Below, in pieces: positions 1 to 64,000 of a stretch of DNA of 64,000 bases. The position numbers were made by a program, and so were the translations under genes. How positions within the stretch are numbered: the first letter of the stretch is position 1; each line of letters opens with the position of its first letter. Source of the stretch: Neglectibacter sp. X58. Lineage in GTDB: Bacteria; Bacillota; Clostridia; Oscillospirales; Acutalibacteraceae. Under the pieces are notes generated by a model that searched no databases, was not told the origin of the DNA, and saw only the letters and a program-made list of their open reading frames with translations. The stretch covers positions 62,001-126,000 of the forward strand of contig NZ_QWEO01000002.1 of NCBI RefSeq assembly GCF_009936035.1, in the 5' to 3' direction.

Positions 1-92
1 ACGCCTTCTTTTTCCGGAAAGGTGATTTCTGCCAGCAGGGCGCCGTCTGGCCCGGCGGCATAGATCCGGTTTCGTTCATGGTGAAATTCCAT
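1..92 (-). CDS. GNAT-family N-acetyltransferase, N-terminal fragment
   Basis: Only the first 30 codons are in the window; the gene runs off the left edge. The ATG at 92 follows a strong AAGGAGGG ribosome site. The peptide begins MEFHHERNRIYAAG and continues into LLAEITFP. That N-terminus resembles the small YjdJ/COG2388-type acetyltransferases, which open with a strand and then an 'L(I/L)AEITFP' segment. The acetyl-CoA-binding motif lies outside the window, so the assignment rests on the N-terminus alone. It is transcribed away from mtaB on the same strand. Confidence 0.5.
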   Translation of the reverse strand, partial: MEFHHERNRIYAAGPDGALLAEITFPEKEG

Positions 93-114
93 AGCTTTCC
101 CTCCTTGGGGGTGT

Positions 115-245
115 TTCGGGAGTGTCCAAGGCGCATGTGCCGCCTCCGGCGGTTTAGGGGCTTTGCCCCTAAAGACCCCACCACCTTTGAAAAGGTGGAC
201 GAAACTTTTGTGTTTCACAAATGTTTTTAAATATTCGCTTTGGAT
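115..245. repeat. Composite intergenic hairpin repeat
   Basis: This gap holds GGCGGTTTAGGGGCTTTG followed by CCCCTAAAGACCCC (an inverted repeat), then CACCTTTGAAAAGGTGG (a hairpin), then AAACTTTTGTGTTTC. The same order of blocks recurs at 33536-33722 and, in rearranged form, at 6660-6782 and 41904-42060. It carries no plausible gene. It may act as a terminator for mtaB or be a dispersed non-coding repeat. Confidence 0.55.
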
Positions 246-274
246 ACTTCCAGGTGTCGTTTCTTTATTAAGGC

Positions 275-1579
275 TCATGTGCCTTGTTCTTCCGCTAAAA
301 CCCCGGTGCAGAATTCCTCTTCTGCTGCTGTGAGCAGAACCGGCAGCACCTTCCCTGACAGGGGCCGGGAGGACTGCACCCGGACGGGGGTGTACTGGGG
401 GGTGTGGCCTTCATAGATCTGCCCCCCTGTTTCCTGTTCAAAGAGCACAGGATAGATTTTGCCCAACTGGCCCTGGTAATATGCCTGCTGGCCTACCCGG
501 GCCGCCGCCGCCATGGTTTTGCTGCGGGACTCCTTCACTGGGGCGGGCACCTGGCCCAGGGCGTTATACGCTTTGGTGCCGGGCCTGCGGGAATAGGCAA
601 ACACATGAACCCGGGCAAAGCCTATATCCTCTACAAACCGGAGGGATTCCTGAAACTCCTCCTCCGTCTCCCCGGCAAAGCCCACCATCACGTCTGTGGT
701 GATGGCGCAGCCGGGAAAGGCTTCCCGCAGATCCGCCACAATCTTCCTATATTCCGCCGGGGTATAGTGGCGGTTCATCCGGCGCAGCGTCTCCTCGCAG
801 CCGCTTTGCAGGGACAGGTGGAACTGGGGGCACAGCTTTTCCTGGGCGGCAAACCGCTTTATTACCGGGGGCGTAAGCTGTTCCGGCTCTAAAGAACCCA
901 GCCGCACCCGGCAGATGCCCTCCACCCCGCAGACGGCTTCCACCGCGTCGCACAGGTGCAGGCCTATATCCTGCCCATAGGCGGGGAGGTTGATGCCGGT
1001 GAGCACGATTTCCTGATAGCCCCGGCCTGCCAGCAGCCGGGCTTCCTCCCGGATGTCGGAAAGGGGCTTGGAGCGCACCCGGCCCCTGGCATAGGGGATA
1101 ATGCAGTAAGAGCAGAAGCGGTTGCAGCCGTCCTCAATTTTCAGGAAAGCCCTGGTGCGCCCCTGCAGCCCGGAAACTGACAGCTTCTCAAAGCCCTCTC
1201 CCGGGCTGTGGGCCTGGATGTCCACCACCCGCTGCTTGGTGGAAAGGTATTCCAGCACCCGGGGCAGCAGCGCCCGGCGGTTGGCTGTGCCCAGCACCAC
1301 GTCCGCTTCCAGGAAGGCCTCCGCCTCCCCGGGAAAAGCCTGGGGCCAGCAGCCTGTAAGCACTGCCACAGCCCCGGGGTTCTGCTTTTTCGCCCGCCGC
1401 AGGGCCTGCCGGGCCTTCTGGTCGCTTTGGGCTGTAACGGTGCAGGAGTTTACCACCACCACATCGGCCTGCTCCTCCCTTTCCGCCGGCTGGAAGCCCC
1501 CCTGCTCCATGGACTCCAGCATGGCCTCGGACTCGTATTGGTTTACCTTACAGCCCAGGGTTACGAATTTTACCTTCAA
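275..1579 (-). CDS. mtaB: tRNA (N6-threonylcarbamoyladenosine(37)-C2)-methylthiotransferase MtaB
   Basis: This radical-SAM methylthiotransferase adds a methylthio group to t6A37 of ANN-decoding tRNAs. The 434-residue product opens with the UPF0004 domain, with cluster cysteines at C10, C46 and C77. The radical-SAM CxxxCxxC motif is CNRFCSYC at 152-159. A TRAM-like tail ends the protein. The KVNQYES start signature separates MtaB from MiaB and RimO. The start is TTG at 1579. Its GGAGGAAT ribosome site lies inside the last codons of hinT, and only 3 nt separate the genes, so the two are translationally linked. The length fits the family. Confidence 0.93.
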   Translation of the reverse strand: MKVKFVTLGCKVNQYESEAMLESMEQGGFQPAEREEQADVVVVNSCTVTAQSDQKARQALRRAKKQNPGAVAVLTGCWPQAFPGEAEAFLEADVVLGTANRRALLPRVLEYLSTKQRVVDIQAHSPGEGFEKLSVSGLQGRTRAFLKIEDGCNRFCSYCIIPYARGRVRSKPLSDIREEARLLAGRGYQEIVLTGINLPAYGQDIGLHLCDAVEAVCGVEGICRVRLGSLEPEQLTPPVIKRFAAQEKLCPQFHLSLQSGCEETLRRMNRHYTPAEYRKIVADLREAFPGCAITTDVMVGFAGETEEEFQESLRFVEDIGFARVHVFAYSRRPGTKAYNALGQVPAPVKESRSKTMAAAARVGQQAYYQGQLGKIYPVLFEQETGGQIYEGHTPQYTPVRVQSSRPLSGKVLPVLLTAAEEEFCTGVLAEEQGT

Positions 1580-1582
1580 GAA

Positions 1583-1936
1583 TTATTCCTCCGGCGGGAA
1601 GGGGGGCCAGCCCATTTTGCGCTGCCCAAGCAGGTGGAAATGGAGGTGCTGCACGCTCTGCATCCCGTCTTCCCCGCAGTTGTTGATGACCCGGAAGCCC
1701 TTTTCCAGGCCCAGCTCTCCTGAAAGCTTTGCTATCACCTCAAAGATATGGGCCACAACGCCGCTGTTTTCCGGGGTTATCTCCTGGGCCGAGGCGATGT
1801 GGGCCTTGGGGATGACCAGCACATGCACCGGGGCCTGGGGCTCCAGATCATGGAAAGCCAGCACCATTTCATCCTCATACACTTTCCTGGAGGGGATTTC
1901 CCCTGCCGCTATTTTACAGAAAATGCAATCTTTCAT
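1583..1936 (-). CDS. hinT: HIT-family (HinT-like) purine nucleoside phosphoramidase
   Basis: This is a 117-residue histidine-triad protein, predicted to hydrolyse AMP-lysine-type phosphoramidates. It has an N-terminal C4/C7 pair (CIFC), the HVLVIPKAHI strand, and the catalytic triad HLHFH at 97-101 in the HLHFHLLG context. The length and the IPS(R/K)KVYED segment are typical of bacterial HinT. It lies between alaS and mtaB on one strand, and mtaB starts immediately after it. The upstream gap to alaS contains a long perfect palindrome, so read-through from alaS may be modulated. Confidence 0.92.
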   Translation of the reverse strand: MKDCIFCKIAAGEIPSRKVYEDEMVLAFHDLEPQAPVHVLVIPKAHIASAQEITPENSGVVAHIFEVIAKLSGELGLEKGFRVINNCGEDGMQSVQHLHFHLLGQRKMGWPPFPPEE

Positions 1937-1978
1937 ACATTACCGTCCTTTCTGGCTGGGGCGCCGCCCCAAACCCCG

Positions 1979-2012
1979 CTTAGGGAAAATTTTTACAAAA
2001 ATTTTCCCTAAG
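1979..2012. repeat. Perfect palindrome between alaS and hinT
   Basis: The arms CTTAGGGAAAATTTTT and AAAAATTTTCCCTAAG flank a two-base centre. The palindrome is followed by AACCTTTCAAAAACTTTT, which matches the sequence beside the palindrome at 20573-20604. There is no clean U-run on the coding (minus) strand, so it is not a textbook terminator. It could be a processing or attenuation hairpin, or a dispersed palindrome. Confidence 0.6.
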
Positions 2013-2057
2013 AACCTTTCAAAAACTTTTCTCGCACAGGGGGCATATAGTTGTGGT

Positions 2058-4688
<2,631 letters not shown>

Positions 4689-4720
4689 GTGTAATCAGCC
4701 TTTCTAAAAAGATTATTGGA

Positions 4721-4749
4721 TTGACAGAAAACATAATACAAAGTAAAAT
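4721..4749 (+). promoter_or_regulatory. SigA-type promoter for the 49-residue gene
   Basis: A perfect -35 TTGACA (4721-4726) and a -10 TAAAAT (4744-4749) are separated by 17 bp. They lie 32 bp before the start codon at 4782. The promoter overlaps the divergent alaS leader. Confidence 0.8.
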
Positions 4750-4781
4750 AAAGATAAACTAAGAGAAAAGGAGGCCCTTGT

Positions 4782-4931
4782 ATGCCTATAGAAAGAGAAC
4801 TCATTATGTACCAAAAGGCCACTGTACTCGACCTGCTGGAAATCCTCAAACAGGATCCGGAAAAGACATATACTGTCGATGAGCTGGAAAAAATGATGTT
4901 TGCATATCTGAAGGGCCTGGAGCAGAAGTGA
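4782..4931 (+). CDS. Small conserved-looking protein, 49 aa, unknown function
   Basis: The ATG at 4782 follows AAAAGGAGG. The peptide begins MPIERELIMYQKATVLDLLE and ends in MMFAYLKGLEQK. It is charged, predicted helical, and has no membrane segment or cysteine. It has its own consensus promoter and a strong terminator, so it is an independent single-gene unit of about 200 nt. It lies divergent to alaS and convergent with the T-box operon. I do not recognise the family. Promoter, ribosome site, ORF and terminator together make a real gene likely despite its size. Confidence 0.75.
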   Translation: MPIERELIMYQKATVLDLLEILKQDPEKTYTVDELEKMMFAYLKGLEQK

Positions 4932-4935
4932 GCAA

Positions 4936-4961
4936 AGGGGCGGGGCAACCCGCCTTTTTTA
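4936..4961 (+). terminator. Intrinsic terminator of the 49-residue gene
   Basis: The stem GGCGGG / CCCGCC with a GCAA tetraloop is followed by TTTTTT. It overlaps the stop codon of the convergent 78-residue gene. On the minus strand there is no U-run, so it should act in one direction only. Confidence 0.85.
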
Positions 4962-5195
4962 TTTTTCCTTCCGGAAATACTCTATGCCCATGATGGCAAG
5001 CCCCAGCAGGAGCAGCAGACCGCCCAGAACCACAGGCCACACCATATGGCACTCCAGCATGGAAGTGCCGAAGCGGCCCGGCGGGGTTGACCATTCAGTG
5101 ACGTTTTGCACGTTGGCCGCGGCGGCAAAGAAGCCCGCCAGACACCAGAGGGAGCCGATGAGGGATAAAAAGCCGCCGATAAGCACCTTTTTCAT
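4959..5195 (-). CDS. Small two-helix membrane protein, 78 aa, unknown
   Basis: The start is ATG at 5195 after GGGGAGGAAG. The hydrophobic segments are at about residues 4-27 and 53-73. The segment between them is polar and predicted extracytoplasmic (NVTEWSTPPG, then a lone Cys-His). The tail FRKEK is basic. The start codon overlaps the upstream gene's stop by one base (TGATG), indicating translational coupling. Both genes lie directly behind a T-box leader, so their expression should respond to an uncharged tRNA. The family is not recognised; a transporter accessory role is possible but unproven. Confidence 0.75.
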   Translation of the reverse strand: MKKVLIGGFLSLIGSLWCLAGFFAAAANVQNVTEWSTPPGRFGTSMLECHMVWPVVLGGLLLLLGLAIMGIEYFRKEK

Positions 5196-5314
5196 CAGTC
5201 TTCCTCCCCTCTGTGCCGCAGGTACTCCATAAATCCCCAGGCAAGGGTAAAGCACAAAGCCATGTGCAGCAAGGCCCAGGCTGTGCCCAGCAGCCCTAAA
5301 AGAAATTTTTTCAT
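5195..5314 (-). CDS. Tiny membrane protein, 39 aa, first gene behind the T-box
   Basis: The ATG at 5314 follows GGGAGGGAAGT. One hydrophobic helix (FLLGLLGTAWALLHMALCF) is followed by a charged tail EYLRHRGEED. The stop overlaps the next start. It is the first ORF after the T-box terminator, 90 nt downstream. Too little sequence exists for a family call. The coupling to the 78-residue gene and the position argue that the pair is functional. Confidence 0.7.
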   Translation of the reverse strand: MKKFLLGLLGTAWALLHMALCFTLAWGFMEYLRHRGEED

Positions 5315-5407
5315 ATACTTCCCTCCCTAAATTGTTAATATAAAACTGTATCCCATTCCCCTGCCCTGCGGCGGGGGAATTCTTTCCTGCCCATTGTTTG
5401 TGCAGAG

Positions 5408-5676
5408 GCAAAAATAAAACAAGCCTGCCTGTCCACATGGGACGGGCAAGCCCGCGGTACCACCCAAATTGCAGCCTGATCGCCCTCTTAAAAGCTGTGC
5501 ATTCTGCCTCTTTGTCCCCGTTAACGCCGGGAAACGCCGGTGCTCCTCACACCGGTGCGCCTGTGCCGCTGGCACAGAAAGGGCGGCCTGCCCTTCCCCT
5601 CCTACGGCTTTTCACCAGCCAGCCGTCTCTCTGCAATCGGGCAAAAGGCATCTTCCCTGCGCTTTTTCTGTATTTC
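5408..5676 (-). ncRNA. T-box riboswitch leader
   Basis: The T-box sequence GGGTGGTACCGCG is present at about 5453-5465 (minus strand). It is followed by the terminator stem CTTGCCCGTCC / GGACAGGCAGG (11 pairs, one mismatch) and a U-rich tail at 5410-5419. Upstream is a Stem I with the AGAGAG bulge and the GGCTGGTGAAAA distal region, closed by CAGAAA / TTTCTG. In the internal loop where the specifier should lie I read G-GCC-G, which would specify alanine. That reading comes from folding by eye and is tentative. The leader precedes two small membrane-protein genes, and alaS lies further along the same strand. Confidence 0.88.
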
Positions 5677-5682
5677 TTTCCT

Positions 5683-5711
5683 ATTATAGCCGCATCCCGC
5701 CCCGGTGTCAA
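5683..5711 (-). promoter_or_regulatory. SigA promoter of the T-box transcript
   Basis: On the minus strand, TTGACA (5711-5706) and TATAAT (5688-5683) are both perfect and 17 bp apart. They place the RNA start near 5676, just ahead of Stem I. Confidence 0.88.
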
Positions 5712-5775
5712 TGGTTTGGCACTCATTTTTGCCTGCCGCGGCCTATATATATGGATACAGGGGGTGGCTATCCAT

Positions 5776-6651
5776 ATGAAGAAGAAACCAAAGGGCTTTT
5801 TTGCCCTTGTGAAAATCAACCTGAAAATGGCGGGGCTGGGAATTTTGTGCCTGGCGCTGGGGGCAGGGGCCTTTATGGCTGCCGCCGCTTCGGAGGGGGT
5901 GGAAGTGCCGGTGGTGATGTACCACTCCATGCTAAAGGATCCGGCCCGGCACGGCCAGTATGTCATCTCCCCGGAGGAGTTTGAAAACGATTTGCGGTAT
6001 CTGCAAAGCCATGGCTATACCACCATCCTCATTGAGGATCTTATCGCCTACACCAAAGGAGGCTCCCTGCCGGAAAAGCCTGTGCTGCTCACCTTTGACG
6101 ACGGATACTACAGCAACTACCTATACGCCTTCCCTTTGGCCCAGAAATACAACAGCAAATTTGTCATTTCCCCCATAGGCCGCTATACGGATCTCTACAC
6201 CGACACCCCGGACGAAAGCGCCTACTATTCCCACTGCACCTGGGAAGAGCTGAAGGAAATGGCAGACTCCGGGCTGGTGGAGGTGCAGAACCACAGCTAT
6301 GACCTGCACCAGAGCAAAAAAGGGGCGCTGGGGGTGAAGAAGCTTCCCGGGGAATCGGAGGAGCAGTACCGCCAAAGGCTTATGGGGGATTTGAACGAGG
6401 CCCAGCGGGCCATAACGGAAAAGGGGGGAATTGCCCCTCCCACGGCCCTGGCCTACCCCTTTGGGGCCATGAGCAAGTCTACCCCTGGCATTGTAAAGGA
6501 AATGGGGTTTTTGTGTACCCTCTCCTGCGAGGAAAAGGTGTGCCGGGTGACAAGGGATCCCAATTCCCTGTTTGAGCTGGGGCGGTTCCTGCGATATTCC
6601 GGCATAAGCTCCCAGGAATTTTTTGAAAAGAGGATGGGCCTTAAGGGATAG
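5776..6651 (+). CDS. Polysaccharide deacetylase family protein
   Basis: This is a predicted extracytoplasmic NodB-type carbohydrate esterase, 291 residues. An N-terminal membrane anchor or signal lies at about 17-38. It is followed by the family motifs VVMYHSM, then LTFDDGY (the catalytic and metal-binding aspartates), then a later His motif EVQNHSYDLH, then ALAYPFG. A substrate such as peptidoglycan or another N-acetylated glycan is likely; which one is unknown. The ATG at 5776 follows a purine-rich AGGGGG, while the open frame extends further upstream without an initiation site. It is divergent from the T-box operon. Confidence 0.88.
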   Translation: MKKKPKGFFALVKINLKMAGLGILCLALGAGAFMAAAASEGVEVPVVMYHSMLKDPARHGQYVISPEEFENDLRYLQSHGYTTILIEDLIAYTKGGSLPEKPVLLTFDDGYYSNYLYAFPLAQKYNSKFVISPIGRYTDLYTDTPDESAYYSHCTWEELKEMADSGLVEVQNHSYDLHQSKKGALGVKKLPGESEEQYRQRLMGDLNEAQRAITEKGGIAPPTALAYPFGAMSKSTPGIVKEMGFLCTLSCEEKVCRVTRDPNSLFELGRFLRYSGISSQEFFEKRMGLKG

Positions 6652-6659
6652 ATGTTTAA

Positions 6660-6782
6660 TTTTAGGGTCAACCCCTTTTTTAAAAGGGGTTGCAGGGTTC
6701 TTAGGGGCGAGGGCTGCCAATGGCAACCGTCTCGAGCCGACCGAGCCGGCAGGCGAGACTCGGAGTCCCTAAGCCGCCGGAG
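6660..6782. repeat. Composite intergenic repeat with GC-rich core motif
   Basis: This contains the hairpin AACCCCTTTTT / AAAAGGGGTT, then an inverted block pairing TTAGGGGCGAGG-type and CCCTAAGCCGCC-type sequence. Between them sits the core CCGACCGAGCCGG, one of five copies in the window. It lies downstream of the deacetylase and upstream of the symporter. No gene is evident. Confidence 0.55.
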
Positions 6783-6804
6783 GCATACACAGGAGGGGAG
6801 ATAC

Positions 6805-8091
6805 ATGGGAGAACTGATTTGCGGGGTGCTGTGGGGTTGGCCTACCCTGGCCCTGATTTTGTCTGCCGGGGCCTATTTTTCCTATGAAACCTGCTTTTTC
6901 CAGGTGCGCAGGGCGGGACGCTGGCTGAAAGCAGCCCTGTGCTGCCGGAAAGAAGCCCGCGGCGGGGTCAGCCAGTTCCAGGCCCTCACTGCCGCCCTGG
7001 CAGGCTCCATTGGCACAGGGAACATTGTGGGGGTGGCCGCTGCCATTATGGCAGGAGGGCCGGGGGCGCTTTTCTGGATGTGGGCCTCCTCCCTGCTGGG
7101 GATGATGACGGTTTTCATGGAAAACTATCTCTGCGCCCGGTTTAAGCCTGTAAGGGGACGGGGCACGGGAGCTTTGCGCTACATAGAAAAGGCGGGGAAA
7201 TACGGCGGGGCGCTGGCCCTGGTCTATGCCGCCGGGTGCTGCCTTTCCTCTTTGGGCATGGGCAACATGGTGCAGATGCACGCCTTCCGGGCCGCCTGGG
7301 AGGATCTGGGCGGTCCCGGCTGGGCGGCGGCCCTTCTGGCGGGAGCGGCGCTCTTTTTCGTGGCCCGGGGCGGGCTGGGGTTTGCTGTGAAGATAACGGA
7401 AAAGCTGGTGCCTGCCATGACCATGCTCTTTATGGGCGCGTCCCTTTTTGTGCTGTGGGTTTTCCGGGAAAACCTCCCTGCCGCTTTATCCTCTATATGG
7501 GAAAGCGCCTTTTCCCTGCGGGCCGGGGCCGGAGGGACGGCGGGGATGGTGCTTGCCATGCAGGCCGGGATTTCCCGGGGGGTGTTTACCAACGAAGCGG
7601 GCCTGGGCAGCTCTGCCTTTGCCTATGAGGAGGTGGAGGGCCGCGCCCCGGCAGAGCTGGGATATATGGGGATTTTCCAGGTGTTCCTGGACACCCTGGT
7701 GATGTGTACGGTGACAGGGCTGTGCATCCTGTGCTGCCCGGCCCCTGGCCTTTCCGGGGCGCAGCTTACCTTTTACCCCTTTGAGCAGGCTATGGGGATT
7801 TGGGGCCGCTGGGCCGTATCCCTGTGCACAGTGCTTTTCGCCTTTGCAACCTCGGTGGCCTGGTGCTGTTACGGGAGGAGCGGCCTGTTCTACCTTACCC
7901 GGGGCAGGGGGCGCACAACCTTTGCCCTGGCCTTTGCCGGGGCTGCTGTGGCAGGGTGTGTGCTGCCTTTGGAAACCCTGTTCCGCTTTGGGGACGCCTG
8001 CAACGGCCTGATGGCCCTGCCCAACATCTGCGCCCTGTTCCTCCTTTCCAAAAAGGGGCTTTCCTGGCTGGGCCAGGAGGAAAAGGGGTAG
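6805..8091 (+). CDS. Sodium:alanine (AGCS-family) amino-acid symporter
   Basis: This is an inner-membrane, probably Na+-coupled, small amino-acid importer of the alanine/glycine:cation symporter family. The 428-residue product has about 10-11 hydrophobic helices. It carries the family signatures ALAGSIGTGNIVGVA near residue 65-80 and GISRGVFTNEAGLGSSA near 255-270. The ATG at 6805 follows AGGAGGGG. It is convergent with the lysine-transporter gene, with a shared terminator between. Its proximity to alaS and to a T-box that may read alanine is suggestive, but it is on the other strand and not part of that transcript. Confidence 0.93.
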   Translation: MGELICGVLWGWPTLALILSAGAYFSYETCFFQVRRAGRWLKAALCCRKEARGGVSQFQALTAALAGSIGTGNIVGVAAAIMAGGPGALFWMWASSLLGMMTVFMENYLCARFKPVRGRGTGALRYIEKAGKYGGALALVYAAGCCLSSLGMGNMVQMHAFRAAWEDLGGPGWAAALLAGAALFFVARGGLGFAVKITEKLVPAMTMLFMGASLFVLWVFRENLPAALSSIWESAFSLRAGAGGTAGMVLAMQAGISRGVFTNEAGLGSSAFAYEEVEGRAPAELGYMGIFQVFLDTLVMCTVTGLCILCCPAPGLSGAQLTFYPFEQAMGIWGRWAVSLCTVLFAFATSVAWCCYGRSGLFYLTRGRGRTTFALAFAGAAVAGCVLPLETLFRFGDACNGLMALPNICALFLLSKKGLSWLGQEEKG

Positions 8092-8099
8092 CGGAAAAA

Positions 8100-8148
8100 G
8101 AGGCGCATCCCCCAGCCTGACGGCCAAAAGGGTGCGCCCCGGTTTTTC
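8100..8148. terminator. Bidirectional terminator between convergent transporters
   Basis: The stem GGCGCATCC / GGGTGCGCC is flanked by AAAAAG on the left and GGTTTTT on the right. It can serve both the symporter and the NhaC-family gene. Confidence 0.75.
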
Positions 8149-8172
8149 TATCCTCTTTTCAGGAGCACTCCC

Positions 8173-9789
8173 TTATGCCCCCTGCTTTTTGCCGTGGATG
8201 GTTTTCATGGCAAACAGGGTGCCCACCATCAGCAGGATGGAGACGGGCAGGGCGATAAGGGCATTGGGCACAAAGCCCGCGAACAGGTAGGACACAAAGC
8301 TGACAGCCGCCGCTGTGATGGCATAGGGCAACTGGGTGGACACGTGATCCACGTGGTCGCACTGGGCGCCGGCGGAAGCCATGATGGTGGTGTCGGAAAT
8401 GGGGGAGCAATGGTCGCCGCAGACAGCCCCCGCCATGCAGGCGGACACGCACACCACGCCCAGGGGATCGGTCAGGGGGAACACGCTGAGGGTGATGGGG
8501 ATGAGGATGCCAAAGGTGCCCCAGCTTGTGCCAGTGGCAAAGGCCAGGAAGCATCCGATGAGGAACACCACAGCAGGCAGGAAAGCCTGGAAAGCCCCGG
8601 CAGAGCCTTTTACTACGCCTTCCACAAACACCTTGGCGCCCAGGGAATCTGTCATAGCCTTCAGCGACCAGGCAAAGGTGAGGATGAGGATGGCAGGCAC
8701 CATGGCCCTGAAGCCCTCAGGGATGCAGTCCATGGTCTGGCGGAAGGTCATGGTTTTGCGCAGGCAGTAGTACAAAATGGTGAAGGCCAGGACAAAGACA
8801 GAACCAAGCATCAGGCCTACAGAGGCGTCGGAACCCGAGAAAGCCTCCACAAAGGACGCGCCCTCAAAGAAGCCGCCGGAATAAATCATGCCCACAACGC
8901 AGGAGATGATCAGCACAACAATGGGCAGCACCAGATCCAGCACGATGCCCTTCTCCTCTTCCTCCTCCCCGGCTGCGCCCGCATAGGGGTTTTTGCCGCC
9001 CCACAGGTCGCCATCATTTTGGGCGCTGCGCTCGAACCGAGCCATGGGGCCAAACTCCATCTTCATCACTGCCATGCCAATCATCATGACAATGGTGAGG
9101 ATGGCGTAAAAGTTAAAGGGGATGGCCTTGATAAACAGGCTGAGGCCGTTGCCGTCCTCCACATAGCTGGCCACAGCCGCCGCCCAGGAGGAAACCGGGG
9201 CGATAATGCACACAGGCGCGGCGGTGGCGTCGATGAGATAAGCAAGCTTTGCCCGGGACACCTTGTGCTTGTCCGTTACAGGGCGCATAACAGAGCCTAC
9301 GGTGAGGCAGTTGAAATAGTCATCGATAAAGATAAGTACGCCCAGGGCCACAGTGGCAAGCTGCGCGCCCACCCGGCTTTTGATGTGCTGCGCGGCCCAG
9401 CGCCCGAAGGCGGCGGATCCGCCGGCCTTGTTCATCAAAGCCACCATGGCACCCAAAATTACCAGGAACACCAGGATGCCGATGTTGTACCCATCGGACA
9501 GCACGCTGACAATGCCTCCCTGGAACACGTGGAGCACAGTGCCCTCAAAGGAATAGGCGGAATAGAGCAGGCCGCCTATGACAATGCCCACAAACAGGGA
9601 GGAGTACACCTCCTTGGTGATAAGGGCCAGGGCAATGGCGATGACCGGGGGCAGCAGCGCCCAGGCGGTGCCATAGAACCCGCCCCCCTCCGCGGCGCTC
9701 TCACCGTTTCCGGCAAGCAGGGGGCCTACAAACACTGCCACCAGGATAACCGCCAGCAGCACCCCCTTGATAAGGTTTGCTTTCTTCAT
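8173..9789 (-). CDS. lysW: NhaC-family transporter, predicted lysine transporter (LysW-type)
   Basis: This is a polytopic inner-membrane carrier of the Na+/H+ antiporter NhaC superfamily, 538 residues, with about 12 hydrophobic segments. Characteristic family segments are FIDDYFNCLTVGSVMRPVTD and TGTSWGTFGILIP, then CGDHCSPISDTTIMAS. A poly-Glu run (GEEEEEK) sits in a central cytoplasmic loop. The ATG at 9789 follows GAGAGGGA; an upstream in-frame ATG has no site. The gene is preceded by a lysine riboswitch and its terminator. NhaC-family members controlled by lysine riboswitches are known as predicted lysine transporters (LysW), which gives the substrate. Without the riboswitch it would be annotated only as an antiporter. 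Confidence 0.9.
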   Translation of the reverse strand: MKKANLIKGVLLAVILVAVFVGPLLAGNGESAAEGGGFYGTAWALLPPVIAIALALITKEVYSSLFVGIVIGGLLYSAYSFEGTVLHVFQGGIVSVLSDGYNIGILVFLVILGAMVALMNKAGGSAAFGRWAAQHIKSRVGAQLATVALGVLIFIDDYFNCLTVGSVMRPVTDKHKVSRAKLAYLIDATAAPVCIIAPVSSWAAAVASYVEDGNGLSLFIKAIPFNFYAILTIVMMIGMAVMKMEFGPMARFERSAQNDGDLWGGKNPYAGAAGEEEEEKGIVLDLVLPIVVLIISCVVGMIYSGGFFEGASFVEAFSGSDASVGLMLGSVFVLAFTILYYCLRKTMTFRQTMDCIPEGFRAMVPAILILTFAWSLKAMTDSLGAKVFVEGVVKGSAGAFQAFLPAVVFLIGCFLAFATGTSWGTFGILIPITLSVFPLTDPLGVVCVSACMAGAVCGDHCSPISDTTIMASAGAQCDHVDHVSTQLPYAITAAAVSFVSYLFAGFVPNALIALPVSILLMVGTLFAMKTIHGKKQGA

Positions 9790-9806
9790 GTTTTTCCCTC
9801 TCTCAT

Positions 9807-10024
9807 GCAAAAAGTCATGACATACTCTGTCATGACTTCACAAAAAGGCATATGAATCACAACAGCGCTCCGCCCTCCCTGCAAGGAAGGCGACAGTCTG
9901 CGGGATCTTCTCCCGCAGCCCGGCAAAAGGAGCTGGGCGCTCCTTAGCCTCGGCGGCATCCCCTTTCCGCTTCCACCCCTGCCCGGGGCCTGCTGGAAAC
10001 GTACTCTTGTCAGCCGCGCCTCTA
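9807..10024 (-). ncRNA. Lysine riboswitch with terminator
   Basis: The L-box landmarks are in order on the minus strand: AGAGGCGCGG, AGAGTA, GGAAAGGGGATGCCGCCGAGG, the GGGCTGCGGG...CCCGCAG helix, and the closing ACTGTCGCC. The expression platform is a perfect 11-bp terminator AAGTCATGACA / TGTCATGACTT followed by TTTTT at 9808-9812. High lysine should terminate transcription before the transporter gene. Confidence 0.93.
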
Positions 10025-10038
10025 TCATGCTTATGCTT

Positions 10039-10067
10039 ATCATACCCCCTCCCGCCCCGCTTGTCAA
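10039..10067 (-). promoter_or_regulatory. SigA promoter of the lysine-riboswitch transcript
   Basis: On the minus strand, TTGACA (10067-10062) and TATGAT (10044-10039) are 17 bp apart, immediately upstream of the riboswitch. Confidence 0.85.
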
Positions 10068-10200
10068 GCGGGATTTGGGGAAATTGGCAGGCAGGAAGGG
10101 CATGAGGCAATATCTCCGGGTTCGGGAACACCTGGAAAGCAAAAATCCCCCGGCCCAGGGGGCCAGGGGACATGCTTACTGCCGGCAGATGCAGGGAAGA

Positions 10201-11004
10201 TTACCGTAAAAGCTCTTCCGGGGACTTTTCAATCCGGGGGCTTTCCAGCTTTTCAATCCACTGGGCAGGCGCAACCCACCGCACAGCGTTTTCAATAATC
10301 TTCACAATAATGGGATTGTGATAGGAGGGGAATGTCTCGTGGCCCGGCTGGAAATAGAAAATCTTGCCGTTGCCCCGGGTCCAGGTGGCGCCGCTGCGGA
10401 ACAGCTCGCCGCCCCTGTACCAGTTGGTGAAGAGCAGATCGTCCGGCTTGGGGATATCGAAAGGCTCACAGTACACCTCTTCCCGCTCCAGCTCAAAGGT
10501 TTCAGGGACGCCCTGGGTGATGGGATGGATCGCGTTCATCTTGTAAACCCGGGTGAAGTCCACTTCCCGCCATTTCAGGTTGCCACTGGTGCCCAGGAGA
10601 TACCGGAAGGGCTTGGAGAGGTGGGCAGAGTGCAGGCCGATGAAGCCCATGCCCCGCTGCACCCGGGCCACAACCTTATAGGCCAGCTCGTCAGGCACGG
10701 CATGGTGGGCGATGTGCCCCCACCAGATAAGCACGTCGGTCTTGTCCAGCAGTTCATCCGGCAGGCCGTATTCCGGATCAAAAAGGCTGGTGTAAGTAAC
10801 GTTCATGTCCTCGTTCTGGTTCAGGGTGTTGGCCAGGGTCTTCAGGTGGCCGTCCGGGTACACCTCTTTAATTTCGGCTACGTTCTTCGCGATTAAGGCC
10901 TCCAGGTGGCCCTTGCGCTCTTCCGGGATGCCTGCGGGCATAAACTCGGGACGGAGTTCCCCCCGCTCCTCCACTGCCTCATACCATACGGTTACATTAA
11001 TCAT
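10201..11004 (-). CDS. ThuA-domain protein (trehalose-utilisation-like)
   Basis: The 267-residue product belongs to the ThuA-like, class-I-glutamine-amidotransferase-fold family. Recognisable segments are INVTVWYEAVEE at the N-terminus, DVLIWWGHIAHHAV, GLHSAHLSKPFRYLLG, and a C-terminal GNGKIFYFQPGHETFP. Some relatives act in trehalose or keto-sugar metabolism, but the exact reaction is unclear for most. The ATG at 11004 follows GAAAGGAAT. It stands alone, with no sugar genes beside it, so the substrate cannot be inferred. Confidence 0.88.
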   Translation of the reverse strand: MINVTVWYEAVEERGELRPEFMPAGIPEERKGHLEALIAKNVAEIKEVYPDGHLKTLANTLNQNEDMNVTYTSLFDPEYGLPDELLDKTDVLIWWGHIAHHAVPDELAYKVVARVQRGMGFIGLHSAHLSKPFRYLLGTSGNLKWREVDFTRVYKMNAIHPITQGVPETFELEREEVYCEPFDIPKPDDLLFTNWYRGGELFRSGATWTRGNGKIFYFQPGHETFPSYHNPIIVKIIENAVRWVAPAQWIEKLESPRIEKSPEELLR

Positions 11005-11213
11005 AGCTGTTCATTCCTTTCAAGGATAGTTAAGGGCTTGCGCTGAAAAACAGCGGGCGCTTTGAAATGTTTCCCGCTTTTATCAGGCAGCCCCAAATGC
11101 ACTATATAGATTATACACCAAAGGGCAGGCAGGCTGCAACTGGTTTTTGTGAAAATTTTCTTGTACGAAGGCAAATCTCCCGCCTGGCCCGCGCCCTCTC
11201 TACGGAGCGTAGG

Positions 11214-11242
11214 TTGCAGGGGGCTGGCTGTTTTGTTATAGT
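11214..11242 (+). promoter_or_regulatory. Promoter of the HTH-desulfoferrodoxin gene
   Basis: TTGCAG (11214-11219) and TATAGT (11237-11242) are 17 bp apart, 45 bp before the ATG at 11288 and its AAAAGGAG site. Confidence 0.7.
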
Positions 11243-11287
11243 ACATACAGGTTGAAACCAAACTCTTGAAAAGGAGCGCGAAGCTTT

Positions 11288-11896
11288 ATGAATCACTATG
11301 TAGCAGGGGCCGCTGTTAAGGCCCTGCGGGAAAAGAAGGGGCTGACACAGGCCCAGCTTGCGGAAATACTGGCGGTCAGCGACAAAGCCGTTTCCAAATG
11401 GGAAACAGGCCGGGGCCTGCCGGATATATCCCTGCTGGGGCCGCTGGCGCAGTCGCTGGGCGTCTCCATTCCGGAGCTGCTGTCCGGCGAAACCATTACT
11501 AACCGGAACAGAACCGCCAATATCCTGCGCTCAAAATTTTATGCCTGCCCGGTCTGTGGCAACACCATCCACGCCACAGGCGAGGCCATGGCAGCCTGCT
11601 GCGGCATCACCCTGCCGCCGCTGGATCCGGAGGAGCCAGATGAAGCCCACGCCTGCAGCGTGGACTATGTGGAGGACGAAATTTTTGTCACCATCAGTCA
11701 TCCCATGGAGCGGGAACACCATATCTCCTTCATTGCCTATGTCACCATGAACCGCGTGGACATGGTAAAGCTGTATCCAGAGGGGAACGCTGAGGCCCGA
11801 TTTTTCCTTCGGGGCAGTGGGCAGCTCTTCTGGTATTGCAACCGGCATGGCCTTTTCAGCCGTACTGTCCAGCGCAAGGGCAGGAAAAACGGATAG
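11288..11896 (+). CDS. XRE-family HTH protein fused to a desulfoferrodoxin-like domain
   Basis: The 202-residue product has two clear parts. Residues 9-66 are a Cro/CI helix-turn-helix (LTQAQLAEILAVSDKAVSKWE). Residues 84-202 match desulfoferrodoxin/superoxide reductase. The rubredoxin-like centre is C87, C90, C104 and C105 (YACPVCGN, then ACCG). The non-haem iron site candidates are H121, H138 (SHPME), H144 (EREHH), C184 and H187 (YCNRHGLF). All metal-ligand positions appear retained, including the pentacoordinate His4Cys set. The protein may therefore be a redox- or superoxide-sensing repressor, a DNA-binding enzyme, or an iron sensor. It is single, with its own promoter. Confidence 0.88.
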   Translation: MNHYVAGAAVKALREKKGLTQAQLAEILAVSDKAVSKWETGRGLPDISLLGPLAQSLGVSIPELLSGETITNRNRTANILRSKFYACPVCGNTIHATGEAMAACCGITLPPLDPEEPDEAHACSVDYVEDEIFVTISHPMEREHHISFIAYVTMNRVDMVKLYPEGNAEARFFLRGSGQLFWYCNRHGLFSRTVQRKGRKNG

Positions 11897-11904
11897 GGCA
11901 GATC

Positions 11905-11946
11905 CTGGAAAAAGCCAGTCTCCAGGCGGGTTTGCAGGGCTTTTCT
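11905..11946 (+). terminator. Probable terminator of the HTH-desulfoferrodoxin gene
   Basis: GGAAAAAGCC pairs with GGGCTTTTCTTT around a 20-nt loop. The U-run is weak but the position directly after the stop codon fits. Confidence 0.5.
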
Positions 11947-12020
11947 TTGTGCCAGTTTGATAAAAACGCTTTTTCGGACAGAAGTGGATTGATGGAAAAG
12001 GTAGATTCTTTTCAAAAACA

Positions 12021-12050
12021 TTGACAACCGGCCCTTTTACCTACTATAAT
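12021..12050 (+). promoter_or_regulatory. Consensus promoter without a following ORF
   Basis: A perfect TTGACA (12021-12026) and a perfect TATAAT (12045-12050) have an 18-bp spacer. It drives the non-coding transcript described next. Confidence 0.85.
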
Positions 12051-12056
12051 ATACTC

Positions 12057-12165
12057 GTACTCAGCCAAGCGTACAAGCTTGCGGCATAGGGCCGCACTTT
12101 TCAATACAACTCCTCCCCAAAAGAAGGAAAAGGATCGGATGTTCCGGTCTTTTTCCTTTTTGTGG
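12057..12165 (+). ncRNA. Candidate small regulatory RNA, about 105 nt
   Basis: Between the consensus promoter and a strong terminator there is no credible ORF. The predicted RNA has a 5' hairpin (TGCGGC / GCCGCA). An unpaired stretch contains ACTCCTCCCC, complementary to Shine-Dalgarno sequences. A 16-bp terminator stem (about 12123-12158) is followed by TTTTTG. Hairpin, C-rich single strand and terminator is the usual layout of Firmicutes trans-acting small RNAs that mask ribosome sites. I could not match it to a named family. It lies just upstream of the tRNA operon but terminates before it. Confidence 0.7.
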
Positions 12166-12259
12166 CGGAAAAGCATGGATATTGGCGCGGCTGAGCAGCC
12201 GACATTTTTTGTTCGCAAAACTTCTTCCAGAAAAATTGCAAAAAACGCAGAAATACCCC

Positions 12260-12288
12260 TTGACTTTCTCCGCTGATTGGGATATAAT
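12260..12288 (+). promoter_or_regulatory. Promoter of the tRNA-Thr/tRNA-Tyr unit
   Basis: TTGACT (12260-12265) and a perfect TATAAT (12283-12288) are 17 bp apart, 20 bp before tRNA-Thr. Confidence 0.85.
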
Positions 12289-12308
12289 AATTAAGCGCTG
12301 AAAAATTC

Positions 12309-12384
12309 GCTGGTGTAGCTCAGTTGGTAGAGCAGCTGATTTGTAATCAGCAGGTCAGGGGTTCGAGTCCGTTCACCAGCTCCA
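12309..12384 (+). tRNA. tRNA-Thr (TGT)
   Basis: This is a 76-nt cloverleaf. The acceptor is GCTGGTG / CACCAGC, the D-arm AGCTCAGTTGGTAGAGC, the anticodon loop TTTGTAA (anticodon TGT), and the T-arm GGTTCGAGTCC. The encoded 3' end is TCCA. Confidence 0.97.
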
Positions 12385-12446
12385 AACTGGGCGGTCCGGC
12401 CCGACAGGAAGGCCGGACAAGCCTTGTATAAAATTGCATAATTTAT

Positions 12447-12531
12447 GGGGGAGTTCCCGAGCGGCCAAAGGGGGCAGACTGTAAATCTGTTGTCGACGAC
12501 TTCAGTGGTTCGAATCCACTCTCCCCCACCA
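12447..12531 (+). tRNA. tRNA-Tyr (GTA)
   Basis: This is an 85-nt class II tRNA with a long variable arm. The acceptor is GGGGGAG / CTCCCCC, the anticodon loop CTGTAAA (anticodon GTA), and the T-arm GTGGTTCGAATCCAC. The encoded end is ACCA. It is cotranscribed with tRNA-Thr. Confidence 0.97.
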
Positions 12532-12535
12532 TTGA

Positions 12536-12570
12536 CAAAGCCTTGCATGGAATGTGCGGGGCTTTTGTTG
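12536..12570 (+). terminator. Terminator of the tRNA unit
   Basis: CAAAGCC pairs with GGGCTTTTG, followed by TTG, directly after tRNA-Tyr. Confidence 0.65.
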
Positions 12571-12609
12571 TATGTAGCCAAATTATTTTGGAGCGATTTT
12601 CTACACTGG

Positions 12610-12648
12610 GTGGGGAACGGTCAAAGCTGGAACATCGCAAGTTGTTTT
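12610..12648. repeat. 39-bp direct repeat, left copy
   Basis: It is identical to 13048-13086 over 39 bp (it includes GTGGGGAACGGTCAAAGC). The two copies lie 438 bp apart in direct orientation and bracket the integrase tail and a copy of the GC-rich core motif (12817-12839). This suggests a past recombination or duplication within the element remnant. Confidence 0.85.
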
Positions 12649-12951
12649 GCTCGGTTGCATATTAAAATGGATATTGCGGATAAGGTTTCAGCTTATTCTT
12701 TTTGCGAGTTTGGCGTGGCTCCGTCGGCTTTTTGTCCTGACCCACACCGTGACCCACATGCGGAAATGGTCAGAAATAACCGGAGAGTGCCAGGGGCGTT
12801 TTTGACCCACACCGTGGTCTCGCCTGTCGGCTCGGTCGGTTCGCAGCTTGTCTGCCACTGGCAGACGCTCACCCCACACGCGGAAATAAACGGAAACGGC
12901 TGGATGCCTCCGGATAGGAAGTTCCAGCCGTTTTTCTCGTTTGCCCCACAC

Positions 12952-13050
12952 TCACATGACCTTCTCCATAAAATTTCCCATCTTTTCTGCGGCTTGCTCC
13001 TGCTTTTGGCGGGTGGCGTGGGTGTAGGTTCTCAGCGTGAAACCTGCGTG
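12952..13050 (-). pseudogene. Tyrosine-type integrase, C-terminal remnant
   Basis: About 31 codons ending at the stop 12952 read ...TLRTYTHATRQKQEQAAEKM..., then NFMEKVM. This is the typical tail of ICE/phage tyrosine recombinases: the catalytic Tyr in 'TYTH', then a helix with E-Q-A-A-E-K. The catalytic R-H-R region is missing. The homology starts where the right-hand 39-bp repeat lies, so the break coincides with that repeat. It is non-functional. Confidence 0.6.
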
Positions 13051-13086
13051 GGGAACGGTCAAAGCTGGAACATCGCAAGTTGTTTT
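13048..13086. repeat. 39-bp direct repeat, right copy
   Basis: This is the second copy of the repeat at 12610-12648. On the minus strand it forms the junction between the truncated DUF6273-like ORF and the integrase tail. Confidence 0.85.
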
Positions 13087-13348
13087 CGCTGTTAAGCCAG
13101 CTCCGGATATTCGATAGGCTGTAGCGGTTATTCCCCTGCGCCTGGCGGTCAATATTTTCATTTTCCGGCTCTGAGCCGTCAAAGGCGTAAAGTGCCACCT
13201 GGTACTGGCTGCACAGGGTAACGCTGCCCGCAGGATACCCCTGATGCAGCAGGTCTGCCACCTGCCAGGCCACAGGCTCCCCCAGGCAGAGGCTTTCCGG
13301 GTTCCGGACTTTATCCCCCACATTGAGCATGAGAAGTGTTTTTGCCAT
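13087..13348 (-). pseudogene. DUF6273-like phage/element protein, C-terminally truncated
   Basis: The ATG at 13348 follows GGAGGCGGGAAC. About 87 codons look genuine: MAKTLLMLNVGDKV..., then YQVALYAFDGSEPEN, then NNRYSLSNIRSWLNSE. The last block is the 'S-N-(I/L)-R-x-W-L-N-S' signature of DUF6273 proteins, common in Clostridial phages and integrative elements. Downstream the frame runs into the 39-bp repeat and unrelated sequence, so the C-terminal half has been replaced. It sits 11 bp after another small phage-like ORF on the same strand. Confidence 0.6.
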
Positions 13349-13359
13349 GTTCCCGCCTC

Positions 13360-13660
13360 CTAGATATAAGCTTTCCCGGCTTCAAACCGGCCCTGCAGCA
13401 CCTCCAGCGCCCCGGGTCCATCGAACTCCTGGGCCTCTACAAAGTCAAGCCCCTGGGCGTCCAGCAGATCCCGCAGGTGCATCTGGAACACCAGGTGGGC
13501 AAAATCGCTGGTGAGGGCCGCCAGCTCTGCCCGGTCTGCCTTTGGGGACATGGATTTGAAAGCGCTTTCCTTCCCCCCTGGCCCGGTACAGCCTGTTCCA
13601 GTAATAGGCGTTTGCCAAAGCCCGAGCCTTGTGCATGGGGCAGATAAAGGTGGCGGCGCT
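13360..13660 (-). pseudogene. Element-borne ORF remnant with an apparent frameshift
   Basis: One frame (about 13550-13660) reads FICPMHKARALANAYYWN..., then FQIHVPK. The next frame (13360-13551) continues sensibly as ADRAELAALTSDFAHLVF and on to GRFEAGKAYI. Joining the frames near 13548 gives one plausible protein of about 95 residues, so a single-base frameshift is likely. Alternatively the ATG at 13551 starts a 63-residue protein. It is directly upstream of the DUF6273-like fragment. The family is not recognised. Its 5' end is cut by the recombinase fragment on the opposite strand. Confidence 0.45.
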
Positions 13661-14021
13661 GGACAAGCGGCTGGCCGAGTTGGAGAAGTTGGTGGTGTCG
13701 GCTTATGAGGACAAGGTGAAGGGCGTCATGCCGGAGGCGCTGTGCGTCCAGTTGATGAACCGCTACGAAGACGAACGCCGGGGCAAGCTGGAACAGCGGA
13801 CGCAGCTCACTGCCCATCTGGAGGCCACGCAGGAGGACGAGCAGGCCACCGACGAGTGGCTGGCTGTCATCCGCGACTATGCCCAGCTTGAGGAACTCGA
13901 CCGCCCCACGCTCCTGCGGCTGGTGAAGCGCATCGAGGTGGGCGAGAAGTACAAAATCACCGGGGAAACCCACCGGGACATCAAAATCTACTACAACTTT
14001 GTCGGGTATGTGGAACTTTGA
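13643..14021 (+). pseudogene. Large serine recombinase, C-terminal fragment (copy 1)
   Basis: About 125 codons form the coiled-coil plus C-terminal part of a large serine recombinase: AALDKRLAELEKLVVSAYED, then a central 'GVMPE...RYEDE', ending VGEKYKITGETHRDIKIYY and NFVGYVEL. That ending is the DUF4368-type tail. The catalytic Ser domain and DNA-binding domain are absent. It is followed directly by the middle of a second recombinase, so two related genes were fused by deletion. Confidence 0.75.
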
Positions 14022-14054
14022 AATCTATCCTTCTTTATGCGAGGTTATCTAATG

Positions 14055-14897
14055 AAATGTTCGCCAAGGACACCAGCAAGAAGATCAAGGCGACCTGGCA
14101 ATCCAAGGGACGCTCCGGCGAACACCTTTGCACACTTCCGCCCTATGGGTACATGAAAGACCCGGAGGACAAAAAACGCTGGATTGTGGACGAGGAAGCG
14201 GCGGCTATCGTGCAAAAGATTTTCTCCCTGTGCGTGGACGGCTTGGGGCCGACGCAGATCGCCAAGTGGCTGCAACAGAATGAAGTCCTAAATCCTATTG
14301 CGTACTTTCTGCTGAAAGGTTTACCGACTAATGGCAAGCCTCCCGCAAATCCCTACAAATGGACGGCCAAAACAAATTCGGGCATTTTGGAACGTGTCGA
14401 GTATTTAGGCCATACAGTCAATTTCAAGACCAGCAAACCATCGTTCAAGAGCAAAAAGACCGTTTGGAATAACCCGTCTGAATGGGTGATCTTCGAGAAT
14501 ACCCAAGAGCCTGTCATTGAGGAAAGCGTGTTCCTGATTGTTCAGAATATCCGGCAGGGACGCCGCCGCCCGACCAAGATGGGGGACATGGGTATGTTCT
14601 CCGGGCTGGTGTACTGCGCCGATTGCGGCGGCAAGATGTACCTTTGCCGGGCCAACCACTTCAAGCCGGAACAGGAGTATTACATCTGCTCCACCTATCG
14701 GAAAGACCGTACCCTGTGCAAGACACACTCCATCCGCCGTGTCTGACACCTACACGACCGATGAACAGCAGAAGCGGGTGAAAATCCGGGAAATTGAAAT
14801 CGTCTATAACTTCATTGGTGCATTTGATTTTGAGGGAGCACGGGAGCAATCCCAAACTGCCCAAGACCAGAAAAATGCGAAAGTCGGCGCAGCTTGA
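14055..14897 (+). pseudogene. Large serine recombinase, middle and tail (copy 2), internally broken
   Basis: The frame from about 14055 to 14746 encodes FAKDTSKKIKATWQSKG..., PPYGYMKDPEDKKRW and GLGPTQIAKWLQQNE (Recombinase domain), then the zinc ribbon YCADCGGKMYL...YICSTYRK. It stops after CKTHSIRRV. The tail resumes in another frame (about 14744-14897) as REIEIVYNFIGAFDFEGA. The N-terminal resolvase domain and the region between ribbon and tail are missing, so it cannot be active. Confidence 0.8.
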
Positions 14898-14960
14898 CGC
14901 TACGCCGACCCTCGCTTAAAATGTTTTCTTACGTTACCAGCCTATTTGCCTGCGCCTTTT

Positions 14961-15067
14961 TATAGTAAACGCACTTAAAAATCGGTACAACTCGATTTTC
15001 AAGCCAGGCGGCTGAGCCGTCTGGTTCAAAAGAGGTATTCTGCCTCTTTTGAACTGCGTTAACTATA
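14961..15067. repeat. Palindromic repeat family A, copy 1 (107 bp)
   Basis: The ends TATAGTAAACGCACTT and AACTGCGTTAACTATA are imperfect inverted repeats. Inside are three hairpins: AAAATCGG / CGATTTT, CAGGCGGC / GCCGTCTG, and TTCAAAAGAGG / CCTCTTTTGAA. Two close copies lie at 27416-27521 and 47036-47139, and a diverged inverted copy at 22500-22602. All are intergenic. No protein is encoded. Confidence 0.9.
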
Positions 15068-15086
15068 TGCCTTTCGCCATAACTTT

Positions 15087-15536
15087 TCACATCCACATCC
15101 CCAAAAGGAACAGGATAACGCCAAACACCACGCTGGCCGTAATGCCGAACACCAGCACCGGGCCGGCCACTGTGAACAGCTTCGCCCCCAGGCCGGTGAT
15201 GAAGCCTTCTGCCTTAAACTCCATTGCCGGGGACACCATGGAGTTGGCAAAGCCCGTAATGGGCACCAGCATCCCGGCCCCGGCGTGTTTTGCCAGGTTG
15301 TCATACCAGCCAAAGGCCGTCAAGGCGGCGGAAATCAAAATCAGGCTGATGGACACCACAGCCCTGGCGTCCTTTACCTCCAGCCCCATGCCCTGGTAAG
15401 CGTTGCACAGCCACTGGCCTATGGTGCAGATAAACCCTCCGGTTACAAAGGCCAGCAGGCAGTCCTTGAAAACCGGGGACGGGGGCGAAACCTCCTTCAC
15501 CATCTGATCATATTGTCTTTTGCTCACTGTTTTCAT
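15087..15536 (-). CDS. spoVAC: Stage V sporulation protein AC
   Basis: SpoVAC is part of the inner-membrane channel that moves Ca-dipicolinate in spores. The 149-residue product has four to five hydrophobic helices. Typical segments are CLLAFVTGGFICTIGQ, then WYDNLAKHAGAGMLVPITGF, then NSMVSPAMEFKAEGF. The ATG at 15536 has a GAAGAGGAC site. Its usual partners spoVAD and spoVAE are not next to it. Downstream lies a family A repeat and then recombinase debris, so the operon may have been split, or this is a stand-alone paralogue. Confidence 0.95.
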   Translation of the reverse strand: MKTVSKRQYDQMVKEVSPPSPVFKDCLLAFVTGGFICTIGQWLCNAYQGMGLEVKDARAVVSISLILISAALTAFGWYDNLAKHAGAGMLVPITGFANSMVSPAMEFKAEGFITGLGAKLFTVAGPVLVFGITASVVFGVILFLLGMWM

Positions 15537-15621
15537 GGCAGTCCTCTTCCTTTCTCGCCCATATCGCGAACGCCTTATAGCCACCGCACTTAAAAAGCGG
15601 TAAAAATTTCAAGGGTGGTGG

Positions 15622-15788
15622 CTAGAGTCTGTTTTAAAACCGGAGAAATGCCAGTATTTTTGTTCAGGACGGACGGTTTCAAGGCGAAAACCGCAAGAGA
15701 TACTTTCGTATTTCGAGGATTTTTAACACAGAAACCGTTTGTCTCTGGACAAAAAGACGGTTTTGCGGAGTTTTAAGACAGACTCTAG
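15622..15788. repeat. MITE-like repeat family B, copy 1 (167 bp)
   Basis: The terminal inverted repeats CTAGAGTCTGTTTTAAAAC and GTTTTAAGACAGACTCTAG differ at one position in 19. The interior shares blocks with 62360-62588: GGTTTCAAGGCG, TCGAGGATTTT, CAGAAACC-like, and GGACAAAAAGACGGT. There is no ORF. The following 165 bp (15789-15953) holds one short hairpin (CTGCAAAAT / ATTTTGCAG) and nothing else I can identify. Confidence 0.85.
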
Positions 15789-15953
15789 GGCTTGTTCTGT
15801 TTTCCAAAGGAAAACAGAGAGCAGGATTGCGTGTTTCTTGCAAGCCTGCCACCTGCAAAATGAAATTTTGCAGGTGCGTCAACTGTATATGCGCAGGAAT
15901 AGTCTGTACTGCCAGTTCAAAAATATGCAGCGGGCCGCCCGCCCTGTGTTTTC

Positions 15954-16616
15954 TTATGCTTTTCTGCTTTCCAAAATCTCTCTTATCTGCCTCTCCACCT
16001 TTTCCAAATCTGGAGAGCACAGCACAGGCAGCAAATCCGCCAGAGTTTCCGGCGGCAGATCCCACCATTTCAACTGGAGCAGCGCTTCTATCAGGCTTTC
16101 ATGAAACCTTTTTTTGATAAACCGCGCCGGGTTTCCGCCCACCACACTGTAAGGCTCCACGTCCCTTGTTACCAGGGAATACGCGCCAATAACCGCCCCG
16201 TCCCCTATCCGAACCCCAGGCATAACCACGCATTCCCTGCCAAACCACACGTCATTGCCCACAACCGTGTCCCCCTTAAAGGGAAGCTGGGCCAGGTGTT
16301 CCGGGCTGTTTTCCGCCCAAGCGCCGCCAAACACATGGAAGGGATATGTTGTCACGCTGCTGATACGGTGGTTTGCCGCGCCCATGATAAATTTTGTTCC
16401 AGCCGCCAGGGCGCAGAATTTCCCGATAATCAGCCTGTCCCCAAACTCGGGGTAATGAAAAAGCACGTTGTTTTTCTCAAAGCCTGTGGGAGCTGCCGGA
16501 TCATCATAATAGGTATACTCCCCCACCTGGATATTGGGCGAGGTTATCACATTTTTAATAAAGCAGGATGTCCCATATTCGTTGGGAAAAACTGCATTTG
16601 GGTCTGGTATACGCAT
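15954..16616 (-). CDS. Vat/CatB-like hexapeptide-repeat acetyltransferase
   Basis: This 220-residue xenobiotic acetyltransferase-type protein has a left-handed beta-helix fold and is normally trimeric. Family hallmarks are VGEYTYYDDP, FHYPEFGDRLIIGKFC, the active-site region MGAANHRISSVTTYPF, WFGRECVVMPGVRIGDGAVIG, and VVGGNPARFIKKRF. Relatives acetylate streptogramin A or chloramphenicol, but many chromosomal members have unknown substrates. The ATG at 16616 follows AGAGGAG. It is an isolated single gene, so no resistance claim should be made from sequence alone. Confidence 0.88.
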   Translation of the reverse strand: MRIPDPNAVFPNEYGTSCFIKNVITSPNIQVGEYTYYDDPAAPTGFEKNNVLFHYPEFGDRLIIGKFCALAAGTKFIMGAANHRISSVTTYPFHVFGGAWAENSPEHLAQLPFKGDTVVGNDVWFGRECVVMPGVRIGDGAVIGAYSLVTRDVEPYSVVGGNPARFIKKRFHESLIEALLQLKWWDLPPETLADLLPVLCSPDLEKVERQIREILESRKA

Positions 16617-16798
16617 AATTATCTCCTCTTTTTTGTTTTTAGCATCCTCTCCTTTCCCCCCGCCGGTACAATCGCAACCGCCCGTATCTCCCTTAGCTTT
16701 CTCATATAATCCATCCTGGGGCACAGGCCTCAAAGGCAGCCCTTTGCCTCCTGTGCCGTTCCTTTCTCTTCTATTTTCCTTGTGCCGTTCAGTTGGCT

Positions 16799-17191
16799 TT
16801 ACAGCATTTCATTAAACTCGATCCGTTCCCGGTTCGGCCCCAGGATAATGAAAAACCGCACGCCCTTTTCCCAAAAGGGCAGCTCCTCAATGCCGCGGCT
16901 GACAATTTCATATCCCTGCTCCCGGGCCTTATCATAGCACGCGTCTATATTCTTCACATCCAGGGCCAGATGGTCAATAGCCCCGGACTCCATGGCGGCC
17001 TGCTTGTTCTCATAGGCCTCCATGGTCAGGTTCCCCAGCCGCAGGAAAGCCACCCGCTCCTTTGCGGCCTCATTCACCGTCTCATACACGTTTTCAAATC
17101 CCAGCCCCTCATAAAAGGCGATGGTCTTATCCATGTCGTTTGTGGGCAGGCCCACATGCTGCAGGCCTGCGGCAAATTCACCCAGCTTCAT
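16799..17191 (-). CDS. VOC (glyoxalase/bleomycin-resistance fold) family protein
   Basis: The 130-residue product is two beta-alpha-beta-beta-beta modules: LQHVGLPTNDMDKTIAFYEG, then IDHLALDVKNIDACY, ending FFIILGPNRERIEFNE. The potential metal ligands are the His in LQHVG, the Glu in TMEAYE, the His in IDHLA and the Glu in RIEF, so a metal site is plausible. The substrate is unknown. The ATG at 17191 is preceded by GGTGATT, the end of a hairpin leader shared with five other genes. It follows murF on the same strand by 82 nt and probably shares its transcript. Confidence 0.85.
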   Translation of the reverse strand: MKLGEFAAGLQHVGLPTNDMDKTIAFYEGLGFENVYETVNEAAKERVAFLRLGNLTMEAYENKQAAMESGAIDHLALDVKNIDACYDKAREQGYEIVSRGIEELPFWEKGVRFFIILGPNRERIEFNEML

Positions 17192-17263
17192 AACAATCAC
17201 CATGCGATGCAGAAAGTGCGCCAAAGAGACAGGCAGCCCCCCGCACCCCGCATCGCTCCTTTC
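17192..17263 (-). promoter_or_regulatory. Shared hairpin leader, copy before the VOC gene
   Basis: It begins GAAAGGAGCGATG. The outer stem is GCGATGC / GCATCGC and the inner stem GTGCG / CGCAC, then ATGGTGATT before the ATG. The AAAGGAG block is about 65 nt from the start codon in linear sequence but adjacent to it once the hairpin folds. Confidence 0.75.
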
Positions 17264-17273
17264 TTTTCATTTT

Positions 17274-18641
17274 TTATTTGCCCTGCTGGCTTCCTCCACA
17301 CAGGGCCTTCACAATCTCGTCCGTATGCATTCCCCGGGAGCCTTTCACCAGCACCGCGTCCCCCGCGCCTAAAGTGCCCTTCAGGAAGCCCAGTGCCTCC
17401 CCGTTTGAAGGGAACCATCTGGCGCCGTCCCCAAAGCCCTGGGCGATGTCCTTTGCCAGCGGCCCCACCGCTATCAGCTCATGGATGCCCTTCTCCCTGG
17501 CATATTGGCCCACCTCCAGGTGCGCCTGCCGGGAAACTTCCCCCAGTTCCAGCATATCCGCCAGCACAGCAAAGCGCCTGCCTTCGCAGGGCCGGGAGCA
17601 CAGCACATCCAGGGCACTGCGCATGGAATCGGGGCTGGCGTTATAGCTGTCGTCAATCACCGTCACGCCCCCTGCCTGGAGGATCTGCTGGCGCATGGCC
17701 GGCGGGGTGTAGTCTGCAATGGCCTGGGCGGCCGCCTCCCCTGCCATGCCCAGATGGCAGGCCACCGCCATGCAGGCCAGGGCGTTGCGCACATTGTGTA
17801 CCCCCGGGGCCGGCACAAAGACCTCCTGCTCCCAGCCCTGGGGGGACAGGCAGGTAAAACGGGTGCCGCCGTTTTCCTCCCGGAGATCCTGGGCCTGCCA
17901 ATAGCAGTCCTCCCCCAGGCCATAAGGTATCACCCGGCAGGCGGCAGTGTCCTCCAGGACGGACAGCAGGTCATCGTCGCCGTTTACGAAAAGCGCCCCG
18001 GTATAGGGGAGGTAGTCTGCGATGTGCAGCTTTTCCTTTAGAATATTCTCCCGGGTTTTGCAAAACTCAATGTGGGACACCCCGATGTTGGTGATAACCG
18101 CGCAGGTGGGCCGCACCACCGGGGCAATGCGCCCCATCTCCCCGGGCATGCTCATGCCCATCTCCACCACTGCGGCGGTGTGCCGCGGCTCCAGCCCGCA
18201 GATGGTGATGGGCACGCCCACCTGGCTGTTCTGGCTGCCGGCGGTTTTCATCACGTCAAACCCTGCGCTGAGGGTCTGGGCCAGCATCTCCTTGGTGGTG
18301 GTTTTGCCCACGCTGCCGGTTATCCCCACAATGGGCAGGTCAAACTGGCTGCGGTAGCAGGCGGCATACCGCTGCAAAGCCCCCCGGCAGTCCTCCACCA
18401 GCACCACCGGGCCTCCGGGGAAAGGGATTTCATGATCCGTAAAGGCTGCCGCAGCGCCCTTTTCAAACACAGAGGCAATATATGTATGCCCATCTGTGCG
18501 TTCCCCTCGGATGGGCACAAACATGGCCCCCGGCCCTGCCTCCCGGCTGTCTGTGATAAAATGGGTGACTTCCCTCTCCCCATCGCCCCACAGGATCTTC
18601 CCTTCCACAGCCGCCGCAATTTCCTCCAGCTTCGTCCGCAT
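17274..18641 (-). CDS. murF: UDP-MurNAc-tripeptide:D-alanyl-D-alanine ligase
   Basis: MurF adds D-Ala-D-Ala to the peptidoglycan precursor in the cytoplasm. The 455-residue product has the Mur N-domain, the ATP loop GITGSVGKTTTKEM near residue 110-120, the central FCKTRENILKEK region, and VIDDSYNASPDSM near 315, where the second Mur-ligase signature lies. I chose ATG 18641 because a GGTGGTT site precedes it; GTG at 18650 is in frame. Upstream is a small GCGCCAGG / CCTGGCGC hairpin after GAAAGGA, resembling a short form of the shared leader. Confidence 0.95.
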   Translation of the reverse strand: MRTKLEEIAAAVEGKILWGDGEREVTHFITDSREAGPGAMFVPIRGERTDGHTYIASVFEKGAAAAFTDHEIPFPGGPVVLVEDCRGALQRYAACYRSQFDLPIVGITGSVGKTTTKEMLAQTLSAGFDVMKTAGSQNSQVGVPITICGLEPRHTAAVVEMGMSMPGEMGRIAPVVRPTCAVITNIGVSHIEFCKTRENILKEKLHIADYLPYTGALFVNGDDDLLSVLEDTAACRVIPYGLGEDCYWQAQDLREENGGTRFTCLSPQGWEQEVFVPAPGVHNVRNALACMAVACHLGMAGEAAAQAIADYTPPAMRQQILQAGGVTVIDDSYNASPDSMRSALDVLCSRPCEGRRFAVLADMLELGEVSRQAHLEVGQYAREKGIHELIAVGPLAKDIAQGFGDGARWFPSNGEALGFLKGTLGAGDAVLVKGSRGMHTDEIVKALCGGSQQGK

Positions 18642-18714
18642 ATCAACCACCAGCCCGGCGCCAGGCAGCCCTGGCGCTCTTTCCTTTCTTCATAAAGTAT
18701 TTCAAAAGCAGTTC

Positions 18715-20517
<1,803 letters not shown>

Positions 20518-20572
20518 CTGTTTCTTCTCCGTCCTTCCCTTTAAGGCCGTGGAACTCCGTTCCACACCTTGG

Positions 20573-20604
20573 CCTAAGAAACTTTTTGAAAAAAGTTTCT
20601 TAGG
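20573..20604. repeat. Palindrome upstream of lepA
   Basis: CCTAAGAAACTTTTT pairs with AAAAAGTTTCTTAGG, followed by AATCTTCAAAAACTTT. The same arrangement (palindrome, then a CTTT-CAAAAACTTT tail) occurs at 1979-2030, so these are related dispersed palindromes. Confidence 0.65.
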
Positions 20605-20635
20605 AATCTTCAAAAACTTTCCTGTTTGTTTCGCT

Positions 20636-20755
20636 TCCAGTGTAAGCCGCCGGAAGCCACGCTGGGCACGCGACGGCTCACGTAAGCGCGGAATCCTGTT
20701 CCGCGGCGAAAAATTTCCTCTCATGCTCCCCGCGTCTCGGATGAAACGTCACGTT
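20636..20755 (-). repeat. Diverged copy of the GC-rich 135-bp repeat (family C)
   Basis: On the minus strand it shows GTGACGTTTCATCC, GACGCGGGG, AGGAAATTTTTCGCCGCGGAA, GATTCCGCGCTTAC and GTCGCGTGCCC in order. These match the tandem repeat at 53872-54129. It lies between lepA and the carboxypeptidase gene. Confidence 0.6.
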
Positions 20756-22420
20756 TCACATGTCGCGGAATTTGCGCACCTGGCGGAGCATCCGCTGCTT
20801 GCGGCGGTACATGACCATCAAAATAAAATATACAATGATAAGGGCCACAATAACCGCGATAATCACCACAAACCAGGGGGAGGAAAGCAGGGACTTCCCC
20901 TGCTCCCAGCTTGCCAGCAGGTCGCTGCGGGAAACAGACTCTGCCGCCACCAAAGGCACAGTAGCAATCACCTCATCGGCATAGCTTAAGGTGGCAGTGC
21001 CCACCTGCTCCCCCTTGCGCACCGGGGCCTGCACGCTTTCCGGCTTGTTCACCGTCACCACAATACTGCTGGCGTCCACGCTGTTGGGCAGCATGACGCT
21101 GGCGCTTTCCCCTGCCGCCAGCAGGAGCTGATCCTGCTGAAAGGCATACTCCAGGTTCACAGAACTGAGCACCTCTCCCGGGACAGCCACCGTCTTTTTC
21201 CCCAGGTTCTCCAAGGCCCAGCGGAACAGGGAGCGGGCGTCCAGCATTTCCCCATGAATCCCTTCCTCATAGCCTTCCATGTCCCCCAGGCATATCACCA
21301 CATAGGTATACCCCAAAGCGGTGGCGGAAGCCGCCAGGCAGTATCCCGCCTGGTTGTGAGAGCCTGTTTTGATGCCTGTAGCAGACTTATAATAATACTC
21401 TATGCCGCTTTGCTCGTCCATATAATTCTGCAAAAGCTTATTGGTGCTGTGAAAGGTTTCCTCGCTCTCGTTCACGTTTGTGGCAGGCTTTACATAGGCA
21501 AAGGTGCCTGTAATGTCTGTAAAATTGGGCAATGTCATGGCATATTCCGCAATCCGCGCCAAATCCCGGGCTGTGGAATAGTGATCCGGGTTATACAGGC
21601 CATGGGGGTTTGTAAAATGGGTGTTCCGGCAGCCCAGCTCCTCCGCCTTCTTGTTCATAAGCTGCACAAAATAGCTGTCCGGCGTATAGCCTGCCGGATC
21701 CCCGGTGAATTCCTCTTCCCCGCCGTCCTCTGTGCCGCCGTCCTCCGGGGAGTCCCCGCCTTCCGCCAGCAGGGCCATTTCCGGTTCCCCCGCCGCTTCC
21801 CCCTGGGGCGCTGCCTGGGGATCGTCTGCCTGCGCCTGCCCGCTGCCAGGGGCGCTTTCCCCGCCCCCCTGGGCCGCCTGGGGATCCTCCGGCTTTCCCT
21901 CCTCTTTGGGCGCGATAAGCCCCTGGGCATGAAGGGAATCCACATATTCCGCCAGGGTTAAAGCCGCGTCATTGCCCGAAGGCACCATCATCAGGTATAA
22001 AAGCTGCAGGCCTGTCAGCTCTTCCCCCACCGCAATGCCCGCTAAGGAGCTGCCTGTGCCCTCCAGATCGTCCGCTACGCTTTGGGGCACAGTGATTACC
22101 GTGTTCTCAATGTCCGGAATCGTCTCATAGGCCACAATGTAGCTCATAATTTTCGTCAGGGAAGCCATGGAAAGCCTCTCGTCCGGATTCAGGGCATACA
22201 CCACTGTGTCTGTGTCCAGGTTCAGCATGATAATGGATTTGCAGTGGGGGCCTTCCGGGTTCTGTTCGTCCTGATCCCACCCGAAGTCAAAGCCCTCCGC
22301 CTGGGCGGGAAGGGACAGGCAAACCGTCAGGCACGCTGCCAGAAACAGGGCTGAAAGAGAGCGGCAGGCCTTTTTTATGGGTATTCTGTATCGCATGGCG
22401 GTTTTCATAAAAAGCTTCAT
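20756..22420 (-). CDS. D-alanyl-D-alanine carboxypeptidase (DacF/PBP5-like)
   Basis: This is a secreted or membrane-anchored peptidoglycan carboxypeptidase, 554 residues. It has a signal peptide (about 18-41, ending PAQA), the catalytic SLTK at 87-90, SGN at 148-150 and KTG at 351-353. A C-terminal domain is followed by a transmembrane helix near residue 512-535. Unusually, residues about 171-240 between SGN and the rest of the domain are low complexity, rich in Gly, Glu, Ala and Pro, and look like an inserted loop. The start is ATG 22420 after AAGGAAG. The promoter-proximal region carries a diverged family A repeat. Confidence 0.93.
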   Translation of the reverse strand: MKLFMKTAMRYRIPIKKACRSLSALFLAACLTVCLSLPAQAEGFDFGWDQDEQNPEGPHCKSIIMLNLDTDTVVYALNPDERLSMASLTKIMSYIVAYETIPDIENTVITVPQSVADDLEGTGSSLAGIAVGEELTGLQLLYLMMVPSGNDAALTLAEYVDSLHAQGLIAPKEEGKPEDPQAAQGGGESAPGSGQAQADDPQAAPQGEAAGEPEMALLAEGGDSPEDGGTEDGGEEEFTGDPAGYTPDSYFVQLMNKKAEELGCRNTHFTNPHGLYNPDHYSTARDLARIAEYAMTLPNFTDITGTFAYVKPATNVNESEETFHSTNKLLQNYMDEQSGIEYYYKSATGIKTGSHNQAGYCLAASATALGYTYVVICLGDMEGYEEGIHGEMLDARSLFRWALENLGKKTVAVPGEVLSSVNLEYAFQQDQLLLAAGESASVMLPNSVDASSIVVTVNKPESVQAPVRKGEQVGTATLSYADEVIATVPLVAAESVSRSDLLASWEQGKSLLSSPWFVVIIAVIVALIIVYFILMVMYRRKQRMLRQVRKFRDM

Positions 22421-22499
22421 CCTTTCTTCCTTGTACCTAAAGGGCAGATATGTTACAATATATAGTATTGGCACAGTTTCCGCGGGCAGTTCCCTTTTG

Positions 22500-22602
22500 C
22501 GGCCAATGCGGTTCAAAAGGGGCGGAAGCCTCCTTTGAACCGGCGGCAGGGCCGCCTGCCTGAAAATCGGGGCACCCGGCTTTCAAGGGCGCTTACTTAT
22601 AG
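22500..22602 (-). repeat. Palindromic repeat family A, diverged inverted copy
   Basis: On the minus strand the order is TATAAGTAAGCGC, TTGAAA...CGATTTTCA, AGGCGGC / GCCGCCGG, then TTCAAAGGAGG / CCTTTTGAA. It shares the three-hairpin plan of the other copies but the right terminus has diverged. It sits between the divergent carboxypeptidase and sbcD genes and may influence either promoter. Confidence 0.65.
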
Positions 22603-22669
22603 TATACTATTTTGTGGGCAAAAAGAAAAGGCGGAATTTTTGAATAATTTTTGAAAAGGGGCGTCAACC

Positions 22670-23791
22670 TTGCGTATTTTTCACACTTCAGACTGGCACC
22701 TGGGCCGTATGCTCTATGGCAGAAGCCTGCTTTCCGACCAGCGCCACTTCCTGGAAAGCCTCCTGCTCCCCGCCATAGAGCGGGAAAAACCCGCGGCCCT
22801 GCTCATTGCCGGGGATATCTATGACAGGCAGGTGGCCCCCCCGGAGGCCATCGCCCTGTTTGACAGCACCCTTTCCCGGCTGGTGGAATGGGGAGTGAAA
22901 GCGCTCATCATCTCCGGGAACCACGACGGCGCCCAGCGCATGGCCCTTTTAAAGGGCGCTCTGCGGCACAGCGGCGTTTTCTTCGCCACGTCTTTAGAGG
23001 ACATGCTCTCCCCGGTGCTGCTGGAAGAAGGAGGCCAGCGGGTACAGGTGTTCCTCCTGCCCTATTTTGACTGCCCCGCAGCCCGGGAGTTTTTAGGGGA
23101 CGCCTCCCTGCGGGGGGAGGCCGCCTGCATGGAAAAGCTTTTAGAGCGGCTGTATCCCCTGTTCCTGCCGGAGGCGGCCCACGTGCTCATGGCCCACTGC
23201 TTCTGCGCCGGAGGCATGACAAGCGATTCGGAAAGCGGAACCTTTGTGGGCGGCAGCGGGCAGATCCCCCCTTCCCTTTTCTCCCGCTTCGATTACGTAG
23301 CCCTGGGCCACCTCCATGGCCCTCAAAAGGCGGGAGAAACGGCCCGGTATTCCGGCACGCCCTTAAAATATTCCATAGACGAGGCGGGCCAGAAAAAGGG
23401 ATACCTGTCCCTTGCCTGGGACGGGAACTCCTTTTCAGCAGAGCACCGGGAGGCAAAGCCTTTGCGGGACGTGCGGAAAATCACCGGGCTTTTCAAGGAT
23501 CTCCTGGCTTCCGGGGAGGCACACCCCTGCGAGGATTATGTGGAGCTGTGCCTTACAGACAAATCCCCTGTGCTCCTGGCGGCAGAGCGCCTGCGCCCCT
23601 TTTACCCGAACCTTCTTTCCGTCCGGAACCAGTGGGCCTTGGAAGGGGCGGCAGGCAGGCGGGCCAAGGCCCTTTCGGGGGCGGATGAGGGGACGGTTTT
23701 CTCCGCCTTTTTCCAAGAGGTCTGCGGGGAAGAGCCGGAGCAGGAGGACATGGCCCTGTTCCGGGAGGTTTTGCGGGAGGTGCGTTTATGA
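22670..23791 (+). CDS. sbcD: Nuclease SbcCD subunit D
   Basis: This is the Mre11-type phosphoesterase subunit of the SbcCD double-strand-break nuclease, 373 residues. Metal-binding motifs are in order: SDWHLG (D7, H9), GDIYD, GNHDG, a His motif MAHCF, and GHLHGP. The start is TTG at 22670 after AAAAGGGGC; no better ATG is available without losing the first strand. It overlaps sbcC by 4 bp (ATGA), so the subunits are translationally coupled. Confidence 0.95.
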   Translation: MRIFHTSDWHLGRMLYGRSLLSDQRHFLESLLLPAIEREKPAALLIAGDIYDRQVAPPEAIALFDSTLSRLVEWGVKALIISGNHDGAQRMALLKGALRHSGVFFATSLEDMLSPVLLEEGGQRVQVFLLPYFDCPAAREFLGDASLRGEAACMEKLLERLYPLFLPEAAHVLMAHCFCAGGMTSDSESGTFVGGSGQIPPSLFSRFDYVALGHLHGPQKAGETARYSGTPLKYSIDEAGQKKGYLSLAWDGNSFSAEHREAKPLRDVRKITGLFKDLLASGEAHPCEDYVELCLTDKSPVLLAAERLRPFYPNLLSVRNQWALEGAAGRRAKALSGADEGTVFSAFFQEVCGEEPEQEDMALFREVLREVRL

Positions 23792-26508
23792 AGCCCATCC
23801 GTCTTTCCGCCCAGGCCTTCGGGCCGTATCTGGAGCGGGTGGAAATAGATTTTACAAAATTTGAGGAGACAGGGCTGTTCCTCATCGCCGGGCCTACCGG
23901 CGGGGGGAAAACCTCCCTGCTGGACGCGGTGTGCTTTGCCCTGTACTGCAAGGCAACCGGCGGCAAGCGGGACTTTTCCAGTATGCGCTGCATGAGCGCC
24001 CCCATGGATCTGCCCACCCAGGTGGAGTTCGACTTCTCCCTGGGAGGAAAAGCCTACCGCTTCAAGCGCAGCCGCTTTTATAAAATCAACCGCCGCACCA
24101 AGGAGCCGCAAATTCAGGAAAGCCACGAGTGCTTCACCCTGGAAAACGGGGAGGCCCATCTGCTGGAAAGCGGCACAGAAACCGCTGTCCGCCGCCGGGC
24201 AGAAAGCCTTCTGCACCTTTCCTGCGAGCAGTTTTCCCAGGTGGCCGTCCTGCCCCAAGGAGAGTTCCTGCGGCTTTTGCGGGCAGGTTCCCAGGAAAAG
24301 GGGGAAATCCTGCGCACCCTGTTTTCCGCTGAAATCTGGAAATCCCTCCGGGACGCCTTTGCCCAGCGCAGCAAGGCCCTGGAGGAGGAAAGCCGCCGCC
24401 TGTCCGACCTGCAGGCAGGCCTTTTAAGCCAGGCCCACGCGGACACCCCCGCCGCCCTGGAAAAAGCCATAAAAGAGCGGGAGCAGGGAATCCAAGCCTT
24501 AAGCCGGGAAGGGGAAAAAAACGCAAAGGAGCTGGAGGAAACCCAGGCCCTTTTGCAGGCCCGGGAGAACCACGCCCGTCTGGAGCAGGCCCTTGCCCAG
24601 GCGGAAAAGGAGTGGAAGTCTGCCTGCCTGCGCCGGGAAGCTTTGGAAAAGTCCGCCCCTCAAACAGCGGAAAAACGGGCACAGGCACAGGCCGCCCAGA
24701 AGCAGGCCCTTGCTGCCGCCCAGGAGGAAGCCCGGCTGGGGGGGCAGCTTCTGGAGGCAAAACGGGCAGAGGAAATCCGGAAAAAGGCAGAGGAAACCAG
24801 GCTCGCCCAGCAGGCGCGGCAAAAGGAAGCAGAGGCTTTTGCTGGGAAGCTCCAGGAAGCCCAGGCCCGCATGGAAAAGGGCCTTGCCTGCGAAGCACAA
24901 TACCGGGCCGGGGCAGAGCGCCTGCCCGCCCTGGTGGAGGAGCGGGCCAGGCTTGAAAAGGCCCTCTCCTCCCTGGAGGAACTGGAAAAGCGGCAGAAAG
25001 CCCTGAAAAAGGCAGAGCAGACCCACCTGAACGGGGAAAAAGCGGCCGGGGAAGCAGAGGCCGCCCTTTCGGCCCTTGCCGCCCGCCTGGAGGAGCAGGA
25101 GGCCCTGCGCAGGCAGAACGCCGCTTTAGAGCTTGCCCAGGGCCTGGGGGAGGGGGCGCCCTGCCCGGTGTGCGGGGCGGTGAACCACCCTGCCCCGGCA
25201 AAAGGCAGCGGGCAGGTTTTGGACGAAAGGGAATTGGAAAGCCTGCGCGCCGCCGAAAAGAAAGCCCGCGCCGCGGCCCAGGAGGCCCTGGGGAGCCTGC
25301 GGGCGGCGGAAAAGGCTCTGGAGGAAGCGGAAAGCGCGTGGAAAGAGCAATCCGCCCTGTGCAAAGGCCTGCCCCCCCAGGCAGAAGCCGCCCGGCAGGC
25401 GGAGGAGACAGCCGCCCGGGAGCAGGAGGCCCGCCGGGGCGCAAAGCTTCTGGCCCCGGCCCGGGTGAGGCTGGAGGAACTGCGGAAAGAACAGGAGCAG
25501 CTTTCAAGCGGCGGCGCCCAGGCCCGGGAGGCTGTCTCGGCCCTGGGGGCGCAGGCGGCAGAGCTGGAGCGCCAGGCAGCGGAAAGCGCCGGGAAGCCCA
25601 GCGCGGCAGATTTGTCAAAGCAGGCGGCAGAAAAGCGGCAGGCCCGGAAAAGCCTGGAGGAAACAGCCGCCTCCCTTTTAAAGCAGGCGGAGGAGGAAGC
25701 AGCCGCCTTTGCCCGGGCCGGGGAAGCCGCTGCCCTTACGAAAGCCGCTTTGGAGAAGGCCAAGGAAAGCCTTGTCGCCTTCCCCGCCCCCTGGGAGGAG
25801 CCGCCGGTTCTGGAAAGCCTCCGTCAGCAAGCGGAAGCCCTCCGGGCAAAAAGCCTGGAATCTGCCAAAGCCCTGGCCAGAGAAGGGGCAGAGCTGAAAG
25901 CGGAGCGGGAGCGGCTTTCCCAGCTTGCGGAGCTGCAGGAAAAGCTTGGGGATTTGGAAGCGGTTTACAGCCGGGTGGCAAAGCTTTCCCGGCTTCTTTC
26001 CGGGAACAACCCCAGGAAGCTGCCTGTTTTGCAGTATGTCCTCAGCGTCACCCTGGATCAGGTGCTGGTCAGCGCCAACCATTTCTTCGCCGTCCTCAGC
26101 CGGGGCCGCTATGCCCTGCGGCTGATGGAAGGGCCTAAAGGGGGCAACGCCTATGCCGGGCTGGATTTAGAGGTGCTGGACGGCGCCTCCATGCTGCCCC
26201 GATCCATTGAAACCCTTTCCGGCGGCGAGCAGTTTCTGGCCTCCCTGTCCCTGGCCTTTGGCCTTTCCGACGTAATCCAGAGCCACGCCGGGGCAGTGGA
26301 GCTGGAATCCATCTTCATCGACGAGGGCTTCGGCTCCCTGGACGCGGAAACCCTGGACACTGCCATGAAGGCCCTTTCCATGCTCCGCTCCAGCGGCAGG
26401 CTTATCGGGGTTATCTCCCACGTTTCCGAGCTGCAAACCCGCATCCCCAGCCGCATTCAAATAACCCGGGACAGCGGGGGCTTCTCCCATGCCCAGGTGC
26501 GGCTGTGA
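23788..26508 (+). CDS. sbcC: Nuclease SbcCD subunit C (SMC-like ATPase)
   Basis: This is a Rad50-type ATPase, 906 residues. The N-terminal Walker A is GPTGGGKTSL near residue 36. Two long coiled coils very rich in Ala, Glu and Lys flank the zinc hook CPVC at 459-462, exactly mid-protein. The C-terminal signature is TLSGGEQFLASLSLAFG, followed by Walker B FIDEGFGSLD. It works with SbcD in processing hairpins and blocked DNA ends. Such an enzyme is of interest in a genome full of palindromic repeats, but no specific link is shown. Confidence 0.95.
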   Translation: MKPIRLSAQAFGPYLERVEIDFTKFEETGLFLIAGPTGGGKTSLLDAVCFALYCKATGGKRDFSSMRCMSAPMDLPTQVEFDFSLGGKAYRFKRSRFYKINRRTKEPQIQESHECFTLENGEAHLLESGTETAVRRRAESLLHLSCEQFSQVAVLPQGEFLRLLRAGSQEKGEILRTLFSAEIWKSLRDAFAQRSKALEEESRRLSDLQAGLLSQAHADTPAALEKAIKEREQGIQALSREGEKNAKELEETQALLQARENHARLEQALAQAEKEWKSACLRREALEKSAPQTAEKRAQAQAAQKQALAAAQEEARLGGQLLEAKRAEEIRKKAEETRLAQQARQKEAEAFAGKLQEAQARMEKGLACEAQYRAGAERLPALVEERARLEKALSSLEELEKRQKALKKAEQTHLNGEKAAGEAEAALSALAARLEEQEALRRQNAALELAQGLGEGAPCPVCGAVNHPAPAKGSGQVLDERELESLRAAEKKARAAAQEALGSLRAAEKALEEAESAWKEQSALCKGLPPQAEAARQAEETAAREQEARRGAKLLAPARVRLEELRKEQEQLSSGGAQAREAVSALGAQAAELERQAAESAGKPSAADLSKQAAEKRQARKSLEETAASLLKQAEEEAAAFARAGEAAALTKAALEKAKESLVAFPAPWEEPPVLESLRQQAEALRAKSLESAKALAREGAELKAERERLSQLAELQEKLGDLEAVYSRVAKLSRLLSGNNPRKLPVLQYVLSVTLDQVLVSANHFFAVLSRGRYALRLMEGPKGGNAYAGLDLEVLDGASMLPRSIETLSGGEQFLASLSLAFGLSDVIQSHAGAVELESIFIDEGFGSLDAETLDTAMKALSMLRSSGRLIGVISHVSELQTRIPSRIQITRDSGGFSHAQVRL

Positions 26509-26558
26509 AATTTTTGGCCATCCCTGCAAATCCGTAAGAATTTGTCGGAAAAATGAAA

Positions 26559-26587
26559 TTGACAGGGCGGGAAAAACTTGCTATCCT
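26559..26587 (+). promoter_or_regulatory. Promoter of the rhomboid-like gene
   Basis: TTGACA (26559-26564) and TATCCT (26582-26587) are 17 bp apart. Transcription would start about 45 nt before the shared hairpin leader, so the leader is within the mRNA. Confidence 0.7.
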
Positions 26588-26637
26588 TAACATACAGAGG
26601 AAAAACCGCAGGGCCTTGGCCCCGCGAAAAATACAAA

Positions 26638-26712
26638 GAAAGGAGCGGTACAGGCGCGAAAGGCTGTTTTCCCGCTTTTCGGCGCATGTTTTGTATCGCA
26701 GGGCGATTTTAT
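26638..26712 (+). promoter_or_regulatory. Shared hairpin leader, copy before the rhomboid-like gene
   Basis: It begins GAAAGGAGCGGTACAGG. The outer stem is GCGGTACA / TGTATCGC; the inner stem GCGCGAAAGG pairs with CTTTTCGGCGC. It ends AGGGCGATTTTAT before ATG 26713. Confidence 0.8.
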
Positions 26713-27360
26713 ATGCATTGGATGGACAAATTGGAAAGGAAGCTGGGCAGGTACGCTGTCCCCCACATGATGTATGTCGTCACCGGCATTATGCTGGCGG
26801 TTTTCGCCGCCAATCTGGTGCTGGGGGGCATTGTGTCCCCCATGCTCTTCTTCCACCGGGGGCTTATCCTCCAGGGGCAGGTCTGGCGGATTATCACCTT
26901 CATTTTCCTGCCTCCCAGCACTTCGGTTCTGTGGATTGCCTTCAGCCTGTATTTCTACTGCCTTATGGGCAATGCCCTGGAAAGCGCCTGGGGAACCTTC
27001 CGCTTTAACCTGTTCTATCTCTGCGGCGTTGCCGGCTCCATTTTGGCAGGCTTTATCACAGGCACCGGGGTCAACCATTTCCTGAATATGTCCCTGTTTT
27101 TCGCTTATGCCGCTGTCTATCCGGAAAACCAGATTATGCTCTTTTTCTTCCTGCCCATCAAAGTGAAATGGCTGGCCGCCGCAAACGCCCTCTATTTCCT
27201 CTATATGTTTGTTGTGGGCGGCTGGACTGCCCGCGCCGCCATCCTGTTCTCCCTTTTAAATATCTGGCTCTTTTTCGGGGGCGACCTGTTCCGCCACATC
27301 CGCCAGCAGGCGGGATACTGGAAAACCCGCCGGCAGTTCCGCAAAAACAACAGGTTCTAA
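26713..27360 (+). CDS. Rhomboid-like membrane protein, probably not a protease
   Basis: The 215-residue product has about six hydrophobic helices and a basic C-terminus (TRRQFRKNN). The order of helices and the LCGVAGSILAGF segment resemble rhomboid-fold proteins seen in Clostridia. The catalytic GxSG serine motif and the paired His of active rhomboids are not evident, so a pseudoprotease or scaffold role is more likely. ATG 26713 or 26722 may be used. It is preceded by the shared hairpin leader and a consensus promoter, and followed by a terminator hairpin. It stands alone after sbcC. Confidence 0.7.
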   Translation: MHWMDKLERKLGRYAVPHMMYVVTGIMLAVFAANLVLGGIVSPMLFFHRGLILQGQVWRIITFIFLPPSTSVLWIAFSLYFYCLMGNALESAWGTFRFNLFYLCGVAGSILAGFITGTGVNHFLNMSLFFAYAAVYPENQIMLFFFLPIKVKWLAAANALYFLYMFVVGGWTARAAILFSLLNIWLFFGGDLFRHIRQQAGYWKTRRQFRKNNRF

Positions 27361-27368
27361 AGCGTGCG

Positions 27369-27393
27369 TTCCCCTGCCCCATGGGCGGGGGAA
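27369..27393 (+). terminator. Terminator hairpin after the rhomboid-like gene
   Basis: GTTCCCCTGCCC pairs with GGGCGGGGGAAC around CAT, followed by ATTTTG. The U-run is modest. Confidence 0.6.
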
Positions 27394-27415
27394 CATTTTG
27401 TTTCACGCCATAGGC

Positions 27416-27521
27416 TATAGCAAACGCACTTGAAAATCGGTACAGCCCGATTTTCAAGCATACGCGGCTATGCCGCTGGTTCAAAAGAGAAAGCAGTTTC
27501 TTTTGAACTGCGTTAACTATA
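27416..27521. repeat. Palindromic repeat family A, copy 2 (106 bp)
   Basis: It starts TATAGCAAACGCACTT and ends AACTGCGTTAACTATA, with the same three internal hairpins as copy 1. Its right end lies inside the coding sequence of the C39 peptidase gene and supplies that gene's stop codon. Confidence 0.9.
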
Positions 27522-28379
27522 AATGGCCAGGGCCTGCCTGCCCAAAGCCTCATACGCCTGTTCCGTCTCCCGCTTGCCGTAGGCCACGGCCTTGCCTGCC
27601 ATAGGATCGTTAAAATAATAGCTGGACTCATCCTCCCCCACTAGCAGCAGGCAGTGCAGGGGGTATATCCACTGGAACTCCTCCCCGGTACCCTCTATGG
27701 TAAAAACAATGCCCGGCACAGGCGTTTCCATATCAATGGTGGCCCACACCAGCACAGGCACGCCTTGGCGCAGGCATCTTTGGCACAGTTCCGGCAAAGG
27801 CGTGTCCGTCAGGTTTATGATTGAGAGGGACGTTTCGTCCCTCTCGCGGAGGATATCCTCCGCGGCTTTTTCCACCACTGGCGCATAGCAGCCCCATCCC
27901 TCTTCGCTGTAAGGATTACCCGGGAAAGCTTCCCTGGGATCGCACCCTATATAGCCCCCAGCCCCGTCCGGATGGGGCGCCGCGCCTCTGGGAATGGCTT
28001 CCAGCACTTCTTCCGGGGTCACGTCTACCCCGGCATACTGCAGGGCCATGGTGGCTGTCACTCCCTCGCAGCCAGTGGGGAACCTGCCCCGCTGGTCAAT
28101 AAAAGGCACGTCCAGCAGGACAGATTCCTCCTGCACTGGGGCTGTATACTGCTCCATGGCCCGCCCGGTTTTTCCTAGCTCCCGCCACAGCGAAAAGCCC
28201 AGCACGCCCCACAGGCCGCACAGGGTCAGGCACAGGAACACCGTCCGCCCCAGCTTCTGCTTTTTCCGCCTGGATCCTTTCCGTTTCCTGACCATCCCTA
28301 CGCCCCGGGCCTGCGCAAAGCGGGCGGAAAAACCGCCTTCCCCCACTCTATGCCTGTTTCTTGCCGCCGCGTTTTTCAT
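27513..28379 (-). CDS. Membrane-anchored C39-like cysteine peptidase
   Basis: The 288-residue product has a basic cytoplasmic N-terminus (RKRKGSRRKKQK), one membrane helix (about 46-66), then an external papain-like domain. That domain has catalytic C104 (PTGCEGVTATM), H242 (YPLHCLLLVGED) and D258 (YFNDPM). It matches the C39_2 peptidase family; the role may be cell-wall or protein processing. The ATG at 28379 follows the shared leader. The last residues (IYS) and the TAA stop are read from the end of a family A repeat, so the native C-terminus may have been altered by insertion. Confidence 0.83.
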   Translation of the reverse strand: MKNAAARNRHRVGEGGFSARFAQARGVGMVRKRKGSRRKKQKLGRTVFLCLTLCGLWGVLGFSLWRELGKTGRAMEQYTAPVQEESVLLDVPFIDQRGRFPTGCEGVTATMALQYAGVDVTPEEVLEAIPRGAAPHPDGAGGYIGCDPREAFPGNPYSEEGWGCYAPVVEKAAEDILRERDETSLSIINLTDTPLPELCQRCLRQGVPVLVWATIDMETPVPGIVFTIEGTGEEFQWIYPLHCLLLVGEDESSYYFNDPMAGKAVAYGKRETEQAYEALGRQALAIYS

Positions 28380-28455
28380 ACCAGTCTCCATATGATGCAG
28401 GATTTGCAGAAAAAAAGCCAAATATCAGCCTTTTGTGCCCTGCATCGTTCCTTTC
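28380..28455 (-). promoter_or_regulatory. Shared hairpin leader, copy before the C39 peptidase
   Basis: It begins GAAAGGAACGATGCAGG. The outer stem GATGCAGG / CCTGCATC is a perfect 8 bp. The inner arm AAAAGGC pairs with GGCTTTTT. It ends ATATGGAGACTGGT before the ATG. Confidence 0.75.
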
Positions 28456-28473
28456 TCTGTTTTTTCATACTAA

Positions 28474-28512
28474 CAGCCGCCTCTGTCTATACAGATTAGA
28501 CGGAGGCGGCTT
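28474..28512. repeat. Strong inverted repeat between two minus-strand genes
   Basis: AGCCGCCTCTGTCTA pairs with TAGACGGAGGCGGCT (one mismatch). There is a U-rich TTCCTTTT only on the plus side. It may terminate the upstream 286-residue gene inefficiently. The rest of the 28456-28628 gap shows no gene. Confidence 0.6.
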
Positions 28513-28628
28513 CCTTTTGGTAACAGGGATAGTATAAAAATCACAAAAATGGACAGAGATGGCAATTCGTTTACAAAGCAGCGTTTTTTACCTCCTCAAC
28601 ACCCTTCATTTTTTATTCATATTCCAAC

Positions 28629-29489
28629 CTACACGGGGAACAAATCAATAAGCTTCCATCCCAAAGCCAGGCTCACAAGGTTTGCCAGGAGGCTGTACAG
28701 GGCGGTAACCCACCGCTTTTTCTCCTTGATAAACACGCAGAGCAAAAGCAGCTCTCCCAGGAAAACCACTGGCTCCACAAAGAGCAGCAGTACGGCAAGC
28801 CCATTATAAGGGCCTGCACCCTGGCCCATGAGTATGGCATTTAAAAAAGCCTGGGACAGCAGGTTTGTTACAAAAAAGGTTATCCAGCTATCCTTTTCCC
28901 GGTAGCCAAACCAGCAGAACACCAGCCCTTCCAGCAGCAGGGTCGCCCCCACCCGCAGGGCGATTTTCAGGAGGATCCACCAAAAGGGCCGTTCCCCCGG
29001 CAGCAGGGCGCCCTTTTCCAGATCCAGCGTTTGCAGCCGGGCGTAAGGGGCATAGTGATCGGTTGGCGGGTTCGCAAGGGGTACTTCCAGACTCACCCCT
29101 TCCCCCCGGGCCAGAAGGGAAACCTCCACCTCCGGCCCCATGTGGTACCAGTTTTCCAGCACCCAGGGGGTGAGGGTGTCGTACCACTGGTAGTACCTGG
29201 CCCCGGGCCGCTTCACCAGTTCCAATTCTTCCTCCCGCAGGGTTTTTCCATCTGTAACCCGCACAGCCATTTTCAAATCTGCCGGCCCGCCCCGCACCAG
29301 GATGGTTAAACTGGGCGGCTCCGCGGAATTGGCTAAGGCCCCTACAGGCAGAACCAACATGAACAGCCCTGCCAAAAGGCCCGCCCACAGCTTTTTGAAC
29401 TGCCTTGAAACACAACAGAACCCCTGCAAAAAGCGGCAAAAAAGCCGCCTATTATACCTGGTTCCACTTTTTTCTTCCGAATTTTTCAC
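28629..29489 (-). CDS. Membrane protein of unknown function, 286 aa
   Basis: I do not recognise the family. The GTG start at 29489 follows GGGGAGGAAG. A hydrophobic segment at about 37-53 (LWAGLLAGLFMLVLPVGALA) looks like a signal peptide or anchor. It is followed by about 115 residues of probable extracytoplasmic beta-rich sequence (LTILVRGGPADLKMAV..., WYDTLTPWVLENWY), then four hydrophobic helices from residue 165 on. The start overlaps the stop of the upstream phosphatase gene by 4 bp, showing coupling. Its position between a phosphatase and a surface peptidase suggests an envelope function. Confidence 0.7.
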   Translation of the reverse strand: MKNSEEKSGTRYNRRLFCRFLQGFCCVSRQFKKLWAGLLAGLFMLVLPVGALANSAEPPSLTILVRGGPADLKMAVRVTDGKTLREEELELVKRPGARYYQWYDTLTPWVLENWYHMGPEVEVSLLARGEGVSLEVPLANPPTDHYAPYARLQTLDLEKGALLPGERPFWWILLKIALRVGATLLLEGLVFCWFGYREKDSWITFFVTNLLSQAFLNAILMGQGAGPYNGLAVLLLFVEPVVFLGELLLLCVFIKEKKRWVTALYSLLANLVSLALGWKLIDLFPV

Positions 29490-30073
29490 ACTGGCTTCCT
29501 CCCCATTTCCTCCGGCAGTTCATTATAAGAGAGAATTTGCCAACCTTCCCCTTCCCGCCGCAATACACTGACACAGGTGTTTTTCAGCACGGTTTTCCCT
29601 GTGCCGATGGCATGCCCTGAAAGCAGTGCCAGCAAAGCGTTTATCCATGCGCCATGGGACACCAGCAAGGCCCGTCCCTCCTCCCCAGCGGCATCCGCGC
29701 AGCGGTTCAGCGCCGACAGCGCCCGTTGGGCCAGGGATTCCCAAGGCTCCATCCCGTCCGGCCGGCCTGTGGCGGCCAAGGCCTCCCGCTGCGGCAGGGT
29801 AAGTCCGGAAAGGGCGCCGTAATCCCGTTCCAGCAGCCCAGTATCCTGTGACACGGGGCACGCCTGGAATTGGGCAATTTTCTCCGCCGTTTCCCGCGCC
29901 CGGGACAGCGGGCTTGTAAATATCTCCTGGAACCGCGTTTTTTCCAGCTCCCTGCCGCAGGCCAGGGCTTGGGCGCGTCCCTTTTCATTTAAAGGGATAT
30001 CCTCCTGCCCCTGCAAGCGGCCCTGCTTGTTCCAGTCTGTCTCGCCGTGGCGCACCACATACACCTCTGTCAT
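29486..30073 (-). CDS. Histidine phosphatase (phosphoglycerate-mutase-like)
   Basis: The 195-residue product has the RHG signature VVRHGETDWN at residues 6-15, the conserved Arg in SPLSRARETA, the acidic ERDYG, and the second catalytic His in LLVSHGAWI. This branch includes cobalamin phosphatase CobC-like enzymes and general phosphomonoesterases; no cobalamin genes are nearby, so the substrate is open. The ATG at 30073 follows AAGGAG. It is coupled to the membrane-protein gene behind it and lies after the M23 hydrolase gene on the same strand. Confidence 0.88.
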   Translation of the reverse strand: MTEVYVVRHGETDWNKQGRLQGQEDIPLNEKGRAQALACGRELEKTRFQEIFTSPLSRARETAEKIAQFQACPVSQDTGLLERDYGALSGLTLPQREALAATGRPDGMEPWESLAQRALSALNRCADAAGEEGRALLVSHGAWINALLALLSGHAIGTGKTVLKNTCVSVLRREGEGWQILSYNELPEEMGRKPV

Positions 30074-30154
30074 CCCTAACCCCACTCCTTCAAAGTTTAT
30101 ATATCCATACACAAAAAGACGCCCCCGGGGAGCGCCTTTCGCTTTCTAAAATTT

Positions 30155-31393
30155 TTACAGGAATGCCATGGGATCCACCCGGGTGCCGTTCTGGTACACC
30201 TCAAAGTGCAGGTGCGGCCCGGTTACGTTGCCCGTGGCCCCCTCATAGCCCACAATCTGCCCGGCAGAGACTGTCTGCCCCTTGCTCACCGCCACGCTGC
30301 TCAGATGGGCATAGCGGGTGGTGTAGGTGCCGTTGTGGTAAATGAGCACGTAATAGCCCCAGGACATGCCCCAGGAATCGCCGCTGTTGGCCTCAATGAC
30401 GGTGCCGGACTCTGCTGCCACCACAGCTGTGCCGTAAGGCCCGGCAATGTCCAGGCCCTTGTGGCCGGGATAGCCGTTATAGCCTGCGGATATGTAGGAC
30501 ACGCCGGGCAGGGGCCAGATGGGGTTGAATCCTTCCACCCCGCCGCCTCCGGTGGGATAGCTGACGCTGCCGCCACCGCCACTTCCGCCGTTATTATTGT
30601 TGCCAGCCGCAGCGGCTTCCTCCTGCAGGCGTTTCTGCTCTTCCTCATATTTGCGCTGGGCCTCTATCAGCGCGGCAATTTCCGCCTCGTTGGCGTCCAG
30701 TTCTTCCTGGTTGCGCTGGAGGGTGTTCTGGGTGGCTGCCTGCGCCCCCTGCAGATCCGCAATGGCCTGGGCGTTTTCCTCATACAGCCCGTCCAGCTCT
30801 TCTTGCTTCTGCTCCAGCTCTTTTTTCAGCTCCGCCACCTTGGCCTTTTTTTCCTCGCACTCCGTGCGCTCGCCCTCTGTGGCTTCCATATATGCGGTGA
30901 TTTTATCCACCAGTTCTTTGTCCCGGCGGCTCATGGCGCTTATCAGTTCAGACCGGGCCGTGAAATCGCTGAGGCTGGTGGAATCCAGCAAAATCTGCAG
31001 GGTGCTTACAGAGCCTGCCTGATACAGGGCCACCACCCTGTCCCGGAAGGCCTGGATGGTATCCCCCATCTCCTCCTCAGACTTGTCCAGCTTCATGGTA
31101 AGCTCTTTGATGCTCAGGTTTAGATCGTCAATATCCTGTATGGCGGCATCAATCTGCCCCTCCACCACGTCAATCTGCTTTTGCAGGGTCTGCTGGTATT
31201 CCTGCTTCTGGGCCTCGTCGTCCCGAAGCTGCTCCAGTTGGGCCTGCAGGCTGTCCCGCTCTGCTTGCAGCTCTGTCTGGGCCGCCTCAATCTCCGCAAT
31301 GGTACGGGCCGCAGCGTTCAGGGGCACTACGGCAGCCATGCACAGGGCCAGCAGTCCGGCGCACAGGCGCTTTTGAAACTTGCGTCTCATCAT
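30155..31393 (-). CDS. Secreted M23 peptidoglycan hydrolase with coiled coil (EnvC-like)
   Basis: The 412-residue product has a signal peptide ending near residue 28 (NAAA). Two long coiled-coil stretches follow (about 30-115 and 165-260), then a Gly/Asn linker, then a LytM/M23 domain. That domain carries the zinc motifs GHKGLDI and GPHLHFEV plus RYAHLS. All metal ligands are present, so it may be an active endopeptidase rather than only an activator. The ATG at 31393 follows AGAAAGGAAG. A GTTACA/TGTAAC dyad lies over its predicted transcription start. Confidence 0.92.
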   Translation of the reverse strand: MMRRKFQKRLCAGLLALCMAAVVPLNAAARTIAEIEAAQTELQAERDSLQAQLEQLRDDEAQKQEYQQTLQKQIDVVEGQIDAAIQDIDDLNLSIKELTMKLDKSEEEMGDTIQAFRDRVVALYQAGSVSTLQILLDSTSLSDFTARSELISAMSRRDKELVDKITAYMEATEGERTECEEKKAKVAELKKELEQKQEELDGLYEENAQAIADLQGAQAATQNTLQRNQEELDANEAEIAALIEAQRKYEEEQKRLQEEAAAAGNNNNGGSGGGGSVSYPTGGGGVEGFNPIWPLPGVSYISAGYNGYPGHKGLDIAGPYGTAVVAAESGTVIEANSGDSWGMSWGYYVLIYHNGTYTTRYAHLSSVAVSKGQTVSAGQIVGYEGATGNVTGPHLHFEVYQNGTRVDPMAFL

Positions 31394-31488
31394 GTATCGA
31401 CTTCCTTTCTGCGGGCAGGAACGAAAATGCCTTCAAAAACGCGTTTTTGCAGGCTTTCTGCCCTATTGCAGGTTTGAAACCAGCAATA

Positions 31489-31513
31489 GTTACATGTTTG
31501 TAACCATAGTATA
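31489..31513 (-). promoter_or_regulatory. -10 element and dyad before the M23 hydrolase gene
   Basis: On the minus strand TATACT (31513-31508) is followed by GTTACA-AACA-TGTAAC (31504-31489), a perfect 6-bp dyad at the expected transcription start. No clear -35 is seen. The dyad could be an operator for an unidentified regulator. The remaining 31394-31682 gap shows no gene. Confidence 0.45.
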
Positions 31514-31682
31514 CCTCTTTTTCCAGAAGATATTTTTCTAAAAAGGAATTATCCTGTAAATAAACTTTGAAATTGGGATATCCCTAGGGGTTTCCTACCA
31601 GATATGGTTGTTTTTGGTAAAACCTCCGGCATTTTTCTGGGGTTTTCTCCGCCATCCTGTCAGATTTACCGGAAAAAGGAAG

Positions 31683-31997
31683 TCAGCGCCTGACCACGCT
31701 GCGGCGGTAGCGGCGGTGTGGCGGGGGGGTGTAGGGGGATTTTGGCAGTTTCTGGGGCCTTTTGGGGGCGCAGGCAATGGGCACCAGCCTGCGGGGCTTC
31801 TTGGGCCGGGAAGCAAGCCTGACAGCCAGGACTACCCCTAAAAAGCCCAGCCCCACCAGCCCCCAGCCCCATATGCCCACCAGCCTGGGCCAGAGGGCGT
31901 CCCCATGGAGGGGGGCGGCGTTCATGCCCAATGCCCATAAAAGCCCGAAAGCAATAGCCACCATGGCTGCCCACAGCCGGGGAAACAGGCTTTTCAT
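31683..31997 (-). CDS. Small membrane protein, 104 aa, unknown
   Basis: The ATG at 31997 follows AAGGAGGCGG. There are two hydrophobic helices (about 8-24 and 38-58) and then a strongly basic, Pro-rich tail (RPKKPRRLVPIACAPKRPQK... ending RRYRRSVVRR). The sequence is unfamiliar. It is the last gene after spoIIP and a 96-residue membrane protein on the same strand with 34 nt spacing, so it may be expressed with spoIIP during sporulation. Confidence 0.65.
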   Translation of the reverse strand: MKSLFPRLWAAMVAIAFGLLWALGMNAAPLHGDALWPRLVGIWGWGLVGLGFLGVVLAVRLASRPKKPRRLVPIACAPKRPQKLPKSPYTPPPHRRYRRSVVRR

Positions 31998-32031
31998 GGG
32001 GCCGCCTCCTTTCCGGCAGGCCTGCTTGGCC

Positions 32032-32322
32032 CTATTTGTGGGGCAGGCAGCCGAAATCGCACAGGAAATCCATGGCCTCCTTGATTTTTGTTGCGTCCCA
32101 GCTCTCTTCCACCCCAAAGGCCTTTAGCCGGAGCTGGGGCGGGTTTGACTGCCTGTCCAGGGAAACAGGGGGCGTGCTGTCCCCAAAGCTCAGCTTGCGC
32201 CCCTGATAGTCCACCACCACCAACCCTGCCAATGTCACAAACACAAAAAGCCCTATCCCCATCCCAAACCAGAAGGCGCGCCGTTCCTCCCGCCTGTTCC
32301 TGACTGTTTTTCTTTTTCCCAC
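32032..32322 (-). CDS. Small single-helix membrane protein, 96 aa, unknown
   Basis: The GTG start at 32322 follows AAAGGCGGG. The N-terminus is basic (KRKTVRNRREERR), with one hydrophobic helix at about 17-38. The external part of about 55 residues has two late cysteines (FLCDFGC). It lies 76 nt after spoIIP and before another small membrane-protein gene. The family is not recognised. Confidence 0.65.
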   Translation of the reverse strand: MGKRKTVRNRREERRAFWFGMGIGLFVFVTLAGLVVVDYQGRKLSFGDSTPPVSLDRQSNPPQLRLKAFGVEESWDATKIKEAMDFLCDFGCLPHK

Positions 32323-32398
32323 ACGCCAGCCCGCCTTTCGTTTTTCTTTATCGTTCCCTGGGCCGCGCCTTCTATTCCCGGCATTTTTTGCCAGCTTT

Positions 32399-33475
32399 TC
32401 ATTGTCCCGGCAGCAGGGTTTCCCCCAGGATTTCCCCCAGAAGGCTGCCGGTGTACCGGGCCTCGCTGACAGTGCTCACCTCTGTGCCCACCTCAATGAG
32501 CAGGGAGCCTTTCGTGGCGTTCATGTTATACTTGCTGTTGGAAAAATTTAAGGGCCGGGCCAGTTCCGGGTAGAGCCGGGCGGCGGTCTGCTGCACCCGC
32601 AGGGCCAAGCGGAGGTTATCCCGCCAGTCGGGGAAGTCCCCCCAGCCGCCGTCGGCGTCGCAGCCGGCCAGCACCATGAACTGGGCGGCTTTCCTGCCGT
32701 TTATCTCTGCGGTAGGCTTGTATTTAACGCCCTCCTGGGTGGTCATGGAATCCCGGTGCAGGTCGATGGTCACCTGGATGGTGGGGTATTGGGAAAGGTT
32801 TTTCTGCAGGACTTCCCAGGAACGGGCATAGGAACCGTTGAAAAGGGTATCGTTCACCGAGGTATCATGCACCACCCCGATGCCCCTGGCCTCCAGGGCC
32901 TTTTTCAGCTCCTCTCCCACTGCCACCACGCTCATGTCCTGGTTCTGGGTGCGGTTTTCCATATCTGTATAGTAAAAGCCCTGGTGGCTTTTCACATAGG
33001 CTTCCGAGGTGTGGGTGTGGTACAGCAACACCTCCACGCTGCCGTCCCCCTTTAAGTGTACCGCCGGATCCTCCAGAAGCTCTGCAGCCAGATCTGTGCC
33101 CGACTCTGTGGTGTCCTTTACAAAGAAATTATCCACCTGCTGCCCGCCCTCTATGTGGATCTCCTCCACCTTCCCGGTGTTCCGCCCCGGCTCCGGGGTG
33201 GCGCTTGCGCCGGGGAGCAGGTCGCTGTGGAAGGGCACCACGCCGTCATCCGGCAGGAAAGGCTCCGGCTCGTCTGTCAGCGTGGCGTCCTGCTGCCGGG
33301 GGGCTTCCGACGGCGGGGAAGAGGCAGGAGCCGCCTGCATCCCTGCCGCAAAGAGCAGGGCATCCCCTCCCTGCTCTTTGGCCCACTGCTGCACATATCC
33401 CGCCGCGCACCACAGGCACACAGCGGCAGAAGCCACCACCATCAGGTTTTTTAAAAATTTCCCCAGCCTATGCAT
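32399..33475 (-). CDS. spoIIP: Stage II sporulation protein P
   Basis: SpoIIP is the amidase/endopeptidase of the SpoIIDMP engulfment machine in the mother-cell membrane. The 358-residue product has an N-terminal membrane helix (about 9-28), a Pro/Glu-rich linker, and the SpoIIP domain with VEVLLYHTHTSEAY (zinc-binding His), TIDLHRDS, and GSLLIEVGTEVST (conserved Glu). The ATG at 33475 follows GGGTGAG. It is probably under a mother-cell sigma factor, but I could not place a promoter with confidence. Two small membrane-protein genes follow. Confidence 0.95.
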   Translation of the reverse strand: MHRLGKFLKNLMVVASAAVCLWCAAGYVQQWAKEQGGDALLFAAGMQAAPASSPPSEAPRQQDATLTDEPEPFLPDDGVVPFHSDLLPGASATPEPGRNTGKVEEIHIEGGQQVDNFFVKDTTESGTDLAAELLEDPAVHLKGDGSVEVLLYHTHTSEAYVKSHQGFYYTDMENRTQNQDMSVVAVGEELKKALEARGIGVVHDTSVNDTLFNGSYARSWEVLQKNLSQYPTIQVTIDLHRDSMTTQEGVKYKPTAEINGRKAAQFMVLAGCDADGGWGDFPDWRDNLRLALRVQQTAARLYPELARPLNFSNSKYNMNATKGSLLIEVGTEVSTVSEARYTGSLLGEILGETLLPGQ

Positions 33476-33535
33476 ACGCTCACCCTGCGCTTGCTGCGCA
33501 GCCCTTTCTAAAAAATCTAGTATTCCCGTAAAGAA

Positions 33536-33722
33536 AACCAGCCTTCGGCGGTTTAGGGGCTTTGAGTCTCGCCTCCCGGTTCGGTCGGTTGCTAGATGCG
33601 CCCCACCGGGGCGCAGCAGCCCCTAAAAACCCTGAAGCAACGCTAACGTGCAGCGTTTGCGTTTGCCCACACTTTGAAGAAGGCGGTGCATTCCTTACAT
33701 GAATGCAACAAACTTTTGTGTT
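33536..33722. repeat. Composite intergenic repeat with GC-rich core motif
   Basis: The blocks GGCGGTTTAGGGGCTTTG and CCCCTAAAAACCC are arranged as at 115-245. Here a segment carrying the core motif (33566-33588) is inserted between the two arms. AAACTTTTGTGTTTC closes both copies. The insertion point shows that the core is a separable module. No gene is evident from 33476 to 34014. Confidence 0.6.
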
Positions 33723-33898
33723 TCTCCATTTCTTAACACTCTCTTTCGGCATCCCCGAAGAATATACCCTCCGTAAAACCGCCGCATGGTACGGGATAGG
33801 CCCCCAAAAGAAGAAAGCATCCGCCTTTTACGCCTGGTACCGTTTATTCCTCCATATTCTTCCGCACGCCCCGCCACAAAAAGTTTACAAAAAAACCC

Positions 33899-33927
33899 TT
33901 GTGAAGCTGGCGGCGCTTTAGTATAAT
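33899..33927 (+). promoter_or_regulatory. Promoter of citrate synthase
   Basis: TTGTGA (33899-33904) and a perfect TATAAT (33922-33927) are 17 bp apart, about 80 nt before the start codon. Confidence 0.75.
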
Positions 33928-34014
33928 AAATCTTGAAATACTTTATGTGAAAAGGCATAAATTAAGGAAAACACCAGTACACCACTCGGACAAAACCATG
34001 AAAGGAGAGATCGA

Positions 34015-35358
34015 ATGTCTATTTATTCGGAAATCAAACAGGAAGTGCGGGAACTTTCCAAGCTGTGCGTGGAAAACAGCCGGATAGACCCGGAACTGTA
34101 TCAGAAGTATGACGTGAAACGCGGCCTGCGCGACTTAAACGGCAAAGGCGTGCTTACAGGCCTTACAAACATTTCGGAAATTGTGGCAAGCAAAACTGTG
34201 GACGGCAAAAGCATCCCCTGCGAGGGGAAGCTGTATTACCGGGGGTACGACGTGGAGGAGCTAATCCGCAGCCAGCCCAAGGGGGAGCATTTCGGCTATG
34301 AACGCATTGCTTACCTGCTGCTTTTCGGGAACCTGCCCCAGGAGGAGGACTTCAAAAAGTTCTGCGGCCTTTTGTCCTTTTACCGCACCCTGCCCACCAG
34401 CTTTGTACGGGACATCATTATGAAAGCCCCCAGCAGCGACATGATGAACACGTTGGCCCGCAGCGTGCTCACCCTATATTCTTATGACGAAACAGCGGAA
34501 GATATTTCTGTGGAGAACGTTTTGCGCCAGTGCATGCAGCTTATCGCCCTGTTCCCCCTGCTGTCTGTATATGGCTATCAGGCCTACCGCCATTATCACG
34601 ACGGCCAGAGCCTGTTCATCCACCAGCCCGACCCCGCGCTTTCCACAGCGGAAAACATCCTGCGCATCCTGCGGCCCGACTGCCAGTATACCGCCCTGGA
34701 AGCCAAGGTGCTGGACATTGCCCTTATCCTCCACGCGGATCATGGCGGCGGCAACAACTCCACCTTTACCACCCACGTGGTCACCTCCTCCGGCACAGAC
34801 ACCTACTCTGCCATTGCCGCTGCCTTAGGCTCCCTGAAAGGCCCCCGCCATGGCGGCGCCAACATCAAGGTGGTGCAGATGTTTGAGGATATCAAATCCC
34901 ATGTGCGGGACTGGGGGGACGATGAGGAGATTACAGCCTACCTCCAGAAGCTGCTGCACAAGGAAGCTTTTGACCGCTCCGGCCTTATTTACGGCATGGG
35001 CCACGCGGTATATTCCATGTCCGACCCCCGGGCCAAGACCATGGCCGCCTTTGTGGAGGGGCTTTCGGCGGAAAAGGGCCGCACAGAGGAATATAAGCTT
35101 TACACCAGCGTGGAGCGCTTGGCAGTGGAGCTGATTGCCAAAGAGCGCAAGATCTACAAAGGCGTGTCGGCAAACGTGGACTTTTACAGTGGCTTTATTT
35201 ACAGCATGCTGGATCTGCCCATGGAGCTTTACACCCCCATTTTCGCCATCTCCCGCATTGCCGGCTGGAGCGCCCACCGCATTGAGGAGCTGATTGGCGG
35301 CGGCAAGATTATCCGCCCGGCCTACATGGCGGTGCAGCCCCGCCGCCCGCTGCCGTAA
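34015..35358 (+). CDS. gltA: Citrate synthase
   Basis: The enzyme condenses acetyl-CoA and oxaloacetate (or propionyl-CoA in methylcitrate homologues). The 447-residue product has LYYRGYDVEELI, the active-site His region ILHADHGGGNNSTFT, GPRHGGANIKVVQ, and a late GVSANVDFYSGFIY carrying the catalytic Asp. An N-terminal extension of about 50 residues is typical of this Clostridial branch. The ATG at 34015 follows AAAGGAGAG. It is monocistronic with its own promoter and a strong terminator. Its role is probably glutamate biosynthesis, since no other TCA genes are nearby. Confidence 0.95.
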   Translation: MSIYSEIKQEVRELSKLCVENSRIDPELYQKYDVKRGLRDLNGKGVLTGLTNISEIVASKTVDGKSIPCEGKLYYRGYDVEELIRSQPKGEHFGYERIAYLLLFGNLPQEEDFKKFCGLLSFYRTLPTSFVRDIIMKAPSSDMMNTLARSVLTLYSYDETAEDISVENVLRQCMQLIALFPLLSVYGYQAYRHYHDGQSLFIHQPDPALSTAENILRILRPDCQYTALEAKVLDIALILHADHGGGNNSTFTTHVVTSSGTDTYSAIAAALGSLKGPRHGGANIKVVQMFEDIKSHVRDWGDDEEITAYLQKLLHKEAFDRSGLIYGMGHAVYSMSDPRAKTMAAFVEGLSAEKGRTEEYKLYTSVERLAVELIAKERKIYKGVSANVDFYSGFIYSMLDLPMELYTPIFAISRIAGWSAHRIEELIGGGKIIRPAYMAVQPRRPLP

Positions 35359-35422
35359 AAAAGAGCGCCCGGGCACTCCATATAAGGCTTGGAAGGGCCT
35401 GCCCTTCCGCCTGCCTGCTTCT

Positions 35423-35463
35423 AAAAAAGCCCAGGGCCGGGAAATCCCGGCCCTGGGCTTTTT
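35423..35463. terminator. Strong bidirectional terminator
   Basis: AAAGCCCAGGGCCGGGA pairs perfectly with TCCCGGCCCTGGGCTTT around an A-rich centre. There is an A-run before and a T-run after. It separates convergent gltA and the lipoprotein gene. Confidence 0.92.
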
Positions 35464-35489
35464 ACTATATAGCCAAAGCGTATTTTCTT

Positions 35490-36536
35490 TTAACGGATAG
35501 TCAGGGCCATGGGATATCCATCCGGCGTTTCGTCCCGGTATGACACCTCCACGTATACGCCCAGGCCAGAAGCCAGAACCTCTGTGCCGTCTGTTTTGAT
35601 GATTTGCACTTCCCTGCCGTCATCTGTGGAGAGGAGAAGAGAAGATTTCGTTTCATCCAAAATAGTTCCATAGATTTTTTTCAGGCCAAAGTCCTCTTCC
35701 TCATTGTCCTGCGCTTTTGCAACCAGCAGGATTTTTGTGGCGGTCATGCCGTCGGAAAGGTTCCCCTTGTGGAACACCCGGATGGTGTCCCCCACTGCAA
35801 TATCGCCTACCACCACAGTGGAATCGTCTTTCAGGATGGAATAGGTGAAGCCCTCATAGTCCAGCAGGATGGAATTCATGGTGTCATCCACACAAGGCCC
35901 GTCCACATAGCGGATGGCTTCCTGTCCTGCGGCGGGGACAGGCTCTGTCCCCGCTGAAGGGGCGGGATCGGGTTCCGGGGTGGCGGCGGGGCCTGGCGCA
36001 GCCGCGGCCTGGGACTCACCCTCGCTGCTTATCATGATACTCTGGGCTACCGCGTTCTCCTCTGACAGGGATCCGGTATAGAGCACCTCCACATGATCCC
36101 CAATGGTGATGCCATGGCCGGAGTGGACAACGGTTTCATCATTTTTCAGGATGGTATAGGTTTTGCCGTCTCCAGCGGTGATGGACAGGGAGGAATTGGA
36201 AGCGTCCGCCACCTCCCCGTAAATCACTTCCACAGCTACGGGGGGATGCTCCGCAGCCTTCAGCAGCTTCACCTCCTCCGCGTGTACGCCTTCCTCATAC
36301 TCCCCCTTGGAAATGACCTCCAAGGTATCCCCCAGGGCCTCCGCCTTGCTGTCCAGCTTTGTTTCGCCATCAATGGAATAGCGGTAAACTGTGCCGTCGG
36401 AAGCTGTGATGGACAGGGAGAATTTCTCCAGCTTTGTTAAAACGCCGCTTTTTGCCAGCGTCTTTTCCTTGCAGGCCCCCAGGGACAGGGCCAGTGCCAG
36501 GGCGCACAGCGCCAAAATCATACCTGTTTTCTTCAT
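35490..36536 (-). CDS. Lipoprotein with repeated beta-rich domains, unknown function
   Basis: The 348-residue product has a lipobox signal (LSLGAC, C22). It contains three related segments, each with a pattern 'SSL-S-TDG--Y-I-DG-T' followed by 'GD-(V/I)-V--G' (near residues 35-85, 110-165 and 215-275). A fourth, weaker unit lies at the end. A Pro/Ala/Glu linker interrupts the array at about 175-205. This looks like tandem small beta-barrel units of the kind found in secreted DUF5666-type proteins. The ATG at 36536 follows AAAGGTGATT and a GCCGGGCG / CGCCCGGC hairpin. No partner gene identifies its role. Confidence 0.75.
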   Translation of the reverse strand: MKKTGMILALCALALALSLGACKEKTLAKSGVLTKLEKFSLSITASDGTVYRYSIDGETKLDSKAEALGDTLEVISKGEYEEGVHAEEVKLLKAAEHPPVAVEVIYGEVADASNSSLSITAGDGKTYTILKNDETVVHSGHGITIGDHVEVLYTGSLSEENAVAQSIMISSEGESQAAAAPGPAATPEPDPAPSAGTEPVPAAGQEAIRYVDGPCVDDTMNSILLDYEGFTYSILKDDSTVVVGDIAVGDTIRVFHKGNLSDGMTATKILLVAKAQDNEEEDFGLKKIYGTILDETKSSLLLSTDDGREVQIIKTDGTEVLASGLGVYVEVSYRDETPDGYPMALTIR

Positions 36537-36673
36537 TGTAATCACCTTTGGGATGCCGGGCGGGAAAAGCCCTCTCCGCGCCCGGCGCCTCTCCTTTCTT
36601 TCACTATTAAAATCAGACAAGCTGCAAGCCGCGTTTTTGCCTTGTCCCAGATACCTATGCCACGCTGGTTTCC

Positions 36674-37201
36674 TCACTGTCCGCTTCCCGGGGCCGATAT
36701 GTTTCCGGATGGCTCTGCCAGAACCCGCTGGCGATCCTCCACAATCCGCTCCAGGGCCACCAGCACCGCCATGATACTGTCCAACTGGCTTTCGTCCTCC
36801 ACTTCCAGCTCGTAGGTATTGTGCAGGGACATCCACTTCCTGTGGGCCTGGGCCAATATGCGGCCCTCACTGTCCATCAGCTTGTAATTGTGCTGGACTA
36901 AATCCCCCGACAGATACCACCCCAGGGCGTCTATATCCAGCACGTCCTTTGTCAGGTGCAGCAGCTCGGCGCGTATGTCCACAATAGAGCCGTCTGCCAT
37001 TTCAATCCGGTGGGTGTCGCGCAGGGACATGGGGTTTGCGGTGATGACAGCAACCTCATCGCCATTTTCCCGGGTAAGGAAGGTGGTGCCATGGAGAGAC
37101 ACAACCTTGCTGTGGACACGGTACAGAACCTGGCCTTCGCTGCCGGTTATTTCCATTTTCCTGTGTGCGCTTGCAATTTTCGACTTAATCCGCAGTTTCA
37201 C
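36674..37201 (-). CDS. LURP-one-related (YxjI-like) family protein
   Basis: The 175-residue product has the twelve-stranded Tubby-like fold pattern: IKSKIASAHRKMEITGSEGQVLYRVHSK, then RDTHRIEMADGSIVD, then HNYKLMDSEGRILAQAHRKW. It contains an internal near-duplication ('S--HRK', 'SLH-T'). Function is unknown for bacterial members; a lipid- or membrane-associated role is guessed in the family. The GTG start at 37201 follows AAAGGGGGAAGG. It is followed by the lipoprotein gene and preceded by a small membrane-protein gene on the same strand. Confidence 0.82.
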   Translation of the reverse strand: MKLRIKSKIASAHRKMEITGSEGQVLYRVHSKVVSLHGTTFLTRENGDEVAVITANPMSLRDTHRIEMADGSIVDIRAELLHLTKDVLDIDALGWYLSGDLVQHNYKLMDSEGRILAQAHRKWMSLHNTYELEVEDESQLDSIMAVLVALERIVEDRQRVLAEPSGNISAPGSGQ

Positions 37202-37238
37202 GCGGCCTTCCCCCTTTGCTCAAACGGTGTATGCATAG

Positions 37239-37649
37239 TTACCGCCTGCGCTTTACGCTCATGGCGGAAACCAGGAACAGCACAGGCACAATGGCGCTGG
37301 CTGTGGCGGTGCCTATCCGGTCTGCCGTCGCGCTGCCAAACAGCAGCAGTACCCCGGACACCACAGCGGACAAAAGGCCTACCCAGCCCAGGATAACCGC
37401 CAGGGCCAGCAGGCCCCGGTTCCCGCCTGCGCCCTGGAAACCGCAGAAGCCGCAGCCCAGGTTGAACAGTCCGGAGATAAGGCCCAGTATGGCAGACGCC
37501 TTTACGGTGACGACGGCCTGCATCTGGAGGCCGTTCTCTGCGCCGCCTTCCATAAGCCCGCCCATGGCCAGGCCCCCAACAGCCACAATGACAGCCAGGA
37601 TTCCAATGATGATCTCCAGGACGGACAGCCCTTTCAGCATCTTTTTCAC
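37239..37649 (-). CDS. Four-helix membrane protein, 136 aa, unknown
   Basis: The GTG start at 37649 follows AAAGGAG at good spacing; the next ATG is too far from the site. There are four hydrophobic segments (about 8-30, 45-60, 75-95, 108-128), with CGFCGF near the centre. The family is not recognised. A perfect 26-bp palindrome lies 126 bp upstream, between this gene and tetR, so it could be the TetR regulator's target. Confidence 0.7.
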   Translation of the reverse strand: MKKMLKGLSVLEIIIGILAVIVAVGGLAMGGLMEGGAENGLQMQAVVTVKASAILGLISGLFNLGCGFCGFQGAGGNRGLLALAVILGWVGLLSAVVSGVLLLFGSATADRIGTATASAIVPVLFLVSAMSVKRRR

Positions 37650-37774
37650 GTGCGAAAACTCCTTTCTTCCAGTGGATTCTATGATAATCCCGTTTTCCCG
37701 GGAAATATCACCATGTCCTCCCCCAAAACGGGGAACACTGCTTCTTGTTACAGGTTCTTCTGCCTGCCTCTCAC

Positions 37775-37800
37775 TGTTAGTAAACATTTATTTACTAACA
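37775..37800. promoter_or_regulatory. Palindromic operator candidate (TetR-type)
   Basis: TGTTAGTAAA-CATTTA-TTTACTAACA is a perfect 10-bp dyad with a 6-bp spacer, AT-rich in a GC-rich genome. It lies between the tetR stop and the 136-residue membrane-protein gene. Size and symmetry fit TetR-family operators. Confidence 0.6.
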
Positions 37801-37907
37801 AGCCTAAAGAAAACGCCTTCAACGGCGCAAACGAGACAGACAAAGCAGGATATAAATAAACATTCATTTTCATAAAGGCAGAAACGAACCCCCTATCCGA
37901 TTCGTTT

Positions 37908-38525
37908 CTACTTTTTCAGCTTTCCTCTCTTCTGCTTCCTGGGCATTAAGTATCCGCTTAAGCCTACTGACAAAAACTGGAACACCGTGTCCTCTGTTTC
38001 TTCGTCATTGGGAAGCTGCCCTTCCACCACGTATTTGGCATACATCACAGTGGTGGTAAGCACATGGAGCCACAGCAGGTTCTGGTTAATTTCCGTAAGC
38101 GAAGGGAACAGCCTGCGGAAAAGCCGCACCATATCGCCAAAGGCGTCAAAATAGCTGGTTTCCTGGGTGCTGTAAAATTCCGGGAAAGCGGCGCTGTCCC
38201 GGAAGCGGTGGTAGAAAACCGTTTCATCAGGACGGGCCACCCAGAACCGGAAATAGGGCAGCCACAGGCTTTTTACCGCGCCCAGGGGGTCGGCAAGCAT
38301 GTTAAGGGGGTTCAGCTTAAGCTTGTCAAAAATGGCGGCGGCCTGCTTGTCCACATAGGTGAAGCACTCTGCCATCAACTGCTCTTTGCTGTCAAAGTAC
38401 CGGTACAGCGCCCCGGGGGAAAGCTCTGCCAGTTCGCTGATATTCTGTATCCGCACCCCTTCCAGGCCATACTGCCGTACTGCTTTCATTGCCGCTGAAA
38501 GGATGCGGGTTCTGGTGTCGTCCAA
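37908..38525 (-). CDS. TetR/AcrR-family transcriptional regulator
   Basis: The 205-residue product has an N-terminal TetR HTH (RTRILSAAMKAVRQYG..., ISELAELSPGALYRYFDSKEQL) and a helical ligand domain. The TTG start at 38525 follows AAGGGGTGACG. It is divergent from an ABC exporter gene, the usual arrangement for a repressor of drug or lipid export. The promoter TTGCAA-17-TATAAT (38605-38577) is present. A palindrome 108 bp beyond its stop may also be a target. Confidence 0.92.
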   Translation of the reverse strand: MDDTRTRILSAAMKAVRQYGLEGVRIQNISELAELSPGALYRYFDSKEQLMAECFTYVDKQAAAIFDKLKLNPLNMLADPLGAVKSLWLPYFRFWVARPDETVFYHRFRDSAAFPEFYSTQETSYFDAFGDMVRLFRRLFPSLTEINQNLLWLHVLTTTVMYAKYVVEGQLPNDEETEDTVFQFLSVGLSGYLMPRKQKRGKLKK

Positions 38526-38576
38526 TCGTCACCCCTTCTTTCAAATAAACAACCGTTCACTGATAATTTCCCGCCT

Positions 38577-38605
38577 ATTATACACTACCCTTCCCCTTTT
38601 TGCAA
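38577..38605 (-). promoter_or_regulatory. tetR promoter
   Basis: On the minus strand, TTGCAA (38605-38600) and TATAAT (38582-38577) are 17 bp apart. CAACCGTT occurs on both sides (38550 and 38603) and may represent operator half-sites. Confidence 0.65.
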
Positions 38606-38658
38606 CCGTTTTTTACAGGCGGGCTGTTCCAAAGCCCTCCCACGCTGCGGGAAAGGGC

Positions 38659-38687
38659 TTGATTATTCCCGGCGTTTATGGCATAAT
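38659..38687 (+). promoter_or_regulatory. ABC exporter promoter
   Basis: TTGATT (38659-38664) and CATAAT (38682-38687) are 17 bp apart, 45 nt before the TTG start of the exporter gene. Confidence 0.6.
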
Positions 38688-38731
38688 TTTGTTATAGTAA
38701 AATAACTGATTAAGAAGGACGTGGGTGCATT

Positions 38732-40501
38732 TTGGAAAAGAGTGAAAAAAAGGCGGGCAGGCAGGGGCTTATGCGCCGCTTCATCCCCTATTTCGGCAGG
38801 TATAAAGGGGTACTGGTGTTCGACCTGTTCTGCGCGGCCCTTACCACTGTGTGCGAGCTTGTGCTGCCCATGCTGGTGCGGTATATTACAGACATGGGCA
38901 TTAACAACCTGGCGGCGCTGACTGTGGCTACGGTGCTGAAAATCGGCGGGCTGTACCTGTTTTTGCGGCTGGTGGACGCGGGGGCCAACTTCTTTATGGC
39001 TTCCATCGGGCATATTATGGGCACCCGGATTGAGACGGACATGCGCTCTGACATGTTCGCCCACCTGCAAAAGCTATCCTTTAACTATTTCGACAACACC
39101 AAGGTGGGGCAGATTATGACCCGCATCACCACGGATCTCTTTGACGTGACAGAGTTTGCCCACCACTGCCCGGAGGAGTTTTTCATTGCGGCCATCAAGA
39201 TTTTCGGCTCCTTCATCATTCTGTGCGGGGTGAATGTGTGGCTGACCCTCATTGTCTTTGCGGTGGTGCCCCCCATGGTGGCTGTTGCCATCTATTTCAA
39301 CCACCAGATGAAGGAACAGTTCCGCTCCCAGCGCAAGCAGTTGGGAGAGATAAACGCCCAGGTGGAGGACAGCCTCTTAGGCGTGCGGGTGGTGAAATCC
39401 TTTGCAAACGAGGGGCTGGAGACGGAAAAATTTGAGGAAGGCAACCGCACTTTTTATAACGTGAAGCGCAAACGGTATTTTTACATGGGCGGCTTTGAGG
39501 CTTCCAACCGCCTCTTTGACGGCCTGATGAATTTGCTGGTGCTCATAGCCGGGGCCTTGTTCATGATAAACGGGCAGGTGCAGCCTGCCGACCTGGTGGC
39601 CTACATGCTGTATGTGGGCACCCTTATCGCGTCCATCCGGCGGCTGGTGCAGTTTGCCGAGCAGTTCCAGCAGGGCATGACCGGCGTGGAGCGGTTTTTC
39701 CAGGTGATGGACGCGGACGTGGAAATTTTCGACGAGCCTGGCTCCACCCCGGTGGAAATTAAAAAAGGGGACGTAACCTTTGAAAATGTCAGTTTCCACT
39801 ATGCCGATGACGGCAAGCAGGTGCTTTCCCATATCAACCTCCAAGTGAAGGCAGGGGAAAACGTGGCCCTGGTGGGGCCTTCCGGAGGCGGCAAGACCAC
39901 CCTGTGCAACCTGATTCCCCGGTTTTATGATGTGACCACAGGCCGCATCCTCATAGACGGCAGGGACGTGCGCACCGTCACCCTGGAGTCCCTGCGGGGC
40001 CAGATCGGCTTTGTGCAACAGGATGTATACCTGTTCTCCGGCACAGTGTTTGAAAACATCCAGTACGGCAGGCCCGGGGCTTCCCGGGAAGAGGTGATGG
40101 AGGCGGCAAAGCAGGCCGGCGCCCACGACTTCATCCTGGGGCTTTCAAACGGGTATGATACATATGTAGGAGAGCGCGGCGTGAAGCTTTCCGGCGGGCA
40201 GAAGCAGCGCATCAGCATTGCCCGGGCTTTCCTGAAGAACCCGCCCATTATGATTCTGGACGAGGCCACCTCCGCCCTGGACAATGAAAGCGAAAAGCTG
40301 GTGCAGGCCTCCCTGGAGAAGCTGTCAAAGGGCCGCACCACCTTCACTATTGCCCACAGGCTTACCACCATCCGGAACGCCACGGTAATTCTGGTGCTGA
40401 CGGACAAGGGCATTGAAGAAAAGGGCACCCATCAGGAGCTGATGGAGAAAAAAGGCGTATACTATAACCTGTACAACAGCTATGCTGTAGACGATGCATA
40501 A
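38732..40501 (+). CDS. ABC exporter, fused permease and ATPase (type IV/MsbA-like)
   Basis: The 589-residue half-transporter has six membrane helices in the first 320 residues. The nucleotide-binding domain has Walker A GPSGGGKTTL, signature KLSGGQKQRISIARAF, Walker B PIMILDEATSALD, and the H-loop IAHRLTT. It probably works as a homodimer, since no second half-transporter is adjacent. The start is TTG at 38732 with AAGGAC upstream at a rather long spacing; ATG 38771 is an alternative that would trim 13 residues. It is divergent from tetR. The substrate is unknown. Confidence 0.93.
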   Translation: MEKSEKKAGRQGLMRRFIPYFGRYKGVLVFDLFCAALTTVCELVLPMLVRYITDMGINNLAALTVATVLKIGGLYLFLRLVDAGANFFMASIGHIMGTRIETDMRSDMFAHLQKLSFNYFDNTKVGQIMTRITTDLFDVTEFAHHCPEEFFIAAIKIFGSFIILCGVNVWLTLIVFAVVPPMVAVAIYFNHQMKEQFRSQRKQLGEINAQVEDSLLGVRVVKSFANEGLETEKFEEGNRTFYNVKRKRYFYMGGFEASNRLFDGLMNLLVLIAGALFMINGQVQPADLVAYMLYVGTLIASIRRLVQFAEQFQQGMTGVERFFQVMDADVEIFDEPGSTPVEIKKGDVTFENVSFHYADDGKQVLSHINLQVKAGENVALVGPSGGGKTTLCNLIPRFYDVTTGRILIDGRDVRTVTLESLRGQIGFVQQDVYLFSGTVFENIQYGRPGASREEVMEAAKQAGAHDFILGLSNGYDTYVGERGVKLSGGQKQRISIARAFLKNPPIMILDEATSALDNESEKLVQASLEKLSKGRTTFTIAHRLTTIRNATVILVLTDKGIEEKGTHQELMEKKGVYYNLYNSYAVDDA

Positions 40502-40517
40502 AAGGAGGGCGAAACCC

Positions 40518-41903
40518 ATGGACAGCGGCAATTTTAAGTGCGAGGCATTTTTCGGTTCCCTGAAAGGCAAATCCGTTACCTTCTGCGGCATAGGCCGCAG
40601 CCACATGCCCCTGATGGCGCTTTTTAAAAGCAAGGGCGCCGTCGTTTCCGCCAGGGACAGGCGCAGCCTTGCGGAACTGGGGGAAAACGGGGAAAAGCTG
40701 CAGGCGCTGGGGATATCCCTCCATCTGGGGGAAGCGTATCTCCAGGGCATGGACGAGGACATCATCTTCCGCACCCCGGGCATGAAATATCATCTGCCAG
40801 AGCTGGAGGAAGCCCGGAAAAGGGGGCAGGTGGTGACAAGCGAGCTGGAGGTTTTCTTTGACCTGTGCCCCTGCAAAACCTACGCCGTCACCGGCAGCGA
40901 CGGCAAAACCACCACCACCACCCTCATTGCGGAGTTTTTACAGGCAGAGGGGAAAACCGTCCATGTGGGCGGGAACATTGGCAAGCCCCTGCTGCCGGAG
41001 ATTGAGGATATTGCCCCCACAGACTGCGCGGTGGCGGAGCTTTCCAGCTTCCAGCTTATCTCCATGAAGGAGTCTCCCCAGGTGGCGGTGGTGACGAATC
41101 TCTCCCCGAACCACCTGGATATGCACAAGGACATGCAGGAATATATTGACGCAAAGCGCAATATATTCCTGCACCAGAACGCCTTCTCCCGGACAGTTTG
41201 CAATGCGGATAATGAAATCACCGCCTCTTTCGCCCCGGAGGTTCGGGGAGACTTATGGCTTTTCAGCCGGAAGGAAAAGCCTTCCCGGGGCGTGTGGTGC
41301 GACGGGGAAACCATTTTTGTAAACGGGGAAGAAGCGCTTAAAGCGGGGGACATTAAAATCCCCGGCTGGCACAACGTGGAAAATTATATGGCGGCTATTG
41401 GCGCGGTGTGGGGGGACGTATCCCCGGAAAACATCCGCAGGGTGGCAAAAGAATTCGGCGGGGTGGAGCACCGGGCAGAGCTTGTCCGGGAGCTTGACGG
41501 CGTGAAATATTATAACGACTCCATTGCCAGCTCTCCCACCCGCACCATTTCAGGCACGCTGTCCCTTTACAAGGAAAAAATCATCCTCATCTGCGGCGGC
41601 TATGACAAGCACATCCCCTACGCCCCCTTAGGCCCCGTCATTTGCGAAAAGGTGAAAACCCTCATTCTTTTGGGGGCAACCGGCCCGAAAATTGAGGAAG
41701 CAGTAAAAAACGCGGCAAACTATCAGGAGGGCGCGCCCCGTATTCTCCGCGCCGCGTCTATGGAGGAGGCTGTGGCCCTGACCCAAAGGGAGGCTGTCCC
41801 CGGAGACGTGGTATCCCTCTCCCCCGCCTCCGCCGCCTTCGATCTGTATCCCAACTTTGAGGTGCGGGGCAGGCATTTTAAGGAACTGGTAAACGGGCTG
41901 TAA
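40518..41903 (+). CDS. murD: UDP-N-acetylmuramoylalanine:D-glutamate ligase
   Basis: MurD adds D-Glu to UDP-MurNAc-L-Ala in the cytoplasm. The 461-residue product has the ATP loop GSDGKTTTTT near residue 130, the central NLSPNHLDMHKDMQEY, the HRAELV element near 325, and the C-terminal SPASAAFDLYPNFEVRG. The ATG at 40518 follows AAAGGAGGGC, 16 bp after the exporter gene, so cotranscription is likely. It is away from the usual dcw cluster, which is common in Clostridia. Confidence 0.95.
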   Translation: MDSGNFKCEAFFGSLKGKSVTFCGIGRSHMPLMALFKSKGAVVSARDRRSLAELGENGEKLQALGISLHLGEAYLQGMDEDIIFRTPGMKYHLPELEEARKRGQVVTSELEVFFDLCPCKTYAVTGSDGKTTTTTLIAEFLQAEGKTVHVGGNIGKPLLPEIEDIAPTDCAVAELSSFQLISMKESPQVAVVTNLSPNHLDMHKDMQEYIDAKRNIFLHQNAFSRTVCNADNEITASFAPEVRGDLWLFSRKEKPSRGVWCDGETIFVNGEEALKAGDIKIPGWHNVENYMAAIGAVWGDVSPENIRRVAKEFGGVEHRAELVRELDGVKYYNDSIASSPTRTISGTLSLYKEKIILICGGYDKHIPYAPLGPVICEKVKTLILLGATGPKIEEAVKNAANYQEGAPRILRAASMEEAVALTQREAVPGDVVSLSPASAAFDLYPNFEVRGRHFKELVNGL

Positions 41904-42060
41904 GACCTCGGGGGCTTGTCTCGCCTGCCGGCTCGGTCGGTTCGCATGCTTGCAAACGCTCGCGCGAAGCGCGAACGTTTGGCCACATGGCAGACGCTCA
42001 CCCCCTAACCCCCCACAGACCTTTTTGAAAAAGAAGGTTAAACATTCCCCTTTAGGAATG
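41904..42060. repeat. Composite intergenic repeat with GC-rich core motif
   Basis: It contains the core CCGGCTCGGTCGG (41918-41940), the hairpin GTTCGCATGC / GCGAACG-type and CGCGCGAAGCGCG, CACCCCCTAACCCCCC, and the hairpin CATTCCCCTTT / AGGAATG. No gene is evident. It lies between murD and the RNase R leader. Confidence 0.55.
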
Positions 42061-42120
42061 TCGATCCAAAAACCAATTTATGCGGAGTTTTTCTCCGGGA
42101 AAGCATCGTGTGAAGAATAC

Positions 42121-42197
42121 GAAAGGAAGGAGCGGTACCGGGCATAAAAGGCCGTTTTTCATGGCTTTTTGTGCGTATTCTGTGCCGCATGGCGATT
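42121..42197 (+). promoter_or_regulatory. Shared hairpin leader, copy before RNase R
   Basis: It begins GAAAGGAAGGAGCGGTACC. The outer stem is GCGGTAC / GTGCCGC. The inner stem GCATAAAAGGCC pairs with GGCTTTTTGTGC. It ends ATGGCGATT before ATG 42198. Confidence 0.8.
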
Positions 42198-44402
42198 ATG
42201 AAAACTAAAAAATTTGGAAACCAGAAATTTAGAAGCGGCGGCAGGACGCCCCGCACCATTTCCTCCGCCCAAACCTACGAGCTGCCCAGCGCGGCGAAAA
42301 CCATTGAGGAAAAGCTGGTGGTGGCGGCCCTGAAGCGCTGCGGCGGGGAAGGCGTACCCGCCAAGTCCCTTTTGCGGGAGGCGGGGATAAGCGACAAAAC
42401 CGCCTTTTACGACGCCCTGCACAGCCTGGAGGCTGTGGGGGAAATCAAGGTGGACAAGGATCACTGGGTGCGGCTTGTACCCCGCACCGGGGATATAGAA
42501 GCCACCCTTGTTTCCCTTTCGGAAAAATTTGGCTTTGCCAAGCCCAAAGCTGGCACGGAGGACATTTTTATCCCTGGCAGCGCCTTAAACGGGGCTTTTG
42601 TAGGAGATGAAATTATCATCGGGGACTTGCAGAAGCGGGAACGCGGCCCCAGCGGACGGGTGAAGCGCATCGTGAAGCGCAGCGAAAGCGCCGTTACCGG
42701 CACCCTCCATATAGGGGAGCAGGGCGCCGCAGTCACCCCGGACGGGGCGGTGCGCTTTGACATGCGGGTGGCCCCCGGGAAACTGAACGGGGCGAAGGAC
42801 GGGGACAAAGTGCTGATTGCCCCGAAAATGGACGGGCGCGGGGACTGGTCCCTGTGCGAGGTGCGCACTGTATTCGGCACAGGCAGCCGGGCCAGAGTAT
42901 GCGCCGACGCCATTATCGAGCGCTGCGGCATCCCCACCGCGTTTCCCCCGGAAGTGCTGGAGCAGGCGGAGGAGATTTCCAAAATGACCGTCACCCAGGC
43001 GGACATCGACAGCCGCCTGGATCTGCGGGACTGGCCTGTTTTCACCATCGACAGCGCCGACGCCAAAGACCTGGACGACGCGGTGTCTGCCCAAAAGACA
43101 GAATACGGCTACAAGCTGGGGGTACACATTGCGGACGTTTCCCACTACGTGAAGGCCAAAACCCCTATAGATGAAGAGGCCTACAAGCGGGGCACCTCCG
43201 TCTATTTTGCAGACCGGGTGATCCCCATGCTGCCCGAAGCACTGTCAAACGGGGTGTGCTCTTTAAACGCGGGCACAGAAAAGCTGACCTTCTCCGCCCT
43301 GATAGAGTTTGACTTAGAGGGGGAAATTACCGGCTATTCCTTCCACAAGTCTGTGATAAACTCCAAGGTGCGGGGGGTGTATAAAGAGGTAAACAAGATT
43401 TTTGACGGCACTGCCTCCCCGGAAATTTTAGAGAAATATGCCCCTGTGAAGGACAGCCTTGCCTGCACCCGGGAGCTGGCCCATGTGCTCCAGGCCCGGG
43501 CAAAGAGGCGCGGGGAAATGGATTTGTCCAGCGATGAGACAAAGTTTGTGCTGGACGGGGAAGGCGTATGCATAGACATCCTGCCCCGCACCCAGGGAGA
43601 AGCCGAGCAGCTTATTGAGCAGCTTATGATAGCCGCCAACATCTGCGCCGCCCGGGCCTCCCTGGACGCGGACGTCCCCTTCCTGTACCGGGTGCATGAG
43701 CGGCCCCAGCCCGACCGGGTGGTGGAGCTTTACGAGCTTTTGGACAGGCTTTCCATCCCCTGCAAGGAGCTGAAAAAAGGCCAGCCCGGCACTGTGGATT
43801 TTGCCGCGGTGCTGGACAGGGTAAAGGGCACGCCCCGGGAATCCCTGGTGAACCAGCGGATTCTGCGCACCATGGAAAAGGCCAAGTATAACCACAAGGA
43901 GCTGGGGCACTTTGGTTTGGCTTTGGCGGAATACAGCCACTTCACCTCCCCCATCCGGCGGTATCCCGACACCTCCATCCACCGCATCCTGACGGATTTA
44001 GTGGGCGGCGTGGACAAGGGGACTATCCGCAAGCGGTACGGGGTTTTCGCGGAGGAATCCGCCTTCGAGTCCTCCAAAAATGAAATCCGGGCCGTCACCG
44101 GGGAGCGGGACGCGGAGGACTGCTATATGGCGGAATATATGCGCGCCCACCTGGGAGAGCACCACCTGGGGGTTATCAGCGGGGTAACGCCCAAGGGGGT
44201 GTTCGTAAAGCTGCAAAACAACGCCGAGGGCTTTGTAAGCCTGCAGGACTTTGAAGGCTGCGACTTTGAGTTTGACGGGGAAATCTGCCACCGGGATCTG
44301 CGATCCGGCCGGGTGCTGATGATGGGGGACGAGCTGCCCATCATTGTGGCGGCGGCAGACGTGGCCACAGGCCGCATTGACTTCATGCCTGAGGAGGCAT
44401 AA
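42198..44402 (+). CDS. rnr: Ribonuclease R
   Basis: This 3'-5' exoribonuclease degrades structured RNA. The 734-residue product has an N-terminal winged-helix region, cold-shock domains, and the RNB domain with the catalytic Asp cluster (FTIDSADAKDLDDAVS). It ends with an S1 domain (LGVISGVTPKGVFVKL...). The start is ambiguous: ATG 42198 fits the pattern of the other leader-bearing genes, while ATG 42189 sits right after the hairpin. The usual partner smpB is not adjacent; bofA follows. As a structured-RNA exonuclease under a structured leader, self-regulation is conceivable. Confidence 0.93.
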   Translation: MKTKKFGNQKFRSGGRTPRTISSAQTYELPSAAKTIEEKLVVAALKRCGGEGVPAKSLLREAGISDKTAFYDALHSLEAVGEIKVDKDHWVRLVPRTGDIEATLVSLSEKFGFAKPKAGTEDIFIPGSALNGAFVGDEIIIGDLQKRERGPSGRVKRIVKRSESAVTGTLHIGEQGAAVTPDGAVRFDMRVAPGKLNGAKDGDKVLIAPKMDGRGDWSLCEVRTVFGTGSRARVCADAIIERCGIPTAFPPEVLEQAEEISKMTVTQADIDSRLDLRDWPVFTIDSADAKDLDDAVSAQKTEYGYKLGVHIADVSHYVKAKTPIDEEAYKRGTSVYFADRVIPMLPEALSNGVCSLNAGTEKLTFSALIEFDLEGEITGYSFHKSVINSKVRGVYKEVNKIFDGTASPEILEKYAPVKDSLACTRELAHVLQARAKRRGEMDLSSDETKFVLDGEGVCIDILPRTQGEAEQLIEQLMIAANICAARASLDADVPFLYRVHERPQPDRVVELYELLDRLSIPCKELKKGQPGTVDFAAVLDRVKGTPRESLVNQRILRTMEKAKYNHKELGHFGLALAEYSHFTSPIRRYPDTSIHRILTDLVGGVDKGTIRKRYGVFAEESAFESSKNEIRAVTGERDAEDCYMAEYMRAHLGEHHLGVISGVTPKGVFVKLQNNAEGFVSLQDFEGCDFEFDGEICHRDLRSGRVLMMGDELPIIVAAADVATGRIDFMPEEA

Positions 44403-44478
44403 AGAGGCGGGGCTTTTCATATGCTGGGGTGTGGACATGTGTGACGCAGGCTCCACATTTCGGAAAGGACGTGGGCGC

Positions 44479-44655
44479 GTGAAAAGCTTTCTCCTGTCGG
44501 CGGCACTGGGGCTGGGGGCCTTGGCGCTGGTAAATTTCTGCGGGCAGTTTACAGGGGTGTACCTTCCTGTAAACCGCCTGTCCCTGCTGGGCGCGGGGCT
44601 GCTGGGCATTCCCGGCGTCACCCTGCTGGTGGTCTGCAACAGCCTGCTGCTTTAG
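44479..44655 (+). CDS. bofA: Pro-sigma-K processing inhibitor BofA
   Basis: BofA is an integral membrane inhibitor of the SpoIVFB protease in sporulation. The 58-residue product is almost entirely two hydrophobic helices: SFLLSAALGLGALALVNF, then YLPVNRLSLLGAGLLGIPG (the conserved N-R-G/P pattern), then TLLVVCNSLLL. It is shorter than Bacillus BofA, as in other Clostridia. The GTG start at 44479 follows AAAGGAC. It lies 76 nt after rnr rather than next to recR, its more usual partner. Confidence 0.88.
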   Translation: MKSFLLSAALGLGALALVNFCGQFTGVYLPVNRLSLLGAGLLGIPGVTLLVVCNSLLL

Positions 44656-44674
44656 AAGCCGTGCCAATAGGCCA

Positions 44675-44862
44675 TAGGACAAATTTTTCCGGCAAATTCT
44701 GCAGGCTTCTGTGTTGGAAATCCTCGAAGATACGAAAACGTTCGTATTTCTAAACGCATATATGCGTTTGCGGTTCATCCGCCTTGAAGCCCACGAAATC
44801 TTTTCGGAAATCTTTGCGCCACTCCTATCGGTACAACTTCTTAGAGTCTGTTTGAAAAACAC
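44675..44862 (-). repeat. MITE-like repeat family B, partial inverted copy
   Basis: Read on the minus strand, GGCTTCAAGGCGGATGAACCGC, AAACGCATATATGCGTTT and TCGAGGATTTCCAACA match the interior of the copy at 62360-62588. A separate terminus TTAGAGTCTGTTTGAAAAAC lies at 44841-44860 but points outward, so two damaged copies may be joined here. Confidence 0.65.
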
Positions 44863-44872
44863 AAAATCCCCC

Positions 44873-44915
44873 CGGCGGGCCGCCTTTTCTGCGGCCCGCC
44901 GGTTTTTCTGCCAGT
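44873..44915 (+). terminator. Terminator hairpin
   Basis: CCGGCGGGCCGC pairs with GCGGCCCGCCGG, followed by TTTTT. It may end the rnr-bofA transcript. The rest of the gap to 45203 contains nothing recognised. Confidence 0.75.
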
Positions 44916-45203
44916 GCACAAGAAGGGCGGCTTGTCATACTATAAGAAGCGGGTCTGCTTCAAACTGACGCATAAGGGATCACATGCCTTGGACACTTTT
45001 GCACCAGGGGGCAGCAATCTTGACTTTTCCCCATGTTCACTGTAAAATATTTGTATATTTGCGCCTGCCGCGTTTGAAACATTTTCCTGGTTCCCAAAGG
45101 CGGCGGTTTTTAAGAAGCTGTGCCAACCGCCGCACAAATCTTTTCACCGCGGCTTCTAAAAGCCCGCAGCAGGCCAGTATTGAGAAGGGAGCGTTTGAAC
45201 GTG

Positions 45204-46973
45204 ATGAAAAAAGGAAGCATGCGCCTGCTGGCGCTGGCCCTGGCCGCGGCCCTGCTGCTGTCGGGCTGCGCCTCCTCTGGCGGGGAAGCCGGAAGCAAAG
45301 GGCTTACCTGGGTGACATGGCGGGGCTATGAGAAATTCATTGAGCTGCTGGAGGAAACTTATCCAGATATAGGCCTGGAGCAGATTTCTTATACAGGAAA
45401 CAGCGCGACATCTTATAACTGGGCGCAAATGCGCGCCGGGGATATTTCCGATATTTTTACCACCAGCCAGATTCTGGACAGGGATTTGGCGGCGGAGCAG
45501 CTTCTGGATTTGTCGGGCTATGACTTCATCAATGATTTCCCCACCTCCACCCTGGATCAGGTGGCTATAGACGGGAAGGTTTACCTGCTTCCTATTAATT
45601 ACGCCATGTACGGCATTTTCTACAACAAGACCCTCTTAGAAGAGAACCATTGGGAGGTGCCGGAAAACTTCCAGGAGCTGGAGGCCCTGTGCGGGAAAAT
45701 CCGGGAGGCGGGGATGGTTCCCGGGGTGCTGGGCACCCACCTTACAGGCAACACCTTTTCCGCCATGTTCAACCTTGCCAAAACAAGCTGGCTTACCACC
45801 CCTGAGGGGGCCAAGTGGGAGCAGGGCTTCCTTGCGGGGGACGCCACAGCCGCCGGCATGTGGGAGGACACAGTGGACTATGCCGGACAGTACATGGATA
45901 TCGGCATGTTCGCCACAGACCCGGAGGACAGGAACAACCCCGACGTCCTGCTGGACTACCTGGGGAACAGGAAGTCTGTGTTCTGTACAGCGGTGTTCAC
46001 CGTAAATATTACAGAGCTGCCGGAAACAGGGGATAAGCTGGGGATGATGCCCTATATCAGCAAGGACGGCAGCAAAAACGTCTATATGTACAACCCCACC
46101 AGCTACATCGGCATCAGCAAGCGCCTGGCAGAGCCTGGCAATGAGAAAAAGCTGGAGGATGCCGTCAAGCTTCTTTCCCTGCTCTTTTCCCCGGAAGGCC
46201 AGGCCTCCTTTATCACAGAAGAAACCCCCTGTGTGCTGGGGGCTTTAAGCAGCGCGCAGGTGCCGGAGGATTCCATGATTTACGATGCCCAGCAGGCCAT
46301 GCAGGAGGGCCGGGCCTTCCCCATGACCTATGCCGGCTGGGAAAATGTCCTGGCCGACATCGGCCTGGCCTACAAGGAGTGGTTCCGGGGGGAAAACAAT
46401 ACAGACGGGGAAGGCTGCATTGCCCGGATGGATGAATTGCAGCGGGACTATCTGGACAGCGCGGGGCAGGTTTATTTCAGCGAAAGCACCGCGGATTTCA
46501 CCCTGGAGGAAACCGCCGCCCTTATCGGCAAGGCCCTGGGAAGCAGGACAGGGGCGGACGCCTCTATGGTGCTTATGGGGGAATACCACCGGGATGTGCC
46601 GGTGATGCGGGCCGGGGTCACCGGGAAGCTTTACGCGGGCCGGATTAACACAGATGTGGCGGCGTCCATTTCCCCAGACTTTGACGGCGAATATGCCCTG
46701 CTTTCCATGACCGGGAAGGAGGCAAAGGCCTTTAAAGAGGCCGGCTTCACCCCCGAGGGGGAAAGCCAGCCATATCCTTATGTGCTGGTAACAAAGGGCG
46801 GCGCAGAGCTGCGGGATGAGGAGACATACCAGATTGCCTTCCTCAAGGGCAGCTATACAGAGGAGGCAGCCGGGGCTTACGGCGCACAGGTGCTGGAAGG
46901 CTCTGCCGGCGGGATGCTGCGGGAATATCTGGAAGAGCAGAAAACCGTTTCCCCTGACAGCCCCTGGGAATAA
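45204..46973 (+). CDS. Lipoprotein: ABC-type solute-binding domain fused to a 5'-nucleotidase C-terminal-like domain
   Basis: The 589-residue product has a lipobox signal (LLLSGC, C22). Residues about 35-430 match family 1 extracellular solute-binding proteins for sugars (PDIGLEQISY, GKVYLLPINYAMYGIFYNK, the hinge region WENVLADIGLAYKEWF). Residues about 455-580 resemble the 5'-nucleotidase C-terminal domain: GVTGKLYAGRINTDVAAS, LLSMTGKEAKAFKEAGF, YQIAFLKGSYTEE. The catalytic metallophosphatase half of a nucleotidase is absent. No permease or ATPase genes are adjacent, so it may be an orphan receptor. The start is ATG 45204 after AAGGGAG. A strong terminator follows. Confidence 0.82.
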   Translation: MKKGSMRLLALALAAALLLSGCASSGGEAGSKGLTWVTWRGYEKFIELLEETYPDIGLEQISYTGNSATSYNWAQMRAGDISDIFTTSQILDRDLAAEQLLDLSGYDFINDFPTSTLDQVAIDGKVYLLPINYAMYGIFYNKTLLEENHWEVPENFQELEALCGKIREAGMVPGVLGTHLTGNTFSAMFNLAKTSWLTTPEGAKWEQGFLAGDATAAGMWEDTVDYAGQYMDIGMFATDPEDRNNPDVLLDYLGNRKSVFCTAVFTVNITELPETGDKLGMMPYISKDGSKNVYMYNPTSYIGISKRLAEPGNEKKLEDAVKLLSLLFSPEGQASFITEETPCVLGALSSAQVPEDSMIYDAQQAMQEGRAFPMTYAGWENVLADIGLAYKEWFRGENNTDGEGCIARMDELQRDYLDSAGQVYFSESTADFTLEETAALIGKALGSRTGADASMVLMGEYHRDVPVMRAGVTGKLYAGRINTDVAASISPDFDGEYALLSMTGKEAKAFKEAGFTPEGESQPYPYVLVTKGGAELRDEETYQIAFLKGSYTEEAAGAYGAQVLEGSAGGMLREYLEEQKTVSPDSPWE

Positions 46974-46982
46974 ACAAAATAT

Positions 46983-47028
46983 TAAAAGCAGGCAGGCATT
47001 CCTTTTGTGAACGCCTGCCTGCTTTTTG
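46983..47028 (+). terminator. Terminator after the solute-binding lipoprotein gene
   Basis: AAAAGCAGGCAGGC pairs perfectly with GCCTGCCTGCTTTT, followed by TTGCC. Confidence 0.9.
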
Positions 47029-47035
47029 CCGCATA

Positions 47036-47139
47036 TATAGCAAACACACTTTAAAATTGAGATTTACTGATTTTAAAGCCAGGCGGCTTTACCGCCTGGT
47101 TCAAAAGAGGTGCACCTCTTTTGAACTGTGTTAACTATA
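47036..47139. repeat. Palindromic repeat family A, copy 3 (104 bp)
   Basis: It starts TATAGCAAACACACTT and ends AACTGTGTTAACTATA. The terminal change G to A on the left is matched by C to T on the right, so pairing of the ends is kept. Internal hairpins are AGGCGGC / GCCGCCT-like and TTCAAAAGAGG / CCTCTTTTGAA. Confidence 0.9.
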
Positions 47140-47216
47140 AAAGCCCACTTTCATTTTTCGGTTGCGCGGCCTGTGTCCAGCGCGCAAAGGAGCCAAAGGC
47201 GGCGCGTGAACACCTC

Positions 47217-48563
47217 CTAAGACGCCAGCACCCCGCTGTCATCTATCTGCAGCAGGTATAGCTGCTCCTCCAGGCCTGTTTCTGTGTTCACATAGCTGAG
47301 CACCTGCCGCCCGTCCTCCCCTTTGCAGGAAAACTCCCAGCACAGCACCTCGTCCAGGCCAGGGGTGGGGATAACCGCCAGCCGGGTGCTTTCCACCTGG
47401 AGCAGCGGGCTTAAGCCTTCGGCGGCTTCTTCTGCCGAAAGGGCCGGGGTGGATAGGGAGCGCTCGCGGCAGTTCATCAAAAACCCTGTCCCGTCATATT
47501 CCACCATGCCACCCTTCTCAAGCTCTACCGTAACTTTAATAAGATCGGGATAGCACAGGGCTTCCTCCTCCCCCACTGCGGCTTTTGTGTGGAAATTCAC
47601 CGTACACAAGCCATCGCTGCTTACATAATAGCTTTCCTGCAGCGGGGGAAGCCCCAGGCCCTCCAGGGCCTTTTTTGCCGCCTTTAAGGCTTCTTCATAG
47701 GAAAGGCTGCCAGCGCCGCTGTTTTCCTTTTTATAATAGGCGATTTCCCCGCCCTGCCGGGTGACACGGATTTGCTCGCCCTCCCGGGCAAAGGAAAACA
47801 CAGGAAGCTGCCCGCCTCCTTCCCCGGTAAATTCCAAATCCCCTGCTGCGCAGCCTAAAAAGGCGGCGGCCTTTTCCCCGGCCTGTTCCCGGCTGATTTC
47901 CCCTTCCCCTTTCAGGTACAAAGGCTCCCTTTGGGGGATATGGTCGGAGAAAGGCCCGTCGTACAGCAGGGCGGGGAAATCGGCAAACTCCTTTGCCACG
48001 CTGTCAAAATCATCGTCCAGAAGGGCCAGCTCCTCAATTTCATCCACGTTGTTCAAAAGGCTTTCCAGCCTGTTTATCTGCGCCCCCTCTGCCGTCAGCC
48101 GGGCCTGTATGCCTGTGAGGGCCTCTTCCAGCTTGCCCGCATATGCCTGCAGGGTGGAAAAGCCCTCTAAGTCCTGCCGCTGAAGCTCCTCGCCAGAAAA
48201 GGATTTCCGTGTCAGGGCCAGGGCATAGTCCCCCACCTGGGACAGGAAACGGCTGATGCGCTCCGTTTTCTCCATAGAAAAGGGCAGGCTTCCCAAGGCT
48301 GCCTTGGCCCCGCCGCTCTGCTCCAGAAGCTGGGCGGACAGCACGCTCTGCATGGCGGGGGTTCCGGCATACCGGGCTTTTTCCAGCGTCCGGCCCATGC
48401 CGCTGACTTCATCGGTCAAGTCCCCCAGCGCCCGCTGGTATACATATTCCAGGCGGGTGCCGCTCTGGTTCAGGGAAAGCCGCAGGTCTATAAGAAAGCC
48501 GCCCCCTATAAACACCAAGGCCAGCCCGAAAGCCCACAGCCTGATTTTTCCTCGTCTGCTCAT
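47217..48563 (-). CDS. ypeB: Germination protein YpeB
   Basis: YpeB stabilises and localises the cortex-lytic enzyme SleB in spores. The 448-residue product has an N-terminal membrane helix (about 9-27), a long helical region containing LLNNVDEIEELALLDDDF, and C-terminal PepSY-type repeats ending YVNTETGLEEQLYLLQI. The ATG at 48563 follows the shared hairpin leader. In most spore formers sleB is directly upstream. Here the upstream neighbour is divergent ruvC and no sleB occurs in the window, so the pair is separated. Confidence 0.92.
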   Translation of the reverse strand: MSRRGKIRLWAFGLALVFIGGGFLIDLRLSLNQSGTRLEYVYQRALGDLTDEVSGMGRTLEKARYAGTPAMQSVLSAQLLEQSGGAKAALGSLPFSMEKTERISRFLSQVGDYALALTRKSFSGEELQRQDLEGFSTLQAYAGKLEEALTGIQARLTAEGAQINRLESLLNNVDEIEELALLDDDFDSVAKEFADFPALLYDGPFSDHIPQREPLYLKGEGEISREQAGEKAAAFLGCAAGDLEFTGEGGGQLPVFSFAREGEQIRVTRQGGEIAYYKKENSGAGSLSYEEALKAAKKALEGLGLPPLQESYYVSSDGLCTVNFHTKAAVGEEEALCYPDLIKVTVELEKGGMVEYDGTGFLMNCRERSLSTPALSAEEAAEGLSPLLQVESTRLAVIPTPGLDEVLCWEFSCKGEDGRQVLSYVNTETGLEEQLYLLQIDDSGVLAS

Positions 48564-48641
48564 ATTCAATCGCCCTGCGAACCGGAATCCGCACAAAGAG
48601 CTGTAAAGGAACAGCCTTTTGCGCCCGGTATCGCTCCTTTC
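48564..48641 (-). promoter_or_regulatory. Shared hairpin leader, copy before ypeB
   Basis: It begins GAAAGGAGCGATACCGG. The outer stem is GCGA...ACCGG / CCGGT...TCGC. The inner stem GCGCAAAAGGCTGT pairs with ACAGCTCTTTGTGC (one mismatch). It ends AGGGCGATTGAAT before the ATG. Confidence 0.8.
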
Positions 48642-48804
48642 ATAAAATTTTTCAAACAAACCCTATAACGCCTTTCCCCTAGTTTCCGCGAAGGAGCCGG
48701 GGAAAATTCATAGGCTGTTCGCATTTTTTATCTGTTCAATTCTTCCGGATTGTGGTATACTGATTGTGATTATGCGGCGGCACTGCCGCCAAGGAGGACG
48801 CTTT

Positions 48805-49302
48805 TTGCGCATTTTAGGCATTGATCCCGGCTATGCCATTGTGGGCTACGGGGTAATTGAGGCAAAAAACGGGGCCTACCGGCCCTTGGAATACGGCGCG
48901 GTCACCACCCCTGCCGGGGCGGACTTTGGGGAGCGCCTGCGGGAGATATACGACGGCATGTGCCAGTTGCTTGACACCCTGCAGCCCCAGGCGGCGTCTG
49001 TAGAAAAGCTGTACTTTACAAACAACAAGACCACCGGCATCGGCGTGGCGGAGGCCCGGGGGGTTCTCCTCCTGGCCCTTGCCCAGCGGGGCGTCCCTCT
49101 GTATGAGTATACCCCGCCCCAGGTGAAGCAAGCGGTAACAGGTTATGGCAAGGCCCTGAAGCCACAGGTGCAGGAAATGACCCGCCGCCTGCTGGCCCTG
49201 CCCTCCATCCCCAAGCCCGACGATGCCGCCGACGCCCTGGCCCTTGCCATCTGCCATGGCCAAGCCGCAGGCTCTCCCCTGCGCCGGGCACTGCTGCGCT
49301 AG
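48805..49302 (+). CDS. ruvC: Crossover junction endodeoxyribonuclease RuvC
   Basis: This is the Holliday-junction resolvase, 165 residues. The RNase H-like acidic residues are in LGIDPGYAIVGYG (first Asp), SVEKLYF (Glu) and PKPDDAADALALAIC (the two C-terminal Asps). The start is TTG at 48805 directly after AAGGAGGACGC; the open frame extends upstream but without a site. The order ruvC, ruvA, a small gene, ruvB on one strand indicates an operon. Confidence 0.95.
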   Translation: MRILGIDPGYAIVGYGVIEAKNGAYRPLEYGAVTTPAGADFGERLREIYDGMCQLLDTLQPQAASVEKLYFTNNKTTGIGVAEARGVLLLALAQRGVPLYEYTPPQVKQAVTGYGKALKPQVQEMTRRLLALPSIPKPDDAADALALAICHGQAAGSPLRRALLR

Positions 49303-49398
49303 ACTTCGGGGCCTTCCGCATCATAAGCTTGAAAAAATTACAAGTGCCTGCCTGGACAGGGAAGGCGCAGACCCCTCCAAAAGCAAGGAGATTTACTT

Positions 49399-49998
49399 AT
49401 GTTTTATAGTTTGACTGGAAAAATCGTGCATACAGAGCCGGGCTTTGCCGTGGTGGACGTGGGAGGCGTGGCCTTTAAGTGCGCCACCTCTATGGGCACC
49501 CTGCGCACCCTGCGCCTGAACGGGTCCGCCACCCTGTACACCCATTTAAATGTGCGGGAGGACGCGCTGGATCTTTTCGGCTTTGCCACCCAAACAGAGC
49601 TGAACTGCTTTAAGCTGCTCACCGCTATCAGCGGCGTGGGGCCAAAGGCAGGCCTTGCCATCCTTTCGGAGCTGTCTCCGGAGGAGGTGGCTCTGGCGGC
49701 GGCTGGCGGGGATGTAAAGCGCTTCTGCCGGGCAAACGGCGTGGGGCCGAAGCTTGCCCAGCGCATTGTGCTGGAATTAAAGGACAAGGTGGTGGATTTT
49801 TCCACCGGGGAATTGGGGGCAGACTTCCTACAGCCCGGCGGGCCATCGGCCTCCGGCAATGCCGCCCAGGCTGTGGAGGCCCTTGCCACTTTAGGGTATT
49901 CCCCCACAGACGCGGCCGCCGCTGTAGGCCGCCTGGACAGCAGCCTGCCTGTGGAGGAACTGATACGGCTGGCCTTAAAAGGCTTTGCAGGGGCGTGA
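49399..49998 (+). CDS. ruvA: Holliday junction DNA helicase subunit RuvA
   Basis: RuvA binds four-way junctions and loads RuvB. The 199-residue product has the N-terminal OB fold (MFYSLTGKIVHTEPGFAVVDVGGV) and the helix-hairpin-helix pairs (LLTAISGVGPKAGLAIL, then VGPKLAQRIVLELKDK). The flexible C-terminal RuvB-binding domain is AVEALATLGYSPTDA. The ATG at 49399 follows AAGGAG. It is 96 nt after ruvC. Confidence 0.96.
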   Translation: MFYSLTGKIVHTEPGFAVVDVGGVAFKCATSMGTLRTLRLNGSATLYTHLNVREDALDLFGFATQTELNCFKLLTAISGVGPKAGLAILSELSPEEVALAAAGGDVKRFCRANGVGPKLAQRIVLELKDKVVDFSTGELGADFLQPGGPSASGNAAQAVEALATLGYSPTDAAAAVGRLDSSLPVEELIRLALKGFAGA

Positions 49999-50069
49999 AC
50001 GGAAAAGTCCTTTTTCGATCAAACCTTTTTGGGGAAAAGGGGGAAGGCCCCCGGTGGGGTTCGCTCTGA

Positions 50070-50093
50070 CCCGACCGAGCCGGAAGGCGAGAA
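50070..50093 (-). repeat. GC-rich core motif copy between ruvA and the small gene
   Basis: CCGACCGAGCCGG followed by AAGGCGAGA matches the core found at 6737, 12817, 33566 and 41918. Here it lies inside a transcription unit, so it must be transcribed with ruvB. Confidence 0.6.
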
Positions 50094-50141
50094 GCAGAGG
50101 TGTGGAGCAGCGCTCCACGGTCTTTATCAGGAGGCGTTGCT

Positions 50142-50408
50142 ATGCTGGAAAAAGCAAAGCGGTTTTTGCAGATATCCATAGGCTCCACCATCGGGGTGTA
50201 TCTGGGCCACAGCTTCTGGCAGTGGCGGGACTATCAGGCCCACCCGGACTTATACGCCATGGGGGGCGCGCCCTGGTATACGTCTCTGCTGACAGGGGCG
50301 GCCTTTACGGCGCTGCTGGCGGCGGCAGAAGCGGCGGCGCTGTATATCGTGAACCGTAAGCTTGCCAAAAGGCGGGCAAACGAAACCAAAGGAGATAAAC
50401 ATCCATGA
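50142..50408 (+). CDS. Small membrane protein between ruvA and ruvB, 88 aa
   Basis: The ATG at 50142 follows AGGAGGCG. There are two hydrophobic helices (about 8-24 and 44-68) and a basic tail ([16 protein letters not shown]). It overlaps the ruvB start by 4 bp (ATGA), so ruvB translation is coupled to it. I do not recognise the family. A membrane protein inside the ruv operon is unexpected for cytoplasmic recombination machinery. Confidence 0.78.
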
Positions 50409-51514
50409 TAGAAAAAAGCGGCGGGATGGAGTATGGCATCGACTGGGACGCCCAGGATGAGATGGACTTAGAAAACCGCCTTACCCATACGGGCTACACC
50501 CCAGAGGACAGGGAGACGGAGAACCCCCTGCGGCCCCGGGCCTTCTCCGAGTATATCGGGCAGGAAAAGGTGAAGGAAAACCTGAAAATCTATATTGGGG
50601 CGGCCTTGAGCCGGAAGGAATCTTTAGACCATGTGCTGCTGTACGGCCCGCCGGGCCTGGGCAAAACCACCCTGGCAGGCATTGTGGCAAACGAAATGGG
50701 GGTAAACCTGCGGGTGACAAGCGGCCCTGCCATCGAAAAGCCCGGGGATTTAGCCGCCCTGCTGACAAACCTCTCCCCCGGGGACGTGCTGTTCATCGAC
50801 GAGGTGCACAGGCTTTCCCGGCAGGTGGAGGAAATCCTGTATCCGGCCATGGAGGACTTTGCCCTAGACATCATCACCGGGAAAGGCCAGATGGCGGCAA
50901 GCTACCATCTGCCCCTGCCCCATTTCACCCTGGTGGGGGCCACCACCAGGGCGGGCCAGCTTTCCGCCCCTTTGCGGGATCGCTTCGGGGTGGTGCTGCG
51001 GCTGGAGCTGTATAACCCCCAGGAACTGGGGAAAATCGTCACCCGCAGCGCGAAAATCCTGGGGGCGGACATTGAGGCGGACGCGGCGCTGGAAATTGCC
51101 AGCCGCTCCCGGGGCACCCCCCGCATTGCCAACCGCCTTTTAAAGCGGGTGCGGGATTTTGCCGAGGTGATGAGCGGCGGGGTTATCACCCTGAACACCG
51201 CGAAAATCGCCCTGGACAGGATGGAGATTGATGAGCTGGGCTTAGACCAGAGCGACCGGCGGATGCTCTCCGCCATCATCCAGTTTTACGGCGGAGGCCC
51301 TGTGGGCCTGGAAACCCTGGCAGCGGCTATCGGGGAGGAGGCTGTGACCATTGAGGACGTAAACGAGCCGTACCTCATGCAGATAGGCTTTCTCTCCCGC
51401 ACGCCCCGGGGCCGCTGTGCCACAGCGGCGGCTTACCTGCACCTGGGCCTGCCTGTGCCCGCTGCTCTGCAGCCCGCCGCTGCCCCGCCGGAGCAGACCA
51501 GGCTGCCGGAGTAG
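50405..51514 (+). CDS. ruvB: Holliday junction DNA helicase subunit RuvB
   Basis: This is the AAA+ branch-migration motor, 369 residues. The N-terminal segment is [19 protein letters not shown], Walker [13 protein letters not shown] near residue 80, Walker [12 protein letters not shown], sensor 1 VGATTRAG, and the C-terminal winged helix ([15 protein letters not shown]). The last 25 residues are Ala/Pro-rich and extend beyond the usual end. The start overlaps the small membrane-protein gene. Confidence 0.97.
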
Positions 51515-51668
51515 GGCAAGACCGTGGGGCGTTGCAAGGTCGTGGGGCGCTGCCCCACACCCTGCGGCCTTCTTTCGGAGAAAGCCGGTAAAGAACTTTA
51601 CCTTTCTGGCAGAAGGGCAGGAAAGCTGCATATCTTATAAACAAGAAAAATATAAACGAGGTGTTATT

Positions 51669-53021
51669 ATGGGACGACTTTTTGGAACTGACGGAATCAG
51701 GGGCATTGCCAACAAAGACCTGACCTGCGAGCTTGCCACCCAGTTAGGCCGGGCGGCGGCCCGGGTGCTGACCAACAAATCCAACCGCCACCCAAGGGTG
51801 CTTATCGGCAAGGACACCCGCCTCTCCTCCGACATGCTGGAAAACGCCATGGCAGCGGGGCTTTGCAGCATCGGGGCCAGCGTTATCACTTTGGGCGTGG
51901 TGCCCACCCCGGCTGTGGCCTATCTGGTGGAAAAGTATAAGGCAGACGCGGGGATTATGATTTCCGCCTCCCACAACTCCTTTGAGTATAACGGCATTAA
52001 AATCTTCTCCGGGGACGGCTACAAGCTGCCCGACGACCTGGAGGAGCGCATTGAGGACATCATTTTAGGCAAGTCCGACATCTCCCACGAGTTCCCCCAG
52101 GAGGACGGCATCGGCACAGTTGCCCATGCGGACAGCGCTGTGCGGGATTATATCGACCATGTGAAAAACACCGTGCATTTCTCTTTAGACGGGCTGAAAA
52201 TCGCCATCGACAGCGCAAACGGCTCGGCCAGCGCCACAGCCCAGGCCCTGTTTACCGAGCTGGGGGCGGAGGTCACCATGATGAACGATACTCCCGACGG
52301 CATCAACGTGAACGACCAGTGCGGCTCCACCCACATGGAGGGGCTCATTGAATATGTAAAGACCCACGAGGTGGACGCGGGGGTGGCCTTTGACGGGGAC
52401 GCCGACCGCTGCCTGATGGTGGACGAACAGGGCAATTTCATTGACGGCGACTTTATCATGGCTATCTGCGCCCTGGACATGAAGAGCAGGGGGAAGCTCT
52501 CCGGCAGCGCTGTGGTGGGCACCATTATGACAAACCTGGGCTTCCAGCGGTTCTGCGAGGAAAACGGCATGCGCTTTGAGGCCACAAAGGTGGGCGACCG
52601 CTATGTGCTGGAGCAGATGCGCTTAGACGGCTATAATTTCGGCGGCGAACAGAGCGGGCATGTGATTTTCCGGGATTTCGCCACCACCGGCGACGGGCAG
52701 CTTACCGCCTGCCAGCTTTTAAGCCTTCTGCGCCGCCGGGAAGCGAAGCTTTCAAGCCTTGCCACGCTGATGCAGCGCTATCCCCAGACCATGATTAATA
52801 TCAAAGTCACCCCAGAAGGGAAGCTTGCCTTCTACACAGACCATACCGTAAAAGCCGCCATCGACAAGGCCGCCGCTGCTTTAGGCAAGGAAGGCCGGGT
52901 TATCGTGCGGCCTTCCGGCACAGAGCCTTTGCTGCGGGTGATGGTAGAGGGCCGCGACGAGGAGCAGATCCAGCAGATTGCAAAGGAAGTGGCGGACGTG
53001 ATTGAGAGGGAGCTTTCCTAA
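51669..53021 (+). CDS. glmM: Phosphoglucosamine mutase
   Basis: GlmM converts glucosamine-6-phosphate to glucosamine-1-phosphate for UDP-GlcNAc synthesis. The 450-residue product has the catalytic serine in MISASHNSFEYNG (S101), the Mg loop AFDGDADRC, the sugar loop GGEQSGHVI, and the phosphate-binding RPSGTEPLLRVM. The ATG at 51669 follows ACGAGGTG. The next gene starts on the last base of the stop codon (TAATG), so the two are coupled. Confidence 0.97.
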   Translation: MGRLFGTDGIRGIANKDLTCELATQLGRAAARVLTNKSNRHPRVLIGKDTRLSSDMLENAMAAGLCSIGASVITLGVVPTPAVAYLVEKYKADAGIMISASHNSFEYNGIKIFSGDGYKLPDDLEERIEDIILGKSDISHEFPQEDGIGTVAHADSAVRDYIDHVKNTVHFSLDGLKIAIDSANGSASATAQALFTELGAEVTMMNDTPDGINVNDQCGSTHMEGLIEYVKTHEVDAGVAFDGDADRCLMVDEQGNFIDGDFIMAICALDMKSRGKLSGSAVVGTIMTNLGFQRFCEENGMRFEATKVGDRYVLEQMRLDGYNFGGEQSGHVIFRDFATTGDGQLTACQLLSLLRRREAKLSSLATLMQRYPQTMINIKVTPEGKLAFYTDHTVKAAIDKAAAALGKEGRVIVRPSGTEPLLRVMVEGRDEEQIQQIAKEVADVIERELS

Positions 53022-53881
53022 TGCGTACCGCACAGTGGCACGACTATGAACTTTTAGACACAGCAGGCGGGGAGCGGCTGGAGCGCTGGGGGGATATCCT
53101 CCTTATCCGGCCCGATCCCCAGATTATCTGGGAGGGGGGCAAGGACGGCCCCCTGTGGAAAAAGGCCCATGCCCGGTATGTGCGCTCCCATAAGGGCGGG
53201 GGGCACTGGGAAACCTACAGGAAGCTGCCTGAGGTGTGGCAAATCGGCTGGGAGGGGCTGACCTTCCGGCTAAAGCCCATGGGTTTTAAGCACACCGGGC
53301 TTTTTCCGGAGCAGGCGGTAAACTGGCAGTTTGCCAAAGAGAAAATCCAAAGCGCCGGGAGGCCTGTAAAGGTTTTAAACCTGTTCGGCTACACAGGGGC
53401 CGCCACCCTGGCCTGCCTGCAGGCGGGAGCCGCCGTCACCCATGTGGACGCCTCCAAGGGCATGGTGCAGTGGGCCAAGGAGAATGCCCAGGCAAGCGGC
53501 CTTGCGGATAAGCCGGTGCGCTGGCTCGTTGATGACTGCGTGAAGTTTGTCCAGCGGGAACAGCGCCGGGGCAACACCTACGACGGCATTATTATGGATC
53601 CCCCCTCCTACGGACGGGGGCCTGGAGGCGAGGTGTGGAAGCTGGAGGAACAGCTTTACGGGCTTATCTCCATGTGCCTGCCTATTTTGTCGGAAAAGCC
53701 CCTGTTTTTCATTTTAAATTCCTACACCACCGGCCTTTCCCCGGCTGTAATGGAATATTTGCTGGGGGTGCTGCTCTGCCCGAAAGCCGGCGGGGCTGTC
53801 TCCGCAGACGAAATCGGCCTGCGGGTAACCAGCACCGGCCTTGTCCTGCCCTGCGGCAGCACCGCCATCTGGCAAGCGTGA
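53021..53881 (+). CDS. Class I SAM-dependent methyltransferase (RlmI/RlmK-like)
   Basis: This predicted rRNA or nucleic-acid methyltransferase has 286 residues. The SAM-binding motif I is VLNLFGYTGAATLACL, followed by VDASKGMVQWAKENA. The catalytic loop IIMDPPSYGRGPGG is the N/D-P-P-(Y/F) motif typical of base methylation. The N-terminus (WEGGKDGPLWKKAHARYV) matches this Clostridial subgroup and lacks a PUA domain. The start overlaps the glmM stop by one base. The last codons lie in the first unit of a tandem repeat, so the C-terminus may have been rewritten by it. Confidence 0.88.
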   Translation: MRTAQWHDYELLDTAGGERLERWGDILLIRPDPQIIWEGGKDGPLWKKAHARYVRSHKGGGHWETYRKLPEVWQIGWEGLTFRLKPMGFKHTGLFPEQAVNWQFAKEKIQSAGRPVKVLNLFGYTGAATLACLQAGAAVTHVDASKGMVQWAKENAQASGLADKPVRWLVDDCVKFVQREQRRGNTYDGIIMDPPSYGRGPGGEVWKLEEQLYGLISMCLPILSEKPLFFILNSYTTGLSPAVMEYLLGVLLCPKAGGAVSADEIGLRVTSTGLVLPCGSTAIWQA

Positions 53882-54129
53882 CGCTTGACCCGGGACGCGG
53901 GGCGCAGACGTTCCGTCTGCTGGCGGGAAGAGACTTTTCGCTGCGGAATGAGATTCCGCGCTTACAAAGGCGGCCGCGTGCCCGGGGCACTCCCGATAGC
54001 ATGACAGCAAGCGTGACGCTTGACCCGGGACGCGGGGCACAGGCGTTCCGCCTGCTGGCGGGAGAAAATTTTCCGCTGCGGAATGAGATTCCGCGCTTAC
54101 AAAGGCGGCCGCGTGTCCGGGGCACTCCC
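53872..54129. repeat. GC-rich tandem direct repeat (family C), two units of about 135 bp
   Basis: Unit 1 starts at 53872 and unit 2 at 54007, each beginning GCAAGCGTGACGCTTGACCC. They are about 90% identical by eye. Each contains GGGACGCGGGGC, a GTTCCGYCTGCTGGCGGGA block, TTTTCSGCTGCGGAATGAG, and ATTCCGCGCTTACAAAGGC. A diverged copy lies at 20636-20755. The first unit overlaps the stop of the methyltransferase gene. Confidence 0.88.
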
Positions 54130-54297
54130 GCTTGTGTGGAAAAATTTGGTTTGAGGGTCAAACCCTTTTTTAAAAGGGTTTGTAGGATTCCAAAGGGCAA
54201 GGCCCTTTGGCCGCGGTCCGCAGACTGCGGAGTCTTTGCAGGGCAAAAATTTGGGAAGCCCCAAAAACTCAGGCAGCAGCAAAAAAGGAGCAGATTT

Positions 54298-54651
54298 ATG
54301 GCAAGATGGATATATGCGGCGCTGGCCCTGGGCTGGGTGCTGAGCATGATTTACGAGTGCGTACAGACAGGGACAGGCGCCGCCCTGTATTTTTCCCTGG
54401 GCGTCATAGGGCTGACAGCCTTCGTCATCCTCTTTGTGCGGGATCTGACCCGGGGCGGAGAGCAGAAGCCTGTGCCCCGGATGGTGTACTTTTTGGGGGC
54501 GGCGATGTCGGCGGCGCTTTTCTATAGGGCGCTGAGTAAGGCTGCCTACGCAGGAACCTATGTGCAGTTTATGCCCTTTTACCTGGTGATGTTTGCCTAT
54601 TTCCTGGGCACAGGGCTGTACCTGTGGTGGAAAAAGCTGCGGGAAAAATGA
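54298..54651 (+). CDS. Four-helix membrane protein, 117 aa, unknown
   Basis: The ATG at 54298 follows AAAAAGGAGC. Hydrophobic segments are at about 4-22, 28-46, 62-78 and 92-111. The C-terminus is basic (WWKKLREK). No family is recognised. It precedes ecfA1 by 58 nt on the same strand and may share its transcript. It is too small and has too few helices for a canonical ECF S-component (usually six helices), so that role is unlikely. Confidence 0.72.
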   Translation: MARWIYAALALGWVLSMIYECVQTGTGAALYFSLGVIGLTAFVILFVRDLTRGGEQKPVPRMVYFLGAAMSAALFYRALSKAAYAGTYVQFMPFYLVMFAYFLGTGLYLWWKKLREK

Positions 54652-54709
54652 CCGCAGGCGCAATGGTTCATCCGGCGGCTGATGGAAAGCAGAAGAAAGG
54701 GGACAGCAG

Positions 54710-55549
54710 ATGGCTTTTATTGAGATAAAAGACGTGCGTTTTTCCTATGCCATGGAGGCCGGGGCGGAAAAAGAAGTGCTCCATGGCATTAACCTGGACA
54801 TTGGGCAGGGGGCGTTTGTGGCGCTTTTAGGGCACAATGGCTGCGGCAAATCCACTATGGCAAAGCTTTTAAACGGGATGCTCTCCCCTTCCTCGGGGCA
54901 GGTGCTCATAGACGGGCTGGACGCGGGGCTGGAGGAAAACCAGCTTCCGGTGCGGCGGCAGGTGGGGCTGGTGCTGCAAAACCCTGACAACCAGCTCGTG
55001 GCTGGCATTGTAGAGGAGGATGTGGCCTTCGGCCCGGAAAACCTGGGGGTGCCCCCGGAGGAAATCCGTCGGCGGGTGGACGAGGCCCTAAAGGCTGTGG
55101 ACATGTACCACTACCGGGAGCACGCCCCCCACAAGCTTTCCGGCGGGCAGAAGCAGCGGGTGGCTATTGCCGGGGTCATTGCCATGGAGACAAAATGCAT
55201 TGTGCTGGACGAGCCTACCGCCATGCTGGATCCCCGGGGCCGCCAGGAGGTGATGGAGACTATCACCCGGCTGAACCGGGAAAAGGGCATCACCATCGTG
55301 CTCATTACCCACTATATGGACGAGGCGGTGCAGGCGGGCCGGGTGGTGGTAATGGACAAGGGGCAGGTGCTGATGGACGGCACGCCCCAGCATGTTTTCA
55401 AGCAGGTGGAGCGCCTGAAGCGCCATGACCTGGACGTGCCCCAGGCCACAGAATTATGCTACAGGCTGCGGGCGGCGGGGGTGGCGCTGCCGGACATCCC
55501 CCTTTCTGTGGAGGAGTGCGTGGGGATGTTTAGGAACCTATTGCGCTAG
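54710..55549 (+). CDS. ecfA1: Energy-coupling factor transporter ATPase EcfA1
   Basis: This is one of two ATPases that energise group II ECF vitamin and metal importers. The 279-residue product has Walker A LGHNGCGKSTMAK, Q-loop LVLQNPDNQLVAG (the ECF-typical 'NPD.Q'), signature KLSGGQKQRVAIAG, Walker B CIVLDEPTAMLDP, and His switch LITHYMDEA. The ATG at 54710 follows AGAAAGGGG. Its partners ecfA2 and ecfT follow, after an inserted acetyltransferase gene. Confidence 0.96.
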   Translation: MAFIEIKDVRFSYAMEAGAEKEVLHGINLDIGQGAFVALLGHNGCGKSTMAKLLNGMLSPSSGQVLIDGLDAGLEENQLPVRRQVGLVLQNPDNQLVAGIVEEDVAFGPENLGVPPEEIRRRVDEALKAVDMYHYREHAPHKLSGGQKQRVAIAGVIAMETKCIVLDEPTAMLDPRGRQEVMETITRLNREKGITIVLITHYMDEAVQAGRVVVMDKGQVLMDGTPQHVFKQVERLKRHDLDVPQATELCYRLRAAGVALPDIPLSVEECVGMFRNLLR

Positions 55550-55574
55550 TGTTGAAAACAGGAGTGGAAAAGCT

Positions 55575-56024
55575 TTGGAATACACATTGAGAAAAGCGGT
55601 GCCTTCTGACAAGGCCAGGATAGGGGCGCTGTTCATTGAAATGCTCCAGGCCATTTACAACAAAACAGAGGCTGAAGGGTATAAGGAGAATGAACTAGAC
55701 CGCTTCTTCGCGGGCACCGAGAACTGGATATGCGTGGCAGAATCTAACGGCAGGGTGGAAGCTTTCCTCTCCATTGAAGAGCACCACGAGCCGGCGGATT
55801 ATATCTATCTGGACGATTTCAGCGTCAGCACGCCCTGCCGGGGCCGGGGGATTGGCACGGCCCTTTTGAAAGCAGCAGAGCAATACGCCAGGGACAGGGG
55901 CATCCCCCAGGTGGTGCTCCACGTGGAAAAATCGAACCTGCGCGCCCACAGGCTTTACAAGCGGTCAGGCTTTACGGATGACAAAGACGAGGGCGGGCGC
56001 ATCCGCATGAGAAAGCTGGTATAA
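55575..56024 (+). CDS. GNAT-family N-acetyltransferase within the ecf operon
   Basis: The 149-residue product has the GNAT core: YTLRKAVPSDKARIGALF at the start, YLDDFSVSTPCRGRGIGTALL as the acetyl-CoA-binding motif, and LHVEKSNLRAHRLYKRSGF near the end. The TTG start at 55575 follows ACAGGAG. It lies between ecfA1 and ecfA2, 25 nt after the former and 25 nt before the latter. The ecfA1-ecfA2 pair is normally contiguous, so this is an insertion of a cargo gene into the operon. The substrate is unknown. Confidence 0.88.
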   Translation: MEYTLRKAVPSDKARIGALFIEMLQAIYNKTEAEGYKENELDRFFAGTENWICVAESNGRVEAFLSIEEHHEPADYIYLDDFSVSTPCRGRGIGTALLKAAEQYARDRGIPQVVLHVEKSNLRAHRLYKRSGFTDDKDEGGRIRMRKLV

Positions 56025-56049
56025 ACCGGAAAGGAACGTGTTCACAAAC

Positions 56050-56922
56050 ATGACAATACTGGAAACCAGGAACCTAACCTACAAATACGGCATTGGCACG
56101 CCCTTTGAGAAAACAGCGGTGGAGGATGTATCCATTGAGATTGAAAGGGGCGAGTTCTTAGGGGTGATAGGCCACACAGGCAGCGGCAAGTCCACCCTCA
56201 TTCAGATGCTCAACGGCCTGATACGCCCTACCTCGGGCCAGGTGCTGCTGGAGGGAAAGGACATCTGGGCCGAGCCAAAGAAAATCCGGGACGTGCGCTT
56301 TAAAGTAGGCATGGTGTTCCAGTATCCGGAATACCAGCTTTTTGAAGAGACGGTTTTAAAAGACATCATGTTCGGGCCGAAAAACATGGGGCTTTCTGAT
56401 GCCCAGGCTCAGGCCCGGGCAGAGGAAGCCGCTGCCTTTACAGGCCTTAAGGCGGAGCTTTTAGAGAAATCCCCCTTTGAGCTTTCCGGGGGCGAAAAGC
56501 GCCGGGCAGCCATTGCGGGGGTTATTGCCATGGATCCGGAGGTGCTGGTGTTGGACGAGCCTACGGCGGGCCTGGATCCCCGGGGCCGGGACGTGCTGCT
56601 GACACAGATTACCCAGTATCACAAGAAGCGGGGAAACACTGTGCTTTTAGTCTCCCACAGCATGGAGGACATTGGCCGCACAGCAGACCGCCTGCTGGTG
56701 ATGAACAGCAGCCGGTGCGCGTACCTCTCCCCCACCCAAGAGGTGTTTGCCCAAAGCGGGAAGCTGGAGGGAATGGGCCTGCGGGTGCCTCAGATTACGA
56801 AAATCGTCCAGGCGCTGGAAAGGCTGGGATGCCCGGTTGACCCCAGCACCCTGACGGTTGACCACGCCTTAAAACAGCTTATCCCCTATTTCAAGCAGTT
56901 GAATCCCGGAAAGGAGGCCTAG
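56050..56922 (+). CDS. ecfA2: Energy-coupling factor transporter ATPase EcfA2
   Basis: The 290-residue second ATPase of the ECF module has the N-terminus TRNLTYKYGIGTPFEKTAVEDV, typical of EcfA2. Walker A is IGHTGSGKSTLIQ, the Q-loop VFQYPEYQLFEET, the signature LSGGEKRRAAIAG, and Walker B VLVLDEPTAGLDP. I prefer ATG 56050, which matches the family N-terminus; GTG 56038 lies closer to AAAGGAAC and is an alternative. EcfT follows 3 nt later. Confidence 0.95.
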   Translation: MTILETRNLTYKYGIGTPFEKTAVEDVSIEIERGEFLGVIGHTGSGKSTLIQMLNGLIRPTSGQVLLEGKDIWAEPKKIRDVRFKVGMVFQYPEYQLFEETVLKDIMFGPKNMGLSDAQAQARAEEAAAFTGLKAELLEKSPFELSGGEKRRAAIAGVIAMDPEVLVLDEPTAGLDPRGRDVLLTQITQYHKKRGNTVLLVSHSMEDIGRTADRLLVMNSSRCAYLSPTQEVFAQSGKLEGMGLRVPQITKIVQALERLGCPVDPSTLTVDHALKQLIPYFKQLNPGKEA

Positions 56923-56925
56923 CCC

Positions 56926-57744
56926 ATGCTGTCAGACATTACCCTGGGCCAGTTTTTCCCCGCGAAAAGCCTGATGCATAAGGCAGACCCGCGGCTTAAA
57001 ATCTGCCTCACCATTTTTTCCATTGTGCTGATTTTTGCCGCCGGAAACTTTTTTTCCCTGGGATGGGCAGTGCTGTACATTGCCCTGGCCATGGCCCTGT
57101 CGAAAATCCCCCTGAAAATGTATCTCAGAGCCTTAAAGCCCATTTTGTTCCTGGTGGCGTTCACCGCTGTGCTCAATATTTTTTACGGCACAGGCGATCC
57201 CCTTTTCCAGTGGGGCATCCTGAAAATCACCAAAAACGGCCTTTTGAACTGCCTGTTTGTCTCCATCCGCATTATCGTGCTGATTCTGGCAAGCTCTGTG
57301 CTCACCTTCACCACCTCCCCCACCCAGCTTACAGACGCTATCGAGCGGCTGCTGCGGCCCCTTTCCAAGCTGCACGTGCCTGTCCACGATTTTGCCATGA
57401 TGATGACCATTGCCCTGCGCTTTGTGCCCCTTCTCATGGAGGAAACCGACAAGATTATGAGCGCCCAAAAGGCAAGGGGCGCGGACATGGAGAGCGGGGG
57501 CTTGGTGCAGCGGGTGAAGGCTCTGATTCCGGTGCTCATCCCCCTGTTTGTCTCCGCCTTCCGCCGGGCCTATGATTTAGCCACCGCTATGGAAAGCCGC
57601 TGCTACCATGGCGGCGAGGGCCGCACCAAAATGAAGGTGCTGCGCTTTTCTTCCCACGACTATTGCATTATCGGCTCGGCCCTTTTGGCCCTGGCGGCGT
57701 TTATCACGCTAAATATGGTGTTCCCGCCTGCCATTGTGCGGTGA
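56926..57744 (+). CDS. ecfT: Energy-coupling factor transporter transmembrane protein EcfT
   Basis: EcfT is the scaffold that couples the ATPases to interchangeable substrate-binding S-components. The 272-residue product has about six membrane helices. The two coupling-helix motifs appear as AQKARGADMESGG and a second Ala-Met-Glu-Ser-Arg segment (LATAMESRCYHGG). The ATG at 56926 follows AAAGGAGGCC. No S-component gene is in the operon, consistent with a shared group II system. truA, often next in Firmicutes, is displaced by two unrelated genes. Confidence 0.95.
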   Translation: MLSDITLGQFFPAKSLMHKADPRLKICLTIFSIVLIFAAGNFFSLGWAVLYIALAMALSKIPLKMYLRALKPILFLVAFTAVLNIFYGTGDPLFQWGILKITKNGLLNCLFVSIRIIVLILASSVLTFTTSPTQLTDAIERLLRPLSKLHVPVHDFAMMMTIALRFVPLLMEETDKIMSAQKARGADMESGGLVQRVKALIPVLIPLFVSAFRRAYDLATAMESRCYHGGEGRTKMKVLRFSSHDYCIIGSALLALAAFITLNMVFPPAIVR

Positions 57745-57821
57745 AGGCTGCCTCCGGCGGCTTAAGGATTTTTTTACAGGCCCGCTGCCTGCCGGGAATT
57801 TCGCATGTTAATTTGCGTTGC

Positions 57822-57850
57822 TTGTAGCAACGGGCTGTCCTGTATACAAT
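57822..57850 (+). promoter_or_regulatory. Promoter of the HTH membrane protein gene
   Basis: TTGTAG (57822-57827) and TACAAT (57845-57850) are 17 bp apart, 35 nt before ATG 57886. Confidence 0.6.
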
Positions 57851-57885
57851 AGTGGTAACAAACTTACAGAAAGGATGTTATCCCT

Positions 57886-58395
57886 ATGTTAAACGAAAAC
57901 CTGAAAGCACTGAGAAAATCAAAGGGCCTTTCCCAGGAAGAGCTTGCCATCAAGCTGCATGTGGTGCGCCAGACCATCTCCAAGTGGGAACAGGGGCTGT
58001 CCGTGCCGGACGCAGATATGCTGGTCGCCCTGTCGGAGGCCTTTGAAACGCCTGTGAGCACCCTGCTGGGGGAATCGGTTACAGAGCCGGAGGCAGACAG
58101 CATAAAGGCCATTGCCGAAAAGCTGGAGGTCATAAACCTGCAGCTTGCCCGAAGGGAAGCGTTGAAAAGGAAAATGCTCCACTGGCTGTCTATCTCCCTG
58201 TGCGCGGCCATCGCAGTTATTTTTGCGGCCTTAACCGTCTTACACAGCCCCTATTTAGGCTGGGACTATGCCGATCCGGAACTCGCCATTGCCGGGACAG
58301 CCTTCCACGCCTTTGAGTGGGTGTTTGTGCGGGCAGCGCCCGTTATTCTTGCGGGGGGCATTGTTGGAGCCTTTTTGACGCGGAAGAAAGTATAA
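57886..58395 (+). CDS. XRE-family HTH protein with C-terminal membrane helices
   Basis: The 169-residue product has an HTH at residues 3-62 (LRKSKGLSQEELAIKLHVVRQTISKWEQG) and a short helical linker. Two hydrophobic segments follow (about 99-117 and 148-165). This layout, a cytoplasmic DNA-binding domain tethered to the membrane, is common in Clostridia, and its targets are generally unknown. The ATG at 57886 follows AGAAAGGATG. It has its own promoter and is inserted between ecfT and truA. Confidence 0.88.
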   Translation: MLNENLKALRKSKGLSQEELAIKLHVVRQTISKWEQGLSVPDADMLVALSEAFETPVSTLLGESVTEPEADSIKAIAEKLEVINLQLARREALKRKMLHWLSISLCAAIAVIFAALTVLHSPYLGWDYADPELAIAGTAFHAFEWVFVRAAPVILAGGIVGAFLTRKKV

Positions 58396-58457
58396 ATCCT
58401 CCCGCCTTTGGGGCGCCGTTCTGACAACAATACGCTTTGCCTTGAAAGGAGGCCCTT

Positions 58458-58604
58458 ATGGATTTCCCCAAACACATTGTGTCCGCCGCTGGGCTGGTGC
58501 TCAATGATAAAAACGAAGTACTGCTGGTGAAGGATTTCCGCCGGGAACCTTTCGCCATTTTGGAAGATATCCTGCTGCCCCCCGGGGCGCTGGCATTTGA
58601 TTAA
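58458..58604 (+). pseudogene. Truncated Nudix hydrolase remnant, 48 aa
   Basis: The ATG at 58458 follows AAAGGAGGCC. The first 30 residues (FPKHIVSAAGLVLNDKNEVL, then LVKDFRR) are the opening strands of a Nudix hydrolase. The Nudix box (GX5EX7REUXEEXGU) is missing. The ORF passes into EPFAILEDILLPPGALAFD and stops. An internal deletion that removed the catalytic part is the simplest explanation. Ribosome site and frame are intact, so the peptide may still be made. Confidence 0.7.
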
Positions 58605-58613
58605 GGAGTGTCC

Positions 58614-59393
58614 ATGCGTAACCTGCTTATCACTTTAAGCTACGACGGCGCCCATTACCATGGCTGGCAGATACAGGAAAACGCCCTGACTGTGCAGGAG
58701 GTTTTTCAGTCTGCCCTCGCAAGGGTGACCGGAGGCGGGGAGGACATCAAGGCCTGCTCCCGCACAGACACAGGGGTGCATGCCCGGGAATTTGCCGTAA
58801 GCCTTCAAACAGAGAGCCGCATCCCGCCGGAGCGCCTGCCTGCCGCTTTAAACCGCTATCTCCCCCCGGACATTGCGGTGAAATCCTGCCGGGAGGTGCC
58901 GGAGGGCTTTCACGCCCGGTATTCCTGTTTGGGCAAGGAATACTGTTATGAAATCTGGAACCATCCGGTGCGGGATCCCTTCCTCCATAACCGGGCGCTG
59001 CACTACTGGTATCCTATAGACGAAAGCCTTTTGAACGAGGCCGCCGCCCATTACACTGGCCCCCACGATTTTTCCTCCTTCTGCACTTTGGACAGCCGGG
59101 AGATAGGGGATTTCACCCGTACCGTCACAGCGGCCCGGGTAGAGCGCCGAGGGGACATGGTGGTGTTTACCGTATCCGCCGACGGCTTCCTCTATAACAT
59201 GGTGCGCATCATGACAGGCACCCTTCTCCGGGTGCAACAGGGGAAGCTTTCCCCCCAGGACATTCCCGCCGTTATCGGGGCCAAAGACCGCCGGGCCGCC
59301 GGGCCAACAGCCCCTGCCTGTGGGCTGTACCTTAACCGGGTTTTCTACGATTTGCCCGGCAGCAGGCTTTCTGCACAGCGGGAAGGTTTTTAG
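58614..59393 (+). CDS. truA: tRNA pseudouridine(38-40) synthase TruA
   Basis: TruA isomerises uridines 38-40 in the anticodon arm. The 259-residue product has the start LLITLSYDGAHYHGWQIQ, the catalytic Asp in CSRTDTGVHA, then CYEIWNHPVRDPF and GFLYNMVRIMTGTLL. The ATG at 58614 follows AAGGAG; GTG 58608 is possible but overlaps the ribosome site. It lies 9 nt after the Nudix remnant, so it is probably transcribed with the preceding genes. A hairpin terminator follows. Confidence 0.96.
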   Translation: MRNLLITLSYDGAHYHGWQIQENALTVQEVFQSALARVTGGGEDIKACSRTDTGVHAREFAVSLQTESRIPPERLPAALNRYLPPDIAVKSCREVPEGFHARYSCLGKEYCYEIWNHPVRDPFLHNRALHYWYPIDESLLNEAAAHYTGPHDFSSFCTLDSREIGDFTRTVTAARVERRGDMVVFTVSADGFLYNMVRIMTGTLLRVQQGKLSPQDIPAVIGAKDRRAAGPTAPACGLYLNRVFYDLPGSRLSAQREGF

Positions 59394-59397
59394 AGGA

Positions 59398-59433
59398 TGC
59401 GGGGAACTTTTTCCTGAAAAAAGTTCCCCGCAT
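59398..59433 (+). terminator. Hairpin after truA
   Basis: GCGGGGAACTTTTT pairs with AAAAAGTTCCCCGC around a CCTGA-like loop. There is no long U-run, so efficiency is uncertain. Confidence 0.55.
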
Positions 59434-59492
59434 ATTGGCAGTAGTTTCATTTGAAGAAAGGAGCGGCCCCGGCTGGGCCACAGAGCAGGCGT

Positions 59493-60767
59493 ATGGGAAA
59501 ACACAGTAAAAAGGAAGAGCCGCAGATTATCCAGCTCCGGGATTACCAGAACCCGCCCCAGGAGACCGGGCCTGAAGAGGAACCGGAGGGCGGCGCGTCT
59601 ATTACATACGACGAAGGGAAAAGAAAACAGCCCGCCGCCGTACCCAAAGCGGTTTACCGGGCGGCAATCATCCTGCTGGTGCTGGTAATTGGACTGGCAT
59701 TGTGGATGAACCGCACAAGCCTGAATCCGGAGAGCATTGGTTCCTGGCTGAAGCTGCAGATTACCGGGGCGGAAATCGGCGACGGCTTTCCAGTGCAGAT
59801 TACCGGTTCCGAGGTGCTGGAAGCCAATTTCCTGGCCCAGGGAGGCAACGCGGTGGTGCTCAGCGATACTGTGTTCAGCATCCTCAATCCTACCGGGCGG
59901 GAGGAAATTTCCCTGCGCCACAGCCTGAACCATCCTGTGCTCCAGGGCGCTGGGGATCGGTATCTCCTTTATAACAGCGGCAGCACCGGCTATACAGCCC
60001 TTTCCGGCACAGACGTGGTGGTAAACAGCGTGGAGGAACGGGACATCCTTACAGGAGCCATCGCCCAGAACGGGCGGTTTGCCCTGGGGGTGCAGGGAAC
60101 CAATGGGGCCTCGGAACTGAAAGTGTACCAGAAGGACGGCACCCTCCAGTACCAGTATTCCCTGGCCTGGGACTACATCACCGCCATTGCCCTGAACTTC
60201 GACGGGGCTTATGGGGTGGTATGCACTGTGCGCAGCGACAAGGGCATCCTGATTTCCAAGGTGCTGGTGTTCGACTTTACAAACGAAGCCCCCATTGCCG
60301 AATATGAAACCCGGGAAAACCTGCTGCTGGCTGCCTATTGGGGGGAAAACGGATCTATCTATGCTGTGGGGGACACCGCCCTCCTGCGGGCCAGCTCTTC
60401 CGACTACAGCTTCTCAGAGGACAACTACCAGGGCCGGCAGCTTACCGCTTTCCGGCTGGGCGCGGGGCGGGCCTTCCTGTCCATTTCCGCTTACGAACAC
60501 GCTGGCGCAAGCACCCTGCTGGCCTATGGTTCCAGCGGGGAGGAACCTGTGCGCATGGAGGTGCAAAAGCGCATAGAGTCTGTCTCCGTATACGGGGGGA
60601 CGGTCGGGGTGCTTGCAGGCGGCGAAGCGGTGTTCTTCGACTATTCCACAGGCAAAGAGCTGGGCCGGGCCGACGCCGGCGGGGACGCCAAGGCCCTGGC
60701 CCTTTCCAGCGAAAGCGCCGCCTATGTGCTGGGTGTCAGCGAGGTGCGCGCCCTGCGGGTGGAATAA
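59493..60767 (+). CDS. DUF5711-like membrane-anchored beta-propeller protein
   Basis: The 424-residue product has a polar cytoplasmic N-terminus, a single membrane helix (about 54-71), and then about 340 external residues. These are repeated four-stranded blades with no enzyme motif (for example YLLYNSGSTGYTALSG, LILVFDFTNEAPIAEY-like and AVFFDYSTGKELG). This matches the DUF5711 family of Clostridia. The function is unknown. The ATG at 59493 has AGCAGGCG upstream, and GAAAGGAGC plus a small GGCCC / GGGCC hairpin lies 30 nt earlier, a possible short version of the shared leader. Confidence 0.8.
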   Translation: MGKHSKKEEPQIIQLRDYQNPPQETGPEEEPEGGASITYDEGKRKQPAAVPKAVYRAAIILLVLVIGLALWMNRTSLNPESIGSWLKLQITGAEIGDGFPVQITGSEVLEANFLAQGGNAVVLSDTVFSILNPTGREEISLRHSLNHPVLQGAGDRYLLYNSGSTGYTALSGTDVVVNSVEERDILTGAIAQNGRFALGVQGTNGASELKVYQKDGTLQYQYSLAWDYITAIALNFDGAYGVVCTVRSDKGILISKVLVFDFTNEAPIAEYETRENLLLAAYWGENGSIYAVGDTALLRASSSDYSFSEDNYQGRQLTAFRLGAGRAFLSISAYEHAGASTLLAYGSSGEEPVRMEVQKRIESVSVYGGTVGVLAGGEAVFFDYSTGKELGRADAGGDAKALALSSESAAYVLGVSEVRALRVE

Positions 60768-60877
60768 GCCCGGCTTTTCCCTGTCATGTTTTCCTTCCCC
60801 TGGCTGTATATCTGCTATAGGGGCGGGGCTTTCGTATTTGTAAGCCCCCCGTAAGATATCTGTAAGGCGGGTGGGGG

Positions 60878-60906
60878 TTGTGAAAAAAGGAGAATTGTGC
60901 TATATT
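60878..60906 (+). promoter_or_regulatory. Promoter of cvpA
   Basis: TTGTGA (60878-60883) and TATATT (60901-60906) are 17 bp apart, 35 nt before the GTG start. Confidence 0.65.
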
Positions 60907-60940
60907 TAAGATGGCTGTTTGAAAAGGGAGGTTGCTGCCA

Positions 60941-61642
60941 GTGAATTACGTGCTGGACTTGGTGCTTTTTGGCGTTTTTGTTTTGTTTGTGGCGATGGGG
61001 GTATTCCGTGGGTTTATCCGATCCGCCATCCATTTCCTGGGATCCATTATTGCCGCCTGCCTGTCCGCTGTTTTAGGGGGCATGGCGGCCCAGTGGCTTT
61101 TTGATTCCATGTTCCGGGGCGCTTTGGTAGAGCGTGTGCAGGAGTCCTTAAACATGCTGGGCACCAGCGACGCCCTTTCCTCTGTAGATAACCTGCTGGC
61201 CTCCCTGCCGGACTTTATCGTCCGCGCCCTGCAGGATGCCGGGGTTACCGCCTCTTCCATCAGCGGCAGCATTGTAAGCGGAAGCGGCGCGGCGGCAGAG
61301 CGCATTGCCGATCTGCTGGCCCCCACCTTTGTGGGCTTTTTAAAGGTGCTGGCGGTTATCGTCATCTTTGCCCTTTTAATGGTCGTGGTGCGGATACTGG
61401 CGGAAGTGCTTTCCCATGTCCTGCGCCTGCCTGTCTTAGGGCAGCTTGACAGCATTTTAGGCGGCGTGTGCGGCTTTCTGCTGGCCCTGGTGCTGGTGTG
61501 GGTCATGCTGGCCGCGGCCCAGGTTTTTGTGCCCATGCTGGACGCCTCCACCCAGTCCCAGATACACCAGGCGCTGGAAGACTCCATTGTGGCGGGCATT
61601 TTTGTGAACATAAACCCCCTGGGCCATATGTTTACGGCATAG
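60941..61642 (+). CDS. CvpA-family membrane protein
   Basis: The 233-residue product has four or more membrane helices. The CvpA pattern is seen in LDLVLFGVFVLFVAMGVFRGFIRSAIHFLG at the N-terminus (a family-typical Gly-x-x-Arg-Gly turn) and LRLPVLGQLDSILGGVCGFL in the second half. The loop between is Ser/Ala-rich. Relatives were linked to colicin V production and, in Firmicutes, to envelope and cell-division roles. The GTG start at 60941 follows GGGAGG. It precedes pgsA on the same strand. Confidence 0.85.
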   Translation: MNYVLDLVLFGVFVLFVAMGVFRGFIRSAIHFLGSIIAACLSAVLGGMAAQWLFDSMFRGALVERVQESLNMLGTSDALSSVDNLLASLPDFIVRALQDAGVTASSISGSIVSGSGAAAERIADLLAPTFVGFLKVLAVIVIFALLMVVVRILAEVLSHVLRLPVLGQLDSILGGVCGFLLALVLVWVMLAAAQVFVPMLDASTQSQIHQALEDSIVAGIFVNINPLGHMFTA

Positions 61643-61715
61643 GGGCTGTTTAGGACGCCCCCGCCTGCGCCAAACTATTGGAAAAAGGAATTATAAAAGA
61701 AGGGAAAAGAAGGGA

Positions 61716-62363
61716 ATGTCCCGAGAAAAGAAGCCAAGAAACCAAAATCTGACCATCCCCAACGCGCTGTCCTGCATGCGCATTTTGCTTGTGCCCTTTT
61801 TCGCCTGGTGCTTTTTGCGGGGAAGCTTAGCCTGGGCGGCGGCGCTGCTGGTGCTTTCGGGCCTTACCGACATGTTTGACGGGCTGATTGCCCGCAAATG
61901 CAACCAGATAACGGAGCTGGGAAAAATTCTGGATCCCTTTGCCGACAAGCTGACCCAGGGGGTTGTGGCCCTGTGCCTTGCCATCAGGTTCCCCATGATA
62001 GGCCCTCTGTTAGGGCTGTTTATCGCCAAAGAGCTGCTGATGCTCTGCTGTGCCTTGGTACTTTTGAAAAAGCGCCGCCGCCCCGGCGGGGCCAAGTGGT
62101 ATGGCAAGGTGGCCACGGTGATGTTTTATGTGTCTGTGTCCGTCATTGTGGTGATGGACGGCCTGCACCTGGCCGCCACGCCCCAGGCCTTTTACACAGT
62201 GTCCTTTGTGCTCCTGACGCTTACAGCCCTGATGATGCTGTACGCCGCTTTCCGGTATTCCCAGGTGTTCTTCACCCTGCTCCATTCCACCGACGAGGAA
62301 AACCATCTGGATCTCCCGGATGAGATCCACGCCAAAAAAGGCGGCCCGCCCCCAGCGGCTTAG
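61716..62363 (+). CDS. CDP-alcohol phosphatidyltransferase (PgsA-like)
   Basis: This integral membrane enzyme of phospholipid synthesis is probably the CDP-diacylglycerol:glycerol-3-phosphate transferase. The 215-residue product has the complete catalytic motif in DMFDGLIARKCNQITELGKI...LDPFADK, with all conserved Asp, Gly, Ala and Arg residues. Helices flank it on both sides. The first helix (ALSCMRILLVPFFAWCF) matches PgsA. The C-terminal tail is charged. The ATG at 61716 follows AAGGG. Its stop overlaps the left end of a family B repeat. Confidence 0.88.
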   Translation: MSREKKPRNQNLTIPNALSCMRILLVPFFAWCFLRGSLAWAAALLVLSGLTDMFDGLIARKCNQITELGKILDPFADKLTQGVVALCLAIRFPMIGPLLGLFIAKELLMLCCALVLLKKRRRPGGAKWYGKVATVMFYVSVSVIVVMDGLHLAATPQAFYTVSFVLLTLTALMMLYAAFRYSQVFFTLLHSTDEENHLDLPDEIHAKKGGPPPAA

Positions 62364-62588
62364 GGCTTGTTTGGAAATAGAGAAAGTGCTGAATTTTTGA
62401 GACAAAACGGAGCGGTTTCAAGGCGGATGAACCGCAAACGCACATATGCGTTTTAGACAGGCTGAACATTCCGTTTACGGAATGTTTTCGCCTTGTCGAG
62501 GATTTTCAACTCAGAGAAACGCAAACGCATACATGCGTTCCGCTTTGGACAAAAAGACGGTGTTTTCGATTTTTCAAACAAGCCCTAG
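62360..62588. repeat. MITE-like repeat family B, copy 2 (about 228 bp)
   Basis: The ends TTAGGGCTTGTTTG and CAAACAAGCCCTAGG are inverted repeats. The interior shares GGTTTCAAGGCGGATGAACC, GCATATGCGTTTT-like, TCGAGGATTTT and GGACAAAAAGACGGT blocks with copies at 15622 and 44675, and adds a hairpin AACATTCCGTTTACGGAATG. The left end overlaps the pgsA stop codon. Confidence 0.85.
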
Positions 62589-62608
62589 GGCCTGCCTTAA
62601 ACCCAACG

Positions 62609-62680
62609 GAAAGGAGCGGCGCCGGTCTGCGCAAGGGGATTTTTCCCTTTTGTGCAGATTTTTGGTTCCCATAGCGTTTT
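62609..62680 (+). promoter_or_regulatory. Shared hairpin leader, copy before addB
   Basis: It begins GAAAGGAGCGGCGCCGG. The inner stem TCTGCGCAAGGGGA pairs with TCCCTTTTGTGCAGA; the outer stem is weaker. The start ATG follows CCCATAGCGTTTT, which is a poor ribosome site by itself. Confidence 0.72.
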
Positions 62681-64000
62681 ATGCTGCAATTTGTGCTGGG
62701 CCGCGCGGGAAGCGGAAAAACAGAATATATGCGCAGGATGCTGGCGGACAAGGCCCTGTCAGGAGACAGCAGGTGCATCATGCTGGTGCCCGAGCAGTAT
62801 TCCTTTGAAACGGAAAAGGCCATGCTGCGCCTGGCAGGGGCCAGGCAGGCCAATGCCATCGGCATCTACAGCTTCACGAGGCTTGCGGAAACCGTTTTCC
62901 GCCGGGAAGGCGGGGCGGCAGGGCGCAGGCTCAGCGACGGGGGCAGGCGCATCCTGATGTCCTGCGCCATCGCGGCCTGCCAGGACAGCCTGGAGGTATA
63001 CCGCAGCGCCGCCCAAAGCGGGCGGACAACAGACATGATGCTCACCGCGGTAAACGAGATGAAAATGTGCGGGATAGAGCCTTTACAGCTTTTGGAAACA
63101 GCAGGGCGGCTGAAGGGCCAGGGCCTGGGACAGAAGGCGCGGGAGCTGGGGCTGATTTTTGAAACCTATGAAGCTTTGGTGGCGGCTTCCTACCTGGATG
63201 CCCGGGACGACCTGACAAGGCTGGCCCAGGCCCTGGAGGAAAGCCGCTTTTTTGCAGGCTGCACTGTGGCGGTAGATTCCTTTGAAGGCTTCACCGTCCA
63301 GGAAATGAAGGTGCTGGGGCAAATCCTCCGGCGGGCTGAAACCGTTACCGTCTCCTTGTGTACCGATGGCCTTGGGGATGACGCCGGGCTTTTCGCCCTG
63401 GTAGACCGCACCCATGCCCGCCTGCGCCGCCTAGCAGAGGAGCAGGGGGTGGGAATGCTGCCTCCTGTGGTGCTGACAGGCGCGCCGCGCTTTCATAATG
63501 AAAGCCTGAAGCTGCTGGAGGCTGGGCTTTTCTCCGGCGGGGAGGGGCTTTCCGCGGAGGACAGCCAGGGAGTTGCCCTGTTTCAGGCCAAGGACGTGTA
63601 CCAGGAGTCGGAATTTGTGGCGGCCACTATCCGGCGGCTGGTGGAGGAGCGGCACTGGCGGTACCGGGACATCTCCATCATCTGCCGGGATCCTTCCCGG
63701 TATTACGGCAGCCTGGACGTGGCCCTGAAAAAGCGAGACATTCCCTGTTTCATGTCCCAGCCCATGCGGGTGGACGCGGAGCCTGTAACGCGCTTTGCCC
63801 TGGGGGCCTTCCGGTGCGTGCAGTCGGGGCTTGCCACAGACAGCCTTTTGGAGCTTCTGAAAACCGGGGTGTCCGGCTTTACCGCGGAGGAAATTTCCGA
63901 TTTGGAAAATTACGCCTTCCTGTGGAAGGTAACCGGTTCCGGCTGGCGGCAGGAATTTGTCCGGCACCCCCAGGGCTTTGGGCGGGAATTTACAGAAGCG
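62681..64000 (+). CDS. addB: ATP-dependent helicase/nuclease subunit AddB, N-terminal part
   Basis: AddB works with AddA in double-strand-break resection, the Firmicutes counterpart of RecBCD. The first 440 residues are present and the gene continues beyond the right edge. The N-terminus MLQFVLGRAGSGKTEYMRR carries the Walker A of the AddB helicase-like fold. It is followed by LVPEQYSFETEKAML and SFTRLAETVF, both typical of AddB. The C-terminal iron-sulfur nuclease domain lies outside. The ATG at 62681 follows the shared hairpin leader; addA is expected downstream. Confidence 0.93.
   Translation, partial: MLQFVLGRAGSGKTEYMRRMLADKALSGDSRCIMLVPEQYSFETEKAMLRLAGARQANAIGIYSFTRLAETVFRREGGAAGRRLSDGGRRILMSCAIAACQDSLEVYRSAAQSGRTTDMMLTAVNEMKMCGIEPLQLLETAGRLKGQGLGQKARELGLIFETYEALVAASYLDARDDLTRLAQALEESRFFAGCTVAVDSFEGFTVQEMKVLGQILRRAETVTVSLCTDGLGDDAGLFALVDRTHARLRRLAEEQGVGMLPPVVLTGAPRFHNESLKLLEAGLFSGGEGLSAEDSQGVALFQAKDVYQESEFVAATIRRLVEERHWRYRDISIICRDPSRYYGSLDVALKKRDIPCFMSQPMRVDAEPVTRFALGAFRCVQSGLATDSLLELLKTGVSGFTAEEISDLENYAFLWKVTGSGWRQEFVRHPQGFGREFTEA

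Follow-up and report, generated by a model that had tools for sequence, protein, structure and literature searches.

A likely mobile hairpin element between Shine-Dalgarno sequence and start codon, in many copies in an Acutalibacter-group bacterium and some of its relatives

Many copies of one hairpin-forming sequence are found in the Acutalibacter-group bacterium Neglectibacter sp. X58 and in some of its relatives. We think it likely that this sequence is a small (~85 nt), non-coding mobile DNA element lying between the native Shine-Dalgarno sequence (SD) of a gene and its start codon, and that its own SD and hairpin keep the gene translatable. Because orthologs in close relatives show a plain SD, spacer and ATG, the element is, as judged by this comparison, mobile and MITE-like and inserted between SD and start codon.

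Results

The window, a stretch of 64,000 nt that was analyzed as a whole, had been described from its letters as carrying six related leaders. All six are present where this sequence-only reading placed them, and their hairpins fold as it described. In order of their score in the covariance model (see below), they precede the RNase R gene rnr (42110..42203, + strand, 86.7 bits, fold of -30.4 kcal/mol), ypeB (48562..48655, - strand, 82.9 bits, Pfam YPEB domains downstream), a gene for a C39-like peptidase (28377..28469, - strand, 81.5 bits, PF13529 downstream), a gene earlier called rhomboid-like (26624..26714, + strand, 76.9 bits), a VOC/glyoxalase gene (17189..17277, - strand, 75.1 bits, PF00903 downstream) and addB (62595..62685, + strand, 45.2 bits, ATG at 62681, ADDB_N downstream). 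Domain matches bear out the names VOC/glyoxalase, C39-like peptidase, RNase R (RNB), YpeB and AddB; the protein called rhomboid-like has no Pfam match. The rnr leader, whose sequence we correct to GAAAGGAAGGAGCG, is made up of the SD GGAAGGAG, the hairpin, GGCGATT and the ATG at 42198, and the ortholog in the relative G001 has no copy. The addB leader is also present, but its minimum free energy (MFE) fold pairs the SD in part.

The 5' end of the element is A-rich (GTGTGAAAAATAC). Its own SD, GAAAGGA, lies just 5' of an imperfect hairpin that begins 0-2 nt past the SD in most copies, and the 3' flank, CATGG(C/T)GATT, stops a few nt short of the start codon. The leaders had been taken to begin at GAAAGGA, which is indeed found there, but the conserved cassette begins about 15 nt further 5', at GTGTGAAAAATAC, and ends near GGCGATT. 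Between native SD and start codon, the element is found in one orientation. The loop and inner stem are often deleted, and many shorter copies have lost the inner stem and kept the SD, the closing stem and the spacing.

The six leaders understated the number of copies. A covariance model was built from 26 aligned copies, with an RNAalifold structure of 16 pairs, and in its own genome it gave at least 110 matches at E<=1 and at least 101 at E<=0.01, a search that scored 150 of 1993 candidates and may undercount. After the loci were fetched, 109 matches were aligned; we dropped the 6 that scored below 24 bits and based the following counts on the remaining 103. Across the 3.36-Mb genome, the pattern GAAAGGARCGRYRC is found 52 times, vs 0 times in a reversed-sequence control. 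We looked for a longer, autonomous form among the GAAAGGARCGRYRC matches that had no strong model match; at least 3 of the 52 (L136, L137 and L138) are of this kind, and these are coding or truncated sequence. Among 143 non-redundant copies (<95% alike), GAAAGGA is exact in 96 and GG(C/T)GAT in 71, with the full GGTGAT in 17, and GG(C/T) is found in 128.

Further matches in the window are of several kinds. Two are diverged copies, one with a different hairpin followed by GGTGATT and ATG (36534..36612, - strand, 32.2 bits, E 4.9e-5, with a predicted fold), and one with the stem GGCACAGG/CCTGTGCC, from whose ATG the ORF runs for 28 codons only (16703..16780, - strand, 40.4 bits). A degraded intergenic copy has no start codon at its end (33771..33864, - strand, 41.4 bits), another degraded copy has lost the SD and kept the outer stem in part (29392..29489, - strand, 32.3 bits, with a predicted fold), and a 3' fragment covers model positions 24-93 (22342..22408, + strand, 27.2 bits). 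Two folded, sub-threshold matches are possible shortened relics: GAAAGGA, an 8-bp hairpin and ATG before a Mur-ligase gene (18639..18702, - strand, 15.0 bits, E 0.64, PF08245 downstream), and GAAAGGAGC, a short GGCCC/GGGCC hairpin and ATG (59442..59496, + strand, 16.3 bits, E 0.32).

We then compared the element with Rfam 15, as had been proposed, and found no family matched in the copies scanned (the window at gathering scores, the rnr leader at E<=10 and nine loci at E<=1). The only matches to reach gathering scores were a lysine riboswitch, an FMN riboswitch and two tRNAs, none of them within the element. Among the literature matches listed, which were open-licence papers, no description of such an element was found.

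Position was scored against reading frames that span at least 60 codons or continue beyond the fetched sequence. Eighty-three of the 103 own-genome copies end at an ATG opening such a frame, vs 555 of 5000 random positions in the control, and so do 34 of the 41 best-scoring copies (at least 80 bits). When GTG and TTG were included, 87 of the 103 lay at starts, some of them spurious (e.g. the copy at window position 29392). The other 16, away from a qualifying start, include upstream members of tandem pairs (e.g. L021 and L047) and two copies just 5' of an intact native ribosome-binding site (RBS; L006 and L051), and the rest are intergenic or degraded. Beyond this genome, a candidate start was found near the model end in 43 of 46 copies examined, which come from eleven further members of the genus and one genome outside the genus; in one of the 43, L141, a native RBS lies between copy and start. 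In each of 20 stretches chosen from seven genomes of other genera, one copy lies ahead of a candidate start; another six copies in these genomes are upstream members of tandem arrays. The target genes identified are nagA, lgt, rapZ and the genes of RNase R and AddB, with truA in another genus, and their functions are unrelated.

Head-to-tail tandem arrays of 2-4 copies were noticed at L334 and L335 (G443), L331 (G131) and L021 (G000). The last copy of an array stands at the start codon, as if new copies repeatedly enter the same SD-start spacer.

The comparison with orthologs covered 11 genes that carry the element and three relatives, G001, G006 and G027, with 30 of 33 matches read by eye. 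In 29 of the 30 orthologs, the start is preceded by an ordinary SD and spacer; the remaining one, L220, has a version with a short, GC-rich hairpin. The element adds a cassette of ~85 nt in the SD-ATG spacer where the relatives' orthologs have none, which bears out the earlier suggestion of a mobile repeat that enters between ribosome site and start. The start codons of the orthologs are supported, since protein alignments begin at residue 1 in 29 of the 30. For example, the RNase R gene reads tctccgggaaagataaaATTATG in G001, and tctccgggaaag, the element and ATTATG in the Neglectibacter genome studied here; before lgt, the native SD GCAAGGAGGAAAT persists 5' of the element. When 45 ortholog loci were scanned with the model, one match, L220 (28 bits), lay at the start of an ortholog; the other, L222, was weak (14.6 bits) and lay elsewhere. 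In the converse comparison, starting from eight element genes of G027, the full element was found in 0 of the 22 orthologs read, the exact start being uncertain for several, and the own-genome locus L321 has a short hairpin relic where the G027 ortholog has the element.

The cleanest case is that of L081, a G027 gene that we take to be Bcp-like. The G001 sequence is AAAAGGAGGACGTTAATATG, vs AAAAGGAGGATGTTA, the element and ATATG in G027. Removal of GTGTGAAAA...GGTGATTG from L081 leaves AAAAGGAGGATGTTA-ATATG, so that the empty site is restored, with no target-site duplication in this one clean case. No terminal inverted repeats were found, the ends GTGTGAAAAATAC and GGCGATT not being inverted repeats of each other. 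In 15 of the 33 cases that could be read, TA immediately precedes the element. A native SD (at least 5 nt matching the 16S complement) lies just 5' of the element in 26 of 87 copies vs 16 of 87 and 13 of 87 in control stretches, a modest enrichment that is expected if the displaced native SD decays.

By an uncounted reading, the 5' end of the element is often GTGTGA, a start and an immediate stop a few nt past the displaced native SD. From its sequence, this could be a start-stop site for ribosomes loading there.

We next analyzed covariation in the set of 143 copies. In these alignments, which are fitted to the model and hence lean towards its structure, the top four covarying pairs (25:76, 27:74, 34:63 and 35:62) are stem pairs of the model, with APC-G values of 58 to 37; the maximum reached by 20 column shuffles, which ignore relatedness, was 23.6. 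Nine pairs exceed this maximum: four in the stem, four in the terminal-loop region outside the model structure and one near-neighbor pair in the 5' segment (8:11). Double-change cells in the named structure numbered 114 vs 39.5+-6.5 expected, a value reached by 0 of 500 shuffles, and the seven other-genus genomes alone gave 30 vs 11.3+-2.5. The outermost stem pairs, which adjoin fixed anchors, depend least on the fitting. Many matches fixed at 5' ends and covarying had been named beforehand as what would count as support, and the covariance model and column shuffles found both. We also considered a 3' hairpin switch, in which ATCGC-ATG-GCGAT would pair the 3' arm with GGCGAT, and rejected it; no clear covariation was seen over its five pairs (p 0.018 to 0.6).

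How could a gene be translated through such an insert? In the 87 copies at starts, the linear gap from SD to start is 33-79 nt (median 69), and the predicted folded gap, with MFE helices removed, has a median of 12 nt (range 2-20, below 10 in 25 of 87). In 79 of the 87 copies the main hairpin starts 0-2 nt past the SD, and in 57 its 3' end is 12-14 nt from the start codon. By prediction, the SD is unpaired with a mean probability of 0.72 and the start codon with one of only 0.51; the MFE folds do not form a single clean hairpin in every copy. We propose that the 30S subunit would pair with GAAAGGA while the hairpin is looped out; looping out would shrink the linear gap to about 12 nt, and the gene would stay translatable. 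The element would in this way be self-accommodating, its own fold canceling the damage that its insertion does to initiation.

The 16S tail of this genome is presumably GGATCACCTCCTTTCT, and the complement of this putative tail is AGAAAGGAGGTGATCC, of which the flanks GAAAGGA and GG(C/T)GAT are adjoining halves. Since GG(C/T)GAT extends the 16S complement, the tail may pair on both sides of the hairpin. Most copies have a C where the complement needs a T, and the 5' part in G337 is AGAAGGAGG, so exact tiling of the SD is not universal; on account of this mismatch and this variant, we treat an exactly split SD as hypothetical.

Copies that have diverged tell whether the SD is retained. We compared copies of 24-80 bits, scoring the SD as kept when at least 6 of its 7 bases were present. 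It is kept in 48 of 53 start-adjacent diverged copies vs 3 of 9 others (Fisher p=5e-4), the second group being small and all copies model-selected. Outer pairs are also better kept at starts, 4.8 vs 4.2 of 5 (one-sided p=0.003), and bit scores of the two groups are not clearly different (p=0.12). Because diverged copies at starts retain the SD and other diverged copies mostly do not, these data suggest that the bridged SD is in use. Orthologous leaders (L148/L321, L013/L083, L056/L068 and L021/L220) keep SD, hairpin and start, and differ in the sequence and length of the hairpin. In the first pair, the hairpin is long in L148 (G027) and short in L321 (own genome), and this case is free of model-selection bias because the model did not report L321. 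When 14 ortholog leaders were folded, the SD was wholly unpaired in 7, and L134 and L125 were without the expected hairpin. Taken together, the anatomy and the pattern of SD retention fit the hairpin-bridged SD proposed earlier, from which we infer that it may function in this way.

The element was found in other members of the family, as a scan proposed in the sequence-only reading would have it: with ten candidates scored per genome, copies at E<=0.001 were present in 27 of 398 genomes and 18 of 135 genera. Among the first 60 relatives, 13 match at E<=0.01, namely 12 of 29 genus members (own genome included) and one weak match outside. An exact two-part pattern retrieved 43 stretches from the genome collection, a search from which the own genome was possibly left out, and their records are titled Oscillospiraceae, Ruminococcaceae, Clostridia, Neglectibacter or Acutalibacter only. 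The same pattern had no match in viral_contigs, where diverged copies would be missed, and phage carriage was rejected on this result. The family has probably been active recently, because four G027 copies (L061, L073, L081 and L084) are 88-91 of 94 identical to one another.

No transposase linked to the element was seen. Mobilization by IS200/RAYT was considered and rejected: 0 copies at E<=10 were found around 8 of 13 Y1 places, the ends of IS200 differ by eye from those of the element, and co-occurrence is weak, with copies in 7 of the 9 genus genomes that have Y1 vs 5 of the 20 that do not (p=0.014, with genome size and ancestry as confounders).

Two further cases were noted in this survey. 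L073 (G027, ~1501-1594) is a near-consensus copy inside the loop of another palindromic repeat (CCGCCTAAGAAAG ... CTTTCTTAGG). L069 (G006) and L123 (G000) have the same leader and a protein 99.75% identical over 400 aa, and RNase R of both genomes is 88% identical; the identity of the two loci points to recent transfer or shared contamination.

The window has other repeats and signals. A second interspersed repeat of ~110 nt with inverted ends (TATAG.AAACGCA ... TGCGTTAACTATA) occurs at 14961-15075, 27416-27529 and 47036-47147, and from its sequence looks like a more classical MITE. A repeat with GTCTCGCCTGCCGGCTCGGTCGG or close forms is found in both orientations (12817-12845, 33566-33594, 41918-41946, 6733-6784 and 50063-50092). 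There are also a 40-nt inverted pair, 95% complementary, with ATATGCGTTTGCGGTTCATCCGCC (44752-44791 and 62414-62453), a lysine riboswitch of 103 bits (9855-10032, - strand) and a 124-nt tandem duplication, 93% identical (53872-53995 and 54007-54130).

Discussion

The element could be a plain MITE-like repeat, in which GG(C/T)GAT, a weak SD some 10 nt 5' of the ATG, would alone direct translation and GAAAGGA and the hairpin would serve mobility only. Hairpins are frequent in mobile repeats, GG(C/T) is found in 128 of the 143 copies, and the two G027 copies nearest to the model (L061 and L073) lie away from starts. We nevertheless hold this to be unlikely: among diverged copies, GAAAGGA is kept at starts and mostly lost elsewhere (48 of 53 vs 3 of 9), the outer pairs are better kept at starts, and orthologous leaders swap the hairpin yet retain SD and hairpin. 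Less probable again is a dispersed cis-regulatory RNA, such as a riboswitch, a thermometer or a protein site, that would place ~100 genes under one translational control. The fixed place and orientation, the covariation and the conserved GTGTGAAAAATAC segment would suit it, but Rfam gave no match in what was scanned, the identified targets are unrelated, the loop and inner stem are often deleted, and the alternative pairing ATCGC-ATG-GCGAT has no clear covariation. The ligand- or protein-sensing RNA that had been suggested earlier is thus without support.

The chance that the element encodes an extension of the protein's N terminus, translated via the native SD from a GTG within the element's 5' end, seems to us close to nil. 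The consensus is itself an open frame, and several copies do have a GTG a few nt past a native SD, but the frame relative to the gene is uniform (24, 30 and 33 of 87), and an open, in-frame extension that begins with a start codon is found in only 2 of the 87 copies, a test by which we ruled out a coding extension.

We return to the mobile element with a bridged SD. MITEs, REP, BOX, ERIC and RUP are interspersed palindromic repeats of bacteria. Like them, the element is short, multicopy, non-coding, hairpin-forming and patchy among relatives, and its insertion polymorphism between relatives, together with its short, non-coding and multicopy nature, is what marks a MITE. Unlike them, it sits in the SD-start spacer, in one orientation, with its own SD, and in contrast to MITEs no terminal inverted repeat and, in the one clean case, no target duplication was seen.

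Split ribosome sites are described for T4 genes 25 and 38, where the SD is too far from the start linearly and RNA structure in between restores the spacing, from 27 to 11 nt in gene 25 and from 22 to 5 nt in gene 38 (Nivinskas 1999; Malys and Nivinskas 2009; both as given in excerpts of the review PMC3014915). As in these excerpts, the SD of the element is set beyond the usual spacing by a stem-loop, and the predicted fold restores it; genes 25 and 38 are, by the same excerpts, two single cases whose short structures were tested by mutation, whereas the element has ~100 dispersed mobile copies in one genome with a median gap of 69 nt, known from sequence. A genome-wide placement before starts is shared by the TAACTGA direct repeats of Beggiatoaceae, of which 170 sets occur in one genome, mostly just 5' of start codons, with no gene-function pattern and with suspected transfer between lineages (excerpts of PMC4679880). 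As these excerpts present them, they are tandem heptamers with little SD character and without a hairpin bridging an SD, unlike the element. A mobile hairpin cassette with its own SD is not described for T4 or for the Beggiatoaceae repeats in the excerpts of PMC3014915 and PMC4679880.

On balance we favor, with some reserve, the view that translation initiation accommodates this element and that it stands for a new class of mobile elements. It would prefer the SD-start spacer, bring a folded, two-half ribosome site and neutralize its own insertion; the leader would then be permanently needed, could erode to short hairpins and could not unfold. Self-splicing introns and inteins likewise neutralize their own insertion, at other levels.

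The structure-bridged SDs that we found described are those of two phage genes; here there are ~100 copies in one genome and more across the family. Since matched empty sites, tandem arrays and eroded forms exist, the rules of long-range, fold-dependent initiation are testable at scale. If our reading is true, a mobile element depends for its survival on how its RNA folds at the ribosome, and the element has to be taken into account when gene starts and RBSs are predicted in these bacteria.
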